In this document: in pieces, positions 1 through 64,000 of the stretch
Layout: every line of letters begins with the position of its first letter
Position numbering within the stretch: the stretch's first letter is position 1
Source of the DNA: a virus
IMG/VR virus record: IMGVR_UViG_3300028394_000045
Span: 87,645 to 151,644 of that record
DNA: 64,000 nucleotides
Reading direction: 5' to 3' (one strand)
Notes under the pieces: generated by a model
The model's input: only the letters and a program-made list of their open reading frames with translations
What the model was told of the DNA's origin: nothing
Database searches by the model: none
Program-made: the position numbers and the translations under genes

Positions 1-3000
1 CAAGCACTGGCTTTCCGTACCGATCTCAACACACGAGAAAACTATATAGACACGGCCGAGCGTAGAGATTCAGTGGTGCAGTTGGCAAATTTAGTCAGCT
101 ACACAGCCAAACGCAACACAGAAGCACAAGGTCTGCTCAAAGTATTTTCTGTTGTCACAACAGAAAATGTCACAGATTACAATGGTGTTAATCTCAGCAA
201 CGTCACAGTGGATTGGTCAGATCCTACCAACCCCGACTGGCAAGAACAATTCACCACTATCATCAATGCGGCACTGGTTGATACCCAACGTGTGGGACGT
301 CCAGGAAATCGACAGACTATCTTGGGTGTGCGCACCGATGAATATGGCATCAATCTAGTACCGGGTTTCTTGCCGGTGATCCCTTATACTGCCACAGTGG
401 ATGGAATCAACATGCCCTTTGAAGCAATGACCAGCACTTCAATTGGTGAAAACTATCTATACGAACCAAGCCCTAAACCCAGCCAGGCATTCAACATATT
501 GTTCCGCAATGATCAGCTGGGATTCAACAGCAACAACACCGGTTATTTTTTTATGTTCAAGCAGGGCGTGCTACAGAATCAAGACTTCAACCTGCCCGAG
601 CGTATTTCTAACCGTACTGTAAATATCAACATTGACGGTGTCAATCAAGAAGATCGTTGGTTGTTTCAATTGGATAATGTGGGCAACATCAACCGTGAAT
701 GGCAGTATCAGGAAAACATTTACTCGGCTGCCGCAGAACAGATTGGAACTAGCCTACGTCCTATATTTGCCGTGACCAGCAGAGCCAATGATCAGATCAC
801 ATTGGTGTTTGGCGACGGCGTATTCAGTGAAATACCAGTTGGTACATTCCGTTGCTATGTCCGTGCATCCAATGGATTACAGTACATTATCAATCCTGAA
901 GAAATGCAAGCAGTCAGCTTGCCTATCAGTTATATCAGTCGCAGTGGCAATCTTGAAACTGTAACTTTCACTTGTGGTATCACACAACCTGTGAGCAATA
1001 GTCAATCGCGCGAACCTATCGCTCAGATCAAACAACGTGCCCCGGCACAGTATTACACACAAAACAGAATGGTCAATGGCGAGGATTACAATCTCTTTCC
1101 ATACACTCAGTATAACTCCATTCTCAAGAGCAAGGCAGTAAATCGTGCCAGCATCGGCACCAGCCGTTATCTTGATCTAGTGGATAACACCGGCAAATAC
1201 AGTAGTACCAATACCTTTGGCAGCGACGGCGGTCTATGGGAACAAAATGTATTGCCTACCATACTATTCACATGGAATACCAGGAATGAAATCGCAGATG
1301 TCATAACAAATCAAGTGCAACCACAACTGCTTGCGCCCATTGTAAAGCAATTCTACTATGCAAATTTTCCTCGTCAAGCGGTCAATACAGGAACCACAGC
1401 ACTGAGCACTTGGCAACAAAGTACCACTCTGGCCAATCAAACCACTGGGTTCTTCCGTAACAGCACGGTCAGCAGCACTTGGCCCAGCGGCACACCCATA
1501 CCAGTGGGCAATGTTGTGAGCATAACAAACCCATTTTACTTTGTGACACCAGGAGCATTGATCAAATTCGTTTCACCCACTGGATACTATTTTGATCGTA
1601 ACAATCGATTGGTACAAGGATCTCCCACTCGTTCAGATGAAACAGTAGAAATCTGGGCCAGCCCGTTACAGGTGCTTGGGGATGGGTACAATGGTGGATT
1701 GGGTAATCTTCCATCCGGTACAGGACCAATCACATTGAACAATTTTGTCCCTACCGGCGCTATTGTTGACAGCATCATTCCGTTGTTTGTGACAGACTTG
1801 CCATTGTCTCTGGAAACAGCCATCAGTGAGCAGATCGTGTTGTATCGCAATTTTGGATTGGGATACGACAACGATGGATCTGTCACAGGAACTCCGTATT
1901 CGTGGTATCTGATCACCAGCACCAACTTGGATCAAGATGCTGCCTGGAGCCAAACAGTACCGGGCCTGGCTGGTAACACCAACGGGGTCAATACAGATGC
2001 CAGTTGGTTGATACAGTTTGTCACAGTGAATCAAAGCTACACAATTACTTTCCGTGGATTACAATACAATTTTGGATCTGTATTACAGACCCGATTCTTC
2101 TTTTATGATGGCCAACAAGTTTATGACAGCCGCACTGGCACAGTGATCAAGGATTATGTCAATGTGTTGGCAGTCAATACACAACCAGATTCTACTGCAC
2201 ACTTACCTGGTGATATTCCAATGACCATCATCGGCCAACCAGTTGAAAGTGATGGATACGTGGATGACTTCCAGGTACTGGTCAGCTATCGAGATTCTGA
2301 CAGTGATGGTGTGCCGGACAATCCAGACTTCTTTACAGAAATAGTGGCTCCTGCCACAAATGCAAATGAAAAATTAGTTTTCTTGCAGCAGACTGTGGAT
2401 TTTGATAATTTGCAACGCTATCTGTTGGTAGAACAAGGACGAGTGAATTCAGACTATGCCACTATAGATGATATTGAATTGGTCAAGAGTGAATGGTCTC
2501 CGGGCCAGGTATTTTATGCCTACAGCCAAGACACATTCTACGAACTCAGCATTTCGGTAACTGGAGTACGCACATTAGTTGAAGTATCAGGGTGGATAGC
2601 ACGTACAGGACGCCAGAGCCTTTACTATCAGTATCGTCACAACTCACCATTAACCAACAGGATAGATCCAGGCACTACCAATATCATTGATCTGTATGTG
2701 GTGCCCCAGGCCTATTACACCTCTTATCAAAATTGGATCAGAGATACTACTGGTACAGTAGCACAACCTGATCTACCCACCATTGACGAACTGAACACAG
2801 CATACCAAGGGCTGCAGAATTACAAAATGATCAGCGACAACATTATCCTGAACCCGGTGATATTTAAACCAATGTTTGGTATGAAAGCAGCACCAGAACT
2901 TCGTGCTACCATCAAAGTTATTCGCGCTTCTAATAGCACAGCCAGCACCAGTGAGATCAAGAGTTCAGTTGTGGCCGAGATGAATACTTACTTCAGCATT

Positions 3001-3252
3001 GACAAATGGAATTTTGGAGACACATTTTATTTCTCTGAGCTGGCAGCATATCTACACCGTATGTTAGGAACCATCATCAGTTCAGTGGTATTGGTACCAC
3101 TGAACTCACAGAAGTATTTTGGTGATTTATATGAGGTACGGTCGGCCCCCAATGAGTTGTTCGTTAATGCAGCAACCATTGACAATATTGAAGTGATTGA
3201 AGCACTTACCAGTACCAATCTGCGTACTGCACCAGGCAGCGGAGTAATTTAA
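1..3252 (+). CDS. Baseplate wedge protein, T4 gp6-like (5' end outside window)
   Basis: The reading frame is open from base 1 to the TAA at 3250-3252, giving at least 1,083 residues; a GTG at 73 is only an internal codon. The first visible residues contain LNTRENYIDTAERRDSVVQL, closely resembling the N-terminal signature of T4 gp6/baseplate-J-like wedge proteins, where the protein forms the ring joining the wedges under the tail tube. T4 gp6 is about 660 residues, so this version is much longer; a middle part rich in Gly, Asn and Thr looks like inserted beta-domains. The C-terminal 150 residues (ELRATIKVIRASNSTASTSE onward) return to a baseplate-like fold. The stop overlaps the next ATG by one base, so the two are probably translationally coupled, as T4 genes 6 and 7 are adjacent. 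Family assignment is by motif recognition only. Confidence 0.8.
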   Translation, partial: QALAFRTDLNTRENYIDTAERRDSVVQLANLVSYTAKRNTEAQGLLKVFSVVTTENVTDYNGVNLSNVTVDWSDPTNPDWQEQFTTIINAALVDTQRVGRPGNRQTILGVRTDEYGINLVPGFLPVIPYTATVDGINMPFEAMTSTSIGENYLYEPSPKPSQAFNILFRNDQLGFNSNNTGYFFMFKQGVLQNQDFNLPERISNRTVNINIDGVNQEDRWLFQLDNVGNINREWQYQENIYSAAAEQIGTSLRPIFAVTSRANDQITLVFGDGVFSEIPVGTFRCYVRASNGLQYIINPEEMQAVSLPISYISRSGNLETVTFTCGITQPVSNSQSREPIAQIKQRAPAQYYTQNRMVNGEDYNLFPYTQYNSILKSKAVNRASIGTSRYLDLVDNTGKYSSTNTFGSDGGLWEQNVLPTILFTWNTRNEIADVITNQVQPQLLAPIVKQFYYANFPRQAVNTGTTALSTWQQSTTLANQTTGFFRNSTVSSTWPSGTPIPVGNVVSITNPFYFVTPGALIKFVSPTGYYFDRNNRLVQGSPTRSDETVEIWASPLQVLGDGYNGGLGNLPSGTGPITLNNFVPTGAIVDSIIPLFVTDLPLSLETAISEQIVLYRNFGLGYDNDGSVTGTPYSWYLITSTNLDQDAAWSQTVPGLAGNTNGVNTDASWLIQFVTVNQSYTITFRGLQYNFGSVLQTRFFFYDGQQVYDSRTGTVIKDYVNVLAVNTQPDSTAHLPGDIPMTIIGQPVESDGYVDDFQVLVSYRDSDSDGVPDNPDFFTEIVAPATNANEKLVFLQQTVDFDNLQRYLLVEQGRVNSDYATIDDIELVKSEWSPGQVFYAYSQDTFYELSISVTGVRTLVEVSGWIARTGRQSLYYQYRHNSPLTNRIDPGTTNIIDLYVVPQAYYTSYQNWIRDTTGTVAQPDLPTIDELNTAYQGLQNYKMISDNIILNPVIFKPMFGMKAAPELRATIKVIRASNSTASTSEIKSSVVAEMNTYFSIDKWNFGDTFYFSELAAYLHRMLGTIISSVVLVPLNSQKYFGDLYEVRSAPNELFVNAATIDNIEVIEALTSTNLRTAPGSGVI

Positions 3253-6200
3253 TGGCCACTGTACGTTCGGTAGATTTACTCCCACAGATTTTTCAGACTG
3301 ATACCAACAAGCAGTTTCTAGCTGCCACATTGGATCAACTCACACAAGAGCCAAAGTTCAAGCAAACACAAGGATACATCGGGCGAACAGTAGGTCCCGG
3401 TGTGAATCCCAATGACAATTATGTGGTAGAACCAGATGCTATCAGAACCGATTACCAACTTGAACCCGGCGTGGTCAGTTTGGTTCCTGATACAAACACT
3501 ATTAAAAATGCCATCACCTATCCGGGCATCAATGATGCAGTGGGATTCAGTGGTGGCGATAGTGCTCGACCTGACCGACTGTATGAGAGTGAATACTACA
3601 GCTGGGATCCGTTTGTAGATTTTGATACCTTTGTGAATTTCAGCCAGTATTTCTGGCTGCCGGCCGGACCCGATGCAGTGGATGTACAAGCAGCCGCTAT
3701 CCCCACCACTGACAACTTTGCAGTCACACGTGAAAATGGAGTCTACACATTCTCAGGAGTAACTGGCGACAATCCAGTGATCGATCTTGTGCGTGGTGGC
3801 AGCTATACATTCCAAATAGCACAGAACACTAAAGAAACTGTGAATTATCGTGTGGGCAATTCAGGAACGTCTGCATACCTATTGGATGGATTACGCAATC
3901 CCACTCTTACACTTGTGCGTGGTAACACCTATGTGTTTAATTTGGTATTTGTCGGAGACTTTCCATTCTGGATCAAGACAGCACCGGTCACAGGAGTGGG
4001 CGATGTGTATGATACTGGAGTCACAAGAAATGGTGCGGTAACTGGCCTGGTCACCTTCACTGTGCCACAAGACGCACCTAGCACACTGTATTATGCCAGC
4101 CAAACACAAATGAACATGCAAGGTACGCTAAACATCGTGGACGGCGTGCCAGGTACAGGACCAGGATTTTGGATACAAGCCTTTCCTGGAGTGAATGGCA
4201 AAGATCCTAACAATCCAAATATCAGTTCAAGAGATGTGTTGGGAGTATCCGACAATGGTACAGACCTTGGTACAGTGGTATTCAATGTGCCACAAAAAAC
4301 TGCACAGAATTTTTATTATTCATTGACCCCGTTTGGAGTAAATTCTAATGGACTAGTGATCACTCCTGTAGATATAATTTGTGATCTCAAATTTGAACAG
4401 GTCAATAACCAACCGGTGGAGCAGTTCTTGGCCACATACGGCGGCATCGATGGCACAGCCAATCTCAACGGCCGCACATTGGTATTCACTGAACCCGTGA
4501 CTGATGCTGAAGCCGGTGGCTGGCAAGTGAATACGTTCTTTGATCCATTGACCGAGACCAGTTCAAACAACGGATTAGTAGGCAGCTATGATACCACATT
4601 CTTCAGCCAGTCATCACCTGTGCCTCCTGAAGATCGTTATCAGCTGTGGCAGATCAACTATGTGACTGTTGATCATTACACCTACATGACTTTGTCTAAG
4701 ATCTCGGATATTCCGGTGCTGAACAAATTCACAGCAAGATATGGGATACAATACAGCAATACCCAATGGTATAAAACCGCAGCTGGTGTATTTGAACGCA
4801 TTCCTTTGCTGACCGCTGCACAAGATATATTGTATTATCAAGACGGCACAGATCCGGAGATCTTTGGCCGTATCCGCTTGGTAGAACAAACAGCCAGCAC
4901 CACTTTGTTTATTGATGCCATCTTGGGCCAGCCATCTTATACTAGCCCAAATGGTGTGGTCTTTACAAACGGACTCAAAGTAAAATTTGTTGGTGATGTG
5001 TCACCGGCCACTTATGGCTCGGGAACTTTTCCATTGGTGATTACTGCCGCTCAGCCAGGCAGCAATTATCTCACAACAGCATCCACAGCGGATCTGTATG
5101 TTGGAGAAAAGATAGTATTCAGTCAAAGCATTGGCGGCGTCTTGCCCGGAACATACTATGTACAGAGCATAGCAGCTAATGGGATACAATTTAGCATCAG
5201 CACACAAAAAGGTGGTGGGGCATATCCATTGGATATCGGCAGTGGCAATGTCACTGCCACAGTGGTCAGCGATTTGGAATATTATGTAAGTGGAGTAGGA
5301 ACTGCAATTGAGCTGTTACCCGTTGAAAACTTTGTGACTCCTGAATTGTATGTGGTTGATGCCAACGACAGCACAATCTATACAGAACCCGACACAACTG
5401 ATTATCTTACTATTAATCGTGCTAGCTTGGATCGCAATGCATGGAGCCGTAGTAATCGTTGGTTCCACACTGATGTGATTAATGCCACAGCAAAATACAA
5501 TAATGCTGTGGCAACATTCGATAACAACTATAGAGCCAAACGTCCGATCATCCAGTTCCGTCCTGATATCAGACTATGGAACATGGGTACCGAAGGTAAA
5601 ACCCCAGTTGATATAATTGATTTTGCTCAGACCGACGCATTCAGCAATATAGAAGGATCCACTGGATATACCATTGATGGATACACATTGATTGACGGCA
5701 GTCGAGTGATATTTGCAGCAGACGAAGATCAAAGTGTCAGAAACAAGATATATGTTGTGTCATTTATTGTGCCAGACACTGTTGCTCCGCTGATCGCACA
5801 GCCTATTATCAATCTCACACCGGCGGAAGATGGTGAAGTATTGGCCGATCAATGTACTGTATGTCTCAATGGCGTAACATCTGCTGGTGTGACTTTTTGG
5901 TTTGATGGCACCAACTGGATCGAAGCACAACAAAAAACCGCAGTACAACAGGCACCGTTGTTCAATGTATATAACACCTCTGGATACAGCTTTGGTGATC
6001 AGACGGTGTATCAAAGCTCAACATTTTCTGGCAGCAAGTTGTTCAGCTATGCAGTGGGCGATACTACTATAATAGATCCTATATTGCAGTTTCCTTTGCA
6101 ATATCTCAATATCAACAACGTGGGTGATATTGTTTTTGTTAATAACTTATACAAAGATACTTTCTTGTATGTAGTTGATAATGCCAGCGTGACACTTGAC

Positions 6201-9200
6201 ATCAGCTCAGGATCCGTGAGAGAGTATGACACTCGTGCAACTTATCAACGCCTAATAGGATGGCAGACTGCTGCAACAAAAAGTCAAACATATCAGCAGT
6301 TTAAATTTACCTATACCGGTGCTACACTCAAGCTGGATGTCAAAGCCAACAGTTCAGTTAATAATACCCCGCCAATTAAAATATATGTAGGGTCAGTATT
6401 CCAGGAACCCGGTGTTTATAGCTATCTTACTACTGATACTAGCACAACAATCACATTAAACAACACCTATATACCCGGTGATATCATTGAAGTGTTGGTG
6501 TTGAGTGATCAGACCAGCGCCACAGCATTTTATCAAGTGCCTATCAATCTGCAGAACAATCCGTTGAATGGAAATAGTCCGGAATTTACACTGGGCACCA
6601 TAAGAACACATTATGAAAGTATCTGTCAAAATCTGTTGACAGTTCAAGGGCCAGTGAATGGATCTAACAACACCAGAGATCTGGGCAATCTAGTTCCGTA
6701 TGGATTGACTATATTGCAACAAAGTGCGCCAATGACATTGGCTGGCTATTTTTTACGGTCACCGGACTACAATATCTTTGCTTCATTGAGTTTTGCTGCT
6801 AGAGAATATAACAAATACAAGTATCAGCTGTTGGATGCAGTGACACAACAAACTATTGGTTTTGATACTATCTCGCAAATATTAGACACCGCAATACAAA
6901 ATGTTACCCTGGGTCGCGTTGAAACACAGCCATTCTATTGGTCTGATATGTTACCGTCTGGTGCAGTTTATACAACCACTACCTATACCATTGGCTATAC
7001 TGATACTGGCAGTTTTGATACAGTACAAGTTTATAATTATCGTTCAGCTAATTATTTGGGAATGAATGTATATCTAGGTGAGGCATTGCTCACAAGAGAC
7101 CGTGACTATGTAGTGGCCACAGATGGTCCTCGTATAACTGTTCTAGTTGATCTGCCGTTGGGGAGCCAATTAGTTCTTCAAGAATACAGCGCCACCTATG
7201 GAAGTTTTGCTCCCAACACCCCGACTAAACTGGGATTGTATCCAGCATTTGTTCCACAGGTTATTACTCAGCGAGCCAGCGGTGGTATGGTGCAGGTAAC
7301 ACAAGGTCATGATGGATCTATCACTCCGCTATTCAACGATATTCGCGACCAGGTACTGCTGGAATTTGAAACCAGGATTTATAACAATCTCAAGCTAGAT
7401 GGAAATCCGGTACCACTTACTATCGAAAATGTCTTACCAGGCCAGTTCCGTGACACAGGATTCAGCTATTCTGAAATTACTAACATATTGAATCAAGATT
7501 TCTTGAGCTACGTGGGTGCTAACAAACTTGATTACCGCACACAAAATTTCCGTGCCGACAACAAATTTACTTGGAACTACAGTTCCGCACAGAACAAATT
7601 AAACAGCAAAGAAAATCTTCTAGGAGCCTGGCGCGGTATCAATCGTTATTTCTACGACACCGAACAACCACAATATACTCCTTGGGAAATGTTGGGCTTC
7701 AGCAAGCAGCCGCTGTGGTGGGAAGGCAAATATGGTCCGGCACCATACACCGGCGACAACTTGGTGTTGTGGGATGATTTGGCCGCTGGTTATGTTGCTG
7801 ACCCAGTGGCGCCGTATTTCCGCCCAGAATATGCACGTCCAGCCAGTATAGGATCTGCTGACGAACCCCCACGTAGCGGTATTTGGGGACCGGGCCCGTA
7901 TCCTTCCATGGCACCAGTTATTCCCACTGGTGATGAAGGGCAATTACTCAGCCCATTCAACAGCACCATGGGAACTTATGCCAATGCTCAATTCCAGAAG
8001 AGTTGGGCACCGGGAGATGGCGGCCCAGTTGAAGCTTCGTTCTGGAACAGCTCTAGCTATCCATTTGCAGTGATGCATGTGCTGGCAGTGACTCGCACAG
8101 CCAAGTTTTTTGCATTGTTTGCTGATCGTGACTTGTATCGATACAATGTGGAATTTGGGCAGTATCTATTGAATGATCGATATCGTCTAGATGCCAATGG
8201 CATCGAAGTATATGGTAATGGAGTCAGCAAAGCCAGCTACATTGACTGGATAGTTGATTACAATCGCCAAAGTGGTATTAATTCTACTGATGAGCTAACA
8301 GCTGATCTGGCCAGTCTTGACGTGAGATTGTGCTATCGCATGGCCAGTTTCTCAGACAAACAATACATCAAAATATTCACCGAAAAGTCCAGCCCTAATT
8401 CTACCAACACCACTTTGATGATACCTGATCAAAGTTATAATCTGTTGTTGTACAAGAATCAACCATTTGATCGCACCAGCTACTCGGCAGTGGTCATACA
8501 GAATGTGACCGGGGGATATGCTGTGTATGGATACAGTGCGGCACAACCGTATTTCAATGTGTTGGCCAGTAAGTCCACAGGGCAACTGCGTACAATAACT
8601 TCGGGCGGCGCAACTGTGCGTGTGCCTACCTTCTATACCAACACTGTGGTTCAAGTTCCGTATGGAACCATATTCACCAATGAAACAAGTGTTTGTGATT
8701 TCTTGTTAAGCTATGGGCAATTACTACAACAACAAGGAATAACCTTTACCGATCGTGCCAATGGATATGTATTGGACTGGGGACAGATGTGCAATGAATT
8801 CTTGTACTGGAGCCAACAAGGGTGGGGGGAGAATGCGTTATTGAATCTCAACCCACTAGCAGCAAAACTCACAGTCACTCGTGAGCAAGCAGTGGTAGAC
8901 AGCATCGCGGTACAAACCATAGATAATGTGTTACTGGATCAGAACAATAGAGAATTGCCCACACGTAATCTCAATGTGGTACGTATAGGCAATACATTTG
9001 TTTGTGAGCCATTGACTACTCAGACTTTAAGCTACATTGATCTAAAATACACTACCTATGAGCACATGATTGTGTTAGACAATCAGAGTGTGTTTGGAGA
9101 TCTTATGTATCAACCTACCACCGGTGCTCGCCAAAACCGGTTGATACTCATAGCATCCAATACTGCTGATTGGACCGGACAAATTGATACGCCTGGATTC

Positions 9201-12200
9201 ATACTCAATCTAGACAATGTGCAAGAATGGACTGGGTTAAAACGCTATACCAAAGGGCAGATAGTCAAGTACAAGAATGTGTATTGGAGTGCGCTAAACA
9301 TCGTACAACCAAGTGCGCAATTCAACTTCAATGATTGGACACAGAGCGATTACACTCAAATTGAATTGGGATTGTTGCCTAACTTGGCCAACAAAGCTGA
9401 TCAATTGGCCAACAGTTACAATATCAATTCTGCCAATCTTGAAACCGATAATGATTTGTTAAGCTATGGACTGATTGGGTTCCGTCCTCGCCAGTACATG
9501 GCTGCATTAAATCTAGATGATGTGAGTCAGTTGAATGTGTATCGACAGTTCTTGGGCTCTAAAGGCACAATCATCAGTGCAGAGCTGTTCTCCAATGCCA
9601 ATCTAGGAAAAGAAGCGGCTGACTACAGTATCTATGAAAACTGGGCGGTGTTACGAGCAACATATGGCGCCAATGCCAACCGTAGTTTTGTTGAACTTAG
9701 ATTGAATCGTGCATATCTCAGCAGCAACCCTAGTCTAGTACAAGTGGTATTGCCACAACAAGCTAGCTCTGCAGATCAACAGATATTGTTTAGCGACATA
9801 TGGAAGCAAAGTTACAAACTGACTTCTCCAGATTTTATGCCGACTACTACTGTATCGCCTACAGATATACAACTGCCAACTGCTGGATATGTAAATCTTA
9901 ATGATGCAGATATCACAGTATTTGACATAAACGATCTGGGTAATATCTCGGCCAACCTTGATGCTATTGCAGTTGGTACTTCAATATGGGTCGCAAAAGT
10001 AAATGACTACGACTGGAATATCTATCGTGCGCAGGCTGTTCCGGGAGCCATACAGCACGTATGCGACAATCTTGACGGAACCAGCAGAGTGATATTCAGT
10101 CAGCCACACGGCTTATCATACAGCGATACCTTGATCATCAACTTCTTTGATTCCGAAGTCAATGGCGTATATAATGTACTAAGTGTGCCCAATATAACCA
10201 CAGTGAATATTGCGTTCCAATTTACCAACCAACGCACAGTGGCCGATGGTACCGGATTGGGATTCACATTGAAGACCATGCGTGTGGCACAAGCGTCGGA
10301 CGTGATCAATCTGCCATACGCCAACGACATCCTGCCAGGTGCCATAGTATGGGTGGATAACAATGGTGAAGATCTTTGGGAGGTGATACAGAAACAAGAT
10401 GTATTCACTAGTTCGTCACAGATCAGCCCAGTACTGTTGGATGCGGGAGAACAATATGGTTCTGCTGTGGCACAGGCCAGCGCAAGAGCAGCATTGTTTG
10501 TGGGTAGCCCACGATATGGATTTGGTACAGTCACCGAAAAAGGTGCTGTGTATGTATATGTTAAAAATTCAGGGGACACATACTCTCCGGTCAGCCCAAT
10601 AGCCGACGCCGATGGCATCCTGACTCTGGATCGTACCGGTGTTCGCGGTTACGGAAATGCTATAGATTTTGGTAATCAAACTTGGGCAGTAGCCGGTGCC
10701 AGCAAGAGTCTCGGACCCAGTAGCGAAACTAACAATGGTTATGCTGCGGTGATCTACCGAGATCCTGCATTAGGGCAACCTGGTGTGAATCCATTTGCAC
10801 AATGGCAGCTATTGACCCTGCCAGGCACCACTACATCAACCACTCCTGGTGCCGGAGAGTTTGGATATTCCGTGGCCATGAGCTTAGATGAACGTTGGAT
10901 GTACGTTGGTGCTCCAGGGTTGAACACAGTTTATGCTTACGGGCGAGTGACCTGGGAAGACCAATTTATCACGGTGCTAGGCGACGGGGTTACTACTCAA
11001 TTCCTTATTGGCAACGTGATACAAATCGACAACAGCAGCCAGCTCAAAGTCACATTGGATGGCAATATTCAATTGTCAGGCTATTCAGTGGATGCAGCAT
11101 TCAACAAAGTCACATTTACCACAGCTCCTGCCTCGGGTGTGTTGATAAAAATGCAAAGAATCAGCAGTCAACAGCTGGATGCACAGACCTATTATGATGT
11201 GCCACAGACATCTACCAGTGGCAGCGGCCTTGGTGCTAAATTTACCATAATCCGTGTGCGCGGTGAAGTTGGACAACCGGGTTCAACACAGGGCGGCGTA
11301 GGTGCTACATCATTTGGTTCGGGTTATGCCGTGGGTAATACCATAACCATTGCCGGCGCAAGTTTTGGTGGCACCAACAATATTGTGCTTACCATTACTT
11401 CAATAGGCACTGGCGGTACATTGGGTAATTTCAATATCGCATATACTGCACCTACGTTGGCTACGGTATTTTCATTGAACGAATATTTCTTCACTGCTAC
11501 CAACATCTACAGCTTCAGTATTGAAGTCAATAATGTGTTGTATCGCCCCAACATCGATTACACATTCAGCACAGTCACCCAGGATTTGACATTTACCGGA
11601 ACAGGTCCTGCTGCTGGTGCAGTTATTGTGGCCAGGGCAAAAAGCTATTTCACATATATTAATTCAATCACAGCCATTGGATTAAGTTCATCTGACAGAT
11701 TTGGTCATTCAATATCCTGTACCACAGATGGCCGCCAACTATTAATTGGCACACCTTACAGTACCGAAAGTGGGAATGTTGAAGCAGGATCTGTATATGT
11801 GTTTGATCGCAACGTACAAAGATTTATCTATGGTGAAGATGGCTCAACCGTAACATTTACATTGTTAGGCACCCCGGTGGCACCGATCGGCGTTATTGTT
11901 AATAATGTATTCTTGACCAACCAGACTGACAGTGTAGTTGGTGCAGACAACACCTTCTACTGGAATGGTGCCAACACAGTGACCATCAATGCGGACTTGC
12001 AATATGGTGACGTGATTGAGATTGAAACCAATCAATTTGCACAGGTGCAAGAGCTTACTCAAAATACCATAGCCAACTTTTCGAATTTTGGGCAGACTGT
12101 GGATATCTGCTCATATGATTGCAGTTTGTATTCGGGTGTTCCGCAAAGCAGCGTACAGATCTACAAAGGCGGCGTGGTCGAACGTGATGTAAATCAAAGC

Positions 12201-15200
12201 CGCATCTACGGAACTATCACATCCACAGTGGCCAATGCTGCACTGACTTCAGGAAATACCTTGCGTGTGAATAACATGGATGTAACAGTTCCTGCTGCCT
12301 GGAGCAGCTTGACCACATACAACAAAAATGATGTGGTCTATAACTTGTCAGGTACCACATACACCATCTATCTGGCATTGCAGGCTGTGCCTGCTGCCAC
12401 AGCACTGAGCAATGCAAGCTACTGGTCATCAGTGACCACAACAACTGTGGCTGCCAGCATCTATGTACGTGCGCTGGCCGCCCACATAAACAGTACAGTT
12501 CCAAATGTTGTTGCCATAGTGGATTCAACCGGATATCTTACAGTGTCTGTTAAGAACAGCAATGCAGCACCGGCATTTAATAAATTGCAAGTAGCGCCGG
12601 GCTCAGTTGGCACAGCATTCACTACATTGGCATTCAAGACATTTGCATTTACACAAACGATCCTCAGTCCATATCCTGTAAAATATGGTGCGTTTGGATC
12701 CAGCGTGAGTGTTTCGGATCAGGCCACCACTGTGGTCGTGGGAGCACCAAACGGTACTCTGTATCTGATCACAGTGTTTGATGATGGCACCACAGATTTT
12801 GATGCAGATAGCACCACCTTCATCACCACAGTGAATAACAGTGGTGCTGTGTATGCATATGATTATTTGCCATCTTCGACTCTCAGCATATCAAATCCAG
12901 GGCAATTTATATTTGGACAACAGATCAACAACAGCCAGATCAACACATTAGATGGATTTGGCACAGCCGTGAACTATATAGATGGCATTCTAGTAGCAGG
13001 CGCACCAAAGAATGATGTAGGAGACAGCACAGCAGATTACGGTCGTGTGTTTGTATTCCAAAATCCCGATCGTAACCCAGCTTGGACAGTGATCAGACAA
13101 CAACAACCTGTGGTTGATATCAGACTGATCAATGGAGTGTTTGCATATGATCGGGTCACCAGTGCTACTACACAGTTCTTTGATTTCTTTGATCCATTAC
13201 AAGGCAAGATTCTAGGTGCAGCTAGACAAAATATTGACTACATCGGCGGTATAGATCCGGCCAATTATAATATTGGCCCTACTAGCATCAACGGTGCCAC
13301 CTGGTGGGACGGACACACAAGCGAAGTATGGTGGGACACCAGTACTGTCCGATTCATTGACCCTAATCAAGACGACATAACTTATGCTAGTCGTCGTTGG
13401 GGACAACTATTCCCGGGCAGTTCTGTAGATGTATATCAATGGATACTGAGTCCGGTACCTCCGATCAACTATACCGGACCGGGAACACCATACAGCACAA
13501 TCAGCTACAGCATCAATACCAGACTTACCAGAGACGGCATATTTGCTACTGAATATTATTTCTGGGTGCGAGGTATCACAACCACAGCTACTCAACAAGG
13601 TAAAACACTGAGTGTGGCCACTGTGGCACGATATATCACTGACCCTAAATCCAGTGGTATCACTTACATGGCACCTATAAATGCTAGCACCATTGCCCTG
13701 TACAATGCCGCTGAGTACATCGTGGCATCTGATACAGTGATCAACATATCTTTTGACAGAGAAGCCACAGACAGTAACGTACATACTGAATATGAACTAA
13801 TAGCCGAAGGCAAACCAGACGCCTTCTTGAGTACCAATCTCTATCGTAAGTTACAAGACAGCTTCTGCGGTGTGGATACCTTTGGCAACAACGTACCAGA
13901 TCCAAATCTCGGCCCGGCTGAGCGATATGGTGTGCAGTTCCGCCCACGACAAAGTATGTTTGTGGATAGATTTGCTGCACTTAAAAACTATCTCACCAGG
14001 GTCAATGATGTGTTGTCCATGTATTCAATCTCAGAAAGTCGCAGTTTTAATTTGCTCAACAGCGCCGAACCTGAACCAAGTGCAGCAACTGGTTTATGGA
14101 ATCTACGTGTGGCGAATTTAGAGATATTGGGATTCCAAAACATCTATACTGTACCATTGGGCTATCGCTATTTGGTAGTGACCGACAGCGACAACAAAGG
14201 TCTATGGACCATTTACACAGTGGCAGCCAGCGATCAAACAGCAGGCAAAAGACTTCTACGACTATCGTTTGTGCAAGGATACAACACAGCCGACTATTGG
14301 AGTTATATCGACTGGTATCTTCCAGGATACAATTCCAGCAGTAAAGTCATAGCCACAATACCTAATAAAGCTGGATTAGATACATTAACCGTGGCAGTGG
14401 GTAGTAGTGTGAAAATCACAGCCAATGCTCAAGGTAAATGGGAAATATATCTATTGACCGATGCGGGATGGGAACGTGTGGGATTACAGGATGGTACTAT
14501 TGCATTCTCGGCCGAATTGTGGGATTATCAATTGGGCAGATTTGGATTTGACATTGAAGTATTTGATGCACAATATTATGATCAAGAACCTGTAAAAGAA
14601 ACACGAAAAATCATACAAGCGATTAATGAAGAATTGTTGATTGACGAATTGGCGATTGAACGCAATCGTGCATTGACATTGGTATTCAATTTTGTATTGA
14701 GCGAATTCTCTGCACCAGAATGGTTAGTCAAGACCAGCTTGATCGATGTGGATCACAGAATTCGAAATCTAGTACCTTATCAAAACTATCGTAGGGACAA
14801 TCAAGAATTTGTGCTGGATTACATAAAAGAAGTCAAACCTTACCATGTGCAATTACGTGAGTTCAATCTACGATATAACGGGCTTGATCAATTCCAGGGC
14901 AGTCTCACTGACTTTGATTTACCAGCCTACTACAATACCACACTGACCACACCTCAATATACTAGTCCTATATTGCTGCCTTATCAACACGGATCGTCAG
15001 ATGTGGCCAACTTCTTAAGCGATTTGCCTGCTAACAGCACAGTATGGAACACATTCCCGTACGATCAATGGTACAACAACTATCTGCTGACCCTTACTGC
15101 TGTAACAATTGTTGATAATGGTACAGGATACACAGAACCTCCAATAGTGATTGTGGGTGATGCATGGACCAGTAATACCTCTGTGACTATCAATCAGCAA

Positions 15201-18200
15201 CTGTTCTATGCAAACAACAACACAACCAATCTCTACACAGTGGTCGTGGATGGAATCACTGGAATCGAGCCACCTACTTTCACTACCAGTGGGTTACAAA
15301 CCAACGGTACTGCTACTCTGGCATATGCTGGACTGGCTGCTGAAGCAACTGCTGTAATTAACAGTTTAGGACAAGTAGTGGCAGTGAATGTCACTTACTC
15401 TGACGCAGTTTATCGATCGACTCCGAGCATATCGTTCAGCGGCGGTGGCGGTGTTGGCTCTGGAGCCATAGCATATGCAAGGATCACTCCGGGATTGGCA
15501 CGTAGCTTCAAGACCACGATCAAGTATGATCGATTCCAATACTTTAGCGATGTAAGAGATTGGAGCCCGAGCGGAACATATCAAGATGGGCAATTAGTAC
15601 GCTACGATGATCGTGTGTGGCAAGCTGCCAGTGCAGATTCCACAGCAGTGGTGGGTCCCACATTCAATCTTGAAGATTGGACATTGATCCCAGCTAGAGA
15701 TTTAACTGGTGTCGATCGTACCATGGGTCTATATGTTGCCGGACCAAATCAACCCGGATTGGATTTGCCGTTGTTGATTGACGGTGTGGACTATCCAGGA
15801 GTGCAAGTGTATGGAAATTACTTCCTGGACACAGCTCCCGAGGATGCTATATATGCCAGCACATTCACTGATACAACACTTGGTAACACATTTACCAGCA
15901 TCAACGTAGATGGCGGTGAATTTATCGGATTGTACGAAGGGCATGCCCCCGAAGAACTAGTGAATGGTGCAGAATTTGACACACTTGACCTGCGTGTTTA
16001 TACACGTCCAGGTGCTGATTGGAACAGAGATGGGCATGGATTCCAATTAGCGGACACTCGTTATCTTTACGAGGCTGCGGTAACAGACACATTCAGTTGG
16101 GCAGGCCTGGTAGAGAACCCAGTGGGAATCTTCGTAACAAATACCACTACTAATCTTCCATTGGCTCTGAATATTGATTATTCAGTGGATTGGGTTCTAC
16201 AAACAATCACAGTACTCACTGTGGCCAACGGAGATATACTTAGCGTCACGGCATATGAATTAGGTGGCGGCAATCAATTGTATCGTGATAATTTCACGGG
16301 AACAGGATCTCAGACCACAATTATTCCAGTCAATTCTGCACAAATAATCAGTATCGCAGTATTTGTAAATGGTGTATCTACTACTGTAGTGGGGTGGACT
16401 CCATACACACCTAGTGTAGATTGGAATCAACTAAACAGCTATGCCAAACAAGACCTGGTCAATACCAATGATGGCAGTTCAGCAGAGACTTATTATCGTG
16501 CATTAAAAGATGTGCCTGCCGGTATCGATATTGCTGATCCATTGTATTGGTTAGAATATGTTCCTACTTTGCAATCAATTGTTGATCTAGGGGCAGTATA
16601 TGATGATACCGATGGTATAGCACTAGTTGCGTTTGGGGTATCTGTCATAGATGCAGGGTACTTTATCATTGGCCGACAATATACCATCACAGAAGTGGGT
16701 ACAACTAATTTTGTGGCCATCGGTGCTGGAGCAAATACTGTAGGAACAGTATTCACTGCTAGCGGAATTGGATCGGGCACTGGTAAAGCATCTACAGTGT
16801 ATAGTTGGAGCGCGCCACAAACACAATATATTGTAGCAGATTCTAATTTTGTCACGTTCAAGAGTACCACATTGACCAATTCAGTACAAGGTAGCAATCT
16901 TGCTAACATGATAGTTGATCGCAATGGGTTGAGATTACAACCTCCGGAAGGTCGTGAATGGACCAGTGACGGTAGTTCATTGGCATTTGCATTGCCTAAC
17001 CGTGGGGGGTACAGTCAATCGATTATAAATGCCACAACAGACGTTATTGTGTGGGTAGATAACATACTACAACAACAAAGTATTGGTGGTGTGCCTGGTG
17101 TTTATAGTGTGACACCTTATTCAGGAACTAACGATCGTGAGGTCGTGTTTAATGTACCACCTCCTGCTGGTGCTCGTATATTGATCACAGTGACCACTCA
17201 AGCTGGATATCAATTGGCCGGTACCACTTTGCAGATTGTGGGAGCAGTCAATCTCGACGACTTGTTTAGTGTAACAACCTTCAATGATACTTCACAACAA
17301 TATCCGCTGACCTTGGTATTCAACGGTCCAATAGTTACTGGTGTGGAAATTGTAGATCCATTTGACCCATTGCCAAATGATCCGGCATATAACAGCCAGC
17401 CGGGAAGTTTTGATTATGCAACAGTGAATGATACACAATGGAGTTACTCATACAGCAAAGGAGATGCGGTGTATGACAATCAATTCTGGTTAGAGCGTGC
17501 CAATGTCAATGCTGCTAGATTATGGGTCACACTAGATGGATATGCTCTGACCAATAGCATAGATTACACAGTGGAAGGTGAATATCTCATACTGGGATCA
17601 GGTGCCATCGAGCCCGGCCAGATAATGGCCATAACCGAAGTGACCAGCAGCATAGTGCCTGATGCAATGGCATTCCGCATATTCCAGGACATGCGTGGAG
17701 TACAAGCCACATATCGTATCACACCTGCTAGTACCACAGCATTGATGCAACCACTCACTGCAACCGGTAATATCATGTATGTTGAAGATGCTAACGCATT
17801 GGGACAGCCTAACTTAGATATTGGTGTGTTTGGTGTTTGCACCGTAAATGGCGAACGTATCATGTATCGTGGCATTAATCTGGTAGATAACAGTATCAAC
17901 GGGCTCATGCGAGGTACTGCTGGTACAGCAGCAGCAGATCATGACACAGGCGCAGCAGTATATGATCTTAGCCGTGGTAATCTGTTACAGAGCAGTTATC
18001 AAGATTACATAGTTTCAGACACTAGCATAGGTGATGGATCTACCACGGTATTCTATGCACCTAGCATAAATGTTGATGATTTTGTTGACAGCAGTAGCGA
18101 AGCACCTGCTATCGAAGTATATGTTGCTGGCATCCGCCAGTATGCCTACAGTGACACCACTGCTACCAGCCAATACCGTTGGTTTGTGACAGATTTTGAT

Positions 18201-18392
18201 CCGTTGGCTGTGGATTTTGTTGTGGATGACACTGCATATCCACCATTGCTACCACCTGTGGCCAATGTAGAAGTCACAATATTGGTACGCCACGGAGTGA
18301 CTTGGTATCAACGCGGGCCGACCACTCCAAGTGATGGTATTGCTCTGCAAGATACTGAAACTATTGCTGCAAGGTTTTTACGTGGTCTATAA
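3252..18392 (+). CDS. Giant 5,046-residue virion structural protein (baseplate/tail region)
   Basis: One uninterrupted frame of 15.1 kb starts on the A of the preceding TAA. It sits where T4 has gene 7 (baseplate wedge), between the gp6-like gene and fibre genes. I recognise: a cupredoxin-like beta-domain at about residues 178-297; four short W...Y..G..V/K...W carbohydrate-module-like motifs at about 1993-2032, 3016-3061, 4103-4147 and 4390-4437; FG-GAP-like beta-propeller blades scattered over 2420-3274 (for example FGYSVAMSLDERWMYVGAPG, FGTAVNYIDGILVAGAP); GDGxTTxF-type modules near 2570 and 4970; and a common phage motif ITEVGTTNFVAIGAGANTVG near 4480. No membrane segment, signal peptide or catalytic motif is obvious. 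It is probably a modular baseplate, fibre or adhesin protein; exact role is inference. Base composition and codon use look like the neighbours. Confidence 0.75.
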   Translation: MATVRSVDLLPQIFQTDTNKQFLAATLDQLTQEPKFKQTQGYIGRTVGPGVNPNDNYVVEPDAIRTDYQLEPGVVSLVPDTNTIKNAITYPGINDAVGFSGGDSARPDRLYESEYYSWDPFVDFDTFVNFSQYFWLPAGPDAVDVQAAAIPTTDNFAVTRENGVYTFSGVTGDNPVIDLVRGGSYTFQIAQNTKETVNYRVGNSGTSAYLLDGLRNPTLTLVRGNTYVFNLVFVGDFPFWIKTAPVTGVGDVYDTGVTRNGAVTGLVTFTVPQDAPSTLYYASQTQMNMQGTLNIVDGVPGTGPGFWIQAFPGVNGKDPNNPNISSRDVLGVSDNGTDLGTVVFNVPQKTAQNFYYSLTPFGVNSNGLVITPVDIICDLKFEQVNNQPVEQFLATYGGIDGTANLNGRTLVFTEPVTDAEAGGWQVNTFFDPLTETSSNNGLVGSYDTTFFSQSSPVPPEDRYQLWQINYVTVDHYTYMTLSKISDIPVLNKFTARYGIQYSNTQWYKTAAGVFERIPLLTAAQDILYYQDGTDPEIFGRIRLVEQTASTTLFIDAILGQPSYTSPNGVVFTNGLKVKFVGDVSPATYGSGTFPLVITAAQPGSNYLTTASTADLYVGEKIVFSQSIGGVLPGTYYVQSIAANGIQFSISTQKGGGAYPLDIGSGNVTATVVSDLEYYVSGVGTAIELLPVENFVTPELYVVDANDSTIYTEPDTTDYLTINRASLDRNAWSRSNRWFHTDVINATAKYNNAVATFDNNYRAKRPIIQFRPDIRLWNMGTEGKTPVDIIDFAQTDAFSNIEGSTGYTIDGYTLIDGSRVIFAADEDQSVRNKIYVVSFIVPDTVAPLIAQPIINLTPAEDGEVLADQCTVCLNGVTSAGVTFWFDGTNWIEAQQKTAVQQAPLFNVYNTSGYSFGDQTVYQSSTFSGSKLFSYAVGDTTIIDPILQFPLQYLNINNVGDIVFVNNLYKDTFLYVVDNASVTLDISSGSVREYDTRATYQRLIGWQTAATKSQTYQQFKFTYTGATLKLDVKANSSVNNTPPIKIYVGSVFQEPGVYSYLTTDTSTTITLNNTYIPGDIIEVLVLSDQTSATAFYQVPINLQNNPLNGNSPEFTLGTIRTHYESICQNLLTVQGPVNGSNNTRDLGNLVPYGLTILQQSAPMTLAGYFLRSPDYNIFASLSFAAREYNKYKYQLLDAVTQQTIGFDTISQILDTAIQNVTLGRVETQPFYWSDMLPSGAVYTTTTYTIGYTDTGSFDTVQVYNYRSANYLGMNVYLGEALLTRDRDYVVATDGPRITVLVDLPLGSQLVLQEYSATYGSFAPNTPTKLGLYPAFVPQVITQRASGGMVQVTQGHDGSITPLFNDIRDQVLLEFETRIYNNLKLDGNPVPLTIENVLPGQFRDTGFSYSEITNILNQDFLSYVGANKLDYRTQNFRADNKFTWNYSSAQNKLNSKENLLGAWRGINRYFYDTEQPQYTPWEMLGFSKQPLWWEGKYGPAPYTGDNLVLWDDLAAGYVADPVAPYFRPEYARPASIGSADEPPRSGIWGPGPYPSMAPVIPTGDEGQLLSPFNSTMGTYANAQFQKSWAPGDGGPVEASFWNSSSYPFAVMHVLAVTRTAKFFALFADRDLYRYNVEFGQYLLNDRYRLDANGIEVYGNGVSKASYIDWIVDYNRQSGINSTDELTADLASLDVRLCYRMASFSDKQYIKIFTEKSSPNSTNTTLMIPDQSYNLLLYKNQPFDRTSYSAVVIQNVTGGYAVYGYSAAQPYFNVLASKSTGQLRTITSGGATVRVPTFYTNTVVQVPYGTIFTNETSVCDFLLSYGQLLQQQGITFTDRANGYVLDWGQMCNEFLYWSQQGWGENALLNLNPLAAKLTVTREQAVVDSIAVQTIDNVLLDQNNRELPTRNLNVVRIGNTFVCEPLTTQTLSYIDLKYTTYEHMIVLDNQSVFGDLMYQPTTGARQNRLILIASNTADWTGQIDTPGFILNLDNVQEWTGLKRYTKGQIVKYKNVYWSALNIVQPSAQFNFNDWTQSDYTQIELGLLPNLANKADQLANSYNINSANLETDNDLLSYGLIGFRPRQYMAALNLDDVSQLNVYRQFLGSKGTIISAELFSNANLGKEAADYSIYENWAVLRATYGANANRSFVELRLNRAYLSSNPSLVQVVLPQQASSADQQILFSDIWKQSYKLTSPDFMPTTTVSPTDIQLPTAGYVNLNDADITVFDINDLGNISANLDAIAVGTSIWVAKVNDYDWNIYRAQAVPGAIQHVCDNLDGTSRVIFSQPHGLSYSDTLIINFFDSEVNGVYNVLSVPNITTVNIAFQFTNQRTVADGTGLGFTLKTMRVAQASDVINLPYANDILPGAIVWVDNNGEDLWEVIQKQDVFTSSSQISPVLLDAGEQYGSAVAQASARAALFVGSPRYGFGTVTEKGAVYVYVKNSGDTYSPVSPIADADGILTLDRTGVRGYGNAIDFGNQTWAVAGASKSLGPSSETNNGYAAVIYRDPALGQPGVNPFAQWQLLTLPGTTTSTTPGAGEFGYSVAMSLDERWMYVGAPGLNTVYAYGRVTWEDQFITVLGDGVTTQFLIGNVIQIDNSSQLKVTLDGNIQLSGYSVDAAFNKVTFTTAPASGVLIKMQRISSQQLDAQTYYDVPQTSTSGSGLGAKFTIIRVRGEVGQPGSTQGGVGATSFGSGYAVGNTITIAGASFGGTNNIVLTITSIGTGGTLGNFNIAYTAPTLATVFSLNEYFFTATNIYSFSIEVNNVLYRPNIDYTFSTVTQDLTFTGTGPAAGAVIVARAKSYFTYINSITAIGLSSSDRFGHSISCTTDGRQLLIGTPYSTESGNVEAGSVYVFDRNVQRFIYGEDGSTVTFTLLGTPVAPIGVIVNNVFLTNQTDSVVGADNTFYWNGANTVTINADLQYGDVIEIETNQFAQVQELTQNTIANFSNFGQTVDICSYDCSLYSGVPQSSVQIYKGGVVERDVNQSRIYGTITSTVANAALTSGNTLRVNNMDVTVPAAWSSLTTYNKNDVVYNLSGTTYTIYLALQAVPAATALSNASYWSSVTTTTVAASIYVRALAAHINSTVPNVVAIVDSTGYLTVSVKNSNAAPAFNKLQVAPGSVGTAFTTLAFKTFAFTQTILSPYPVKYGAFGSSVSVSDQATTVVVGAPNGTLYLITVFDDGTTDFDADSTTFITTVNNSGAVYAYDYLPSSTLSISNPGQFIFGQQINNSQINTLDGFGTAVNYIDGILVAGAPKNDVGDSTADYGRVFVFQNPDRNPAWTVIRQQQPVVDIRLINGVFAYDRVTSATTQFFDFFDPLQGKILGAARQNIDYIGGIDPANYNIGPTSINGATWWDGHTSEVWWDTSTVRFIDPNQDDITYASRRWGQLFPGSSVDVYQWILSPVPPINYTGPGTPYSTISYSINTRLTRDGIFATEYYFWVRGITTTATQQGKTLSVATVARYITDPKSSGITYMAPINASTIALYNAAEYIVASDTVINISFDREATDSNVHTEYELIAEGKPDAFLSTNLYRKLQDSFCGVDTFGNNVPDPNLGPAERYGVQFRPRQSMFVDRFAALKNYLTRVNDVLSMYSISESRSFNLLNSAEPEPSAATGLWNLRVANLEILGFQNIYTVPLGYRYLVVTDSDNKGLWTIYTVAASDQTAGKRLLRLSFVQGYNTADYWSYIDWYLPGYNSSSKVIATIPNKAGLDTLTVAVGSSVKITANAQGKWEIYLLTDAGWERVGLQDGTIAFSAELWDYQLGRFGFDIEVFDAQYYDQEPVKETRKIIQAINEELLIDELAIERNRALTLVFNFVLSEFSAPEWLVKTSLIDVDHRIRNLVPYQNYRRDNQEFVLDYIKEVKPYHVQLREFNLRYNGLDQFQGSLTDFDLPAYYNTTLTTPQYTSPILLPYQHGSSDVANFLSDLPANSTVWNTFPYDQWYNNYLLTLTAVTIVDNGTGYTEPPIVIVGDAWTSNTSVTINQQLFYANNNTTNLYTVVVDGITGIEPPTFTTSGLQTNGTATLAYAGLAAEATAVINSLGQVVAVNVTYSDAVYRSTPSISFSGGGGVGSGAIAYARITPGLARSFKTTIKYDRFQYFSDVRDWSPSGTYQDGQLVRYDDRVWQAASADSTAVVGPTFNLEDWTLIPARDLTGVDRTMGLYVAGPNQPGLDLPLLIDGVDYPGVQVYGNYFLDTAPEDAIYASTFTDTTLGNTFTSINVDGGEFIGLYEGHAPEELVNGAEFDTLDLRVYTRPGADWNRDGHGFQLADTRYLYEAAVTDTFSWAGLVENPVGIFVTNTTTNLPLALNIDYSVDWVLQTITVLTVANGDILSVTAYELGGGNQLYRDNFTGTGSQTTIIPVNSAQIISIAVFVNGVSTTVVGWTPYTPSVDWNQLNSYAKQDLVNTNDGSSAETYYRALKDVPAGIDIADPLYWLEYVPTLQSIVDLGAVYDDTDGIALVAFGVSVIDAGYFIIGRQYTITEVGTTNFVAIGAGANTVGTVFTASGIGSGTGKASTVYSWSAPQTQYIVADSNFVTFKSTTLTNSVQGSNLANMIVDRNGLRLQPPEGREWTSDGSSLAFALPNRGGYSQSIINATTDVIVWVDNILQQQSIGGVPGVYSVTPYSGTNDREVVFNVPPPAGARILITVTTQAGYQLAGTTLQIVGAVNLDDLFSVTTFNDTSQQYPLTLVFNGPIVTGVEIVDPFDPLPNDPAYNSQPGSFDYATVNDTQWSYSYSKGDAVYDNQFWLERANVNAARLWVTLDGYALTNSIDYTVEGEYLILGSGAIEPGQIMAITEVTSSIVPDAMAFRIFQDMRGVQATYRITPASTTALMQPLTATGNIMYVEDANALGQPNLDIGVFGVCTVNGERIMYRGINLVDNSINGLMRGTAGTAAADHDTGAAVYDLSRGNLLQSSYQDYIVSDTSIGDGSTTVFYAPSINVDDFVDSSSEAPAIEVYVAGIRQYAYSDTTATSQYRWFVTDFDPLAVDFVVDDTAYPPLLPPVANVEVTILVRHGVTWYQRGPTTPSDGIALQDTETIAARFLRGL
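10510..13070 (+). repeat. FG-GAP-like beta-propeller blades inside the giant structural protein
   Basis: At about residues 2420-3274 of the giant protein, units of the form (F/Y)G.(S/A)(V/I)......(L/V)(L/I/V).G(A/T)P followed by a V(Y/F)V(Y/F) strand recur. The clearest are at about 2463, 2533, 2813, 3143 and 3233. Known FG-GAP repeats build integrin-type seven-bladed propellers. Here long other domains (a GDGVTTQF module and glycine-rich modules) are inserted between blades, so the propeller would be strongly interrupted. This is protein-level repetition; I see no direct DNA repeats. Confidence 0.5.
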
Positions 18393-18411
18393 ACAAGGTA
18401 AATAAAATATC

Positions 18412-18561
18412 ATGCCAACTACAACGCCAACCAAGCCAGTGATACCTGTGCCAGCACCACGGCCCAAAAAGCCCAATGAAAATGGGACAATTTCGGTGCA
18501 AGCTCACATGAGGATCTACGATCCAAAAACACAAAAAACCTATGTGGAGGGGCGAGCATGA
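18412..18561 (+). CDS. 49-residue mini-protein resembling the N-terminus of the next virion protein
   Basis: An ATG at 18412 opens a 49-codon frame ending in TGA at 18559-18561, which overlaps the next gene's ATG (18558) as ATGA, a typical coupled junction. The first half is Pro/Lys-rich (MPTTTPTKPVIPVPAPRPKK). The second half, MRIYDPKTQKTYVEGR, resembles VKIHDPNSGEILVDKKN near the start of the following protein. It may be a short paralogue, or the detached first strand of a duplicated tail protein. Reality is supported by tight packing and by this similarity; function is unknown. Confidence 0.6.
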   Translation: MPTTTPTKPVIPVPAPRPKKPNENGTISVQAHMRIYDPKTQKTYVEGRA

Positions 18562-19163
18562 TCACTCCAGGGCTGTGCAAAATTGAAGGATTTGTAAAGA
18601 TACATGATCCAAATTCCGGAGAAATATTAGTGGATAAAAAGAATGCTATCCACTATGAAAACATCTCTATCGCTATGGCGCAAACTCTGAGCAATAGAGA
18701 TCTAGGATATATCTATCTAATGGCATTCGGCAATGGTGGCAGTTCGGTGGATCCAACCGGTGTAATCACATATCTACCCCCGAATACCACTGGGCAAAAT
18801 GCAGACTTATACAATCAAACCTATCAAAAAGTAGTGGATGATAATTCAGCAGCTGACACTGATCCTGAAAATAACAAAATGACTGTGTTACACACATCGG
18901 GTAATCTTTACACTGATATTTTGGTAAGTTGCTTGCTGGATTATGGCGAGCCTCCAACACAGCAGGCTTTTGATAATTCAACCAATTTCAATGGTGAATA
19001 TGTTTTTGACGAACTAGGTCTAAAATCCTGGAATGGATCGTCGGAAAATCTTCGATTGATTACGCACGTAATTTTCCACCCAGTGCAAAAGAGTTTAAAT
19101 CGGCAAATACAGATCGACTACACGCTGCGGATCCAGACATTGACTAACATCAATGCTGTATAA
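18558..19163 (+). CDS. Virion structural protein, 201 residues
   Basis: The ATG at 18558 is preceded by a strong GGAGG Shine-Dalgarno and overlaps the stop of the mini-protein. The protein begins with a short beta-strand segment (FVKIHDPNSGEILVDKKNAI), then YENISIAMAQTLSNRDLGYI and a glycine-rich FGNGGSSVDPTG motif. I associate this layout with conserved tail/fibre-adjacent proteins of T4-like marine and freshwater phages. No enzymatic motif or signal peptide is seen. Its place between the baseplate and fibre genes suggests a tail-tip or fibre-connector role (inference). The stop codon lies inside the late-promoter octamer that precedes the fibre gene. Confidence 0.6.
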   Translation: MITPGLCKIEGFVKIHDPNSGEILVDKKNAIHYENISIAMAQTLSNRDLGYIYLMAFGNGGSSVDPTGVITYLPPNTTGQNADLYNQTYQKVVDDNSAADTDPENNKMTVLHTSGNLYTDILVSCLLDYGEPPTQQAFDNSTNFNGEYVFDELGLKSWNGSSENLRLITHVIFHPVQKSLNRQIQIDYTLRIQTLTNINAV

Positions 19164-19166
19164 ATA
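19159..19166 (+). promoter_or_regulatory. T4-type late promoter octamer TATAAATA
   Basis: An exact TATAAATA, the octamer recognised by the T4 gp55/gp33 late transcription machinery, lies 26 bases before the fibre start at 19193 and overlaps the stop of the upstream gene. Transcription would start a few bases downstream, leaving a short leader containing AGGAACAGG as ribosome site. This phage's own late sigma factor is not in the window, so use of the octamer is inferred from T4 knowledge. Confidence 0.55.
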
Positions 19167-19192
19167 TTGATAACAGGAACAGGTAATTCAAA

Positions 19193-21199
19193 ATGGCATA
19201 CACAATCAATCTAACTAACGGTACAATTTTTGCTACTGTCGCAGATGGTACCGTTAATACCGCTAGTAGCATGACACTGGTAGGTAAAAACTACGCCGGC
19301 TACGGTGAATTTCTAGACGAAAACTTTATCCACTTGCTGGAAAATGCTGCAAATACCACTGCACCAGGTGCACCGCTCACTGGGCAATTATGGTGGGACA
19401 GCACCAACGCATTGATGAAAGTGTACAACGGTACAGCTTTCAAGGTCATGACCGGATCTACCAGCGCATCCAGCGCACCCAGCAATGTTATCACAGGCGA
19501 CCTATGGTGGGACACAACCAATTCGCAATTGAAAGTTTACAACGGCGCTTCCTGGACTGTGGTCGGCCCAGCCTACACTTCTGCTGAAGGAACAGCAGGT
19601 GCTATTCCAGAAACGATCACTGATTCGGGCGCTACTCCTCACTATGTGACCAGCTTGTATGTGAACAATACCAGAGTGGCCATCGTCAGCAAGGATTCCA
19701 GTTTTACCCCATCCTCGCCTACCGTTACCACATTCCCTACCATATACAATGGTATTACACTGTATAACACTGGTTCTCCTGTGTTTGCAGGCACAGTGAC
19801 CAATGCAGCATTGTTGGATAACTTGGACAGTACTGACTTCATGCGCGCCACGGCCAACACATCCACTACCGGCACATTGGCTGTGCTAAACAATTTTGGG
19901 CTTACTGTGGGTGCTGCTAACGTATTTGCAGTGAATACCACCACCACTGATGCCAATATCAAGAGTGCAATCTCCGGCGGCAACTTGGTGATCCAGGCCA
20001 ACGTGGGCGGCACAACTTATAACGTAGCTCAAGCAGTTGGTGCCAATGGTACGTTTGCTGTGTCAAATGCCATGACTGCTGGCACTACAATTTCTGCTAC
20101 AGGCAACATCACAGGTGGTAATCTACGAACTGCTGCGCAGGTTAGTGCAACTGGTAACGTAACTGGTGGAAATATTATTTCTGTTGCTGCGGTGTCGGGT
20201 GTATCACTGGTATCTTCGGGCAACGTGGATAGCGGCAACTTGCGCACCAGCGGATTGATCTCAGCGGCAGGCAATATTACTGCCGCAGCTAATGTGGCAG
20301 GCACTTTCTTCCTGGGCAACGGTAGTCAATTGACCGGTCTAAGTCTGGGTGTTAGTGTTACCAAGTTTGTTAATGGCACCAGCGAAGGTAATGTGGGTGC
20401 TACCAACGGCAACATCAACTTTAACGTGGCTGGTGTAAGCAATGTGGTAGTGATTGATACCACCACTTTGTATGCCAATGTACTGAGCGCACAGAGCATC
20501 ACCAAATCTGGATCCAACGCCGTTGGTAATATTGGATCCAGCACCAGCTTCTTCAACACTGTGTTTGGTAACATTTACAATGGCAGTATCCTCAGTGTAA
20601 CAGGTACCGTAACTGCTGCCGGGGCAGTATTGTCAGGGAACGTCAGTGCTAGCGGTTATCAAGGAACCACACTTTCGGTGACTGGCAATATCACCGGCGC
20701 CAACATAAGTACGTCTAGCATCGCCAAAACTGGCAGCAATGCAGTGGGCAACATCGGTAGTTCTAGCAATTACTTCAATCAAGTGTTTGCCACAGCTACC
20801 ACAGCTTTATATGCTGACGTTGCTGAACGCTTTGCAGCCGATGATGTATTAGAACCGGGCACAGTGGTCGAATTAGGTGGAACCCAAGAGATCACTAGAT
20901 CTGTTGTGGATCTAAGTGAAAATGTTTTTGGTGTTATCAGCACAAACCCAGCATACACCATGAATGGCGGAGCAGGAGAAGATTCCACTCACCCCAAAGT
21001 GGCCATGACCGGACGTGTTCCAGTCAAGGTTGTTGGCGTTATCCGCAAAGGCGATCGATTGGTTTCTGCAGGCGCTGGCCTGGCAAGAGCAGCAAAAACA
21101 GGGGAAGCTACGGCATTCAATGTAATTGGAAGAAGTCTGGTTGACAAACACACCCAGGATTCAGGTACAATTGAAGCCATAGTAACCATCAAGAACTAA
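19193..21199 (+). CDS. Tail fibre protein with peptidase-G2-like C-terminal domain, 668 residues
   Basis: The N-terminus has two phage-fibre modules of the type G(Q/D)LWWDxTNxxxKVYNG at about residues 63-84 and 100-122. Residues about 300-500 are a low-complexity repetitive shaft with recurring SATGN(I/V)TGGN units, expected of a trimeric beta-helical fibre. The last 130 residues (YADVAERFAADDVLEPGTVV, then NVFGVISTNPAY) resemble the peptidase G2 / intramolecular chaperone domain found at fibre ends, which trimerises the fibre and in some phages is cleaved off. A late promoter octamer precedes the gene. Likely role: long or side fibre in host recognition; receptor unknown. Confidence 0.75.
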   Translation: MAYTINLTNGTIFATVADGTVNTASSMTLVGKNYAGYGEFLDENFIHLLENAANTTAPGAPLTGQLWWDSTNALMKVYNGTAFKVMTGSTSASSAPSNVITGDLWWDTTNSQLKVYNGASWTVVGPAYTSAEGTAGAIPETITDSGATPHYVTSLYVNNTRVAIVSKDSSFTPSSPTVTTFPTIYNGITLYNTGSPVFAGTVTNAALLDNLDSTDFMRATANTSTTGTLAVLNNFGLTVGAANVFAVNTTTTDANIKSAISGGNLVIQANVGGTTYNVAQAVGANGTFAVSNAMTAGTTISATGNITGGNLRTAAQVSATGNVTGGNIISVAAVSGVSLVSSGNVDSGNLRTSGLISAAGNITAAANVAGTFFLGNGSQLTGLSLGVSVTKFVNGTSEGNVGATNGNINFNVAGVSNVVVIDTTTLYANVLSAQSITKSGSNAVGNIGSSTSFFNTVFGNIYNGSILSVTGTVTAAGAVLSGNVSASGYQGTTLSVTGNITGANISTSSIAKTGSNAVGNIGSSSNYFNQVFATATTALYADVAERFAADDVLEPGTVVELGGTQEITRSVVDLSENVFGVISTNPAYTMNGGAGEDSTHPKVAMTGRVPVKVVGVIRKGDRLVSAGAGLARAAKTGEATAFNVIGRSLVDKHTQDSGTIEAIVTIKN

Positions 21200-21213
21200 A
21201 CAGGAACTGACCA

Positions 21214-22179
21214 ATGACTTATTCATCAGGTGGATTAATTCAAGCAACAGACTATAATGGTTTTGTTAGCACAACGGCCAATGCTAATATCAATGATGTT
21301 TGGAATACTGCGTATGGGCAAACTGCGTTAGCCACAGTGGCTGCTGCCGGCACAGTATCTGCCACCCAATGGGCCAGTCTGGTCAATACTTTGAGCAGTC
21401 TAGGAAGCCATACCAATACGACTCTTACCGCAAGGTCGGCCCCCACTGCTGGTAGTACAATCAGTGTGCTAGCAGCAGTCAACACCGATCTTACCAATGT
21501 TACCACCAACAGATACAATGCAGTTTCACAAGGCACGCAATACACTGGGTGGACCGGTACCAACTCTAAGACAGGCGGTACATCGGGTGCAGCATGGACC
21601 ATAACATTTACAAACACAGTGACATTCTCCAGTGCTGCGGCTGCCGGATATTTTTTCAACGCCGGTGGCACTATCAAAATTCAAGTAGCCAAATCTAGTA
21701 CCGGGCTCACCGGCGATCCACCGTGGAATGACTTGTCCAGCACACTATGCGGTGCCATTTATCTTACCGCTGGTGCAGCATCAGCCACCATCGCTGGTAC
21801 AGCATACACAGGTACAACCAAGATCGGCGGGACAGGAACCCCGGCAATTTTATCAACTGGAACTGGATGGAATCAACTTGCATCTGGTGCTGCTGCCACA
21901 ATCGTTTACAAACAATTTTCTGCAACTGCACCATATACCACTGACTTTATCCAACACAGTTTGGCCAAAGATGCAACTGGGTCTGTTCTCACCATCACAA
22001 CCCTTTGGTCTGCCAACGATTCTGGCCCCGGAGATCCTGACCCAATATCAGGCGGAACTGCTGCCAGTGGCGCCACTCCAGGAACTGCACCTTGTACCAT
22101 TGTCACATACTTTCCCCCAGAAACAACATATCTTTCTAATACATGGGGAACTCCAACAGTGACTGCCACCACTGTCTGA
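21214..22179 (+). CDS. Fibre-associated virion protein, 321 residues
   Basis: The gene follows the fibre by 14 bases and ends just before a terminator, so it is the last gene of the structural block. It starts with an alpha-helical segment (YNGFVSTTANANINDVWNTA) and then becomes Gly/Ala/Thr/Ser-rich beta-structure, ending in a proline-containing segment near TYFPPETTYLSNTWGTPTVT. I do not recognise an enzyme or a named family, though similar proteins are common beside phage fibres. It could be a fibre tip, chaperone or connector. There is no signal peptide and no coiled coil strong enough to call. Confidence 0.55.
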   Translation: MTYSSGGLIQATDYNGFVSTTANANINDVWNTAYGQTALATVAAAGTVSATQWASLVNTLSSLGSHTNTTLTARSAPTAGSTISVLAAVNTDLTNVTTNRYNAVSQGTQYTGWTGTNSKTGGTSGAAWTITFTNTVTFSSAAAAGYFFNAGGTIKIQVAKSSTGLTGDPPWNDLSSTLCGAIYLTAGAASATIAGTAYTGTTKIGGTGTPAILSTGTGWNQLASGAAATIVYKQFSATAPYTTDFIQHSLAKDATGSVLTITTLWSANDSGPGDPDPISGGTAASGATPGTAPCTIVTYFPPETTYLSNTWGTPTVTATTV

Positions 22180-22181
22180 TC

Positions 22182-22209
22182 GTAAAGGGTCCAAAAACCC
22201 TTTACTTTT
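22182..22209 (+). terminator. Rho-independent terminator ending the structural block
   Basis: A perfect 9-bp stem (GTAAAGGGT / ACCCTTTAC, 22182-22190 with 22197-22205) with a 6-base loop is followed by TTTT. It begins 3 bases after the last virion gene and separates the structural operon from the modification operon. Confidence 0.8.
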
Positions 22210-22229
22210 GATTGCATATCGTGTAATAT
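22201..22229 (+). promoter_or_regulatory. Probable sigma-70 promoter for the modification operon
   Basis: TTTACT at 22201-22206, a 17-bp spacer and TAATAT at 22224-22229 form a moderate sigma-70 match directly behind the terminator, whose right arm it shares. Exactly six bases separate the -10 from the ATG at 22236, so the first mRNA base would be the A of the start codon. No Shine-Dalgarno lies between, the same arrangement as at 57647 and 58247. Confidence 0.4.
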
Positions 22230-22235
22230 GCACAT

Positions 22236-22541
22236 ATGGACACAGAAAGTTTAATCTCACATGCCCGCTCTAGATTCAATCACGAATCTGCTAGACGCTT
22301 GCTTAAAGAAAAATATGAGGCTCGGATGCTGTTTGCCCACGCCGGTGGTATGTGGCGCGCTGGTCCTGAACTCTTGGTATTACTGGCCACTGTGCCACCT
22401 GGTGACGCAGTAATATTAGACTTGTACGAAACACCAGTAAAAATCAATCCTGAACAACTGAGACTCATGGCCATGCAACACTGGCAAGAACAGATGAATG
22501 CCTGGTTAGTAGAACATGATGAGTTAAGCAAAAAACGATGA
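22236..22541 (+). CDS. Conserved phage-type protein of unknown function, 101 residues
   Basis: This is the first gene of the long plus-strand operon. The protein is compact and soluble-looking: a basic helical N-terminus (ARRLLKEKYEARMLFAHAGG), a central hydrophobic stretch (PELLVLLATVPPGDAVILDL) and a charged C-terminal helix. It resembles small conserved proteins of T4-like cyanophages by general pattern, but I cannot assign a function. It has no visible ribosome site and a promoter -10 six bases upstream (leaderless candidate). Its stop overlaps the next start as ATGA. Confidence 0.6.
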   Translation: MDTESLISHARSRFNHESARRLLKEKYEARMLFAHAGGMWRAGPELLVLLATVPPGDAVILDLYETPVKINPEQLRLMAMQHWQEQMNAWLVEHDELSKKR

Positions 22542-23377
22542 CCACTGGTGCATTGATATTTGCGTTCAATAATGAAAAAACTGACTATATAGCCATGGCA
22601 GCTTGGTCGGCACGAAACATACACAGACATCTTGAGATTCCGGTAGCAGTGGTCACTGACTATGAATACCATGCAGATCTGTCAGTATTCGATCAAGTGA
22701 TCTTTTCAGAGTCCAGCTCAGGTGGCTCAAGGAATTTTGAAGATTACCAAGCAACCGTGACCTGGCACAACGCCGGCAGACCCGATGCATACCATCTCAC
22801 ACCCTGGCACAATACTCTATTATTGGATGCTGACTACATAGTGGCCAGCGACAATTTACGTGGCATCTGTAGCAACGGTAGAGATCTGCAGGCCTACGCA
22901 AGGTCTGTGGATGTGCATGGAAGGCAAGACCTAGATTGGTTTGGAAATCCGTTGATGCCCATGTCATGGGCCACGGTGGTGCAATTTCAAAAATGCCCAC
23001 AGGCCAAATACATATTTGATTGCATGAACATGATCAAACAGCACTGGCAGCATTACAGAGATATCTACCATATTCACAGCAGCACATACCGCAATGATTA
23101 CTCACTGAGCATGGCCATGAACATCGTGAATGGGCATGTGCTACCCCACAATGCAATCTTGGGTGCATTGACCAATGTGTATCCCAGTGACACACTGACA
23201 CAAACGCAGGAAGATTGCTATCGTATCACATGGACAGATTCAGCTGGAAAGAAACACCATGTGGATCTAGCCAATCAGGATCTGCATGCCATGGGCAAAA
23301 GAGATTTAGAGGTCATAGTTGAAAGTCATAGAAGAGCAAGGCTATCTCATAGCAGCCTGGAACTCGCCCACGGTTGA
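22538..23377 (+). CDS. GT-A-like glycosyltransferase-family protein, 279 residues
   Basis: The start overlaps the previous stop (ATGA). The N-terminus GALIFAFNNEKTDYIAMA, a VVTD strand near residue 40 and LLLDADY (D97-A-D99, a DxD-like metal/nucleotide-sugar motif) have the layout of GT8-like GT-A transferases. The remaining 150 residues are aromatic and His-rich (QHWQHYRDIYHIHSSTYRND). The next gene is a shorter relative with the same N-terminal layout. Role inferred: transfer or handling of a nucleotide-activated sugar in the modification pathway. Substrate cannot be told, and the family is assigned by motif layout only. Confidence 0.55.
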   Translation: MTTGALIFAFNNEKTDYIAMAAWSARNIHRHLEIPVAVVTDYEYHADLSVFDQVIFSESSSGGSRNFEDYQATVTWHNAGRPDAYHLTPWHNTLLLDADYIVASDNLRGICSNGRDLQAYARSVDVHGRQDLDWFGNPLMPMSWATVVQFQKCPQAKYIFDCMNMIKQHWQHYRDIYHIHSSTYRNDYSLSMAMNIVNGHVLPHNAILGALTNVYPSDTLTQTQEDCYRITWTDSAGKKHHVDLANQDLHAMGKRDLEVIVESHRRARLSHSSLELAHG

Positions 23378-24092
23378 TTACTTCAACTGCGCGAAGTCAC
23401 TGGCACAAACACTCAAGCACTGGCATCCTGATGCCAGGGTGTGCTTGGTCACGGATCAAGATGTCACAGATACTGTATTTGATCATGTGCGTGTGATCAC
23501 ACGAGTCAATCTTGACAATGCCTACGCAGATGATTGGCAAGTGTTCTATCAATCTCCATTCCGAGAAACCATCAAACTGGAAGCCGACATGTGGATCACC
23601 AGTTCAATCGATCACTGGTGGAACCTGTTCCGCAAGCGTGATCTGGTGATCAGCACAGGTTGCAGAACCTGGCAAGATCGGGCCAGCCCAGCAAGAAATT
23701 ATCGCCGAGTGTTTGATGCAAACAACTTGCCCGATGTGTATAACGCTATCACTTACTGGAGACTGAGCCCAACTGCAAAAGAGTTCTTTGGGCTGGTGCG
23801 TAACATATTCGAGCATTGGGCAGAGTACCGCAAACTACTGAAGTTTCCAGAAGATGTGCCATCAACTGATCTTGTGTATGCTGTGGCAGCACACATAATA
23901 GGACCCGAATCAGTGACTTTGCCGTTTGCTACATATCCCCGGATAGTGCATATGAAACGGCATCATGCTGGTACCCAAACAGAAAACTGGACCAAAGAGC
24001 TGATCTGGGAATGGGATCGAGGAAATCTGCGTGTTCAGACCCTAGCACAATCAGGAGCATTTCACTATCATGTCAAACCAACCCTTAACTGA
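23319..24092 (+). CDS. GT-A-like glycosyltransferase-family protein, paralogue of the preceding gene, 257 residues
   Basis: It overlaps the previous gene by 59 bases, but the chosen start is supported because GYLIAAWNSPTVDYFNCA aligns with the first strand of the paralogue, followed by CLVTD and LEAD (E88-A-D90) where the paralogue has DAD. The variant acid motif (ExD) may mean altered metal use or an inactive partner. The C-terminal half contains PEDVPSTDLVYAVAAHIIGP, a plausible acceptor-side region. No membrane segment is present. It is placed in a run of glycosyltransferase-like genes, so a sugar-transfer role is inferred; activity is uncertain. Confidence 0.5.
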   Translation: MKVIEEQGYLIAAWNSPTVDYFNCAKSLAQTLKHWHPDARVCLVTDQDVTDTVFDHVRVITRVNLDNAYADDWQVFYQSPFRETIKLEADMWITSSIDHWWNLFRKRDLVISTGCRTWQDRASPARNYRRVFDANNLPDVYNAITYWRLSPTAKEFFGLVRNIFEHWAEYRKLLKFPEDVPSTDLVYAVAAHIIGPESVTLPFATYPRIVHMKRHHAGTQTENWTKELIWEWDRGNLRVQTLAQSGAFHYHVKPTLN

Positions 24093-24420
24093 AGAACAAT
24101 TCTGGGCTGCATTGTATGCAATGCCCGAGCCTCGACCGGTGTTCTTTAGATTGTACCACGACGATCAAGGACGTATATTATTCTACAGCATGGAAGATGT
24201 TCCAGGTACATATATTGAGATTGATGCCGAGACTTTTGCGCGGTCCTACACCAACATGAGAGTGAAGGATGGAAAGTTGATTGAAATAGCACGGACCACC
24301 AGTGTAAAACTCATTCCCGGAGACACTGGCACACCTTGTGATCCTACTGATGTGAGCATAGTGGTGTCAGAACAACAACCCACTACCAAATGGAGCAAAA
24401 GAACATATGAATCAAATTGA
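24070..24420 (+). CDS. Conserved hypothetical protein, 116 residues
   Basis: It overlaps the preceding gene by 23 bases and the next by 14, so it is embedded in the operon. The protein is acidic with several beta-strands (RPVFFRLYHDDQGRILFYSM, then a DVPGTYIEIDAETFARSY segment), suggesting a small beta-sandwich or ligand-binding fold. I see no catalytic motif, cysteine cluster or signal peptide. Similar small proteins occur in marine phage glycosyltransferase clusters in my recollection, but no function is established. It could be an accessory subunit of a neighbouring transferase (inference). Confidence 0.5.
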   Translation: MSNQPLTEEQFWAALYAMPEPRPVFFRLYHDDQGRILFYSMEDVPGTYIEIDAETFARSYTNMRVKDGKLIEIARTTSVKLIPGDTGTPCDPTDVSIVVSEQQPTTKWSKRTYESN

Positions 24421-25330
24421 TATAGCAGACTTAGATTGTATCTATCTCACCTACGACGAGCCACAACGTGAAGAGTTTTGGGTAAAGATAAAAAACATGA
24501 TCCCGTGGGCCAAGCGTGTGGATGGCATCAAAGGATCGGACGCAGCACACAAAGCCGCTGCCGCAGCCAGTGATACCGAGCGTTTCATCCTGGTAGATGG
24601 TGACAACTTGCCATCCGCAGATTTCTTCAACAAGACATTGCAATTCCCCACAGCTGACTATGAACGAGCAGTGTTCCGGTGGCGTGCCAGAAATCATGTG
24701 AATGGACTCATGTACGGCAACGGCGGCATCAGCTCATGGACACGTGAATTTGCAAATGCCATGCGTACCCATGAAGCCACCGACGGCCGCACAGAAACAC
24801 AAGTGGAGTTTTGCTTTGATCCGTTGTACTGGGCCATGCATGATTGCTACAGCACAACCTACCCGGCTCAATCGCCATTCCATGCATGGCGCGCTGGATT
24901 CCGCGAAGGTGTAAAGATGTGTTTGAACAAAGGTGCCCGGCCTACTGTTGAAGAATTCAAGAATCAAGTGTTGAGAAATCTCGACCATTTGACCATATGG
25001 CATAATATTGGTTCGGACGTGGAAAATGGAGAGTGGTGCATGGCTGGTTCCAGACAAGGTACCTACATGACCATGCTGACCAATTGGGATCATACGTTGG
25101 TTCAAGATTTTGATGCGTTAGCTGAAATTTGGGAAACCGTGAAAGATGTCCAACCACGCATACTAAGTAACCAGTTAGGTCCTGAGATTGGTACTCAATT
25201 GGACTTGCCAATGGCCATCCTAGAGGCTGAACAGAGTGCGTTTTTCAAATATCACTATCGATCAAATTGGCATAACCGTGGTGCCATGGTTCGAGAGATA
25301 GATGTAATACGCCAGCAAGAAGGATGGTGA
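24407..25330 (+). CDS. Glycosyltransferase-like protein, homologous to the C-terminus of the 737-aa repeat protein
   Basis: 307 residues. The segment GIKGSDAAHKAAAAASDTER, then FILVDGDNLPSADFF and RNHVNGLMYGNGGISSW, aligns with GVTGREAAYKAAAELSTTPW ... RNPVNDLEYGAMNINLY of the protein ending at 43947, so the two share a domain. GDN after a hydrophobic strand is a plausible GT-A metal site. The gene is tightly packed in the operon and ends one base before the next gene's start. I infer a nucleotide-sugar transferase; no substrate can be named. The pair of related domains on opposite sides of the island supports one shared pathway. Confidence 0.5.
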   Translation: MNQIDIADLDCIYLTYDEPQREEFWVKIKNMIPWAKRVDGIKGSDAAHKAAAAASDTERFILVDGDNLPSADFFNKTLQFPTADYERAVFRWRARNHVNGLMYGNGGISSWTREFANAMRTHEATDGRTETQVEFCFDPLYWAMHDCYSTTYPAQSPFHAWRAGFREGVKMCLNKGARPTVEEFKNQVLRNLDHLTIWHNIGSDVENGEWCMAGSRQGTYMTMLTNWDHTLVQDFDALAEIWETVKDVQPRILSNQLGPEIGTQLDLPMAILEAEQSAFFKYHYRSNWHNRGAMVREIDVIRQQEGW

Positions 25331-25331
25331 T

Positions 25332-25856
25332 ATGCTTAAAATAATCAATTTAGATTATGATTTTTCAAAGATTTTGTCTGCTGACTATGCTCAACATGAA
25401 GGTAGCTGTATCAGCCACCAGGTTTATGAACTAACAGATATCCATGATCGGTATGGAGGATTTCCTACTACCTATTGTTATGAAAATACCAAAATACATC
25501 AACTATGGTGGGAAAAAGACGATGTTGATTTTGTAGAGATTGGGCGACAATTAGGAATGGAAGTAATTACGGTCAGCAGTATTTCTCAGCCACCGGGATG
25601 TGTGATACCGCTACACCGAGATACCTTTTATCAAATCAACAAACAATATCCGGATAGAACAGAACCCAAAGTCCGTGCCAACATTTATCTTGAAGATTGG
25701 AAACTAGGACATTTTCTTCAATACGATGATGAGATAAGTGTTAAATGGAATGCAGGCGACGGACTATTGTGGGACTCTTCCCACTTGCATCTATCAGCCA
25801 ATGCAGGCATGCAAAACAAGTACACATTACAAGTATCGGGATTTCTAATAGAATGA
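25332..25856 (+). CDS. HxD...H oxygenase-like protein (2OG-Fe(II) or aspartyl hydroxylase fold), 174 residues
   Basis: The central region has PPGCVIPLHRDTFYQIN with H95 and D97. A strand RANIYLEDWKLGHF follows, then WNAGDGLLWDSSHLHLSANA with H151/H153, matching the HxD...H iron-binding pattern of double-stranded beta-helix oxygenases, especially the aspartyl/asparaginyl hydroxylase-like group common in phages. Predicted reaction: Fe(II)/2-oxoglutarate-dependent hydroxylation or related oxidation; substrate unknown. It sits between two glycosyltransferase-like genes and overlaps the next start (ATGA at 25853). Two more HxD...H proteins lie at 59.5-60.6 kb. Confidence 0.6.
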   Translation: MLKIINLDYDFSKILSADYAQHEGSCISHQVYELTDIHDRYGGFPTTYCYENTKIHQLWWEKDDVDFVEIGRQLGMEVITVSSISQPPGCVIPLHRDTFYQINKQYPDRTEPKVRANIYLEDWKLGHFLQYDDEISVKWNAGDGLLWDSSHLHLSANAGMQNKYTLQVSGFLIE

Positions 25857-26800
25857 GATTTAAAATTATTCCAGCTGATACTTTTATCTGGAATCTGTCA
25901 GAGTTGGTTGATTTTTTAATAGAATATCAAAATCAAGACATTGTTATAATCAATGGCACCGAAGGATGCTGTTCGACCACCATTGGGTTATATAAGTGGT
26001 TGGATAAATTTAAATTTAGTAATGTTACCATAGAAACCGGTAACATATTGGAAAGTCATAATCAATACAAAGTTTCCTATACGGCCCCGTGGAAATTTCT
26101 CGACATAGCAAGACCGATTGATCGGGCTCATCATATATGGAATCGTCAATCGATATTTGGGACGTTATATGGTCGCCCGCTATGGCATAGAATAGGTATT
26201 GCATCCCATCTACTATCGTCGCATAAGTCTATCAGTGAGATTGGTTGTTTGATTAATCCTGCAGATTCAGACCAACGAGAACTATTTGAAATTCTAGAAT
26301 TGTGGAAATATGATCCTAATAGCTTAATTAAATTTTCTAATGTGTTTTCTCAGTTTCCGTGCTACCATCAAGATGTTGATCAATACACACCTGGTGCAAC
26401 ACTAACTGACGGATTTGTTAAACAAACGGAAAGAGTATACAAGAATTTCTTCATTGACATAGTGGCAGAAACTTACACTAGCGGTAATTCTTTTTTCATA
26501 ACTGAAAAAACAGTACGTCCCATGCTGCTGAAAAAACCATTGATTTTAATGGGTGCAAAAGATTGCCTAAATTATCTAAGGCAAATGGGATTCAGAACAT
26601 TCGGCGATTTTTGGGACGAAACATATGATGGGTATGAAGGCCGTGAGAGATATTTGCGTATATTAGATCTAATAGATTGGATCGCAGGGCATAGTCACGA
26701 TCGGTTGGAAACCATGTATTGGGATATGCAATATACATTAGATCACAATTATAATCTACTGATTAATCAGCACTACAACACAGATATAACAAAAATATAA
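25853..26800 (+). CDS. Glycosyltransferase-like protein of the TEKTxKP family (1 of 5), 315 residues
   Basis: An upstream in-frame ATG at 25745 would give a 36-residue extension buried in the preceding gene; the ATG at 25853 overlaps the previous stop as ATGA and is preferred. The C-terminal third holds the shared signature ITEKTVRPMLLKKPLILMG, then NYLRQMGFRTFGDFWDETYD, seen in four other proteins of this window. It resembles the donor-binding end of fucosyltransferase/exostosin-like GT-B enzymes (E-K-...-P...G). The N-terminal half is divergent. Likely sugar transfer with unknown acceptor. The stop shares a base with the start of the first radical SAM gene. Confidence 0.5.
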   Translation: MRFKIIPADTFIWNLSELVDFLIEYQNQDIVIINGTEGCCSTTIGLYKWLDKFKFSNVTIETGNILESHNQYKVSYTAPWKFLDIARPIDRAHHIWNRQSIFGTLYGRPLWHRIGIASHLLSSHKSISEIGCLINPADSDQRELFEILELWKYDPNSLIKFSNVFSQFPCYHQDVDQYTPGATLTDGFVKQTERVYKNFFIDIVAETYTSGNSFFITEKTVRPMLLKKPLILMGAKDCLNYLRQMGFRTFGDFWDETYDGYEGRERYLRILDLIDWIAGHSHDRLETMYWDMQYTLDHNYNLLINQHYNTDITKI

Positions 26801-28167
26801 TGAATAAAAGCAATTTTCTATCATCTGCTGAACAGATGCACCGCGATTTGGGGCCAGCATTGTGCTTGGCCAAATGGAAACAGGTGAGCCTACATTTGCC
26901 CACTGGACTCAATAACAGTTGTTATCATCCACCACTACACACAATTGATCCAGTGGCAATAGCAGTTAATCCTGCGGCTCTGCATAACACTGATCATAAA
27001 AAATCTCAGCGAAAGATAATGTTGCAGCAAGAACGTCCTAAAGAATGTAGTTATTGCTGGAACATGGAAGACCTAGGCCGGCTGAGTGATCGACACTACA
27101 GATCAGGTGAGCCGTGGGCAGCCGTGGATTTTGAACAGATAAAAAATTCGACAGGAGATGAAGATGTTGTTCCCAGTTATGTTGAAGTCAATTTCAATCA
27201 TGCTTGCAATCTGCGGTGCAGTTATTGCAGCCCTCAGTTTAGTAGTTCATGGGCAGATGAAGTGTCTAGACTTGGTGCATATCCTACCCTGGTGCCTCAT
27301 AATGCTCCTGAGCATTTCACTGGGAGCCGTCGCCCTATACCTGCCCGCGAACACAATCCTTATGTAGAAGCATTCTGGTCATGGTGGCCCACTCTGTACC
27401 CTGAACTCAAGCACTTCCGCATGACCGGTGGTGAGCCCTTGATGGATCGCAACACCTATCGAGTGTTTGACTATGTGTTGGATCGCCCCAAGAGTGATTT
27501 ACACCTAGCAGTGACTTCCAACTTTAGTGTAGAGCCGGAACTATCCAGCAAATACTTTGACTACGTTAAAAGATTATGCGACACTGATATTGAACATTTC
27601 ATGCAGTATGTGAGTGTTGATTCGGGCATCGGGCCTCAAGCCGAATACATCCGACATGGATTGGATTTTGAACGCTTACAGAACAATGTGGAAACATATC
27701 TTCGAGATATTCCACATCGCAATAGCCTTACATTTATTGTGACCATGAACAACTTGTCAGTCACAGGATTTCTACCACTGATGAAGTGGATCTTAGAGTT
27801 GAGAAAAACCCATAGCCGAACATATCAGCGTGTGTGGTTTGATACACCTGTGCTGCGACAACCTGCGTGGCAAAGCCTACAGACCCTGCCGGAAAGCTAT
27901 GCTGCAAAGCTAGAACAAGCACGAGACTTCATGTTGGCCAATCTAGAAACAGAATCAGACTCATTCCATGGATTCAAGGACTATGAAGTTCAACGACTGG
28001 AGCGTGACATAGCCTGGATGCGATCAACCGTAAACGCAAGTACCCAAGATCTGGCAGACTTCTATAGATTTTTCACCGAACACGATCGTCGCAGAGGCAC
28101 AGACTTTGAGACCACATTTCCCGAAATGCTCACCTGGTGGCGACAATGCAGCTTACATGCTAGGTAA
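26800..28167 (+). CDS. Radical SAM protein, twitch type (1 of 6), 455 residues
   Basis: C136-NLR-C140-SY-C143 is the CX3CX2C motif that binds the 4Fe-4S cluster cleaving S-adenosylmethionine, followed by FRMTGGEPLMD, the GGEP motif contacting SAM. Upstream, ECSYCWNMED supplies a CxxC pair in the N-terminal region, as in SPASM/twitch proteins that carry an extra cluster. The N-terminal part (CLAKWKQVSLHLPTGLNN, then HNTD.KK) is shared with the gene at 29253, its closest paralogue here. Enzymes of this type oxidise or couple peptides or modify sugars; the substrate cannot be told. It starts on the last base of the previous stop. Length is normal for single-domain plus twitch. Confidence 0.8.
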   Translation: MNKSNFLSSAEQMHRDLGPALCLAKWKQVSLHLPTGLNNSCYHPPLHTIDPVAIAVNPAALHNTDHKKSQRKIMLQQERPKECSYCWNMEDLGRLSDRHYRSGEPWAAVDFEQIKNSTGDEDVVPSYVEVNFNHACNLRCSYCSPQFSSSWADEVSRLGAYPTLVPHNAPEHFTGSRRPIPAREHNPYVEAFWSWWPTLYPELKHFRMTGGEPLMDRNTYRVFDYVLDRPKSDLHLAVTSNFSVEPELSSKYFDYVKRLCDTDIEHFMQYVSVDSGIGPQAEYIRHGLDFERLQNNVETYLRDIPHRNSLTFIVTMNNLSVTGFLPLMKWILELRKTHSRTYQRVWFDTPVLRQPAWQSLQTLPESYAAKLEQARDFMLANLETESDSFHGFKDYEVQRLERDIAWMRSTVNASTQDLADFYRFFTEHDRRRGTDFETTFPEMLTWWRQCSLHAR

Positions 28168-29272
28168 GTACCGAATCATAGTGGATGAATGGGCTGAGGT
28201 TTGGGATCTACTCAAGCCCTATGCCGACGGCAGCTTCTGGCGCTGGAGTGATCTTGATCTTGATCCTGATGCAGTGTATGTTGTTGGTCGTGTGGTGCTC
28301 AAAGAGAACTGGCAATCCATAACTGACTGGGCACGAGCACATCCAGGTCGCATAGTGTTTTCCAATCCCGCCGAAGGATCGCAAACCATATTACTGCAAC
28401 TCAAACGGTTGGTGATTTCTGAACAAATAAAGTCAGGAGAGATATTGCTGCTGACGTCAGGCGATCTTGAACCAGGTTTGAACTACTGCAAGACTGATTG
28501 TTATTTCTCCAACATCGTAGAATACCTTGAAAACATCAGCGCACATGAATCGTGGTCGCAGGTGTATCACAAAACAAACAAGCCATACGACTTTTTGTTC
28601 TTGAATGGGCGACTACGTCCGCATCGTAAGTATCTCATTGATCAACTACGACAACATCAGCTGCTGGATCGTGCGCTATGGACCAACCTTGGCGATCAAG
28701 TGGAGATGAGTTGGACCAGTGCGTTAGAGACCGAACTTGTCGAGCCAGTGAGATTGTTGCCTGAACAATATGAAATACCTCGTGCTTTGCCCAACATGCA
28801 TTCATTGCCCGCAGGATTTGTCAAGCATCATTTGTTTGCCAACACCTGGGGCGATGCCATAGTCAATCCCGCAGCATACGTAGACACATCCTTTTCACTG
28901 GTCACAGAGACCATATTTGATTATCCACACACGTTCCGCACTGAGAAGATCTGGAAACCCATGATCATGTGCCATCCATTTGTGGCAGCTGCCAACCGTG
29001 GGTATTATCGAGATTTGCATGCAGCAGGGTTTGAAACATTTGGCAAATTGATTGACGAGTCATTTGATTACATAGACGATCCTACCGATCGTGCCAACAG
29101 AGTGGTCGCAGTTGTTAAAGATATATGCTATAATGGTGCTGAGGCTTTCTTGGAGGCTGCTAGAGTTACGTGTAAATACAACTATCAGCAGCTTCGTGAG
29201 CATAATAAACAAGAACGAGCCCTGCTACCCGCAAATTTACTCCAACACATTGATGACCGATCTAGAATTTAA
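28157..29272 (+). CDS. Glycosyltransferase-like protein of the TEKTxKP family (2 of 5), 371 residues
   Basis: The ATG at 28157 (MLGKYRIIVDEWAEVWDL) is preferred over 28106 because it overlaps the upstream gene by only 11 bases. FLFLNGRLRPHRKYLIDQL in the middle and TEKIWKPMIMCHPFVAAANR, then FETFGKLIDESFD, near the end are the two signatures of this family, which resembles fucosyltransferase-like GT-B proteins. The family's Arg-His (RPHR) is consistent with nucleotide-sugar phosphate binding. It lies between two closely related radical SAM genes, so it probably acts on the same product. Substrate unknown. Confidence 0.55.
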   Translation: MLGKYRIIVDEWAEVWDLLKPYADGSFWRWSDLDLDPDAVYVVGRVVLKENWQSITDWARAHPGRIVFSNPAEGSQTILLQLKRLVISEQIKSGEILLLTSGDLEPGLNYCKTDCYFSNIVEYLENISAHESWSQVYHKTNKPYDFLFLNGRLRPHRKYLIDQLRQHQLLDRALWTNLGDQVEMSWTSALETELVEPVRLLPEQYEIPRALPNMHSLPAGFVKHHLFANTWGDAIVNPAAYVDTSFSLVTETIFDYPHTFRTEKIWKPMIMCHPFVAAANRGYYRDLHAAGFETFGKLIDESFDYIDDPTDRANRVVAVVKDICYNGAEAFLEAARVTCKYNYQQLREHNKQERALLPANLLQHIDDRSRI

Positions 29273-30584
29273 GCAACAGGTGTTAGACGCCAAGAGTGCA
29301 AGTTTTTGTGCAGCAAAATGGTACAACGCTACCATCTGGTTGGGCAGTGGCATGACTACCAGTTGTCATCACCCGCCGGCCCATTTGGTGGACATTGATA
29401 AAGTCCGGGCCAACCCTAGGCTGCTGCACAATACTGATCAGAAGAAAGAAGATCGTCGCAAGATGATAGCAGGTGAACGACCCAGTGGCTGTGAGTATTG
29501 TTGGAAGATAGAAGACATGGGCAGTGATGCTGTCAGTGACAGAGTATACAAGAGTAAAATTTACCCAATAGAGTTGTTAAATGAAGCACATACCAATCCG
29601 CCTGATCAAGACTTCAACCTCCGTACCTTGGAGATTGCTTTTGACCGTACTTGTCAATTTGCTTGCAGTTATTGTAATCCTGCATTCAGTAGCACTTGGG
29701 TTCGGGACATACGCAAAAATGGACCCTATCGAGATCTTGTGTCTGATGGTCGTAATCACTTCACTCACGATCATGGCAGTAGTCAGCTTTATAGCTTCGG
29801 TGAAACCAATCCTTATGTGGAGGCGTTCTTTGCGTGGTGGGAGTCAGACCTACATCGAACCCTCCAAGAACTGAGAATAACCGGTGGCGAACCCTTGATG
29901 TCGGGCGAGACTTGGAAACTGATTGATTGGTTCCGAAACAATCCAGGGCGCAGCCAAACACGCCTGGCCATCAATTCAAACCTGGGCACAGCAGTGGATC
30001 TAGATCGATTGCTGAACAGCATCGATGGGTTAGAAGTAGATTTGTATACATCTAACGAAAGTGTAGGCCTGCAAGCAGAATACATCAGAGATGGATTAGT
30101 GTGGGATGATTGGGCCAACAATGTAGAACGCTTGCTGGATAGCAGAAAGTTCCGTGGCATACACATCATGAACACCATCAATGCATTGTGTTTGTATTCG
30201 CTGGATCAGTTCTTGGAATGCATCATGAACTGGAAAATAGAATACGGACGTGATGCTGTGAGTTTCACTCTAAACATCTTGAGATTCCCCAGCTTTCAGT
30301 CGCCCTTGGTGCTGCCCGACGAACTACGCACAATATTTCGCAAGCGGTTGGAAGTATGGCTGGACGCTTGGTGGGACAGTGAATTCTTGCATGAGCACGA
30401 AGTCAATCATGTGCAACGCTTGATTGATTATCTCGACATTGTGAAGACCCCACATTCAGAAGCATTTGACCGGCCTCAACTGCTAAATGACTTCAAGCAG
30501 TTCTACACACAATACGATCAACGTCGAGGCAAAGTCTTTAGCCTGGCATTTCCTGCACTAACCCCCTGGTATGACGCACTATGA
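29253..30584 (+). CDS. Radical SAM protein, twitch type (2 of 6), 443 residues
   Basis: The ATG at 29253 gives MTDLEFKQQVLDAKSASFCA and matches the start of the paralogue at 26800; a longer start at 29091 would run through the preceding gene. C134-QFA-C138-SY-C141 is the cluster motif and ELRITGGEPLMS the SAM-binding GGEP. GCEYCWKIEDMG gives the extra CxxC. With the gene at 26800 it shares HHPPAH/YHPPLH and LLHNTDQKK/ALHNTDHKK, so these two form a subfamily. The C-terminal part YDQRRGKVFSLAFPALTPWY is also shared (HDRRRGTDF). Duplication suggests two sequential or alternative substrates. It overlaps both neighbours. Confidence 0.8.
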   Translation: MTDLEFKQQVLDAKSASFCAAKWYNATIWLGSGMTTSCHHPPAHLVDIDKVRANPRLLHNTDQKKEDRRKMIAGERPSGCEYCWKIEDMGSDAVSDRVYKSKIYPIELLNEAHTNPPDQDFNLRTLEIAFDRTCQFACSYCNPAFSSTWVRDIRKNGPYRDLVSDGRNHFTHDHGSSQLYSFGETNPYVEAFFAWWESDLHRTLQELRITGGEPLMSGETWKLIDWFRNNPGRSQTRLAINSNLGTAVDLDRLLNSIDGLEVDLYTSNESVGLQAEYIRDGLVWDDWANNVERLLDSRKFRGIHIMNTINALCLYSLDQFLECIMNWKIEYGRDAVSFTLNILRFPSFQSPLVLPDELRTIFRKRLEVWLDAWWDSEFLHEHEVNHVQRLIDYLDIVKTPHSEAFDRPQLLNDFKQFYTQYDQRRGKVFSLAFPALTPWYDAL

Positions 30585-32299
30585 CACTAGAAGAAAAAAT
30601 AACAGAACTCAAATCTCAATTTGATATAGTTGCGATAGTTAATCTTGATCCATGGCACGATCTGCACGAACATGATAAAAAGTCTTGGATGAGAGAAACG
30701 CTTGGGCCTATATACCGAGACTCTTATCTCGACAAACAGCGTATTTTGTTTACAGTCTCGCGAGGAGGTGTATACGCAGATCAACAAAGTCTGGCAGGGC
30801 AGTTGATCACACAACTACAGCGCAGACTCAACGAAGTAGACATATCTAATTTTTTTGTTATAGTACTGACCAACGATGTAACAATACAAGAATCTTATAT
30901 TGCTCATTATCAAGAATTTTCAACCGATATGGTTCCAATGACGATTGACGTTTATTCTGTTGAAATCACGCAGCGTCGTAGACAAGATAAGATGTCTAAG
31001 AAAACAAAACTCGGTAGCTATCAATATACGCATCTAGATCCAATGAAGATTGACATTGAAGATCTTACTGAACAAGAACAATTTTTACTCACCAAAAGTT
31101 CTACATTTTGCATGTACCCTTGGATACATTTTCATGCTTATCCCACCGGGTCGGCGCACCCATGTTGCATGGCAGATATGCAATTTCCAATTGGGGATAT
31201 GAGAAAAAATACCATTAGAGAAATATGGAATCAGGAACCTCTTAAAGAAATACGCAAGCAGATGCTGAATGAACAAGCAGTAACAGCTTGTAACAGATGC
31301 TACGAACAAGAATCCACAGGATTTGTCAGTGGAAGGATGAGTGCTAATAAACATCACGGCCATCTAATCAACCGTATACATGAAACCAAACCAGATGGAA
31401 CATTAGACAGATTTGAACTGACCTACTGGGATATAAGATTCTCAAATCTTTGCAATCTCAGCTGCCGCAGTTGCGGTCACATCTTTTCAAGTTCATGGTA
31501 TAAAGACCAGGCCAAACTAGCAGGGCCTGAATGGAAAAAAACTCACAAGGTATTGAACTATGCAGGTAGATTTGAAACTGATGCATGGGATCAACTGGTA
31601 GAACATATCGAGCATGTGGAGCAAATCTACTTTGCAGGGGGCGAACCCTTGCTAATGGAAGAACATTACAAGATTCTTGATGAACTGGTTCGGCAAAAAA
31701 AGTTCAATGTTCGATTGATTTATAATACTAATTTTACACATACCAATCTCAAAGATCGGAGCGTGTTCGAATATTGGAAACTATTTGATTCTGTCAGTGT
31801 AGGCGCCAGTCTCGACGGTTCAGGGCGTTATGGAGAATACATACGTAAAGGTACCGAGTGGAACAAGATAGAACAAAATAGAATTGACATGTTAAAGATC
31901 TGCCCGGATGTAGATTTTTACATCAGCCCTACTCTTAGTATAATGAATGCGTGGCACTTGCCCGATTTTCACCGAGACTGGGTCGAGCGAGGCTTTATTA
32001 AACCTCAGGATCTCAATGTAAATATCTTACAAGACCCACCGCACTATCGAATTGATATCGCTACTGTAAAGTACAAACAACGACTACGGTTAAAATATCA
32101 AGAACATCTGGAATGGTTAGAAAAAAATCAAGATCCTCTAGAACGTGCCACTGAAGGATTTAAATCGGCTATTAATTTTATGATGGCAACAGATAACACA
32201 CATCTCATCGACACCTTTTGGCGTAAGACTCATGAACTGGATATCATACGGTCAGAAAATATTAGCGATATTATACCCGAACTTGAAGCATTAAAATGA
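30581..32299 (+). CDS. Radical SAM protein with extra N-terminal domain (3 of 6), 572 residues
   Basis: Residues 1-150 form an additional alpha/beta domain without known motifs (FDIVAIVNLDPWHDLHEHDK, then RILFTVSRGGVYADQQS). From about 170 a SPASM/twitch-like part begins with FCMYPWIHFHAYPTG, CCMAD and ACNRCYEQE, supplying cysteines for an auxiliary Fe-S cluster. The catalytic core follows with C291-NLS-C295-RS-C298 and YFAGGEPLLMEE. The opening domain makes it the longest of the six. The start overlaps the previous stop by 4 bases, as does the end with the next gene. The first domain may recruit a substrate or partner (inference). Confidence 0.8.
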   Translation: MTLEEKITELKSQFDIVAIVNLDPWHDLHEHDKKSWMRETLGPIYRDSYLDKQRILFTVSRGGVYADQQSLAGQLITQLQRRLNEVDISNFFVIVLTNDVTIQESYIAHYQEFSTDMVPMTIDVYSVEITQRRRQDKMSKKTKLGSYQYTHLDPMKIDIEDLTEQEQFLLTKSSTFCMYPWIHFHAYPTGSAHPCCMADMQFPIGDMRKNTIREIWNQEPLKEIRKQMLNEQAVTACNRCYEQESTGFVSGRMSANKHHGHLINRIHETKPDGTLDRFELTYWDIRFSNLCNLSCRSCGHIFSSSWYKDQAKLAGPEWKKTHKVLNYAGRFETDAWDQLVEHIEHVEQIYFAGGEPLLMEEHYKILDELVRQKKFNVRLIYNTNFTHTNLKDRSVFEYWKLFDSVSVGASLDGSGRYGEYIRKGTEWNKIEQNRIDMLKICPDVDFYISPTLSIMNAWHLPDFHRDWVERGFIKPQDLNVNILQDPPHYRIDIATVKYKQRLRLKYQEHLEWLEKNQDPLERATEGFKSAINFMMATDNTHLIDTFWRKTHELDIIRSENISDIIPELEALK

Positions 32300-33510
32300 A
32301 GATACCTCACGACAAATTTTGTGTATTGCCCTGGATCAGCTTAGAAGCCAGTCCAATAGGCACTGTGAGACCATGTTGTCTAGCCGATGATGAAATTGTT
32401 GATAATGACGGAAATAAATTTAAACTAGGTCAAGCTGTTTTTGATCATATACAAAATAGCGATCACATGCAACAGCTACGTGAAGAATTCTTAGCAGGTG
32501 AAAAACCACAAACTTGCCGCAAGTGTTGGAATGAAGAAAGATCAGGTCGCACTAGCAAACGCATGCACACACTGGATAGACTGAAGCATGTGCTGACAGA
32601 TGAGTCTTGGAGCTCAGATGCCAAGCCTTTGATGTTCTTGGATCTTAAATTGGGCAACATCTGCAATCTCAAATGTAGGATATGTGGCCCCTGGTCCAGC
32701 TCGCAATTTGCCAGTGAAGAGATCTCTTGGATGCCACGTGAAGAACAAAAGAGCAGCCATGCGTATGAGATGCTGAGAGCAGGAGCCTGGCCCAAAGAAA
32801 ACGATCATTTCTGGTCCGAGATCGATTTGGTGCTCACAGACATACGCTATATCGAATTCACTGGTGGCGAGCCATTCATGATTGATCAACACTTTGACAT
32901 GTTGCAAGGCATAGTGGATCGTGGCATCGCCGGTCAGGTAGAGATACACTACAACACCAATGGCACACACTACCCTGAACGTGGGGAAAATATCTGGAAG
33001 CATTTTAAAACAGTAGAAGTGGCATTTAGTATAGACGATGTGGGTGCTAGATTTGAATATCAGCGCACCAATGCGGACTGGGCAGTGGTGTTGGACACGA
33101 TTGTGAGTTTTCAATATCTCAAAGATCACATGCCTAACTTGCAGTTACAATGTTGCAGCACAGTGAATATTTTCAATGTGCGCTACCTTGATCAGCTAGC
33201 TCACTGGCTTGCATTGCAACGATTTGACTTTGTGTATTGGAACATGATGCACGATGCTTGGTATTTTAGTATAGCCACTTTGCCTGATTCTGCAAAAACA
33301 CAGATCATCTCTCACTTGGAGTCAGCAGATGTTCCTGCACAGTACCAAGATGAATTTGTACGCATAGCAGATTTCATGCGTAACGGCGCATCCACGGATG
33401 GATTCATGACCCGAATGAAGATTGCAGATCTTGACCGTAAACGCAATCAAGATTTTGAACAAACCAGTCCTGAGATGGCTGTATTGATACAATACAAAAA
33501 GAATGGCTAA
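32296..33510 (+). CDS. Radical SAM protein, twitch type (4 of 6), 404 residues
   Basis: The N-terminus has FCVLPWISLEASPIGTVRPC, CLADD and TCRKCWNEE, the same cysteine-rich auxiliary-cluster region as in its neighbours. The core has C123-NLK-C127-RI-C130 and IEFTGGEPFMIDQHF. Later, HYNTNGTHY and VAFSIDDVGARFEYQR are typical of radical SAM barrels. It is coupled to the upstream gene (ATGA) and overlaps the glycosyltransferase-like gene downstream by 8 bases. Together with 30581 and 34509 it forms a second radical SAM subfamily. The target is unknown; a peptide or sugar substrate is possible. Confidence 0.8.
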   Translation: MKIPHDKFCVLPWISLEASPIGTVRPCCLADDEIVDNDGNKFKLGQAVFDHIQNSDHMQQLREEFLAGEKPQTCRKCWNEERSGRTSKRMHTLDRLKHVLTDESWSSDAKPLMFLDLKLGNICNLKCRICGPWSSSQFASEEISWMPREEQKSSHAYEMLRAGAWPKENDHFWSEIDLVLTDIRYIEFTGGEPFMIDQHFDMLQGIVDRGIAGQVEIHYNTNGTHYPERGENIWKHFKTVEVAFSIDDVGARFEYQRTNADWAVVLDTIVSFQYLKDHMPNLQLQCCSTVNIFNVRYLDQLAHWLALQRFDFVYWNMMHDAWYFSIATLPDSAKTQIISHLESADVPAQYQDEFVRIADFMRNGASTDGFMTRMKIADLDRKRNQDFEQTSPEMAVLIQYKKNG

Positions 33511-34516
33511 GCTGGTATTTGTGTACGATCCCAATGGGGCACCAGAAGAAAACATTCGAATGATCATGCCCCTGGGCATGAACTTTGAGTTTTTTGATCC
33601 TACTATAACATACTCATCAGATACTGTGTTTTATTATGACATGTATGGCCCTGGGCATAACTGGGTCAGACAGCACTTGCAACAAGGTTATCGTGTAATA
33701 TTTGATGCCAAGAATGAACATTACATTCATTACGTCATGCATTCTGTGCTGATAGACTTCTTGCAGCATCCTGGACAAGGCTGTTTTATCATATCAGGGC
33801 ACGAGCCCAATCCCTTGCCAGGCGTTGAGATCATTGCAACCCCTTATTGGTACTGGATCATGGACCAGATAAAAATGACTCATACCAAAGTAGATCAAAT
33901 TGCTTGGCAATCAAAATCAAATAAAAAGAAATTCTTCATGAGCCTGGGAAAAAGCCGGGTGGAACGCGACTATGTATTTGACAGCCTTGGCATTCATTTA
34001 TCTGACAGTATCTATAGTTATCGAGCTCGTGGCATTGGATTGCCTGATGATTGCACTAATTCAGTATTGGTGCAACGCTATATTAATCCTGCCTGGATAC
34101 ACGACACCGCACTCACATTGGCCGTGGAAACCTATGTGGATGAGACTGCAATCACAGGCTACAGCCTGACACGTCAAGATCATTTGTTTTTGTGTGAAAA
34201 AAGCTACAAACCAATGGCAGCACAGCACCCTTTTCTCATGGTATCCACACCGGGTAACTTGGCCTACCTGCGCTCGCAAGGGTTTGAAACATTTCCTGAA
34301 TTGTTTGATGAAAGTTACGACAATGTCGTTGATTGGAAACAACGTGTGATGAATATAATCTCAGTATTGGCTGACTTTGATACATGCAGTGTCGATCAAC
34401 CTATTGTTCTACAAAAGCTGCGGCACAATCAAGCTAGATTTTTTGATAGATCAATAACAACAGATCTGGCATTTCGCACAATACAAAAACCTTTGTTTGA
34501 ATTTATAAATGCATAA
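33503..34516 (+). CDS. Glycosyltransferase-like protein of the TEKTxKP family (3 of 5), 337 residues
   Basis: The protein carries KKKFFMSLGKSRVERDYVFD in the middle and CEKSYKPMAAQHPFLMVSTP, then FETFPELFDESYDN, near the end, matching the family signatures. The N-terminal domain reads as a Rossmann-like half (AKLVFVYDPNGAPEENIRMI, then YRVIFDAKNEHYIHYVM). It overlaps radical SAM genes on both sides (8 bases each), again interleaving a transferase with radical SAM enzymes. I infer a GT-B-like sugar transferase. There is no signal peptide or membrane anchor, so it acts in the cytoplasm. The remaining C-terminus is divergent from the other members. Confidence 0.5.
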   Translation: MAKLVFVYDPNGAPEENIRMIMPLGMNFEFFDPTITYSSDTVFYYDMYGPGHNWVRQHLQQGYRVIFDAKNEHYIHYVMHSVLIDFLQHPGQGCFIISGHEPNPLPGVEIIATPYWYWIMDQIKMTHTKVDQIAWQSKSNKKKFFMSLGKSRVERDYVFDSLGIHLSDSIYSYRARGIGLPDDCTNSVLVQRYINPAWIHDTALTLAVETYVDETAITGYSLTRQDHLFLCEKSYKPMAAQHPFLMVSTPGNLAYLRSQGFETFPELFDESYDNVVDWKQRVMNIISVLADFDTCSVDQPIVLQKLRHNQARFFDRSITTDLAFRTIQKPLFEFINA

Positions 34517-35807
34517 ACCAGCAACCATGTGCCTTGCACCTTGGGTGCATACATATCTTTCTCCACAGACTGAACGACGTATGTGCTGTGCGTCAAGAGA
34601 ACCTGCGCAGAACTTTCGACAATACATCGATACTGAATCAGGTACCGGAACCTACATTCCTATAACATTAAAGCAGCATTGGAACAGCGATCACATGCGA
34701 TCAGTTCGTCGTCGCATGATGGCCGGAGAACGCTTGCCTGAATGCGAAGTGTGCAATGATCAACTGCTGAATACAGATGTATATCGCACATACTTTGACC
34801 AGCTGTTTCAACATAAATACCTGGCAATTTTAGAACAAACAGATGCGGATGGCAGAACCACCATGCAGCCGGTTAGTTGGGATTACAGATTCAGTAATCT
34901 CTGCAATTTCAAATGTAGAACTTGCGGAGACATGTTGAGCAGTAGTTGGGAATCAGAGCAAAAGACACACCACATGGTCAATTGGTCCAATCCCAAAAAC
35001 AACTGGATGCGTCCTGAGGTAAGACAACAGATCTCTCAGTTTCAAGACAGCCAAATTGAACAAGAGTTTTCGGATGCTGTGGAGCAGCACAGAGTAGAAG
35101 AAGTGTATTGGGTAGGTGGAGAGCCGTTGATGTATGAACAGCACTGGCGCTACATGCAACGCATACTAGAACTAGGAGACGGGCCAAGAGTATATGCTAG
35201 ATATAATACAAATTTATCCAGGGTGGAGTATCGTGGCATCAATCTCTATCGTGATATTTTGCCTGGGCTACGCGATTGGCAGATATGTGCAAGTCTCGAC
35301 GGCACAGGCTCAGTTGGAGAATACATTAGAACAGGCCTTGACTATGATCGATGGGTTGACAACTTCAGTCAAGCAGTTGCGATCCAACGTCACCCACGTC
35401 AGGTCAGAATTGACTTTACGCTTACTCTGCCCGGAATGTTCGAAGTTGGCCCAATTACAAAACTTGCTAGACAACTTGAAGTAGATATACTGGCCAAAGT
35501 TATCTTTAGTTTCTCTCCAGAAATCATCATGAGCCCACTGGCGCTGCCTAGACACTTGTTGGAACCTTGGTTGGATGAACTGATAGCGGATACCACAGGT
35601 GCCATGCGAGATGTGCTAGCACAATTGAAGAACCGTCCCACATTTGAAGAACAATGGCCCGACACTTATCAGCAAAGTCTTGCTCAAGGCCGTGATCGTG
35701 TGCTACAGTTAGAGCAGATAAGAACACAATCTGTGACCATGACTGATATCCTATCAGCCAGGCCAGCAGTATTAGAATGGTGGATGAACATTGACAAACT
35801 CAATTGA
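34509..35807 (+). CDS. Radical SAM protein, twitch type (5 of 6), 432 residues
   Basis: The N-terminus MCLAPWVHTYLSPQTERRMC, CASRE and ECEVCND supplies auxiliary-cluster cysteines. C132-NFK-C136-RT-C139 and VYWVGGEPLMYEQHW are the core motifs, and ASLDGTGSVGEYIRTGLDYD parallels ASLDGSGRYGEYIRKGTEWN of the protein at 30581, marking close kinship. The C-terminus has a helical tail without motifs. It ends 17 bases inside the next gene. Function is as for the other radical SAM proteins here: SAM-dependent radical chemistry on an unidentified substrate, probably one shared with the interleaved transferases. Confidence 0.8.
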   Translation: MHKPATMCLAPWVHTYLSPQTERRMCCASREPAQNFRQYIDTESGTGTYIPITLKQHWNSDHMRSVRRRMMAGERLPECEVCNDQLLNTDVYRTYFDQLFQHKYLAILEQTDADGRTTMQPVSWDYRFSNLCNFKCRTCGDMLSSSWESEQKTHHMVNWSNPKNNWMRPEVRQQISQFQDSQIEQEFSDAVEQHRVEEVYWVGGEPLMYEQHWRYMQRILELGDGPRVYARYNTNLSRVEYRGINLYRDILPGLRDWQICASLDGTGSVGEYIRTGLDYDRWVDNFSQAVAIQRHPRQVRIDFTLTLPGMFEVGPITKLARQLEVDILAKVIFSFSPEIIMSPLALPRHLLEPWLDELIADTTGAMRDVLAQLKNRPTFEEQWPDTYQQSLAQGRDRVLQLEQIRTQSVTMTDILSARPAVLEWWMNIDKLN

Positions 35808-36828
35808 AATAGATCTTCGAAGCAAAAACAATCAGATTCTGACTTTGCACATTGATGTAGAGAACAGCAGCCTTTCGCAAAAATGGTTATCTGCGTTGGA
35901 TCATTTGATCCAAAACAATTATCATCTAGAAAAAAACTACTGTTGGCTAGGATGGGCCGAAGGCGATCGAACATTGGAATATGTTTGTGAGCAGATCAAT
36001 CGAAGCATCAGAGCTATCAATTCTGCAAAATTAGGATACGTGATCCAGGATGTTTTCACACCGGAAAACACTGTGACAGATGATCTAGGAGTCTGCCAAG
36101 ACCACATGAATCAATTGCATAGATACTTCGAGGATCTTCAAGGTACCTCGGGCGCAATGAGTCCTTACTATACCCACGCGGATGATACCACGCGATGGCA
36201 TATACGACAGTTAAATCTGCTGTGTCACGAACATGAAAGTCTGGTGTTGAGTATTCGCAAATTAAAAACAGCACCTGAGTGGCGTAGGCCTTCGCAACTG
36301 ATGTGCTGGTTGCAAGCGCCAAGATTTGTATTAGATACCAAAGATTATGAATTGTTTGGCATTGAAACTATCAATAGATCATTGGGCGGCGTATATGTGG
36401 GTGTAAATAAAGCAGTGGGCAAAAATCATTGGGAAGTATTCCATGATGAAGGGCGCGACAGCCGAGTAGGCGAATTAGTTACCAGTGCATTACGGCCGCA
36501 GACTGAAGCAGCAGGGGATTTTGACATCGAATGGGCCAACGACCCTGGGTCATACCATTGGCAGATCAAGGCGCTGGCTGAGTTCAGAACATGGCTTGTA
36601 CAAAACGGATTTGACCCTGACGATAAATCATTGACAATTGGGCATCCAAAAGTAGCTCAAGTAGATTTGATTCGCAGTTTTGGTACAGTCGATCCAGATG
36701 AAATATGGCAACAATTAGCAGCTCATCAGGATGTGTATAAAATAAGGACCAGTTGTACTCAAGCTACATATGAGTATCGGTGGAGCGATGATGATTACGA
36801 ATTGCAACAAATAAGGAGTATGCGATGA
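35791..36828 (+). CDS. Conserved protein of unknown function, 345 residues, TTG start
   Basis: The frame opens at a TTG (35791) that overlaps the upstream gene by 17 bases; no better start is visible. The protein has no cysteine cluster, P-loop or DxD motif that I recognise. Notable segments are NYCWLGWAEGDRTLEYVCEQ, PEWRRPSQLMCWLQAPRFVL, and LGGVYVGVNKAVGKNHWEVF, and the second half is rich in His and Asp, compatible with metal binding. It is soluble with no signal peptide. It separates the radical SAM/transferase run from the carbamoyltransferase and is translationally linked to the mini-gene that follows (ATGA), so a pathway role is likely but undefined. Confidence 0.55.
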   Translation: MTNSIEIDLRSKNNQILTLHIDVENSSLSQKWLSALDHLIQNNYHLEKNYCWLGWAEGDRTLEYVCEQINRSIRAINSAKLGYVIQDVFTPENTVTDDLGVCQDHMNQLHRYFEDLQGTSGAMSPYYTHADDTTRWHIRQLNLLCHEHESLVLSIRKLKTAPEWRRPSQLMCWLQAPRFVLDTKDYELFGIETINRSLGGVYVGVNKAVGKNHWEVFHDEGRDSRVGELVTSALRPQTEAAGDFDIEWANDPGSYHWQIKALAEFRTWLVQNGFDPDDKSLTIGHPKVAQVDLIRSFGTVDPDEIWQQLAAHQDVYKIRTSCTQATYEYRWSDDDYELQQIRSMR

Positions 36829-36926
36829 ATTGGATTAAAAACATATGGAGCAGGATCATGCTAGAGATCCGCTATCGCAAAAAACTGCGAGAACTGCGCA
36901 AGCGAGACCCGTTTATCTACAAATGA
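36825..36926 (+). CDS. 33-residue highly basic mini-protein, ATGA-coupled on both sides
   Basis: An AAGGAG ribosome site at 36813-36818 lies 6 bases before the ATG at 36825, the best ribosome site in this part of the operon. The ATG overlaps the previous stop, and its own TGA (36924-36926) overlaps the ATG of the carbamoyltransferase. The protein begins MNWIKNIWSRIMLE and continues with an amphipathic Arg/Lys-rich helix (YRKKLRELRKRDPFIYK). Similar basic peptides ending in RDPFIY occur, in my recollection, in marine T4-like phages. It may act as a small RNA-, membrane- or protein-binding helix, or simply couple translation. Function unknown. Confidence 0.65.
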   Translation: MNWIKNIWSRIMLEIRYRKKLRELRKRDPFIYK

Positions 36927-38404
36927 ACTATGTGGGTATATCAGCCGGATTCCATGACGCTGCGGTCAGTGTGATCAATCAGGCTGGCGATATACTATTT
37001 GCTGCTCACAGCGAACGCTACAGCAAGAAAAAACACGATCAAAATCTCTGCGCAGATGTGTTGATAGATGCATTGTCTCACGTAAAATTTCCTGAGATTG
37101 AATATCACTATTATGAACGTCCGTGGCTCAAGGCCATGCGTCAATTCTACAGCGGAGAAGGATTTCGCTGGCCCACATGGAATCGACTGCTGGGACCTAC
37201 ATATGATTTCTTAGGACGTCCTCGAATCAACACACATGATCATCATCTGTGCCATGCAGCAGCAGGATTCCAGACCAGCGGATTTGACGAAGCAACTGTG
37301 ATCATAATAGATGCCATTGGTGAGTTCGATACCATAACCATATGGGATGCAGCATATGATAACGACACCGGTCGTGCTGAGTATAAAAAATTATGGAGTC
37401 AGCGTTACCCACATTCAATTGGGTTGATGTATTCGGCTATTACTGCTCGGGTGGGACTGCGACCATTGGATGAAGAGTACATACTCATGGGCATGGCAGC
37501 CTACGGCGAACCCAAGTATCTAAGAGAAATGCAGCAGGCATTTTTGAACCCTAGAGAAAAATTACAATTTACTCAGAATCTTCATGTGGGAGTAGGTGAT
37601 GATTTCTTGCCCCATGCTGATCCAATGGACATTGCCTGTAGCGCACAGCTGGTGGCAGAGCAGTTGATCCGCAATGTACTGGGTCGTGCCAGAGGTGTGG
37701 GTCGCAGTAGGAATCTAGTGTATGGTGGTGGTGTGGCCTTGAACTGTGTGGCCAATCGAATGCTAGGAGATTACTATGAACGCATATGGATCATGCCGAA
37801 TCCTGGTGATGCTGGCAACAGTCTTGGGTCTGCTTGCCTAGGATACGGAAAAAAAGTCACCTGGAATAATAGTTTCCTGGGCCATGATATTCCCGGCAGT
37901 TATCCTGTCAATGCCGTATTGGATCATCTCCTCACAGACAAGATAGTAGGTGTGGCATCAGGCCGAGCAGAGTTTGGACCACGAGCACTGGGCAATCGCA
38001 GTCTTCTTGCAGATCCCAGGGGATATTCGATCAAGAACCGTGTGAATGAAATCAAACGCAGACAAAAGTTTCGACCATTTGCACCTGTGATCTTAGAAGA
38101 GTTTGCGAATGATTACTTTGAAATGCCTTATGGATTTAAGACCAGTCGTTACATGCAAACCATAGCTGCATGCAAGAACCCAGATCGGTTTCCAGCCATA
38201 GTGCATGTGGATGGCACCAGCAGAGTGCAAACTGTTCCCAAGGACGGATCGGGCATACGTGAGCTGCTGGAAAAATGGTATTTCATGACCAAGTGCCCTA
38301 TGCTGCTTAACACCAGTTTGAACATACGTGGTGAGCCCATGGTGAACGATCGCGCAGATGCCGATAGATTTCAACGCCTGTACGGCGTCAAGGTGTGCAG
38401 TTAG
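36923..38404 (+). CDS. O-carbamoyltransferase, NodU/CmcH family, 493 residues
   Basis: The ATG at 36923 (MNYVGISAGFHDAAVSVIN) is chosen over 36845 because the conserved domain starts there. Family hallmarks in order are SERYSKKKHD, HDHHLCHAAAGF (metal-binding His), GGGVALN, EFGPRALGNRSLLADPR, RFRPFAPVI-like FRPFAPVILEEF, and LLNTSLNIRGEPMV. These enzymes use carbamoyl phosphate and ATP to make a carbamoyl-adenylate and transfer the carbamoyl group to a hydroxyl of a sugar or antibiotic. Length is slightly under the usual 530-600. Translation is coupled to the mini-gene (ATGA). It ends tail-to-tail, overlapping the amidinotransferase by 4 bases. An enzyme decorating a glycan is the simplest reading. 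Confidence 0.85.
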   Translation: MNYVGISAGFHDAAVSVINQAGDILFAAHSERYSKKKHDQNLCADVLIDALSHVKFPEIEYHYYERPWLKAMRQFYSGEGFRWPTWNRLLGPTYDFLGRPRINTHDHHLCHAAAGFQTSGFDEATVIIIDAIGEFDTITIWDAAYDNDTGRAEYKKLWSQRYPHSIGLMYSAITARVGLRPLDEEYILMGMAAYGEPKYLREMQQAFLNPREKLQFTQNLHVGVGDDFLPHADPMDIACSAQLVAEQLIRNVLGRARGVGRSRNLVYGGGVALNCVANRMLGDYYERIWIMPNPGDAGNSLGSACLGYGKKVTWNNSFLGHDIPGSYPVNAVLDHLLTDKIVGVASGRAEFGPRALGNRSLLADPRGYSIKNRVNEIKRRQKFRPFAPVILEEFANDYFEMPYGFKTSRYMQTIAACKNPDRFPAIVHVDGTSRVQTVPKDGSGIRELLEKWYFMTKCPMLLNTSLNIRGEPMVNDRADADRFQRLYGVKVCS

Positions 38405-39438
38405 AGATAGGTCTCTAATCCACCACGACGACGTATATCTTGTGTGCAGCAACTGATGCCACCATCCCAGAAGTAACTGTGTCTTAGTTCACTAATGATA
38501 GATTCTATCTTATGCTTGCGACAGTAGTCAAAAACTTCCTTGTTATAAGCACTGAATATCACGTGACTTTCATCTAGCACAAGACAATTAACATCAAACA
38601 CAGTCTCGGCAACAAATCCTGTCCATTTGGTTAGATAGGTATTTACAAATTCAGTAAATTCGGGAGTAGGTGTTTGACCTTGTACATACCAGGCACCTGG
38701 TGATTGTTCGTATTTGAACTTGCCAACCTCCATTGCAGCCCAGATCGAGCTATCCCAGATCTTGCACACATCCCATCCAGGAAAGTCTGCGGCCAAGTTT
38801 AAGTTCACATCGTGCTTGCTGCTCAACAACACCCCGGGCTTGAGTATGGCAAACACAGCATCACCATGTCCGTCTGTTATGGCTTCGTGTATGCGATACT
38901 CTGGTCCTAACACATTATCCACTATCCAGCGAGACTGATCAGGACGCAAGAAATCACTGTTGTCAAAGAACACATCTCTCCCCACACGAACAATGCACGA
39001 TGCCGATGCTTGATTGAGTATACAGTCCGCATCCCAATTTCTGCCATGTGGATTGATCACTCCACCCGGTTGTGCAGCTTCATACTCTTTACATAGACTA
39101 TCCAGTTCTTGTATTGGCAGCACACGCAGCAACTTGTCGCCCAGTGTGATCTGCCAGTCTCGTGGAGTAAGTGGAGGCAAGGGAGCGCCGCCGCCGGCAA
39201 TCTGATGTTGTATGAAATTGCGTTTATTTGGAAGATCGGGTCTACGCACACGCGCACCAAATTGCTCAATAGTCTTCTGTAATGCAGATAGATCTTCTTC
39301 AGTCTCTACCAGTATCTGTTGCAGTTGATTGCGAACCTGAGCGTTTTCAATAAAATCAAAGTAGTCTGGTGTGTAAGCGCGGCCCACGATCACTTCTTCA
39401 AGTGGTTGCCAGCTGGTGTAGGAATTAATAGTGTTCAT
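38401..39438 (-). CDS. Amidinotransferase, glycine/scyllo-inosamine amidinotransferase family, 345 residues
   Basis: The C-terminal GGISCCTQDIRRRGGLETYL aligns with the GGGFHCWTCDVRRRG region of glycine amidinotransferase, making C330 the nucleophile. Other expected residues are PRD in LTPRDWQITLGD and the His of TDGHGDAVFAILKPGVLLSS. The N-terminus NSYTSWQPLEEVIVGRAY is typical of the family. It would move the amidino group of arginine to an amine, as in creatine synthesis or in guanidinylated aminocyclitols of streptomycin-type pathways. It lies beside genes for a carbamoyltransferase and an aminotransferase, so an amino sugar acceptor is plausible (inference). It overlaps the upstream minus-strand gene by 14 bases. 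Confidence 0.8.
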   Translation of the reverse strand: MNTINSYTSWQPLEEVIVGRAYTPDYFDFIENAQVRNQLQQILVETEEDLSALQKTIEQFGARVRRPDLPNKRNFIQHQIAGGGAPLPPLTPRDWQITLGDKLLRVLPIQELDSLCKEYEAAQPGGVINPHGRNWDADCILNQASASCIVRVGRDVFFDNSDFLRPDQSRWIVDNVLGPEYRIHEAITDGHGDAVFAILKPGVLLSSKHDVNLNLAADFPGWDVCKIWDSSIWAAMEVGKFKYEQSPGAWYVQGQTPTPEFTEFVNTYLTKWTGFVAETVFDVNCLVLDESHVIFSAYNKEVFDYCRKHKIESIISELRHSYFWDGGISCCTQDIRRRGGLETYL

Positions 39439-40606
39439 ATAGTTTGGTTAGTAGAGTATTTAATCTGTCGGTTTTGTTGGCACAAAATAACTGTTGGTTG
39501 TGTTCGACATCGCCACGACATTGGCGGAATAGATCCGGCAAATGTGCTTGAGCACATTTGATTGCTCGTGCCAATATCTCCCACCGTTGAGTGTGATCAG
39601 TTTCTTGATCGTATCTGTTGTCTAAAACTGAATCAAATACCCGGTAGCCCAGGTCACGCAACAATTGTAGGCTTCCGGCTGCCCCTGCAATGAAAAACAT
39701 CTGCCCGTTCTTGATTGGTTTGAATGTTTTTTCAGTTAGGAATGTGCCGCCACTCTGATCAGCATCAAAATGTGTTTCCATCACGATGTTGCAATAGCTA
39801 TCCGTGTGATACTTGGATTCCGTCATGCTGTGATTGTTGCGCTCATTGTTGGTCAGTGTATCACTGAAATACGGTGCTAATTTTAAAAATTCATCCACGT
39901 TGGTCCGCAGACCTGTGATGCTGTCAATTTCGATAGGACACTCATCATCTCGGAATTCACCGGACTCGCAATAACTCCAATACGAACTATCCAACACACC
40001 CAGCTGTTTTAGATCAGCCATGCCAGCAGCTCGCCAAGATTTATGCAATCTATTCAACACAGTAAATTCATGTTGTCTTGTTTCTGTGTTTATAGGTGCA
40101 GCTGGTACATTGTAATTGCGTTGATAGTACCACAATTCAAAATCAGTAAAATAAACAAATCCTGGAAGAGCCTCGGCAGCAGTATTAGCACTGATGAATC
40201 TATAACAGTTGGGTGGCATCAAGTGATCTTCGGCCAGCTGATCTAATCGTTGTTTGATGCGAGCAGGGTTATCACCTTCGTGATAGCAGAACAGAACTTG
40301 TAATTGTTCCTGCCGCAGTTTTTTACGGACATCTGGCGACATCAAACTAAAGTAGTCGATAGAAAAATCAAAGAATCCCAACCCAATTGAATAATAGGTG
40401 TTGGATGGCAGCTGGTCATTGATGTTGTAAATGTTTATCTTGACCCCGTGGTGGTCACAATACTCTTGCAATCTTAAAGGAATGGTGTATGGATAGTGAG
40501 ATCCAAATTCTCTCCATCCATTGGTGTATGGGCGAGCCTGCCAGGTTGCCAATGCAGGATAGATTTTTCCGTTAATCGTTTGGTCCGCAAGTAAGTTCAA
40601 TTCCAT
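39425..40606 (-). CDS. Glycosyltransferase-like protein of the TEKTxKP family (4 of 5), 393 residues
   Basis: The signature LTEKTFKPIKNGQMFFIAGA, then LLRDLGYRVFDSVLDNRYD, lies in the C-terminal third, and HEFTVLNRLHKSWRAAGMAD in the middle corresponds to the NR..HR motif of the other members. The N-terminal half (ATWQARPYTNGWREFGSHYP, VLFCYHEGDNPARIKQRLDQ) is unlike the plus-strand copies, suggesting another acceptor. It overlaps genes on both sides (14 and 35 bases), so it belongs to a minus-strand operon with the amidinotransferase. Function inferred: transfer of a sugar, perhaps one carrying the amidino or carbamoyl group. Confidence 0.5.
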   Translation of the reverse strand: MELNLLADQTINGKIYPALATWQARPYTNGWREFGSHYPYTIPLRLQEYCDHHGVKINIYNINDQLPSNTYYSIGLGFFDFSIDYFSLMSPDVRKKLRQEQLQVLFCYHEGDNPARIKQRLDQLAEDHLMPPNCYRFISANTAAEALPGFVYFTDFELWYYQRNYNVPAAPINTETRQHEFTVLNRLHKSWRAAGMADLKQLGVLDSSYWSYCESGEFRDDECPIEIDSITGLRTNVDEFLKLAPYFSDTLTNNERNNHSMTESKYHTDSYCNIVMETHFDADQSGGTFLTEKTFKPIKNGQMFFIAGAAGSLQLLRDLGYRVFDSVLDNRYDQETDHTQRWEILARAIKCAQAHLPDLFRQCRGDVEHNQQLFCANKTDRLNTLLTKLYEHY

Positions 40607-41735
40607 TCAGCATCTCCTGTAGCTCTTCCCACAATACTGATTCAAATCCACCGTTATAGAAATGATTCCAATTGTGTTCTATCACGTCACAAGCAGATTC
40701 AAACATCTTTTGTTTTTCGGCTGTTGATAAATCATCCAGTTGTTTCAATAATTGTGCAATTTTTTCTATGCGGATATCATCATCAGCTTGGTCGTAGCTT
40801 TCGTCCCATATGTTGCCAAATGTGCGGAATCCATAACTGCGCAAATATTCCAAGCTGCCTCGGGTTCCTACGATCACAAAAGGCATGCCCAATGCTATGG
40901 GCTTGAATGTTTTCTCAGTAAGGTGCCATCTACGACCAGTGGCCACAGTCTCTGTGACCAGATACAGCAGGCTTTGTGCAGACTCATCAAACAAACTTAA
41001 CCAGCACGAATGCATTGGGTGGTCAGTTTCATTAGCGAAATTTATAGGAAGAGGCTGGGCAGAAAATATATCCTCTATGTCTGGATATTTAGACTTTAAT
41101 GGTGTTATTGCATGTAAGATACTGATATTTTCTGCTGGACAGATAGCAGGGCATGAAATATTGTTTTTGATCATGCCGTATTTGAATATGTAATATAACA
41201 TCTCTAATCTATGCTTCCTCTCTCCGGCTATGATCCTATTAGGAGCAATAAAAGTTTTCGTAATCTTGCGTTCTTGAAATGGTTGTATCAAAAATGTTTT
41301 ATCATACCCACGATACCAATCCAATGCTGCCCATCCGTGGAAGAAGTAGTAATGATGATCCAACCCAAATCTACCACATATTGCATCGACATTTTCGCTA
41401 TTCTTTTCGCTGGTACAGATACTGGATCTCCAACGGTATGGAACTTGCCATCCTAATTCATCAAATTTAACCTCTGATTCAAAAGATGGTTCTATAAAAT
41501 CTGAATTGTATTCATTTACCAGCTGAAATGTAGGCAAGTGTTGAGCCAAATGTATTGGCTCTTGATCAAAAAAGAATATATAATTGTATTCTTGTATATC
41601 ATCTCTGCCATAATTAATCACACTATCTGGATCGCTGCGACCAAATGGGTCACACACAAACAGCCGAGTGCCGGGTCGATTATTTTGCATCCAGGGCCAG
41701 AAGGTGTTGTTATAAATCTCGTCTACTCTAATCAT
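40572..41735 (-). CDS. Glycosyltransferase-like protein of the TEKTxKP family (5 of 5), 387 residues
   Basis: This is the clearest member: LTEKTFKPIALGMPFVIVGT, then GSLEYLRSYGFRTFGNIWDE, with KTFIAPNRIIAGERKHRLEM in the middle (the NR...RHR motif). The first 120 residues look like a Rossmann half (NYIFFFDQEPIHLAQHLPTF). Its ATG (41733-41735) shares a CATG with the ATG of the divergent 737-aa gene, so the two starts overlap by two bases. It overlaps the downstream family member by 35 bases. No ribosome site is obvious. Predicted cytoplasmic sugar transferase, substrate unknown. Confidence 0.55.
   Translation of the reverse strand: MIRVDEIYNNTFWPWMQNNRPGTRLFVCDPFGRSDPDSVINYGRDDIQEYNYIFFFDQEPIHLAQHLPTFQLVNEYNSDFIEPSFESEVKFDELGWQVPYRWRSSICTSEKNSENVDAICGRFGLDHHYYFFHGWAALDWYRGYDKTFLIQPFQERKITKTFIAPNRIIAGERKHRLEMLYYIFKYGMIKNNISCPAICPAENISILHAITPLKSKYPDIEDIFSAQPLPINFANETDHPMHSCWLSLFDESAQSLLYLVTETVATGRRWHLTEKTFKPIALGMPFVIVGTRGSLEYLRSYGFRTFGNIWDESYDQADDDIRIEKIAQLLKQLDDLSTAEKQKMFESACDVIEHNWNHFYNGGFESVLWEELQEMLNGIELTCGPND
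41711..41718 (+). promoter_or_regulatory. Possible T4-like late promoter (TATAAATC)
   Basis: TATAAATC matches the late octamer in seven of eight positions and ends 15 bases before the ATG at 41734. It lies inside the divergent gene, the only place a proximal promoter could be because the two starts share CATG. One base differs from consensus, so chance occurrence is quite possible. Confidence 0.25.
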
Positions 41736-43947
41736 GTTTGATATATTCTATTCCGGACCACGACCAAATCGGTTTGCACACGAGTGCGCGGCCTGCGACC
41801 TCGAACATGCACAAAAGCTATGCCGGACTAGGTACTTTTGGTGGATCTCATACTTAGCCGACTATAGCGACTTTGATTTTGATTATGAGCCGGTTCCGTG
41901 GCAAAGCGAATACACACATGTGTGGCCCAGCCAACATCACGAGTACTCGGGCACGTATCTTGTGCCGGCAGCCGGAGAAATAAAATATCATTTCCACAGC
42001 CGGATCGTACCGAACAAAAGCCATCCAACTTCATTCCATAGTTTGACTGATGCAGACTTTGATCTAACTTGGGCACCACACCCGCATGATCCACCTTACA
42101 TATATGTGTTTGGCAATCAATGGTACCCGGCCAACATAATGCCTACAATAGAATATTATGTACCTGGCGCTACTGAACGCAAGTACATGGATCTGCCTCG
42201 GGCTCGATTGCCTGTTAGGCAGGATGATCATTGGCATACCCTGACCGAATGTGAATGGGACTATAGCTGGGTGCCCGATCCTGGTGACCCGCCGCTGATC
42301 TATGTGTTTGGCAATCAGTGGTGGCCTGCAGAGAAGATGCCCACCGTGGAGTATCATGTGCCAGGCGCCACTGACCGCAAATACATGACCTGGCCCAGAG
42401 CTCAACTGCTACCAGATCAGTCACGCTGGTCTGTTCCACCCAATATCGCGGGTGTGGATCTCAGTTGGGTGCCCGATCCTGGCGAACCTGCTTACATCTA
42501 TCAGTTTGCTACACAGCATCAAAAGACCGGCGGACCTGTTTATACCATGCCCGGTGCCACAGAGGTCAAGTACCTAGCTGAGTTAAAAATACGCACTGTG
42601 GGCAATGCCACAGCTATCTATGAGATAGATCATCTAGATGGCTGCGCAGGAAATATACCCAATGTCACACGGCGCATAAGATACTTTGACAACTACAGAG
42701 ACACCTTGATACGCCTGGCCAACAGCATAGGCGGCGAACACGAATACGTGTGGGTATGCAGCAGCATCTGTGATTATACTGACTTTGACTTCTCCTGGCA
42801 CCCCGAACAATGGCAGAGCACCATGTTGCATGTGTTTGCCAGCGATGAGCAGAAGTTTGGTGACACATTCTTCATGCATGTGCCCACCTTTTCCAAGTCG
42901 GCAGAACACAAAGCCTTGCTGGAATGGTATGATCTAAACTTCGTTGGTCAACTGATGTCGGTGCCACGCAGGCCCATGCCTATCATTGAGCACAACAACG
43001 ACAGCCATGTTGATATGGTCAAAACTCAAGACTTTGCCGGACCTTTGGCTATTTTTTCAACCGGGCGTAGCATCAGTAAAGGATTAAGACCACCGGCTGT
43101 GGCATTGTGGAGAGAAAAGACCAAGACTATTGTGCCATTGAGTCCAGGTGCCGACGGGGTAATCGTTCCCAAGGTCGCGATTCCCTACATAAAGACACAG
43201 CTATATGATTATCCCAACATAGACAAAACACATCGCGATGATCGAACTGATCAAGAGTCAGATGTGATCTTTATCAGCAATGGGGAAAGCATGGCCGATG
43301 CCAACTGGCAACAGTTGTTGGGCCTGTGCGGCTGTGCTCGACGCAGCAACGGAGTTACCGGCAGAGAAGCTGCATACAAAGCCGCTGCTGAACTCAGTAC
43401 AACTCCTTGGTTTTTTGCTGTGTTTGCCAAAACAGAAGTGTTGCCTGATTTTAAATTTGACTACCAGCCCGACCGCATGCAACAACCCAAGCACTATATT
43501 TTCCACAGCCGTAATCCTGTGAATGATCTAGAGTACGGCGCCATGAATATCAACTTGTACAATCGTCAGTTGGTACTGGACACACAACCAGGTCTGGATT
43601 TTACCTTGAGTGCGGCACATGAGGTGGTACCCATCTGTGCCAGCATATCTAGATTCAACACCGACCCATGGGTGACCTGGCGTAGTGCATTTAGGGAAGT
43701 GTTAAAGCTACAGAGAGAAGTAGATCAAGGTGCAGATATTGAAATACAATATCGTCTCCACACCTGGCTCACAGTGGCACATGGTGAAAATGCCCAGTGG
43801 TGTTTGCAAGGTGCAGCCGACGCACAAAGATATTACCAATCTGTCAATGGCGATTATGCCGGTTTGAAACTGAGCTTTGATTGGGCCTGGCTACAAGACT
43901 ATTATTACAGTTTGTATCACCAACGGCCCTGGTTAGAATCTATCTAA
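41734..43947 (+). CDS. 737-residue repeat protein with glycosyltransferase-like C-terminal domain
   Basis: Residues 45-389 hold five related units of 42-45 residues (45-86, 107-151, 173-217, 240-281, 348-389), with a pattern DxSWxPxPxDPPxIYVFGNQW followed by a VPGAT(E/D)xKY ending. The middle (400-500) is a linker. Residues about 505-737 (SDVIFISNGESMADANWQQL, GVTGREAAYKAAAELSTT, RNPVNDLEYGAMNINLYNR) are homologous to the protein at 24407. The aromatic repeats look like a binding or scaffold array, perhaps carbohydrate-binding. It starts divergently from the transferase at 41735 and ends overlapping the epimerase gene tail-to-tail by 15 bases. Domain functions are inferred. Confidence 0.55.
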   Translation: MFDIFYSGPRPNRFAHECAACDLEHAQKLCRTRYFWWISYLADYSDFDFDYEPVPWQSEYTHVWPSQHHEYSGTYLVPAAGEIKYHFHSRIVPNKSHPTSFHSLTDADFDLTWAPHPHDPPYIYVFGNQWYPANIMPTIEYYVPGATERKYMDLPRARLPVRQDDHWHTLTECEWDYSWVPDPGDPPLIYVFGNQWWPAEKMPTVEYHVPGATDRKYMTWPRAQLLPDQSRWSVPPNIAGVDLSWVPDPGEPAYIYQFATQHQKTGGPVYTMPGATEVKYLAELKIRTVGNATAIYEIDHLDGCAGNIPNVTRRIRYFDNYRDTLIRLANSIGGEHEYVWVCSSICDYTDFDFSWHPEQWQSTMLHVFASDEQKFGDTFFMHVPTFSKSAEHKALLEWYDLNFVGQLMSVPRRPMPIIEHNNDSHVDMVKTQDFAGPLAIFSTGRSISKGLRPPAVALWREKTKTIVPLSPGADGVIVPKVAIPYIKTQLYDYPNIDKTHRDDRTDQESDVIFISNGESMADANWQQLLGLCGCARRSNGVTGREAAYKAAAELSTTPWFFAVFAKTEVLPDFKFDYQPDRMQQPKHYIFHSRNPVNDLEYGAMNINLYNRQLVLDTQPGLDFTLSAAHEVVPICASISRFNTDPWVTWRSAFREVLKLQREVDQGADIEIQYRLHTWLTVAHGENAQWCLQGAADAQRYYQSVNGDYAGLKLSFDWAWLQDYYYSLYHQRPWLESI
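41866..42900 (+). repeat. Five tandem protein repeats in the 737-aa protein
   Basis: At the protein level the units at residues 45-86, 107-151, 173-217, 240-281 and 348-389 align. The second and third are the most alike, sharing PxIYVFGNQWxPA, MPT(I/V)EY and VPGAT(E/D)RKYM. Units one and five form a more distant pair with FDF(D/S)...PWQS. The matching DNA has clearly diverged, so this is an old expansion rather than a recent slippage. Confidence 0.7.
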
Positions 43948-44889
43948 ATAAGGCTGTGCGAGCAGCCAATCAAGGTATTCAGGGATACCTTGCTCAATGT
44001 CTATAGTAGGATTCCAATCAGTGAGATTGCGTAATTTATTGCTGTTCAATGTATCACGGTTTGGATAAAAACTATCGTGAGGCAAGCAGTCAATCCCGCT
44101 GGGAATACGATGTTGTATGATTTCAGCAGCTTCCAAGATACGCCGACCGTGGCCCCTTGTGCAGTTAAAAATCTCATTGGCACAATTGGCATGTGTGGCA
44201 GCCGTGGCAAAGGCAGCAGCAACATCGGTGACCCAGCTAAAATCCAACCGATTGTCTGGACCATGCACCTGTATCCGACCTTGAGACAGTGCAGCCACTG
44301 CCATTTTTGATATCACACGCACCACAGTATCTCTGGTACCGTACAATGCACTGGGTCTGAGGATACTGTATTCTAACCCGTGTTCTTTGTGCCAGATTTT
44401 ACACATCTGCTCACATTGAAGTTTGTAACTGCCATACAGAGTCAACGGATTACACACAGCAGTTTCATCTGGAGCAGCAGACCCAAACTCTCCATACACC
44501 ATGCTGCTGCTGGCCAGCACAAATCTTTTCACATGGTGTTTAACACACAGATCCAATGCTATGGCTGTGGCAGTTATCATGTTTTCTGTAGCGTCAATCA
44601 CATTGCGCTTGACCATCTTGGCATTGGGATAGGTGGCTAGATCGATCACCACATCAAACGATTGTGCAGCAAACACGGCCTGCATGAATTCAATGTCGGT
44701 GACATCACCAAACAAAAATCGATGCGCTGGCATGTAGATAAGACGTTGTTCAATTATGGGGTTGTATTCCCACTCGGGATAGTCTCCATAAGTGTGATGT
44801 CGGTCTACCACTGTGATATTGTGATCCGCCAAGGCCCGGGCTGTGTGATGTCCGATGAATCCGTGGCCGCCTAGTATCAATATGTTCAT
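43933..44889 (-). CDS. NAD-dependent nucleotide-sugar epimerase/dehydratase, extended SDR, 318 residues
   Basis: GGHGFIG at residues 7-13 is the NAD-binding glycine motif, and SSS at 127-129 with Y152-GSY-K156 forms the catalytic triad of UDP-sugar epimerases/dehydratases. RPSALYGTRDTVVRVISKMA is a typical substrate-side segment. These enzymes epimerise, dehydrate or reduce NDP-hexoses in the cytoplasm. It pairs with a paralogue at 46536 that shares SSSMVYG and the RPSAxYG loop, so two steps of one sugar pathway are likely. The start is coupled to the upstream DegT gene by a 4-base overlap. The exact sugar cannot be deduced. Confidence 0.8.
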   Translation of the reverse strand: MNILILGGHGFIGHHTARALADHNITVVDRHHTYGDYPEWEYNPIIEQRLIYMPAHRFLFGDVTDIEFMQAVFAAQSFDVVIDLATYPNAKMVKRNVIDATENMITATAIALDLCVKHHVKRFVLASSSMVYGEFGSAAPDETAVCNPLTLYGSYKLQCEQMCKIWHKEHGLEYSILRPSALYGTRDTVVRVISKMAVAALSQGRIQVHGPDNRLDFSWVTDVAAAFATAATHANCANEIFNCTRGHGRRILEAAEIIQHRIPSGIDCLPHDSFYPNRDTLNSNKLRNLTDWNPTIDIEQGIPEYLDWLLAQPYLDRF

Positions 44890-45917
44890 GCCAACAGCTT
44901 TCCTATGTGTTCTACTTCTGCATCGTTCAATGTGTGTTGATTGGGCACACTAAAACTGATTGTGCCGAGACGATCACTGTTGGCGGCCACACCCGGGTAC
45001 AACCATTCATGGTGTATTGGCAGTTGATAGTGTACAGCACACTCTATTCCAGCATCTCGAAGTGCTGTCATGGTGTGATCTCTGGTGTCTGATTGAAACA
45101 CCAACTTGCTGTAAGTGTGTTGTTGTAGATGTTGTTGCATGCCTGATTGATATTTACTCTGGCCCAGGAGATATTGGGCTATTTTGGTTCTGCGTGTCTG
45201 CCAGGAGCCGGAATGATCTAATCCGGTCCATATGCAGGCTGCTTCAAAACTGCTGATCATGCTGTTGAGTCCAGGGTCAACAGCAAGATCCGAGTTGCGA
45301 GTCTTGCCGTGTAATCTTAATAGTCGGCACGATTCAGCAATATTCGCATCGTCTGTGAGCACAGCACCACCACTGCCCCAACTGCTGATGGGTTTGCTAG
45401 GAGCAAAGCTCACGCAGCCGATTGTGCCATTTTTGGCACTCCAGCAGCGACCATCGTGGCTTTCCAGACTTTGTGCAGCGTCGCTGATTACAGGAATCCC
45501 CAGTCGATCTAGTGACCGCCATTGGCTCATATTACCAAATATATCAACAGCCACCACAGCGGCACAATCAGAAATTTTTCCCACATCAATACAATAGTCA
45601 TCACCCACATCCACAGGCACAACTTCATGCCCGGCCCGTGCCACCGCATGTGCTGTGGCTGTGAATGTGTAACTGCTCACCGCCACACGGGACCGTGGTG
45701 GAAGATTCAATGCTTTGACAGACAAAAACAATGCATCGGTGCAGTTGGCAGTGGTCACACAATACTTGCGGTCAAACTGCCGAGCCAGTCTCTGTTCTAA
45801 TTTTTTTACCAGCTCGCTATTCTGTGCCAAGCCCTGTGCATGATCTTGCTCGACTAGATGCCATACCTGTTCGCGTATGATTTCCCAGTTTCGTTTATTT
45901 TGAAATAACGTGATCAT
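44886..45917 (-). CDS. PLP-dependent sugar aminotransferase, DegT/DnrJ/EryC1 family, 343 residues
   Basis: The fold-type I layout is clear: TTANCTDALFLSVKAL near 55-70, PVISDAAQSLES with D146 contacting the PLP ring nitrogen, and SFAPSKPISSWGSGGAV with K175 as the Schiff-base lysine. The family usually transfers the amino group of glutamate or glutamine to a keto-sugar nucleotide, giving amino sugars for LPS, capsules or antibiotics. It overlaps the epimerase downstream by 4 bases and is separated by one base from the deacetylase upstream. Length 343 is slightly shorter than the usual 370-390. The product could supply the amine for the amidinotransferase (inference). Confidence 0.85.
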   Translation of the reverse strand: MITLFQNKRNWEIIREQVWHLVEQDHAQGLAQNSELVKKLEQRLARQFDRKYCVTTANCTDALFLSVKALNLPPRSRVAVSSYTFTATAHAVARAGHEVVPVDVGDDYCIDVGKISDCAAVVAVDIFGNMSQWRSLDRLGIPVISDAAQSLESHDGRCWSAKNGTIGCVSFAPSKPISSWGSGGAVLTDDANIAESCRLLRLHGKTRNSDLAVDPGLNSMISSFEAACIWTGLDHSGSWQTRRTKIAQYLLGQSKYQSGMQQHLQQHTYSKLVFQSDTRDHTMTALRDAGIECAVHYQLPIHHEWLYPGVAANSDRLGTISFSVPNQHTLNDAEVEHIGKLLA

Positions 45918-45918
45918 G

Positions 45919-46539
45919 CTAGAAATAATTGTTTATCACAGTGAATGCTTCTGCTAACGACTGGTGATTTCGTTGGGCCCAGTATTGGTTGGTCACACGT
46001 ATGTGCTCTATGTGTTCGGGATCGAGATAACTTCCGTAGCACATCAATAAACTTTTTTTGAATTCCCAATGATCTTGTATTTCTACAAACAGATTTGGAG
46101 CAGCTGAATGATAATGACAATACGGCCAATGATGCATGATCCAAACTTGCTTGGCCAATTTCTTCACAGCAGGAAACGCTAGATGATAGGTATTCGCATG
46201 ATCTTGATGACTGTCTTCGGGGTTGGGCAAAATAGCAATGTCGCACGGCTCTAGCAGTTGATTGAGCTTGGACATTGTGGCATTGTCTCTGACCAAATTA
46301 GGACGACCATCAGCATGTAAATCAGTCTCGAGCACATGCAGATCAAATCCAGATTGTTGATAACTGGCAGCGAGTTCTGACTCCACTATCAGCTTGTTTC
46401 GCCCGGCGCGATCTTCGGCACTGGGACACACAGTGATCACCGAGACAACATCAGCGCCCTGCTGCTGAAACTTTCTCAACGTGCCCGAGCAAGCGATCTC
46501 GACGTCATCAGGATGTGCTGATACCACCAGTATCTTCAT
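45919..46539 (-). CDS. PIG-L/LmbE family N-deacetylase, 206 residues
   Basis: SAHPDDVE at residues 7-14 and SHQDH (H111-QD-H114) are the zinc-binding AHPDD and HxxH motifs of LmbE/PIG-L enzymes, which remove N-acetyl groups from GlcNAc-type substrates (mycothiol, bacillithiol, GPI and antibiotic pathways). The size fits the family. The gene overlaps the second epimerase by 4 bases and precedes the aminotransferase by one. In this context it would free an amine on an acetylamino sugar, giving a substrate for amidination or other transfer (inference). Confidence 0.85.
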   Translation of the reverse strand: MKILVVSAHPDDVEIACSGTLRKFQQQGADVVSVITVCPSAEDRAGRNKLIVESELAASYQQSGFDLHVLETDLHADGRPNLVRDNATMSKLNQLLEPCDIAILPNPEDSHQDHANTYHLAFPAVKKLAKQVWIMHHWPYCHYHSAAPNLFVEIQDHWEFKKSLLMCYGSYLDPEHIEHIRVTNQYWAQRNHQSLAEAFTVINNYF

Positions 46540-47504
46540 AGAGATTTCCAGTAAGATGAATTGCTAAGCCAGCGGTAGTAATTCTCAAATCCTTCTGCTA
46601 CATCAACCTGGGGATCATACTTCAACACAGCCCTAGCACGATCTATGTTCAAAGCACCACGTGAGGGAAAGTCGGCATCTCGGTCGCGTAGTTCGATACT
46701 GCCCTTGCCTACGATCTCAATGATCATGCCAGCAGCCTGCAATAGACTCACGCTGTGACTTCGTGTGATGTTGAATGTTCGACACTCGCCCACAAATGTC
46801 GTAGCAGCAGCCACGATACCATCAGCAGCATCATCCACATAAGTGAAGTCTAGTGTTTCACCAGATCCGTTGACCCGGAGCACGCCGCCGCGCATTGCTG
46901 CAAGCATGAATTTGGAGACGACTCGGTCTTCCACGTCGAGCGGGCCATAAACAGCACTGGGACGGATAATAATGTGATCAAAACAACCACGGCGAGCATA
47001 GTCTTTAACAAGGTTTTCTCCTGCAAGTTTCATAATGCCATATTGGCCTTGTGGCCTACATACAGCGTCTTCAGTGACATCGTTCTCAAAGTCACCATAC
47101 ACCATTGAGCTGGAAATATACACAACTCGGTTCACTTTGTGTTTTTTGGCACCCTCGAGCACATTGATCAAGCCTTCCATCATCACACGAGCACCCCATG
47201 CAGGGTCGGCGTTGACAACTTTCTGTCGTGGAAATGACGCCATGTGTATCACAACATCGGGCTGTTCAATCTCAAATATATCATCAATGGATTCTCTATC
47301 GCAGATATCTCGATTATACAAGCGACTTGGTGATAGTTGGATCTTCTTCAGTCTTTCAGCCATCAAGTAGTCAAGTTCTGCCTGTGGGATCATTCCGTAT
47401 GTGGTTCGATTATCAATCACGCTTGCGGTGTGGCCTTGTGCTTGTAGTCGTTTGACCACATTGTGACCTATCAGGCCAAGCCCGCCTGTGACCAGTATTT
47501 TCAT
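46536..47504 (-). CDS. NAD-dependent nucleotide-sugar epimerase/dehydratase, second copy, 322 residues
   Basis: The ATG at 47504 is preferred to 47516: it overlaps the upstream stop as ATGA and is preceded by GGGAGGG as ribosome site. MKILVTGGLGLIG is the Rossmann motif; SSSMVYG and Y155-GIM-K159 are catalytic. Compared with the copy at 43933 it shares RPSAVYGPLD..., SSSMVYGDF and the closing FPSRGALNIDRARAVLKYDP segment, so the two are paralogues. It would modify an NDP-sugar together with the DegT and PIG-L enzymes. Substrate and reaction type (epimerase, dehydratase or reductase) remain open. Confidence 0.8.
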   Translation of the reverse strand: MKILVTGGLGLIGHNVVKRLQAQGHTASVIDNRTTYGMIPQAELDYLMAERLKKIQLSPSRLYNRDICDRESIDDIFEIEQPDVVIHMASFPRQKVVNADPAWGARVMMEGLINVLEGAKKHKVNRVVYISSSMVYGDFENDVTEDAVCRPQGQYGIMKLAGENLVKDYARRGCFDHIIIRPSAVYGPLDVEDRVVSKFMLAAMRGGVLRVNGSGETLDFTYVDDAADGIVAAATTFVGECRTFNITRSHSVSLLQAAGMIIEIVGKGSIELRDRDADFPSRGALNIDRARAVLKYDPQVDVAEGFENYYRWLSNSSYWKSL

Positions 47505-47776
47505 CTGCCCTCCCATTTCAGTCTGTAGAACATATACACCTTTTCATCCATCACGGTATATTTGCCCCACACCCATGCCCAATGACATCCATTTACAAAT
47601 TGTCCGGGCGGCCCATAAGTTTTTTCTAACCACGCATACACTTCATCGCCGAGGCGTCCTTCCAGTCTATGCTGATACATGGTGACAAATTCTGTGCCGT
47701 TCCAGATCTGTTTCTTCACAGGGGCACGAGGAACTGCGTCTCGTTCGTCTAGATATTCAACGTGTGGTGCTAACAT
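47501..47776 (-). CDS. Small conserved phage protein, 91 residues
   Basis: The protein is rich in Trp and Tyr (GCHWAWVWGKYTVMDEKVYM) and ends with FYRLKWEGR. It belongs to a set of four small minus-strand proteins here whose C-terminal strand has an aromatic residue near LK and another aromatic (see also 47757, 51489, 51773). It overlaps the gene upstream by 20 bases and is coupled to the epimerase downstream (ATGA). I cannot assign a function. The pattern suggests a small beta-rich fold, perhaps binding a nucleic acid or a protein. Confidence 0.55.
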   Translation of the reverse strand: MLAPHVEYLDERDAVPRAPVKKQIWNGTEFVTMYQHRLEGRLGDEVYAWLEKTYGPPGQFVNGCHWAWVWGKYTVMDEKVYMFYRLKWEGR

Positions 47777-48104
47777 ACTTCAGTGTGTAAAAAGTTTGAT
47801 CGGATTCTTTCATGCGGGCCATGATGGCAAACTGATAGCCATAGTCATATGGATCCATGTGCCTGACCCACCAAGGGGACTCCATGGCATGTTCCATCAC
47901 GAATTTGCCTGCCTCAGTTTGTTGCCACGCATGTATGGGTTGAGCAGCGTACAGCACAGGATCTTCTACATCTCCCATGCGGAATCTATGCACAACCATG
48001 TCCGACACTTTCACTACCTGACCATTGATGATCATGTGTTCCGGACCCTTGGCGTGTTGGTTGTATTCTTTCTCTCGTTCTAGATCTCTCAGTAGTTTGG
48101 CCAT
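47757..48104 (-). CDS. Small conserved phage protein, 115 residues
   Basis: The N-terminus is charged and helical (AKLLRDLEREKEYNQHAKGP), followed by a beta-rich part. The last segment WWVRHMDPYDYGYQFAIMAR, then QTFYTLKYV, places it in the aromatic-tail group found also at 47501, 51489 and 51773. It follows ThyX by a 23-base gap and overlaps the next gene by 20 bases. No catalytic or metal motif is visible. Function unknown. Confidence 0.55.
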   Translation of the reverse strand: MAKLLRDLEREKEYNQHAKGPEHMIINGQVVKVSDMVVHRFRMGDVEDPVLYAAQPIHAWQQTEAGKFVMEHAMESPWWVRHMDPYDYGYQFAIMARMKESDQTFYTLKYVSTTR

Positions 48105-48127
48105 ATGCTAGTGTAGCACACCAAGTT

Positions 48128-48796
48128 CTACTTTGCAACCAAGTCAGCTGCCATTGGGAAAATTTGAGAGATTACCTGCGCACAGGCCACAGCAACTTCT
48201 TGATGTTCTTTCTGTGTGCCATTGGCACTGCGCAGTTCAATGAAGTGGATCCATGATCTCAGGGTACCATTCATGTACAGTTTGCTGACTGTGTTGCCTT
48301 CGGGCAAGATGGCTCTGGCTTGTTCTTTGGCAATGCCCAGTTCGATAGCACGGGCATAGTGCTTGCGGACTAGATCGATGATCTCTTGCTGGGCACTGTC
48401 CCACCACAATTCAAGATCTTCGTTGTGAGTCTCTATGCTGTTTTGTCTATTTTTGGTGTCTTGAAGTCTAGCAGCCCTGAGTACAAAACTGAGATCCTTC
48501 GTTGGATCAGCATAGCGTTGGCTGAACTCTTGGAATGAGAAACTTCTGTGACGGAGTATTTGCCGGGCAATGTCTCGGGTTGTGGTGATTTCCAAGCAGG
48601 CTGAGACCATTTCAAGGGGACTCCAGTGCTGGTGTTTGACCAAGTATCTGATGAGTTTTTCTGAAGTTTCGGTATTGAGCTGATTGGAGGGATTGCTGAC
48701 ACGGGCGCAGTAAGCGATGAGCTCTTGTGCATCATCGATGCCCAGTTCTGCGAACTCCGCAGTTGGTTGTGAGTGACTGAGTAATTTAACATTCAT
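48128..48796 (-). CDS. thyX: FAD-dependent thymidylate synthase ThyX, 222 residues
   Basis: RHRSFSFQEFSQR at residues 82-94 is the ThyX signature RHRxxSxxxxSxR that binds FAD and dUMP. ThyX methylates dUMP to dTMP using methylenetetrahydrofolate and reduced FAD, supplying thymidylate for phage DNA synthesis. The length of 222 matches the usual 210-250. The C-terminal region LPEGNTVSKLYMNGTLRSWI corresponds to the substrate-binding end (LP...  ....  N.R). The start overlaps the upstream gene by 4 bases. Phage copies are common in T4-like and cyanophages, replacing or supplementing host thymidylate synthase. Confidence 0.93.
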   Translation of the reverse strand: MNVKLLSHSQPTAEFAELGIDDAQELIAYCARVSNPSNQLNTETSEKLIRYLVKHQHWSPLEMVSACLEITTTRDIARQILRHRSFSFQEFSQRYADPTKDLSFVLRAARLQDTKNRQNSIETHNEDLELWWDSAQQEIIDLVRKHYARAIELGIAKEQARAILPEGNTVSKLYMNGTLRSWIHFIELRSANGTQKEHQEVAVACAQVISQIFPMAADLVAK

Positions 48797-49095
48797 AGAT
48801 CTTTTAGTAGCTTATCTGTCTCTGGCTGGACCATGTTGGCCACAGCACTGACATCGACAACAAAATCGACATCACGCACCGACTGACCCAATTCAGTCAG
48901 TGTGCGGTTGAGAACAATCTCAATTTCGTCTGTATCCAGACCCTGGCGCCGTAGTGTTTGCATGTTGATGGTCTTTTGTTTTCTACCATCTATCTTGATC
49001 ACAACCTTCTTGAGACATTCCAGCGGCACCTCGGTCATGGATACTTCATTGATAATATGTTCCCATCTAACCAAGAACTCATCACTGAACGGCAT
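48793..49095 (-). CDS. Conserved phage protein of unknown function, 100 residues
   Basis: The protein has a mixed alpha/beta pattern with PLECLKKVVIKIDGRKQKTI and a helical middle (TDEIEIVLNRTLTELGQSVR), then an acidic hydrophobic segment DVDFVVDVSAVANMVQPE. I see no motif for an enzyme. It overlaps the gene upstream by 14 bases and ThyX by 4, so it is part of one transcript. Layout resembles small conserved proteins of T4-like phages. Function cannot be told from the sequence. Confidence 0.55.
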   Translation of the reverse strand: MPFSDEFLVRWEHIINEVSMTEVPLECLKKVVIKIDGRKQKTINMQTLRRQGLDTDEIEIVLNRTLTELGQSVRDVDFVVDVSAVANMVQPETDKLLKDL

Positions 49096-49828
49096 CTGAC
49101 GTTACTGGCTTGGCTTTGCTAGGGCGACCTTTTTTGGGTGCAGCGGGCACAGCAACAGTTTGTGCGACAACTATTTCAGGCCCATTCTTCACGCCGGGGA
49201 ACATGCGCTGTGCATCTTTCTTCATGCGAGCAGCTTCATTTACCATGCTCTTGGCTTCGATCTCCATGCGCTTGGCCTGTGCCAGCATGTTGTGAGCTAA
49301 TGCTTTGTCATCCAAGGCACCGTCGGCACTGGCCATGAGTGGAGCCACAGGTGGTGTGGCTGTGGTCTGTTGCGCACGTTCTTGGCTGCGCTTGTATTCG
49401 GCCTCGGCCTTGCGCTTCTGTGCAGGATCTACAAATCCTGTGTTCTTGTCAATCTCTTGCAGACGTTTGAGTGCGTCTGCACCTGATTCCATCTCACGGA
49501 TGATCTTGTTCATCTCATCCAGCTTGACCGAACTTTGCGCAGTTGGGGTCACGATGATCTGTGCAGTAGGCACCTTCTTGATCATGCCTTCTTTGTGCAA
49601 TGCTTCCAGTTGTGGTCGGCCATCTGGCAACAGATTGCGGTGCAATACTTCGCTCAATTGTGTGGCAGCTTGCCCAGGAGCACTTTCCAGCGTGGACATA
49701 ATGCTCTGATGAATATGGGTGGGCAATGTATCTGGATAGATCACAAGGCACATGTGCTCTTCATTTGGCACTTCTCTAAATAGTATGGCGACCTTGCGAT
49801 CACCGTGGCGTCCGATATGTTTAAGCAT
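49082..49828 (-). CDS. Conserved phage protein with helical, Ala/Lys-rich C-terminal half, 248 residues
   Basis: The start at 49828 (MLKHIGRHGDRKVAILFREV) follows an AAGGAG ribosome site and is preferred to 49903. The N-terminal 100 residues form a compact domain (EEHMCLVIYPDTLPTHIHQS). The rest is charged coiled-coil-like helix (AKRMEIEAKSMVNEAARMKK), ending in a lysine-proline-rich tail (APKKGRPSKAKPVTS, similar to an AT-hook-like GRP core). This pattern resembles conserved proteins of T4-like cyanophages. The GRP motif may contact DNA, but that is inference. It overlaps the upstream gene by 8 bases. Confidence 0.55.
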   Translation of the reverse strand: MLKHIGRHGDRKVAILFREVPNEEHMCLVIYPDTLPTHIHQSIMSTLESAPGQAATQLSEVLHRNLLPDGRPQLEALHKEGMIKKVPTAQIIVTPTAQSSVKLDEMNKIIREMESGADALKRLQEIDKNTGFVDPAQKRKAEAEYKRSQERAQQTTATPPVAPLMASADGALDDKALAHNMLAQAKRMEIEAKSMVNEAARMKKDAQRMFPGVKNGPEIVVAQTVAVPAAPKKGRPSKAKPVTSDAVQ

Positions 49829-50018
49829 GAGGCTCTCCTTGTGGATTTGGTTGCTCGGGAACAGGAGCAGTGGATACTGCCAGAAAGGCAGTGAGTTTGT
49901 CATAGATACCGCCCACCAAGGTCATCTCGTTGCCACGTATGGCGCCGCGATTGATCACTGTGTCCAGTATGACTTTGATTGACGCTAGGTCTGCAATGGT
50001 TAGTTGGTTGTCGTTCAT
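49821..50018 (-). CDS. Small conserved protein, 65 residues
   Basis: The short helical protein (TIADLASIKVILDTVINRGA, then EMTLVGGIYDKLTAFLAVST) has a Pro-rich tail (APVPEQPNPQGEPHA). It overlaps the next gene by 8 bases and is the first gene after the terminator at 50036-50069, so it may open a transcription unit. A GTAAATATC sequence sits just upstream, a weak relative of the late octamer. No family is recognised. Confidence 0.5.
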   Translation of the reverse strand: MNDNQLTIADLASIKVILDTVINRGAIRGNEMTLVGGIYDKLTAFLAVSTAPVPEQPNPQGEPHA

Positions 50019-50035
50019 ATAGATATTTACAAAAG

Positions 50036-50069
50036 AAAATGCCCTGAGATAAATTTCTCAGGGCATTTT
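50036..50069 (-). terminator. Rho-independent terminator after the VWA metalloprotein gene
   Basis: A perfect 14-bp stem (AAAATGCCCTGAGA with TCTCAGGGCATTTT) has a 6-base loop. On the minus strand it is followed by CTTTTG. It stands 19 bases beyond the stop of the gene ending at 50088 and before the start of the next transcript. Confidence 0.85.
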
Positions 50070-50087
50070 GGACAAACTCGTCGGGAG

Positions 50088-51428
50088 TTAGTTCTTTTCT
50101 TCCTCGTAGTAGGCAAACTGACCCCAGGGCGGAACAATGGTAGTGGTACCATGCAAAATCCATACGGTATCTGCATAGTTCTCATCACCCCAAGTGCCGC
50201 AAGGGTAGCCGTCTGTGAATACCACCAGTCGCTTGGGCTCGATCTCGTTTTCTTTGAGATAATCAAACACTGCCTCAAAAGCAGTACCGCCACCACCTTG
50301 TACTTCGTAATCGCAGATGGTATCCAAATTGTCCGAATCGTACTGCGCAGGATTGTAACACTCAGTGTCAAACGTCACAACATGGATTCGGTATGCAGGA
50401 AACGATTCCATGATACCTTGCACTTCGCTCAGGAAGTCCTTGAGCATGGTTGGGCTGATACTACCCGAAGCGTCCAGGGCCACGGCGATATCAATCATTG
50501 GATCCAGCTTCATGCCGGGCATGACCGCATCCATGTGCCAACCCTTGCGGCTGGCCCGCATCCAGGTGTAGTCACTCTTGATAGTGCTCTCCAGTTGCAT
50601 GCGCAACAGCTCACGCCAGTTCATCTTGGGCTCAGTGAGGTCTTGTATCAGACGCTTGACACCCAGTGGAATGTTGCCAGCGCCATCCACGGTAGCAGCC
50701 GCAGCCAACATGGCTTCCTTGATCTCGTCGCGGATGGCTCTGCGTTCTTCTTCGCTCAGCTTGGGACGACCTTTGCCTTTGCCTTTGCCACTGCCATCGA
50801 CTTCCTCACCATCGTCGCCACTGCCTTCACCTTCTTCATCGCCTTCGCCGTCCAAGTGCTCGTCGATCATCTTGTTGATGAGGTCGCCCAGGCTGATCTT
50901 CTTGGCGTTTTTCATCAAGTCGTCATACACTTCTTCCGAGCTCATGCCATCGTACTTGGCATCGTACAATGCAGGCACTGAAGTGATCAACTCGCCCACT
51001 TTGTGTTTGACCAAATCTGCATTCACGCAGAAGTCATTGGCGATGTTCCAGATCTGCGGATCTCGATCTCCGCGACGTCCAAAGTGATCATACACACAAT
51101 GCAATACCTCATGTCCAAACAAAAACTCAATCTCCTTGGGCTTGAGCAGTTGGATGAAGCGGGTGTTGTAATAGAAGTTCCTGCCGTCTGTTGCGGCTGT
51201 TCCACACCATTCGTCCGCGTTGACCAGTTTCAAACGAGTAGCAAGATTGCCAAAGAAACTGGCCTTGAGCAACAGACCCACACGAGCAGTGATCAGTTTC
51301 TCACGCACAATACCGTCCAGTTTGGGGTCAGTGGGCCCAATGAGATCCTTGTACTTGTCGGACTCTTTTTTGTTGTTGCTGGTACCAGCTGTTTTGGCAT
51401 GCAGAATTTGCGGATTGAAAAATTGCAC
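50088..51428 (-). CDS. VWA-domain metallopeptidase-like protein, partner of a MoxR ATPase, 446 residues
   Basis: FGHEVLHCVYDH contains HEVLH (HExxH zinc motif, about residue 106 from the GTG start) and ALDASGS near 320 is the MIDAS of a von Willebrand A domain. Between them lies an acidic Gly/Glu-rich linker. This layout matches DUF2201/VWA_CoxE-type phage proteins that work with MoxR-type AAA+ ATPases such as the one at 52156. The pair resembles metal-insertion or remodelling machineries. The start is taken as GTG at 51428 because AAAGGAG lies 6 bases before it, and the leader matches that of the gene at 54234. The ATG at 51449 would sit exactly at the transcription start. Confidence 0.75.
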   Translation of the reverse strand: MQFFNPQILHAKTAGTSNNKKESDKYKDLIGPTDPKLDGIVREKLITARVGLLLKASFFGNLATRLKLVNADEWCGTAATDGRNFYYNTRFIQLLKPKEIEFLFGHEVLHCVYDHFGRRGDRDPQIWNIANDFCVNADLVKHKVGELITSVPALYDAKYDGMSSEEVYDDLMKNAKKISLGDLINKMIDEHLDGEGDEEGEGSGDDGEEVDGSGKGKGKGRPKLSEEERRAIRDEIKEAMLAAAATVDGAGNIPLGVKRLIQDLTEPKMNWRELLRMQLESTIKSDYTWMRASRKGWHMDAVMPGMKLDPMIDIAVALDASGSISPTMLKDFLSEVQGIMESFPAYRIHVVTFDTECYNPAQYDSDNLDTICDYEVQGGGGTAFEAVFDYLKENEIEPKRLVVFTDGYPCGTWGDENYADTVWILHGTTTIVPPWGQFAYYEEEKN

Positions 51429-51455
51429 GAGAACTCCTTTGTTATTCATGTGTGT

Positions 51456-51484
51456 ATTATAGCACGATCAGAATTATTGGTCAA
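51456..51484 (-). promoter_or_regulatory. Sigma-70 promoter for the VWA gene
   Basis: On the minus strand TTGACC (51479-51484), 17 bp, then TATAAT (51456-51461) and ACACAC. The -10 is perfect and the -35 has five of six. Predicted start at about 51449. It belongs to a family of seven similar minus-strand promoters in this window. Confidence 0.85.
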
Positions 51485-51488
51485 TCTC

Positions 51489-51776
51489 TTAAAGATATTT
51501 AAGTTGAAACCAACTCTGTGTTGCATCATTGAAGAAATCCAAATGCACTTGATTTTGCCAATGCCTACGAGGTGTGATATCCTCTCCCCAAACGTTCTTG
51601 TCTATGATGATCCAGTGCTGATGAGCTCGCACAGTGAATCCCAGTTCGCGTTTCATCACCCAACTGATCATGTGGCTGGCACCATACTCTGCCAGGATCT
51701 TTTGTCGGATAGGTTCCCACAACTCTTCACTGTCAAAGATGATGAGATTGCGTTTGATCACAATGCCTTGGGTCAT
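51489..51776 (-). CDS. Small conserved protein, 95 residues
   Basis: The protein has alternating strands and helices (VIKRNLIIFDSEELWEPIRQ), a His/Trp-rich middle (FTVRAHQHWIIIDKNVWGED), and the ending WFQLKYL, which places it in the aromatic-tail set with 47501, 47757 and 51773. It overlaps the neighbour upstream by 4 bases. No motif is recognised. The promoter of the VWA gene lies just beyond its stop. Confidence 0.5.
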   Translation of the reverse strand: MTQGIVIKRNLIIFDSEELWEPIRQKILAEYGASHMISWVMKRELGFTVRAHQHWIIIDKNVWGEDITPRRHWQNQVHLDFFNDATQSWFQLKYL

Positions 51777-52123
51777 GGCTCACTAGGAAACTTCAACCGG
51801 AACCAAGCAGCCTCGGGTGCATTGGCATAGATACGGTACTCTCGGAATTCGGTATGATAAGCCCAATGCGAATTTGTGGTTGTACCTTGGTTGGCCCACT
51901 GAGCTTCTGCATCTATCCTGAGCTGGAGATCTGCTTCTTGACTGCGCCCATAGATCTCGCCAAACCAACGTCGAGCATGATCAAAGTCCAGGGCACCGGT
52001 ACCAGGAGTGCAAACTCCGGTCCGTACTCCCACAGGGCCAGCCTGTTTGGAGAACTCGATCATGTACACGAATCGTTCGTGGTGCGAGTGACGCTTATCT
52101 AGTTTGGTAATCTGATATCGCAT
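51773..52123 (-). CDS. Small conserved protein, 116 residues
   Basis: The protein begins MRYQITKLDKRHSHHERFVY and contains GVCTPGTGALDFDHARRWFG. The end is EYRIYANAPEAAWFRLKFPSEP, again with aromatic residues around RLKF. It is nearest in layout to the 95-residue protein that follows, with which it overlaps by 4 bases. No catalytic residues or signal peptide are apparent. A terminator lies just upstream, so its promoter must be close to 52123-52156 or transcription reads through. Confidence 0.5.
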   Translation of the reverse strand: MRYQITKLDKRHSHHERFVYMIEFSKQAGPVGVRTGVCTPGTGALDFDHARRWFGEIYGRSQEADLQLRIDAEAQWANQGTTTNSHWAYHTEFREYRIYANAPEAAWFRLKFPSEP

Positions 52124-52125
52124 AC

Positions 52126-52148
52126 AAAAACGGGGACCGTAGTCCCCG
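52126..52148 (-). terminator. Rho-independent terminator after the MoxR gene
   Basis: CGGGGAC and GTCCCCG (52131-52137 with 52142-52148) form a 7-bp GC-rich stem with a 4-base loop. On the minus strand it is followed by TTTTTG. It lies 8 bases past the stop at 52156. Confidence 0.8.
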
Positions 52149-52155
52149 CTCCATG

Positions 52156-53247
52156 TTAGTTCTGACCTTGCAAGATATACTTGCCAAATCGCTTGTGGAA
52201 CTCGTCAAAATGCTTCATCTTGGTAGGCAAGAATGGCAAGTCGTATGTGGTAAGTGCGATACGAGCACCCATCACAGTCAGCTCAGTTTCAAAGTTAGCC
52301 ATCATGTAGCTGAGGAAGTTGTCTGCCATTTCATGGAACTTTTTCTGATCCACAATATCCTTGGCATCCTTGAGCTCGTAGCACATGGAGATGACCAAGC
52401 TGTACATGGCACTGACTTCTTTCACATTCAACTCCTTGACCTTGCCGCTCAAGATGTCTTCGGGCCGAGGCATGCGTCCAGCAACCTTGCGATGTGCCAT
52501 GAACTTCACTGCAAGACCTTCACCAACTGTGCCTGCGATCAAGTTGGTCAATGTATCGTCGTCGCTGTCTTCGTCGTCCAACAGCTGGCTCACAAAGGTC
52601 CATGAGCGCGGAGTAGCGAATGCACGGCTGGCGCTTTTGGCGTCAAAGTCATAGAGGTCTTGCTTGGCAAAGCTCAAGTAGCCCACCACGTCTTTGTGGA
52701 TGCCGTTCATCACTGCCCAATTTTGGTAGCTGGCAAAGTCCACCTTCATCTCTTGGTGGATGAAACGATTTGCCAACGGAGTGGGCATGCGATATGTCAC
52801 ACCCTTGTCGCTTTCACGATTGCCTGCGGCAACCATCACCACGTTCTTAGGCAGCGCATACTTACCAATGCGACGGTTCAAAATCAACTGATATGCTGCT
52901 GACTGCACACTGGGAGCCGCACTGTTCAGTTCGTCCAGGAACAGCACCACGATCGGGTACTGACTGGCAGTTTCTTCGTCGGGCAGTTCCACAGGAGGTG
53001 CCCAATCCATCTTACCGATGTCTTTGTTGTAGAACGGGATACCACGGATGTCAGTGGGTTCCATCTGCCCCAGTCGCAAGTCGATCATGAGACCGCCCAG
53101 TTCGTTGGTGATACCTTCTACCAACTCGCTCTTGCCAATACCGGGAGGCCCCCACAAGAACAACGGACGCTGAACTTTGAACGCCTTGAGCACACTCTTG
53201 CGAGCTTGGGTGGAAGTCACTGTACGTGCGTCTGAAACTGCTGCCAT
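52156..53247 (-). CDS. MoxR-type AAA+ ATPase, 363 residues
   Basis: GPPGIGKS at residues 33-40 is Walker A, VVLFLDE at 100-106 Walker B, and AAGNRESDKGVTYRMPTPLANR supplies sensor 1 and the arginine-finger region typical of the MoxR branch. These hexameric ATPases act as chaperones that load cofactors or remodel a VWA-domain partner; here that partner is the gene at 50088, two genes downstream. Length 363 is normal. It has its own promoter (53278-53306), an AAAGG ribosome site and a terminator, so it is a single-gene unit. Confidence 0.85.
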   Translation of the reverse strand: MAAVSDARTVTSTQARKSVLKAFKVQRPLFLWGPPGIGKSELVEGITNELGGLMIDLRLGQMEPTDIRGIPFYNKDIGKMDWAPPVELPDEETASQYPIVVLFLDELNSAAPSVQSAAYQLILNRRIGKYALPKNVVMVAAGNRESDKGVTYRMPTPLANRFIHQEMKVDFASYQNWAVMNGIHKDVVGYLSFAKQDLYDFDAKSASRAFATPRSWTFVSQLLDDEDSDDDTLTNLIAGTVGEGLAVKFMAHRKVAGRMPRPEDILSGKVKELNVKEVSAMYSLVISMCYELKDAKDIVDQKKFHEMADNFLSYMMANFETELTVMGARIALTTYDLPFLPTKMKHFDEFHKRFGKYILQGQN

Positions 53248-53277
53248 AAAATTACCTTTCTGTGTTTGGATATGTGT

Positions 53278-53306
53278 ATTGTAGCTGAACTTGAATTTTC
53301 AGTCAA
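53278..53306 (-). promoter_or_regulatory. Sigma-70 promoter for the MoxR gene
   Basis: TTGACT (53301-53306), 17 bp, TACAAT (53278-53283), then ACACAT. The predicted transcript starts about 24 bases before the ATG and includes AAAGG. Confidence 0.8.
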
Positions 53307-53321
53307 CTACTTTTCTGCCTG

Positions 53322-53540
53322 TCAGCTTTTCTTATTGACGATAGAGGCTTTGAACAGCATGTTGATCAGGAATTGCAGTCCCCATGCCTGCAGCCAACCA
53401 ATCTGGTTGACCCCATCTACTGCGGGCACAAGGCATCCGTTCCACAGCATCATCACTGGCCAAGCCAATAGGAAGGCTACAAACAAGGCACCTGCGACCA
53501 GTATAACGAATGCGCCAACGGCTGATGTGATTTGATTCAT
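53322..53540 (-). CDS. Small membrane protein, 72 residues
   Basis: One strong hydrophobic helix (VGAFVILVAGALFVAFLLAW) is followed by WPVMMLWNGCLVPAVDGVNQ, and a second hydrophobic segment lies near LQAWGLQFLINMLF. Similar short proteins with MLWNGCLVPA occur in many T4-like and other phages. It probably sits in the inner membrane with the basic tail (KASIVNKKS) in the cytoplasm. Its role is unknown; superinfection exclusion or holin-related functions are conceivable but unsupported. Confidence 0.6.
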   Translation of the reverse strand: MNQITSAVGAFVILVAGALFVAFLLAWPVMMLWNGCLVPAVDGVNQIGWLQAWGLQFLINMLFKASIVNKKS

Positions 53541-53541
53541 G

Positions 53542-53814
53542 TTATTCTCCAGTGTAAAGTTCGTAGATGGCTTGGGCAGCCACAGGATCCAGTCGGGCCA
53601 ATTCAGTTGCAGCCGCGGTCAGCTCTTTGTGGCGGCGAACAATTTCTGCACGGCTTAGTTCGCCGTCGCAAGTCAAGTTCTCTGGGCTGAGGTCTGCATC
53701 CAGACTCTGTGCCACACGCTGGCGACCTTGGGCAGTCTCAAGTTCAAACTGCTCACCGCGGAAGATAGCGTTCCACTTGTTCTTGCGATTAACGTATGCT
53801 TGTAATACTGTCAT
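53542..53814 (-). CDS. Conserved hypothetical protein, 90 residues
   Basis: The helical, charged protein (TVLQAYVNRKNKWNAIFRGE) has a helical C-terminus (ELTAAATELARLDPVAAQAI). No cysteine, P-loop or membrane segment is present. Its long 5' leader (about 115 bases from the promoter at 53928) contains a possible hairpin; a GGAGCAGAG ribosome site lies 5 bases before the ATG. One base separates it from the membrane-protein gene downstream. Function unknown. Confidence 0.5.
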   Translation of the reverse strand: MTVLQAYVNRKNKWNAIFRGEQFELETAQGRQRVAQSLDADLSPENLTCDGELSRAEIVRRHKELTAAATELARLDPVAAQAIYELYTGE

Positions 53815-53927
53815 CTCTGCTCCTGGTTAAAAAGATTGGCTGGGCTTGGCCCATTTAATGCTCCTTGCTTGACTTTTTGCTTTCGCGTGTCTCGCTTTTT
53901 GGAGCAACCTTATTTGTCTATGTGTGT
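53815..53927 (-). other. Transcribed leader with possible hairpin over an upstream ribosome-site-like motif
   Basis: This is a stretch without a long gene. On the minus strand TGCTCC (about 53900) can pair with GGAGCA (about 53863) across an A-rich loop, hiding an AAGGAGCATTAAATG start-like sequence that opens only a 21-codon frame. A leader peptide or attenuator is imaginable, but nothing beyond the pairing supports it. Confidence 0.25.
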
Positions 53928-53956
53928 ATTATAGCATTTTGGCTATTTCTGGTCAA
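53928..53956 (-). promoter_or_regulatory. Sigma-70 promoter for the 53814-53322 genes
   Basis: TTGACC (53951-53956), 17 bp, TATAAT (53928-53933) and ACACAC. It has the same core as 51456-51484. The spacer ends in AATGC, as in the promoter at 54265. Confidence 0.85.
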
Positions 53957-53961
53957 CCGCT

Positions 53962-54234
53962 TTATGCGGCTTCCAACATGTTAGCAGGCACATTCCAACG
54001 AGCAGTGGGCGTCTTGATCAGCACAAACTTCAGTTTGACCTTTTCCACTTCGCCAACATAAGTCATGCCGTTTTTGTTGCTGGTGAATTTTACACGGTCG
54101 CCCACAGAGAAACTGCGGAGTTTGGTCTTGGTCAGTTGGCTGCGGGCGTATTTCACAGCATCGATTATGGAACTCAGTTGGTCGTTAGTAAACGAACCAG
54201 TGATGATCGCGGTGTTGATTGCTTTGATATCCAC
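53962..54234 (-). CDS. Small phage protein with SH3/KOW-like strand pattern, 90 residues
   Basis: The GTG start at 54234 has AAGGAG seven bases upstream. The N-terminal half is helical (NDQLSSIIDAVKYARSQLTK). The C-terminal half, FSVGDRVKFTSNKNGMTYVG, EVEKVKLKF and ARWNVPANML, looks like a small beta-barrel of the SH3/KOW kind, which often binds RNA or protein. Similar proteins occur in cyanophages. It is a single-gene unit between its own promoter (54265) and the next promoter. Confidence 0.6.
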   Translation of the reverse strand: MDIKAINTAIITGSFTNDQLSSIIDAVKYARSQLTKTKLRSFSVGDRVKFTSNKNGMTYVGEVEKVKLKFVLIKTPTARWNVPANMLEAA

Positions 54235-54264
54235 TTAGAACTCCTTTTTGCTGAACATGTGTGT

Positions 54265-54293
54265 ATTATAGCATTTCGGGCATTACTGGTCTA
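54265..54293 (-). promoter_or_regulatory. Sigma-70 promoter for the 90-residue KOW-like gene
   Basis: TAGACC (54288-54293), 17 bp, perfect TATAAT (54265-54270) and ACACAC. The ATG seven bases past the -10 starts only a seven-codon frame; the real start is the GTG at 54234 behind AAGGAG. Confidence 0.8.
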
Positions 54294-54330
54294 CCGATTT
54301 TTCACAAGAAAAGTTGTTTTTTTGCCACAA

Positions 54331-54356
54331 AAAAACGCAACCTGAGTTGCGTTTTT
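54331..54356. terminator. Bidirectional hairpin terminator
   Basis: AAAAACGCAAC and GTTGCGTTTTT enclose a CTGA loop. The stem has 9 strong base pairs plus flanking A/T, with a T-run on both strands (7 T on the minus strand). On the minus strand it can stop the transcript from the 57-55 kb operon; on the plus strand little lies upstream. Confidence 0.8.
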
Positions 54357-54383
54357 CTTAAAGTTTCCATAAGTATCTGTAAC

Positions 54384-54686
54384 ATGAAATACACATTTGC
54401 CATATTATTTTGCCTGATAACATCTGTTGCTCACGCCCAACTGCGCGAATATGAGCGTAGATTCAACTGCGGCGAAACTCAATTTGTGATGACAGTATTG
54501 ACCAAAACTGCACAAGAAAATCCCGTATGGGTTGGAACCGATTCAGAAACTGGTACTCAAACCGCCGTATTGGTCAATACCAAGACCTTGACCTGGACCG
54601 TGGTTCAATATGATCACAAGATGGCCTGTGTATTACAGAGTGGCGAAGGGTTCCGTATCCTTACTGATGTGTTTAAAGATCAGTAA
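54384..54686 (+). CDS. Small secreted protein with signal peptide, 100 residues
   Basis: The start at 54384 (MKYTFAILFCLITSVAHAQL) gives a clear signal peptide, cleaved after AHA. The mature part has two cysteines (FNCGETQF and KMACVLQSG), likely a disulphide in the periplasm, and a core NPVWVGTDSETGTQTAVLVN, then LTWTVVQYD. I recall a similar CGxT...W.G...C pattern in many phage and bacterial small secreted proteins. Role unknown. It is the only plus-strand gene in an otherwise minus-strand region and its end overlaps the gene at 54673 tail-to-tail by 14 bases. Confidence 0.7.
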   Translation: MKYTFAILFCLITSVAHAQLREYERRFNCGETQFVMTVLTKTAQENPVWVGTDSETGTQTAVLVNTKTLTWTVVQYDHKMACVLQSGEGFRILTDVFKDQ

Positions 54687-55113
54687 ACGGGTGTAACAAC
54701 CAACCTTGCCCGGTGACTCGATGACGCCATTGATAAAATGGGTTTTCTATTTCAATCTTCCATTCACCGTTGAACCCAAGATACGAAGTGGGATCCGTTA
54801 GGCCATGATCATTGGTATAATGAGCCAAATGCGTCCATGCAGGGATGATATCAAATCCATCAATTGATATGTTGTTCAACACGATAGCAGTTTCTGAATC
54901 GGACCTGTAGATTTTATTTTTTAATGTTACTGCTATTGAAAGTACAGACAGCAATGGCAGTTTGGTTGATATGTCTAGAGTGCCGGAAAGTGGTCCTTGA
55001 TACATCAAATTTTGATTTACCCAGATTTCCGTATCAGGGCACCCGACTGGGGTTATGCCTATTGTGAGATCCAACTGCGGATCAGTAGCCAGCAGAGCTA
55101 AAAAGTTCTTCAT
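54673..55113 (-). CDS. Conserved hypothetical protein, 146 residues
   Basis: The ATG at 55113 (MKNFLALLATDPQLDLTIGI) is preferred to a GTG at 55137, which lies deeper in the radical SAM gene. The protein is a beta-rich single domain with PDTEIWVNQNLMYQGPLSGT and an ending DIIPAWTHLAHYTNDHGLTD, PTSYLGFNGEWKIEIENPF that I have seen as a conserved phage segment without function. It is immediately downstream of a radical SAM gene and overlaps it by 32 bases, so it may be that enzyme's partner or substrate carrier (inference). Confidence 0.5.
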   Translation of the reverse strand: MKNFLALLATDPQLDLTIGITPVGCPDTEIWVNQNLMYQGPLSGTLDISTKLPLLSVLSIAVTLKNKIYRSDSETAIVLNNISIDGFDIIPAWTHLAHYTNDHGLTDPTSYLGFNGEWKIEIENPFYQWRHRVTGQGWLLHPFTDL

Positions 55114-56359
55114 ATTCAGGAAGATAGTCCAACACACAATTGCCGCGAGACTGATCTAGTTTTTTTAGATATCTCATCATGTTGGGTAGAAGGTGTGTCT
55201 CGTCAGGCGAGTTGTTGAGATAGTTTACATAACTGGTTAGATCTTGTAATACACTTTGTTGTGTTTGATTAGGATCTCGATGATTGATAACCTGCGTTGG
55301 ATTGATGTCTTGTTGTTGTATCCATTGCGTCAGCTGATCACTGATTGTCTGGCGCACTTGGGTGGGCAATACAGACATGCGCAGCATGTGGGGTTCTTCT
55401 AAAAAATTACAACTTTCTACGCCTATCTGATTGATCAATGCAAACTTGTAGATGCTCAACAGTTCGCCAGCAGTCAATGCGGTGGGAGTGGTGCGAAGTG
55501 TAGATACCCATCCTTGTGTGCGACCTAGTTCAATCCAACGGTGCATGGTCTCCGTCACAGATTGTATATTGCTAGGATATCTCACATAGTCATTGACTCG
55601 AGTCATTGATTCTATACTCATGCCTAGATGTACTTGTTTGAACTCGCACAGCAGTTGATTTATTTCTGAATCCCACACCGTAAGATTGGTAGTGAGTCCT
55701 AATGTAATTTTATCTCGGAAATCTTGTTTGACAAGAGCTTGTAGTATTCGTTTAAATCCCGGAGTGATCAGGGTCTCGCCGCCAATAAAATGCAAGTATG
55801 CCAGTCCTGTGGTTCTCTTCAGCAGATCAATGAATACATCAACCTTGCTTGGATCCTCTACCCAGTTAGCAGGCGGTAGTCGTTCAATGAATCCTATGCG
55901 ATGAAACTCAGCTGCCAGCCTAGAACTGGATTCAGGCACACACATCACACACGCACTATTGCAATGATTACCTAGATCGATTTGCCAATCCAATGGACGA
56001 AGATCTGTGTGGCCATGCGGTAATGATTTTTCAAACTCAGATGCAAATGTACTGCTCAAACAGCTCTTGTCAAAATTTGTTAGGGTAATTCCAGTTTTTA
56101 ACAACTGCTTCTGCCGCCCACTTACCTTGCTATACTTTTCCATCTCATGACATTCATTGCACTCTGCTAGTGATTCTCCGGACAACATAGCAGCTCTAAC
56201 AGGAGCCATATGTTGTTGGAAAAAAGTCAATGGATGGACGTCACCGATCGTCGGAGTGAGCTGACCTGTATTGCTCCACCGGCAGAACTTCATCTGTCCG
56301 GTGGAGGCTATTTTCATGTGTATCCATGGACTGGAACAAAATGTTTGTTCTAGAGACAT
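55082..56359 (-). CDS. Radical SAM protein, twitch type (6 of 6), 425 residues
   Basis: C133-NSA-C137-VM-C140 is the cluster motif and HFIGGETLIT the GGE motif (GGET instead of GGEP). The N-terminus FCSSPWIHMKIASTGQMKFC with ECNECHEME provides auxiliary-cluster cysteines as in the plus-strand copies. It is the only radical SAM gene outside the 26-36 kb cluster and is divergent from the others. It stands between a small protein gene and a metallophosphatase on the 57-54 kb transcript. Substrate unknown. Confidence 0.8.
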   Translation of the reverse strand: MSLEQTFCSSPWIHMKIASTGQMKFCRWSNTGQLTPTIGDVHPLTFFQQHMAPVRAAMLSGESLAECNECHEMEKYSKVSGRQKQLLKTGITLTNFDKSCLSSTFASEFEKSLPHGHTDLRPLDWQIDLGNHCNSACVMCVPESSSRLAAEFHRIGFIERLPPANWVEDPSKVDVFIDLLKRTTGLAYLHFIGGETLITPGFKRILQALVKQDFRDKITLGLTTNLTVWDSEINQLLCEFKQVHLGMSIESMTRVNDYVRYPSNIQSVTETMHRWIELGRTQGWVSTLRTTPTALTAGELLSIYKFALINQIGVESCNFLEEPHMLRMSVLPTQVRQTISDQLTQWIQQQDINPTQVINHRDPNQTQQSVLQDLTSYVNYLNNSPDETHLLPNMMRYLKKLDQSRGNCVLDYLPEYEELFSSAGY

Positions 56360-56361
56360 GT

Positions 56362-56952
56362 TTACATTGTGGGACCATTGCCGTTGCGGAATCCAATGGT
56401 CCCACCTTCGGATGTGATCCTCTTGATCACATCCTCAAACAAGATGGGAGCAAAGTCTGTGTGCTCCACGCATACACAATGATACCGCGGATCAACAACC
56501 TTGTTCACAAACTCGCCAGCAGCTGGTCCTGCTTTCATCACTCTGTTGTCATGCAAGTGACCGTGGATGTTCACTCCAAAACGTCCCAATGATTCTTCAT
56601 GGATAGGGATGTGGCTCAAGATCATTCCGTTCATCACATGGTATGCCCTCAACTCGCGGAAATACTTGCGATATTCGTCATCAGGGAAGATGTCGTGGTT
56701 GCCGCGGATCAACACCTTGTCGCCGTTCAAACGAGCCATGATGGCCAAACTCTTGCGGTTGATCACCACATCACCCAAGTGATATACCTTGTCCGTGGGC
56801 TTGACTCTTTCGTTCCAGGCCTTGACCATGGCTTCGTCCATTTCCTCAGGTGTGTCGTAGGGACGCAACTTGGTCACACCATCTGACCGCGTGAAGTGAC
56901 ACATGCCTTTGTGGCCAAAATGTGTGTCTGATACTAAAAATACTGCTGGCAT
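56362..56952 (-). CDS. Calcineurin-like metallophosphoesterase, 196 residues
   Basis: The start at 56952 (MPAVFLVSDTHFGHKGMCHF) overlaps the stop of the kinase gene as TAATG. The metal-binding motifs DTH, GDVV, GNHD and GHLH appear in the correct order. The enzymes hydrolyse phosphomono- or diesters, such as cyclic nucleotides or RNA ends. Two bases separate the stop from the radical SAM start. Close linkage to a P-loop kinase could mean an RNA-end repair or nucleotide-processing function, like the T4 PseT pair (inference). Confidence 0.8.
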   Translation of the reverse strand: MPAVFLVSDTHFGHKGMCHFTRSDGVTKLRPYDTPEEMDEAMVKAWNERVKPTDKVYHLGDVVINRKSLAIMARLNGDKVLIRGNHDIFPDDEYRKYFRELRAYHVMNGMILSHIPIHEESLGRFGVNIHGHLHDNRVMKAGPAAGEFVNKVVDPRYHCVCVEHTDFAPILFEDVIKRITSEGGTIGFRNGNGPTM

Positions 56953-57419
56953 TATACTCTCCAAATTTCTTCAAAACCTTCTTCCAAGGTGGGTTCTTCC
57001 CAGTTATCAATCATACTCCGCATCACATGCTCAGGAATTATTTTTCCAGAATCGTATCGGTTGGCCAATCTACGAGCCAGTTCGTCTAGCGCAGGTGTGG
57101 CAAACACCACAGCGATATGTTCATAGTCAGGCAGCATGCGGAACTTACGACTACGACTCGCCGCAGTGGTGCTGGTCTGGTCCCAGATGATATCTTTGCC
57201 TGCGGACTTTGCTATTTCAACTTCTGCTATCATTATTCGAATAGCCGATGGCATAAAATCTACAAACACTTCGCTATAGGTCTTGCCCACCAGCTTGGCA
57301 TGCGTATTCACATGTTTATCTGTGCCAATGTATGCACAGTCCTTGACCCACTCTTGTTTGGATATCCAGGTACTTTTACCCGCACCTGGCACTCCAACCA
57401 ATTGATAACACTTTGGCAT
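56952..57419 (-). CDS. P-loop kinase (polynucleotide-kinase/zeta-toxin-like), 155 residues
   Basis: GVPGAGKST at residues 9-17 is Walker A; DIIWDQTSTTAASRSRKFRM and ELARRLANRYDSGK give the Walker-B-like Asp and the lid arginines of small PNK/AAA_33-type kinases. Such proteins phosphorylate 5'-OH nucleic acids, nucleosides or small metabolites. It precedes a metallophosphatase with overlapping start/stop (TAATG), recalling the kinase-phosphatase pair of T4 polynucleotide kinase split into two proteins. That analogy is inference. Confidence 0.75.
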   Translation of the reverse strand: MPKCYQLVGVPGAGKSTWISKQEWVKDCAYIGTDKHVNTHAKLVGKTYSEVFVDFMPSAIRIMIAEVEIAKSAGKDIIWDQTSTTAASRSRKFRMLPDYEHIAVVFATPALDELARRLANRYDSGKIIPEHVMRSMIDNWEEPTLEEGFEEIWRV

Positions 57420-57647
57420 TTATTTCCTTGTCTTTCCAATTCGGCTAGCCTTGTTCCAGGTGTAGGCTACTCCATCAGGAGTCTTGCCATCTACCACACT
57501 ATCCACACCAAACAAGCCAACAAATTCCATGCCGTCAGGACCACGAATAGTCACAAACTGGTCAAACGCCTTTGCTGTGGCCATCGCGCTGTTCAACGAC
57601 GAACAGGTAGCAAGGGGAAACCCCTCTTTTGTTATTACTTTATACAT
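57420..57647 (-). CDS. Small protein, 75 residues, leaderless candidate
   Basis: The ATG at 57647 (MYKVITKEGFPLATCSSLNS) lies exactly seven bases past the -10 box, so the predicted mRNA begins with AUG and has no ribosome site. A longer start at 57749 would be upstream of the promoter. The protein is a small alpha/beta domain (MATAKAFDQFVTIRGPDGME) with a basic tail (WNKASRIGKTRK). It ends one base before the kinase gene. Function unknown. Confidence 0.55.
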   Translation of the reverse strand: MYKVITKEGFPLATCSSLNSAMATAKAFDQFVTIRGPDGMEFVGLFGVDSVVDGKTPDGVAYTWNKASRIGKTRK

Positions 57648-57653
57648 AGCTCT

Positions 57654-57683
57654 ATTATATAGCATAGAGCTATTTTTGGTCAA
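57654..57683 (-). promoter_or_regulatory. Sigma-70 promoter, 57.6-54.7 kb operon
   Basis: TTGACC (57678-57683), 18 bp, TATAAT (57654-57659), then AGAGCT and ATG. The -10 is perfect. Distance from -10 to ATG is six bases. Confidence 0.75.
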
Positions 57684-57690
57684 CCAAATT

Positions 57691-57954
57691 TCAGTAGTGT
57701 TTGGATCGTCGACGTGGTGCAATATCTTGCTGTTTGTACAGATAGTCACGGGTGACTTTGCCTGCTTCGATTTCCAGCAATGCTGTCACAGCAGGGCCAA
57801 ATCGAGTAGGTACTAGCGGTGCATCGCCGCGCATGAGTTCTCGCATGCGGCGCGAAGCCACTAGCACTAGGTCATATCGGCTGGTAAGGCCACCGATTGC
57901 GGCCACTGCATCTTGGCTGGTAAGTCCGGCGGTACGTTCAGATAGTGGGTTCAT
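57691..57954 (-). CDS. RNA polymerase omega subunit-like protein (RpoZ family), 87 residues
   Basis: LTSQDAVAAIGGLTSRYDLV, LVASRRMREL, PLVPTRFGPAVTALLEIEAG and KV match the bacterial omega subunit (for example [37 protein letters not shown]) nearly position by position. Length is 87, versus about 91 in E. coli. Omega binds and stabilises the RNAP beta' subunit. A phage copy could replace or displace the host omega to change sigma or ppGpp behaviour (inference). The start overlaps the upstream gene (ATGA). Confidence 0.8.
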   Translation of the reverse strand: MNPLSERTAGLTSQDAVAAIGGLTSRYDLVLVASRRMRELMRGDAPLVPTRFGPAVTALLEIEAGKVTRDYLYKQQDIAPRRRSKHY

Positions 57955-58247
57955 TCATCTTCCTTTGTGGTTAATCCGTTGCTGCGTTTATCTCTAGGTT
58001 CGTCTACATTCTGATCGAACCTCTTTTGTTGTATAGGTGGCTCTCCTAAAACTTTTGCACTGGAGCACAGCAAACATTTTGGATTGCCACAATCCATGGC
58101 GTGCTGCTTGACCAGGCGATGCGGCTGAGTGATATTCTTGTCTGTGGATGAGGTATGGGATTTGGCAATTTTTAATTGCTTGTTGATAGCGTTTTCGTCT
58201 TTGAGCAGACGTCGGCTGTGATTGAATCGGTCTTGTTCTGTGCTCAT
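57951..58247 (-). CDS. Conserved phage protein with CGNPKC motif, 98 residues, leaderless candidate
   Basis: The protein contains HAMDCGNPKCLLCSSAKV, a C..xxC.xC group similar to the CGNPKC(x2)C motif of small proteins in many phages, perhaps binding zinc. The rest is basic and polar (MSTEQDRFNHSRRLLKDENA, QQKRFDQNVDEPRD). The ATG at 58247 lies six bases past a perfect -10, so the mRNA would start at the AUG; the alternative start at 58265 lies in the promoter. It is coupled to the omega-like gene (ATGA). Confidence 0.6.
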   Translation of the reverse strand: MSTEQDRFNHSRRLLKDENAINKQLKIAKSHTSSTDKNITQPHRLVKQHAMDCGNPKCLLCSSAKVLGEPPIQQKRFDQNVDEPRDKRSNGLTTKEDE

Positions 58248-58253
58248 GCTGCT

Positions 58254-58282
58254 ATTATATAGCATATTTCTTTTGCTGTCAA
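58254..58282 (-). promoter_or_regulatory. Consensus sigma-70 promoter, abutting tRNA-Arg
   Basis: TTGACA (58277-58282), 17 bp, TATAAT (58254-58259) is a perfect consensus match. The -35 directly touches the encoded CCA of the tRNA-Arg (58283). AGCAGC separates the -10 from the ATG at 58247. Confidence 0.9.
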
Positions 58283-58357
58283 TGGTCTCGCTGCCCGGGA
58301 TTGAACCAGGATTTGAGTCTTAGGAGGACCCCGTTCTATCCATTGAACTACAGCGAG
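58283..58357 (-). tRNA. tRNA-Arg (CCT)
   Basis: The cloverleaf is complete: acceptor CTCGCTG/CAGCGAG, D arm GTTC/GAAC, anticodon stem GGGTC/GACTC around loop CTCCTAA (anticodon CCT, reading AGG), T arm CCTGG/CCGGG with TTCAATC, discriminator A and encoded CCA. Confidence 0.93.
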
Positions 58358-58359
58358 AT

Positions 58360-58434
58360 TGGCCGGCCCTGAGAGGATCGAACTCCCACCTCCGGGTTCG
58401 AAGCCCGGAATGATATCCATTTCACCAAAGGCCG
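58360..58434 (-). tRNA. tRNA-Arg (TCG)
   Basis: Acceptor CGGCCTT/AGGGCCG, anticodon stem CCGGG/CCCGG with loop CTTCGAA (anticodon TCG, reading CGA and probably other CGN), T arm GGGAG/CTCTC with TTCGATC, discriminator G and encoded CCA. Two bases separate it from the other tRNA-Arg. Confidence 0.93.
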
Positions 58435-58435
58435 C

Positions 58436-59524
58436 TTAAAATTTCATCTTGTGCCTGGATTTGAATTGTCGCAATGCATAAAAGTTACTAGGATTCCACA
58501 ACAGGAATCTACCTGGGTCTGACCGAGCCACTAACATGAGACCTTCAATATAGTTTTTGTGAGCGGTGCTACCATTTAAAGTTTCCCACCAGTCGTTGTT
58601 TCTACCAAAATATAATAAATTCTCTCCTTCAGAGGGTATTGTAATTCTACTACCAAAATTGCCCCGATGCTGTAACGTGCTTTGGTTTATGTCACCAAAT
58701 CTTCCGCATCCTTTGATGCTGTAATCCAGCCAATCGAAATCCCAGGGGTTATGCATGTCGTTGAATTCTGTGAGATCATTGGGACAAGTGGCGTGTGGCT
58801 TGAGTGATTTGATATAGTTCAGCAGCATGTAGCTTTGTTTTACATGCAATTCGGGAAGATCGGGACTGATGTAAAAACAGTCTAGGGTGGGATTTGCCAT
58901 CACTCTGGGATAATTTTCATCATCCTGTGTGCTATAAACCTGATTGTCCTGGAACAAGATCCTGGGCTTTTCCAACCCAATGATAGAGATATAATCGTCG
59001 GTGCCAAGAATCTCACGGAGATATTTTTCCGAGATATAATCGCCACTGCCAATCGCACCCCAATGGTATCTTGAGCCTTTTTCAAAAATCCAGTAAGGAC
59101 TGGAATACATGTCTCTGTACATATCAGCAGAGTCAGTTCGTGTGACAATCCTGGTAAGTGGATCATAGATACCGCGATTCAAGAATTCATACACCTCTTG
59201 AAATCTTTCGTTTTCTCGTTTTCCAGGATGCAGCCTAATGTTCAGGATGTCTAAGTGTATTTTGTTGCGTTCAAATACCTTATACACGGTATAGCTGTCT
59301 GTGCCGCCGGAGAAGTTCAACACTATGGGTTTGTTTTTTGCCGCGATCTGATGTGCTCGCATGTCTAGCAGTTGATCCCACGAAGCCTCCGGTTCCTGGC
59401 TCCAATTACATTGATCAAATGCCGAATCGTATAGGTTGAAATGAAGTTCTAGTCCTTGCTCAACTGCATGCTGAGTCGCCAAAAACTTGTTGGTAAATGT
59501 CTGATTGCCTACCTGGTAAAACAT
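58436..59524 (-). CDS. PP-loop ATP-pyrophosphatase-like protein, 362 residues
   Basis: The start at 59524 (MFYQVGNQTFTNKFLATQHA) is preferred to 59632, which lies well inside the neighbour. FSGGTDSYTV (SGGTDS at 72-77) is the PP-loop that adenylates a substrate with release of pyrophosphate, as in PAPS reductase, asparagine synthase and tRNA thiolation enzymes. Downstream are GLEKPRILFQDN and WDFDWLDYSIKGCGRFGDIN, which I do not recognise. The reaction is probably amide or thiol-type transfer to an activated carbonyl. It ends directly before the tRNA-Arg genes, so a tRNA or nucleotide target is possible but not shown. Confidence 0.65.
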   Translation of the reverse strand: MFYQVGNQTFTNKFLATQHAVEQGLELHFNLYDSAFDQCNWSQEPEASWDQLLDMRAHQIAAKNKPIVLNFSGGTDSYTVYKVFERNKIHLDILNIRLHPGKRENERFQEVYEFLNRGIYDPLTRIVTRTDSADMYRDMYSSPYWIFEKGSRYHWGAIGSGDYISEKYLREILGTDDYISIIGLEKPRILFQDNQVYSTQDDENYPRVMANPTLDCFYISPDLPELHVKQSYMLLNYIKSLKPHATCPNDLTEFNDMHNPWDFDWLDYSIKGCGRFGDINQSTLQHRGNFGSRITIPSEGENLLYFGRNNDWWETLNGSTAHKNYIEGLMLVARSDPGRFLLWNPSNFYALRQFKSRHKMKF

Positions 59525-60087
59525 GTCATGAATCGATCTTTGTGAACTTGGTCCAGACCTATCTGTATAGTTATGCGACCTTGTTTTATATTCTCCACGC
59601 TGTGGGTGGTCTTGGCGTCGATGAGATACCAAGTCTCTAATGGTATCACCACTTGATCCAACAAATCTAAATCATCGTAGTCGCTGTGATTTTTAACAGA
59701 CACACCGGGCTTTTCTTTCCAGTAACTTGTGGTAGCATTGTCACTGCCTGCTTGCAGTAGATACAGCAATGCGTAGTCTCTGCTTTGGTCTCGATGCGGT
59801 CCGGAATGATCCATTCCGGCTTCACTCACGCACAACCCCACACGGATAAATTCAGAGATGATGTTTGATCTGACCCATTGATCAAATTCGTCACTTATTT
59901 CTCTAAGCCCAAGCCCGGTACTGGTGCCAACAAACTCGCCATCCTTGAAAAGACTGCGTCCATGACTATTGCCTAACACATGCCGATTAAAAATAACACT
60001 TTCCTGATTGACTCTTGCCCAGGCCTGTGCTTTGAGATCGTCTGGGATCGATGGTAAATCTAATTTCTGATACAGCATCAGATCCAT
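59509..60087 (-). CDS. HxD...H oxygenase-like protein A, 192 residues
   Basis: SGPHRDQSRDYALLYLL has H98 and D100, and WYLIDAKTTHSVENI has H162, with R171 in GRITIQIGL. This is the HxD...H...R pattern of cupin-like Fe(II)/2-oxoglutarate enzymes. It is paralogous to the next gene upstream (identical spacing from H/D to H and R). Substrate unknown. It overlaps that paralogue by 10 bases and the PP-loop gene by 16. Confidence 0.6.
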   Translation of the reverse strand: MDLMLYQKLDLPSIPDDLKAQAWARVNQESVIFNRHVLGNSHGRSLFKDGEFVGTSTGLGLREISDEFDQWVRSNIISEFIRVGLCVSEAGMDHSGPHRDQSRDYALLYLLQAGSDNATTSYWKEKPGVSVKNHSDYDDLDLLDQVVIPLETWYLIDAKTTHSVENIKQGRITIQIGLDQVHKDRFMTCFTR

Positions 60088-60644
60088 CCAGCAGGTAACA
60101 AATCTTTGTTAAATCCAATTGTAAACTGCACTCGCGGAGTCTCAATGCCTTCTACGCTGTGCAGTATGGTGGCATCATGCAAGTACCAAACATCTGTGGG
60201 ACCTGGTGGTAGATCAAACACAGGATCACAATCATCATAATTCAAGTGCTGTATCCCAAGGTCTCTTACTTCGGGTTGTCCTTGCTCTTGCCAATATACC
60301 ACGCGGCAGTTTGGTCCCCCGGTGGTGATGTTATATGTTAGCGCATACTCTCTGGTGGTGTCTGTGTGGATGCCACTGGTATCGCTGTTGCAATATCTAT
60401 AGTTAACTCCGCAGTCTGTGAATCGTTCAGAGATATTGTCTCGAACCCATTGATTGAATTCTTCGCTCATGGGCACACGTACACCTTTGCTGGCCAGGAA
60501 AGGTTGGCCATCTCTCACACTATGTCTGATACGTACTTCATGCAACGGAGTCTCTGTGGGAAAATCTGCGTAGTCCCTGTGTGCCTCGTCAAAGAACTTT
60601 TGCGGAGGGCGAGGTAGGTCAGGGAATAGCTTGTAATATTTCAT
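60078..60644 (-). CDS. HxD...H oxygenase-like protein B, 188 residues
   Basis: The start at 60644 (MKYYKLFPDLPRPPQKFFDE) is preferred to 60767, which extends through the neighbour. GIHTDTTREYALTYNI gives H93 and D95, and ILHSVEGI gives H162, with R171 later, at the same spacing as protein A. VWYLHDATILHS parallels TWYLIDAKTTHS. The duplication suggests two related hydroxylations or a heteromer. It overlaps the Bug-like gene by 4 bases. Confidence 0.6.
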   Translation of the reverse strand: MKYYKLFPDLPRPPQKFFDEAHRDYADFPTETPLHEVRIRHSVRDGQPFLASKGVRVPMSEEFNQWVRDNISERFTDCGVNYRYCNSDTSGIHTDTTREYALTYNITTGGPNCRVVYWQEQGQPEVRDLGIQHLNYDDCDPVFDLPPGPTDVWYLHDATILHSVEGIETPRVQFTIGFNKDLLPAGWI

Positions 60645-61585
60645 GGTGATTTCTTTATTTGTGATGCAATCGGCATGAAAGTCTTGCGTAAAAATTCTGC
60701 ATATTTTTTCACTCCTGCTGGATCTAGTTTGTTGTTGTCCACTGTGATAAATTGACTTTCTGCCCATTGACGATATTCGTCGCTGCGTATGGCACGATTG
60801 AATTCACGTTGATACCAATCTACTATGTCTGGAGCAGTGTTTGGAGGCAATGTGAAATACCATCCTGACTGTATCTTGATAATATTTATCACAGGCACTG
60901 CGGGCATAGAGGGCAGAGATCGATCACCAGTGATGGCTATGATTTTTACCTTGCCGGCTTCGGCTAATTTTGCTGAACCGGCTATGGGCAGTAGCCCAAA
61001 TTCTGTTTGGCCACTGGCCACTGCTAGCGCAATCTCGGGGGTGTTTTTGTACGGTATGTTTTCGATCATGTTCCGCCCGCCGTTTAGATACATGAAATAT
61101 TCAAAGATAAAACTAGTTGCACCACTACCTGTAGCTATGTTTACAAATCTCGTGGGCTTTTTTAATAGTTGTAGAAACTCTGCTGGGGTATTCACAGGGC
61201 TATTGGGGGTGGCTATCAGGGCCATTGGGCTTTCACCCAACACAGCTACTGGAGTAAACGTGTCCCAGTTATATCGTTTTATGTCGTCTTGGAATACATC
61301 GTTGCCTACAAACACACTGAATATGCTGGGTACTGCTACACTGTGACCATCAGGATCAGCAGACACAAATGAATTCATTGCGATAACACCGTCCTGCCCT
61401 GGCTGCCCGCGTATCACAAACACGGTGCCCGGATTGTTTCGACTCACTATGTCTGATGCTTTTCTAAAGGTCAGTTCATTGTTGGAACCAGCAGCATAGC
61501 CGGTGATCACGTTTATTGTTTTGGTTGGTTGCCAAGCCCATGCGGAGGTGCAAAGCAAAAGGAGTAGGGTAAAGAGTTTTTTCAT
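60641..61585 (-). CDS. Periplasmic solute-binding protein, Bug/TctC family, 314 residues
   Basis: A signal peptide (residues 1-17, MKKLFTLLLLLCTSAWA) precedes WQPTKTINVITGYAAGSNNE, the start typical of TctC/Bug proteins, which bind carboxylates (citrate, glutamate, terephthalate and others) for tripartite tricarboxylate transporters. IATGSGATSFIFEYFMYLNG and IENIPYKNTPEIALAVASGQ match the ligand-binding part. Length is right for the family. The permease genes are not in the window. Such a protein in a phage is unusual and could support host uptake. No ribosome site precedes the ATG; CATAAATA lies 5 bases upstream, similar to a late octamer. Confidence 0.85.
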   Translation of the reverse strand: MKKLFTLLLLLCTSAWAWQPTKTINVITGYAAGSNNELTFRKASDIVSRNNPGTVFVIRGQPGQDGVIAMNSFVSADPDGHSVAVPSIFSVFVGNDVFQDDIKRYNWDTFTPVAVLGESPMALIATPNSPVNTPAEFLQLLKKPTRFVNIATGSGATSFIFEYFMYLNGGRNMIENIPYKNTPEIALAVASGQTEFGLLPIAGSAKLAEAGKVKIIAITGDRSLPSMPAVPVINIIKIQSGWYFTLPPNTAPDIVDWYQREFNRAIRSDEYRQWAESQFITVDNNKLDPAGVKKYAEFLRKTFMPIASQIKKSP

Positions 61586-61605
61586 AAAAATATTTATGAA
61601 CTTAA

Positions 61606-61679
61606 TGGTGCTCCTAACAAGAATCGAACTTGTATCTCATCCTTACCAAGGATGTGTTCTGCCATTTAACTATAGGAGC
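61606..61679 (-). tRNA. tRNA-Thr (GGT)
   Basis: Acceptor GCTCCTA/TAGGAGC, anticodon stem CATCC/GGATG with loop TTGGTAA (anticodon GGT, reading ACC/ACU), T arm ACAAG/CTTGT with TTCGATT, A73 and encoded CCA. Confidence 0.93.
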
Positions 61680-61684
61680 AAATA

Positions 61685-61738
61685 GAAAAACCCTGCCGTG
61701 TCCGGTAACATTAAAAGAGGTCACCGGCCAGAGGGCAG
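61685..61738 (-). terminator. Long hairpin terminator between tRNA-Gly and tRNA-Thr
   Basis: On the minus strand CTGCC...GGCAG encloses CCGGTGAC/GTTACCGG (one G-U pair), and GTTTTTC follows, a plausible intrinsic terminator. It would stop the transcript from the 62835 promoter after tRNA-Gly. Confidence 0.55.
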
Positions 61739-61892
61739 AGCCGTGTTGTTGGTGGGATTCGTTTTGAGGCCCGTCCCGGCGAGTAGATCACTACTTCCTG
61801 TTACATTGCATTTATGTACTGTTACCTGCCCTAAGGGTTAGCTAGCTACCTTAGCGACTCATACTGGATAATGTAACTTATCCGCTGTTCTT
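61739..61892 (-). other. 154-bp spacer with three hairpins, candidate structured RNA
   Basis: No gene is visible. Short perfect inverted repeats occur in sequence: AGTAG/CTACT with a 4-base loop, CTAAGG/CCTTAG, and GGATAA/TTATCC. CTGTTAC is directly repeated. This density of small stems is higher than in coding DNA and suggests a transcribed structure, possibly processed with the tRNA-Gly. No known RNA family is recognised. Confidence 0.3.
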
Positions 61893-61967
61893 GGAGCGGG
61901 CAGCGGGAATCGAACCCGCAACTTGTCCTTGGCAAGGATATGTGTTACCACTAGCACCATGCCCGCG
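61893..61967 (-). tRNA. tRNA-Gly (GCC)
   Basis: Acceptor GCGGGCA/TGCCCGC, anticodon stem TATCC/GGACA (one A-C mismatch) with loop TTGCCAA (anticodon GCC, reading GGC/GGU), T arm GCGGG/CCCGC with TTCGATT, T73 and encoded CCA. Confidence 0.9.
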
Positions 61968-61983
61968 TTGAGATATTTAGTGA

Positions 61984-62553
61984 CTACACAAGACCTTCAG
62001 CAGTCAATGTGCTGACCACTTGTTCACTCAGAGTGAATTCTGTACGAACATTGATGTCCAACAATTCGTCTTGCAATCGTTGCTTTTCTTTCTTGGCTCG
62101 GATCACGTGAGCACGGAACTCAGCAATATCCTCGACTGAGAATATAGATGTGTCCACTGTGCTTTCCGAGTAGTACACAGAACGAGCGTCTTCTTTGCGA
62201 TTGCGGATCTTGTTCATCTTGCCAGCTACTACTTCGGCATTTTCACGCACAGCCTTGCTGGCCAATTCGGTGTAGGTCTGGATCTGCTTGTCACAGATGG
62301 CAATGTCGGCCAGTTTGATGTTCACACCCACAGAGTGATTTGCTTGGCTCACAGCCTTGCGTATTTCGTACAGGCTTTCTGTCAGTGCGGTGTGGCGTTG
62401 ATTATCTGCCAGGAACTTGACCTTCAGGTCAGAGATCTTGAGCTCTGCATCTTGGAATTCATTGATACTGGCATCTGTGGTAAACTTGATACCTTTCAAT
62501 GCGTCTTGGATGGCCAACTGCAATATGTTGGATTTTCGTAGATTGATTTTCAT
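61984..62553 (-). CDS. Helical conserved phage protein, 189 residues
   Basis: The start MKINLRKSNILQLAIQDALK is followed by almost continuous amphipathic helix (HTALTESLYEIRKAVSQANH, RENAEVVAGKMNKIRNRKED, FRAHVIRAKKEKQRLQDELL), compatible with a coiled coil. No enzyme motif is visible. It is preceded by a leader of about 270 bases from the promoter at 62835 and followed, 16 bases on, by tRNA-Gly. Function unknown; a structural or scaffold-like oligomer is possible. Confidence 0.6.
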   Translation of the reverse strand: MKINLRKSNILQLAIQDALKGIKFTTDASINEFQDAELKISDLKVKFLADNQRHTALTESLYEIRKAVSQANHSVGVNIKLADIAICDKQIQTYTELASKAVRENAEVVAGKMNKIRNRKEDARSVYYSESTVDTSIFSVEDIAEFRAHVIRAKKEKQRLQDELLDINVRTEFTLSEQVVSTLTAEGLV

Positions 62554-62834
62554 AATTTCTTTCGTTAAACAATAAAGGTGGCAAGACCCGAGTCAAGTCA
62601 CAGACTATTCAATGTACAACATTCAACTTGCAATATGCAAAGCACAGAGGCCTACACATGTCCGGATATCAAAGTGCAAATGTCTATATAATTCCGGGTC
62701 ACGCAAGCACGGTCCGGTTTTACCCGGGGCCAATTTGGAAGTTCAGCGTACGAGGCTGAGCTGGCATGAAGCCAACTTTTTGTCTGTTCTAATCTACTCT
62801 GATCTTGCCGGCCGGTTTGCACCGACAAAAACAA
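62554..62834 (-). other. Untranslated leader of about 280 bases with inverted repeats
   Basis: No gene longer than a few dozen codons is credible here. On the minus strand it runs from the promoter at 62835 to the ATG at 62553. CCGGGT and ACCCGG form one inverted repeat around 62680-62730, and GC-rich patches alternate with A/T. It could be a regulatory leader, but no known riboswitch motif is recognised. Confidence 0.3.
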
Positions 62835-62863
62835 ATTTTACACGAAACACTGACTCAAGTCAA
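62835..62863 (-). promoter_or_regulatory. Sigma-70 promoter for the helical protein and tRNA-Gly
   Basis: TTGACT (62858-62863), 17 bp, TAAAAT (62835-62840). Five of six bases match in both boxes. The -35 and spacer lie within the palindrome at 62843-62871. Confidence 0.65.
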
Positions 62864-62871
62864 GTGTTTCG
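62843..62871. promoter_or_regulatory. 29-bp near-perfect palindrome overlapping the promoter (operator candidate)
   Basis: CGAAACACTGACT and its complement AGTCAAGTGTTTCG form an inverted repeat of 13 bp with one bulged base. It covers the -35 and most of the spacer of the promoter at 62835. A repressor site is the simple reading; it could also be a hairpin at the end of the gene stopping at 62876, but no T-run follows on the minus strand. Confidence 0.5.
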
Positions 62872-62875
62872 GTAA

Positions 62876-63346
62876 TCATGCGGCCCTTAGGCCTTTAAGG
62901 CGGTCCGCAGCATATGAAGCAGCAAACGCCTGTGGTTTCACAAACGGTATCACGTTGCAAGTGCCTTTGATGTAACCAATGGCCTGAGAAATCACACAGC
63001 TGGAACCGTGCATTTCGTCGGGGTTGATGTCAAGATGCACTTCAACATCACGCCCTTCTAGCACATCGGCCAGCTTGAGGTAAAGTTCAGACACCTTGTA
63101 CACTTCAGTCATAAGACGCATGGATGGTTTGCCAGGCTTGTGGTCAAACACACGTTCGCGATGTACTTCGCCGAATAGCTTGCATCCGTTGTTGCCATTG
63201 ATGTGAACCACGATGGCCAGCACATAGTCTGCCCACCATTCTCCATCCAGCTTGATTCTTTCGGAATCGCAACCGATGTAGATACGTGTTTCAGGAGTTT
63301 GTGCCCGGATAAATTCTGCCACTTGGGTCAAATCTAGTTTTTTCAT
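62876..63346 (-). CDS. RNase H-like YkuK family protein, 156 residues
   Basis: TRIYIGCDSERIKLDGEWWA contains the GxDS of the YkuK/DUF458 family, with VLEGRDVEVHLDINPDEMHG in the middle and VIPFVKPQAFAASYAADRLK at the end, matching the conserved KP.(S/A).AAS..AD segment. The fold is RNase H-like and may be catalytic through the acidic residues (D27, D105). Its substrate is unknown. It follows a DUF7448-like gene with a 15-base gap. Similar proteins occur in phages and Bacillus. Confidence 0.65.
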   Translation of the reverse strand: MKKLDLTQVAEFIRAQTPETRIYIGCDSERIKLDGEWWADYVLAIVVHINGNNGCKLFGEVHRERVFDHKPGKPSMRLMTEVYKVSELYLKLADVLEGRDVEVHLDINPDEMHGSSCVISQAIGYIKGTCNVIPFVKPQAFAASYAADRLKGLRAA

Positions 63347-63361
63347 AAGTCTCTTTCTAAT

Positions 63362-63790
63362 TTAGAAATCCTCGGTGATCTGTACCAAGTCGTCCGGCAC
63401 ACCATCGTTGGTGCCCGAATAACTCACACTGCCACCATAATAACCATTGTGGCTGTTGCGCACTTCAAGGTCTATGTATCCACGGTCAGTACGTATGGTC
63501 CAGAACGCATCTTGGACCACTTCGTATCCATCTTCGTCGCTGCGATCGTCGCCCCAGCCCTTGGATTCCACTGCTAGCACTTCTGCACCGCGTAACAAGT
63601 CAAAGCTATTGCCTTCGCCTAGTATATTTACGCCGCTCACATGGTTGAACCATACAGAATTGCAGCAGTCATTCTCAGTGTCGAAACGATAACGTCGCCC
63701 AGAGATGTCACGAAACACCAGGGTCCACTTGTCGTTGCCTATAAACAAGCCGTTGATGCGCTTGCCTACCAATACGTTAAATTCACTCAT
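63362..63790 (-). CDS. Conserved phage protein, 142 residues (DUF7448-like)
   Basis: The protein is beta-rich with LVFRDISGRRYRFDTENDCC, NSVWFNHVSGVNILGEGN and AFWTIRTDRGYIDLEVRNSH followed by GYYGGSV. The C-C and Trp/Gly-rich pattern resembles the DUF7448 group of phage proteins, which has no known function. It lies between tRNA-Ala and the YkuK-like gene, likely on one transcript. The family name is from memory and not verified. Confidence 0.55.
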   Translation of the reverse strand: MSEFNVLVGKRINGLFIGNDKWTLVFRDISGRRYRFDTENDCCNSVWFNHVSGVNILGEGNSFDLLRGAEVLAVESKGWGDDRSDEDGYEVVQDAFWTIRTDRGYIDLEVRNSHNGYYGGSVSYSGTNDGVPDDLVQITEDF

Positions 63791-63814
63791 GACTTGTCCT
63801 TTCTTTAGTTTATT

Positions 63815-63890
<76 letters not shown>

Positions 63891-63894
63891 AAAT

Positions 63895-63969
63895 TGGTGG
63901 ATGAGACAGGGTTCGAACCTGTGACCTTCAGCGTGTCGAGCTGATGCACTACCGCTGTGCTACACATCC
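63895..63969 (-). tRNA. tRNA-Val (GAC), unusual C33
   Basis: Acceptor GGATGTG/CTCATCC (one mismatch), D arm GCAC/GTGC, anticodon stem TCAGC/GCTGA with loop TCGACAC. This gives anticodon GAC but C instead of the near-universal U at position 33. T arm ACAGG/CCTGT with TTCGAAC, A73 and encoded CCA. Identity by position; the C33 makes it the least certain tRNA here. Confidence 0.8.
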
Positions 63970-63973
63970 TTGT

Positions 63974-64000
63974 TGGTACCAGCGTAGGGACTCGAACCCT
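63974..64000 (-). tRNA. 3' part of another tRNA (truncated by the window edge)
   Basis: The last 27 bases read, on the minus strand, as a T arm (GGTTCGAGTCC with CCCTA) followed by an acceptor strand ending in encoded CCA. The anticodon is outside the window, so identity is open. Confidence 0.75.

Follow-up and report, generated by a model that had tools for sequence, protein, structure and literature searches.

To our knowledge, phage-encoded binding proteins are known mainly as cyanophage PstS. This periplasmic phosphate-binding protein is expected to use the transporter of the host, and it is upregulated in P-limited infection (PMC6359870). For the TTT systems, the sole component reported on a viral contig in the open-licence literature that was searched is a tctA domain match, located on a SUP05 viral contig that had been recognised with non-reference methods (PMC4164917); a phage TctC was not found in that literature. 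In Bordetella, orphan Bug proteins, which are solute-binding proteins (SBPs) of the TctC type, far outnumber the permeases, with 76 Bug homologues versus two tctAB sets in B. pertussis (PMC5812351), and in a Limnohabitans genome we counted ~60 TctC versus 3 TctA. A phage that carries only an SBP could therefore plug into a permease of its host. Here we describe a phage gene for such a protein. It is located in what we call the window, the whole 64,000-nucleotide stretch of DNA that was analysed, which makes up the final 64 kb of an IMG/VR virus record that is 151,644 bases long.

Results

On the minus strand, 60641-61585 is an intact ORF that encodes, from an ATG start, a TctC/Bug-type periplasmic SBP of 314 aa. 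The protein matches the Pfam family PF03401 (TctC) with 69.8 bits (E = 3.7e-19) over positions 3-238 of the 274 in the profile, where the curated cut-off is 27 bits. By inspection only, residues 1-17 (61535..61585, minus strand) are a signal peptide of the SPase I type; in the N-terminus, MKKLFTLLLLLCTSAWA/WQP, a charged n-region and a hydrophobic core are followed by the cleavage site A-W-A. The AW(Q/E)P junction after the export signal is also conserved among the phage relatives of this Bug. An AlphaFold model based on 20 sequences was obtained with a pLDDT of 91.2 and a pTM of 0.85. When the model was compared to the PDB with Foldseek, the best 17 matches were all TTT-SBPs, including TphC, Ideonella TBP, BugD, MatC, AdpC, Bug27, and 4X9T, which indicates the two-domain TTT-SBP fold. 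The TM-score to AdpC is 0.84 by query and 0.88 by target, and the sequence is ~16-22% identical to the solved TTT-SBPs. Taken together, the Pfam match, the signal as read by inspection, and the fold confirm a TctC/Bug match far beyond chance, and they bear out the sequence-only reading, which had proposed a phage gene for an exported Bug/TctC SBP. Since Pfam does not require the ligand-loop motif of these proteins, the window protein is classed in PF03401 despite an altered motif; we file it only as a divergent clade of that family, not as a canonical Bug.

The surrounding record carries the genes of a phage. A T4-type gp23 major capsid gene is present in the same record (324 bits), and its product is 65% identical, over its length, to the capsids of PA5oct, MIJ3, and Vibrio phage 2.275.O, jumbo phages with genomes that all exceed 280 kb. 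Backbone genes in the window encode a MoxR-like AAA ATPase (52156..53247, minus strand), which is 48.5% identical to those of PA5oct-group phages, and a protein that is phosphoesterase-like by sequence (56362..56964, minus strand), which is common to relatives with a different SBP lineage nearby. The Bug operon itself sits between a tRNA-Thr(ggt) gene directly upstream (61606..61679, minus strand) and two tRNA-Arg genes directly downstream (58283..58434, minus strand). On these sequence comparisons, the record is confirmed as a true phage, a large T4-type relative of the giant phages.

Other genes of the window deserve mention. PHROG radical-SAM matches occur at 26800-32299 (ORFs 26800-28167, 29091-30584, and 30581-32299) and a further radical-SAM gene is found at 55082-56359, a concentration that is unusual in one phage. 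The region 36845-38404 strongly matches a phage Nol-like carbamoyltransferase PHROG (297 bits), and 3252-18392 is one 5,046-codon open frame, which is very large for a phage protein.

Presence in other phages, a point raised by the sequence-only reading, was established with two scans that found relatives of the window Bug, 31-45% identical, on 30 further IMG/VR contigs of up to 320 kb. A tblastn search of the window protein against 50,697 annotated phage records returned no match and no PHROG was found for it, so that current annotation would miss the family. INPHARED matches to other TctC queries (MT836965, MT835824, OR851081, and AGRM01000002) were only 23-30% identical; the records were unannotated, very short, or bacterial-looking, and were not counted. 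A profile of the phage family gave 314-536 bits for phage members versus ~170 for the best match in 81 Comamonadaceae genomes, a gap that is partly due to construction of the profile from phage rows and for which a tree is the fairer test. In the tree, the 22 phage rows make up one side of a branch with an SH-aLRT of 90 (96 without L031) and no cellular row lies inside. When TctC proteins adjoining PP-loop genes were added in a second tree, most of these were placed in additional groups composed of phage proteins alone, and a single phage protein, L038, adjoined cellular rows. It should be noted that the cellular rows in these trees come from Comamonadaceae and a few others and that many branches are long, such that a cellular sister elsewhere is possible. 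The phylogeny places the window protein in a phage clade, far from the Comamonadaceae Bugs sampled, and the gene is, judging from the trees, a long resident of phages and not a recent host capture.

Burkholderiales are rich in Bug genes and a related contig, L131, has ABC-permease-like genes at its end that may be host flank, observations that would suit host DNA misplaced in a viral contig, or recently captured from a host, as the source of the Bug gene. This source is barely credible when set against the T4-type capsid in the same record, the phage backbone neighbours, the tRNAs, and a clade that comprises phage proteins from 30 further contigs and no sampled cellular member. On the capsid, the synteny, and the tree, we reject host capture and contamination, and the bacterial origin of the contig piece, named by the sequence-only reading as what would refute it, is rejected on the capsid, the flanking backbone genes, the tRNAs, and the phage clade.

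The abundance of the family in Betaproteobacteria had also been offered as a host clue, which we find to be circumstantial only. The window protein is not nested in betaproteobacterial Bugs; in favour of the clue is a Porin_4 outer-membrane porin, above the cut-off in 5 of 36 contigs, including that of L144, the nearest relative of the window Bug, and not including the window's. Porins of this type are common in Betaproteobacteria and are a circumstantial host clue for the related phages. It is possible that the porin provides, in some related phages, an outer-membrane entry step and is a partner in uptake. Near SBP and PP-loop genes, Porin_4 porins are located at L144 2779-3945, L130 11440-12606, and L133 9281-10456. 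The genes at the end of L131 (1-2453), a contig classed as viral, encode an ABC-transporter permease and an ATPase, and may derive from flanking host DNA or form a further uptake system of the phage.

The PFxAGGxxD ligand-loop motif is highly conserved in TctC/Bug SBPs, and mutation of T155, the key carboxylate contact in TphC, abolished ligand stabilisation (PMC8556258). With the contacts taken from TphC, 21 phage rows were compared with 40 Comamonadaceae Bugs. In the window Bug, the counterpart of the motif is the beta1-alpha1 ligand loop GYAAGSNNE (residues 29-37; 61475..61501, minus strand), which departs from it: the aromatic residue and the first Gly are kept, the second Gly is replaced with Ser, and the Asp is replaced with Glu. 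In the alignment, the motif Asp (Asp37) is Glu in 20 of 21 phage rows and is retained by all 40 cellular rows, and the first loop glycine, as aligned to TphC, is kept in phage rows. The domain-2 ligand loop ATGSGATS (residues 151-158; 61112..61135, minus strand) was located by alignment with TphC S154-T155, where it is two residues shorter than TphC in all 21 phage rows; by this alignment, the T155-type side-chain contact of carboxylate-specific Bugs is absent from the phage clade. The deletion is followed by His-Lys/Arg in most phage rows and by Thr-Ser in the window Bug. Loss of pocket residues, foreseen as a refutation, is therefore seen in part, in the Asp to Glu change and the two-residue deletion, but the phage clade shows a conserved pocket pattern of its own. 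Because this pocket is unlike those of all solved relatives, the ligand is not readable from sequence, and a carboxylate would be a guess from family membership.

Bug is the first gene of a four-gene overlapping operon, in which it is followed by two 2OG-Fe(II)-oxygenase-like genes and a PP-loop ATP-pyrophosphatase gene. The first oxygenase-like gene (60078..60644, minus strand; 188 aa, HxD...H...R) shares an ATGA overlap with the Bug stop codon, the second (59509..60087, minus strand; 192 aa) encodes a paralogue of the first and overlaps its gene, and the start of the gene for the PP-loop (SGGxDS) ATP-pyrophosphatase-like protein (58436..59524, minus strand; 362 aa) overlaps the second oxygenase-like gene. 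The HxD...H...R pattern is invariant in three sequences, the two window proteins and one relative. For both oxygenase-like proteins, Pfam gave nothing above the cut-off (protein 1 was run on slightly longer ORF versions), and a PDB search with their alignment gave only weak, unrelated, and spurious matches. In the PP-loop protein, S72, G74, D76, and S77 are invariant in 20 rows and G73 is present in at least 90%. Its model resembles TilS, AsnB, LarE, and NAD synthetase (E about 3e-3 to 8e-3), and no Pfam family matches it convincingly. An assignment as PAPS reductase was rejected, there being only one weak PHROG match (E = 3.6e-4).

Gene order was also read in the relatives. In most of the 26 phage junctions that were read, the Bug gene runs into the next gene through an ATGA overlap. 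L144 has the same set of genes as the window operon in close order, with Bug placed between the two oxygenase-like genes and the PP-loop gene last. Most Bugs of the window's lineage, lineage A, adjoin enzymes other than the PP-loop gene: in other lineage-A phages, a glutamine-amidotransferase-like or sulfotransferase-like gene follows Bug, usually via an ATGA overlap, and a divergent methyltransferase adjoins the Bug gene. An APS-kinase-like domain fused to a C-terminal, weakly nucleotidyltransferase-like stretch (NMNAT, CTP_transf_like) is encoded at L003 14186-14977 and in relatives, and such fusions are frequent near lineage-A Bug genes. Bug27 and Bug69 bind quinolinate (PMC11452294), which together with the fusion neighbour hints at NAD precursors as ligands of lineage-A Bugs; this is a lead only, since the window operon lacks the fusion.

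A scan with the PP-loop family identified 424 relatives, of which the best 80 were taken, resulting in 54 loci after 90% dereplication. Within these 54 loci from the best 80 of 424, an SBP gene is found within 3 kb in 38 and at 50 bp or less from the PP-loop gene in 22, and ~30% are without a recognised SBP nearby. The kinds within 3 kb at the 38 loci are TctC (30), DctP (10), and NMT1-like (4; Pfam matches near the cut-offs), with two kinds at some loci, and the TctC genes adjoined by the PP-loop gene belong to several lineages. In large whole contigs selected for PP-loop, 16 of 24 TctC genes are 3 kb or less from a PP-loop gene versus 2.1 expected, and none of 20,000 random placements gave so high a count (maximum 10). 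The corresponding count in contigs selected for SBP is 8 of 13 versus 1.8 expected; the contigs in both tests are partly related phages, which renders the tests optimistic and overstates independence. The operon and the recurrent linkage suggest that these viruses may redirect host nutrient uptake.

Further gene sets accompany the PP-loop family. A cassette at L101 5001-10929 (G003, G004, G101) consists of TctC, PP-loop, tryptophan-halogenase-like, second PP-loop, and TRAP DctP genes; in the L101-type cassette, Pfam scores are 178.6 bits for the tryptophan-halogenase-like protein and 158.8 bits for DctP. Nitronate-monooxygenase-like (FMN) proteins are encoded near the PP-loop gene at L164 4220-5128, L173 3535-4428, L188 3309-4199, and L204 7121-8020, and no recognised SBP was seen at the L164 and L173 loci.

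The related phages share a common backbone of the phosphoesterase-like gene, MoxR, VWA genes, and others. At or near this backbone, lineage A is found in the window and in L019/L020 and the L041 type in G002, L097, and G100; a more canonical TctC (L038) is found at the comparable region in G004. The presence of different SBPs at comparable backbone sites suggests, from the few maps drawn, that SBPs are exchanged. The same backbone region carries different accessory sets in relatives, and accessory hot spots in phages like these could explain clustering, in which case the SBP, PP-loop, and oxygenase genes would be unrelated accessory genes in one variable island and their linkage would be functionally meaningless. 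We consider this unlikely, because the SBP and PP-loop genes are no more than 50 bp apart at 22 of the 54 loci (best 80 of 424), because start and stop codons overlap, and because the pairing recurs with SBPs of several lineages and of three superfamilies.

Short secreted accessory proteins of phages often act as periplasmic blockers. The window SBP could likewise protect against superinfection, or sequester a toxic or signal compound, and the occurrence of several unrelated SBP types at comparable sites in related phages would fit such a function. However, the two-domain ligand-binding fold and the clade-specific conserved pocket positions favour retained small-molecule binding, and we regard a blocker as distinctly improbable.

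Discussion

The reading that we favour is uptake: the phage SBP, added to a promiscuous host permease, imports an organic acid and perhaps feeds the linked enzymes, a proposal for which we see about as much chance of being right as wrong. The window SBP would be exported to the host periplasm, where it would capture a small, probably acidic metabolite and pass it to the host TctAB or to another membrane permease. A host permease is invoked because the phage record has no TctA or TctB and thus no complete TTT transporter; TctA was found in none of 17 virus records and TctB in none of 21, both sets including the 151,644-base record, and these records may be fragments. The imported compound may support infection by supplying carbon or precursors, or by serving as substrate of the operon enzymes, of which the PP-loop enzyme would adenylate its substrate for amidation or thiolation. 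We infer the delivery to a host permease, the ligand class, the benefit, and the link between import and enzymes. Of the sequence-only proposal that the protein may raise carboxylate uptake, uptake stands as the most economical reading; the carboxylate ligand is conjectural, the canonical contacts being altered. The operon, the phage-specific clade, and the association with PP-loop enzymes had escaped that proposal.

TctC proteins can also signal: Bordetella requires BctC for citrate transport and likewise for two-component signalling (PMC5812351). With this precedent, a phage pocket unlike that of transport Bugs, and phage records without a permease, the window SBP could be used for sensing, whereby the ligand-bound form contacts a sensor kinase or chemoreceptor of the host and, during infection, changes the gene expression or behaviour of the host. 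No sensor partner was seen beside any phage copy, however, and the recurring neighbours are metabolic-type enzymes, so that we hold sensing to be quite unlikely and uptake through a host permease to be the better account.

Extending the uptake reading, environmental phages may carry an "import and modify" cassette, in which an exchangeable orphan SBP is combined with a co-translated PP-loop protein and tailoring enzymes; this proposal is tentative, with the chances somewhat against it. The orphan SBP (TctC, TRAP DctP, or NMT1-like) would borrow host permeases, and the PP-loop and tailoring enzymes would act on the imported compound. If true, a phage could switch nutrient specificity by swapping one gene. 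The PP-loop family that pairs with several SBP types is undescribed, and the TctC/PP-loop cassettes are a concrete gene set for asking which compounds phages import. If confirmed, the phage TctC family and its PP-loop pairing would mean that phages widely redirect periplasmic organic-solute uptake.

The locus can be compared with known systems at several levels. The window PP-loop protein shares SGGxDS and a Rossmann-like ATP domain with the ATP pyrophosphatases TilS, AsnB, LarE, and the NAD and GMP synthetases, to which the alignment is weak and spans ~150 residues (E about 3e-3). The window Bug resembles the TTT/Bug SBPs TphC, AdpC, MatC, BugD, and Bug27 in fold, length, export signal, the glycine in the first loop, and its orphan state without adjacent TctAB. 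It differs from those solved in the loop-1 Asp to Glu change and the two-residue deletion at the T155 loop, and from those known in being phage-encoded beside oxygenase-like and PP-loop genes. Whereas the SUP05 case is a permease domain, the window holds a binding protein on a capsid-bearing contig, with a family on 30 more contigs. Cyanophage PstS belongs to another superfamily, has another ligand class, and is without a PP-loop operon. Phage SBPs are already known as a kind through PstS; relative to the open-licence literature that was searched, the divergent phage TctC family is new.
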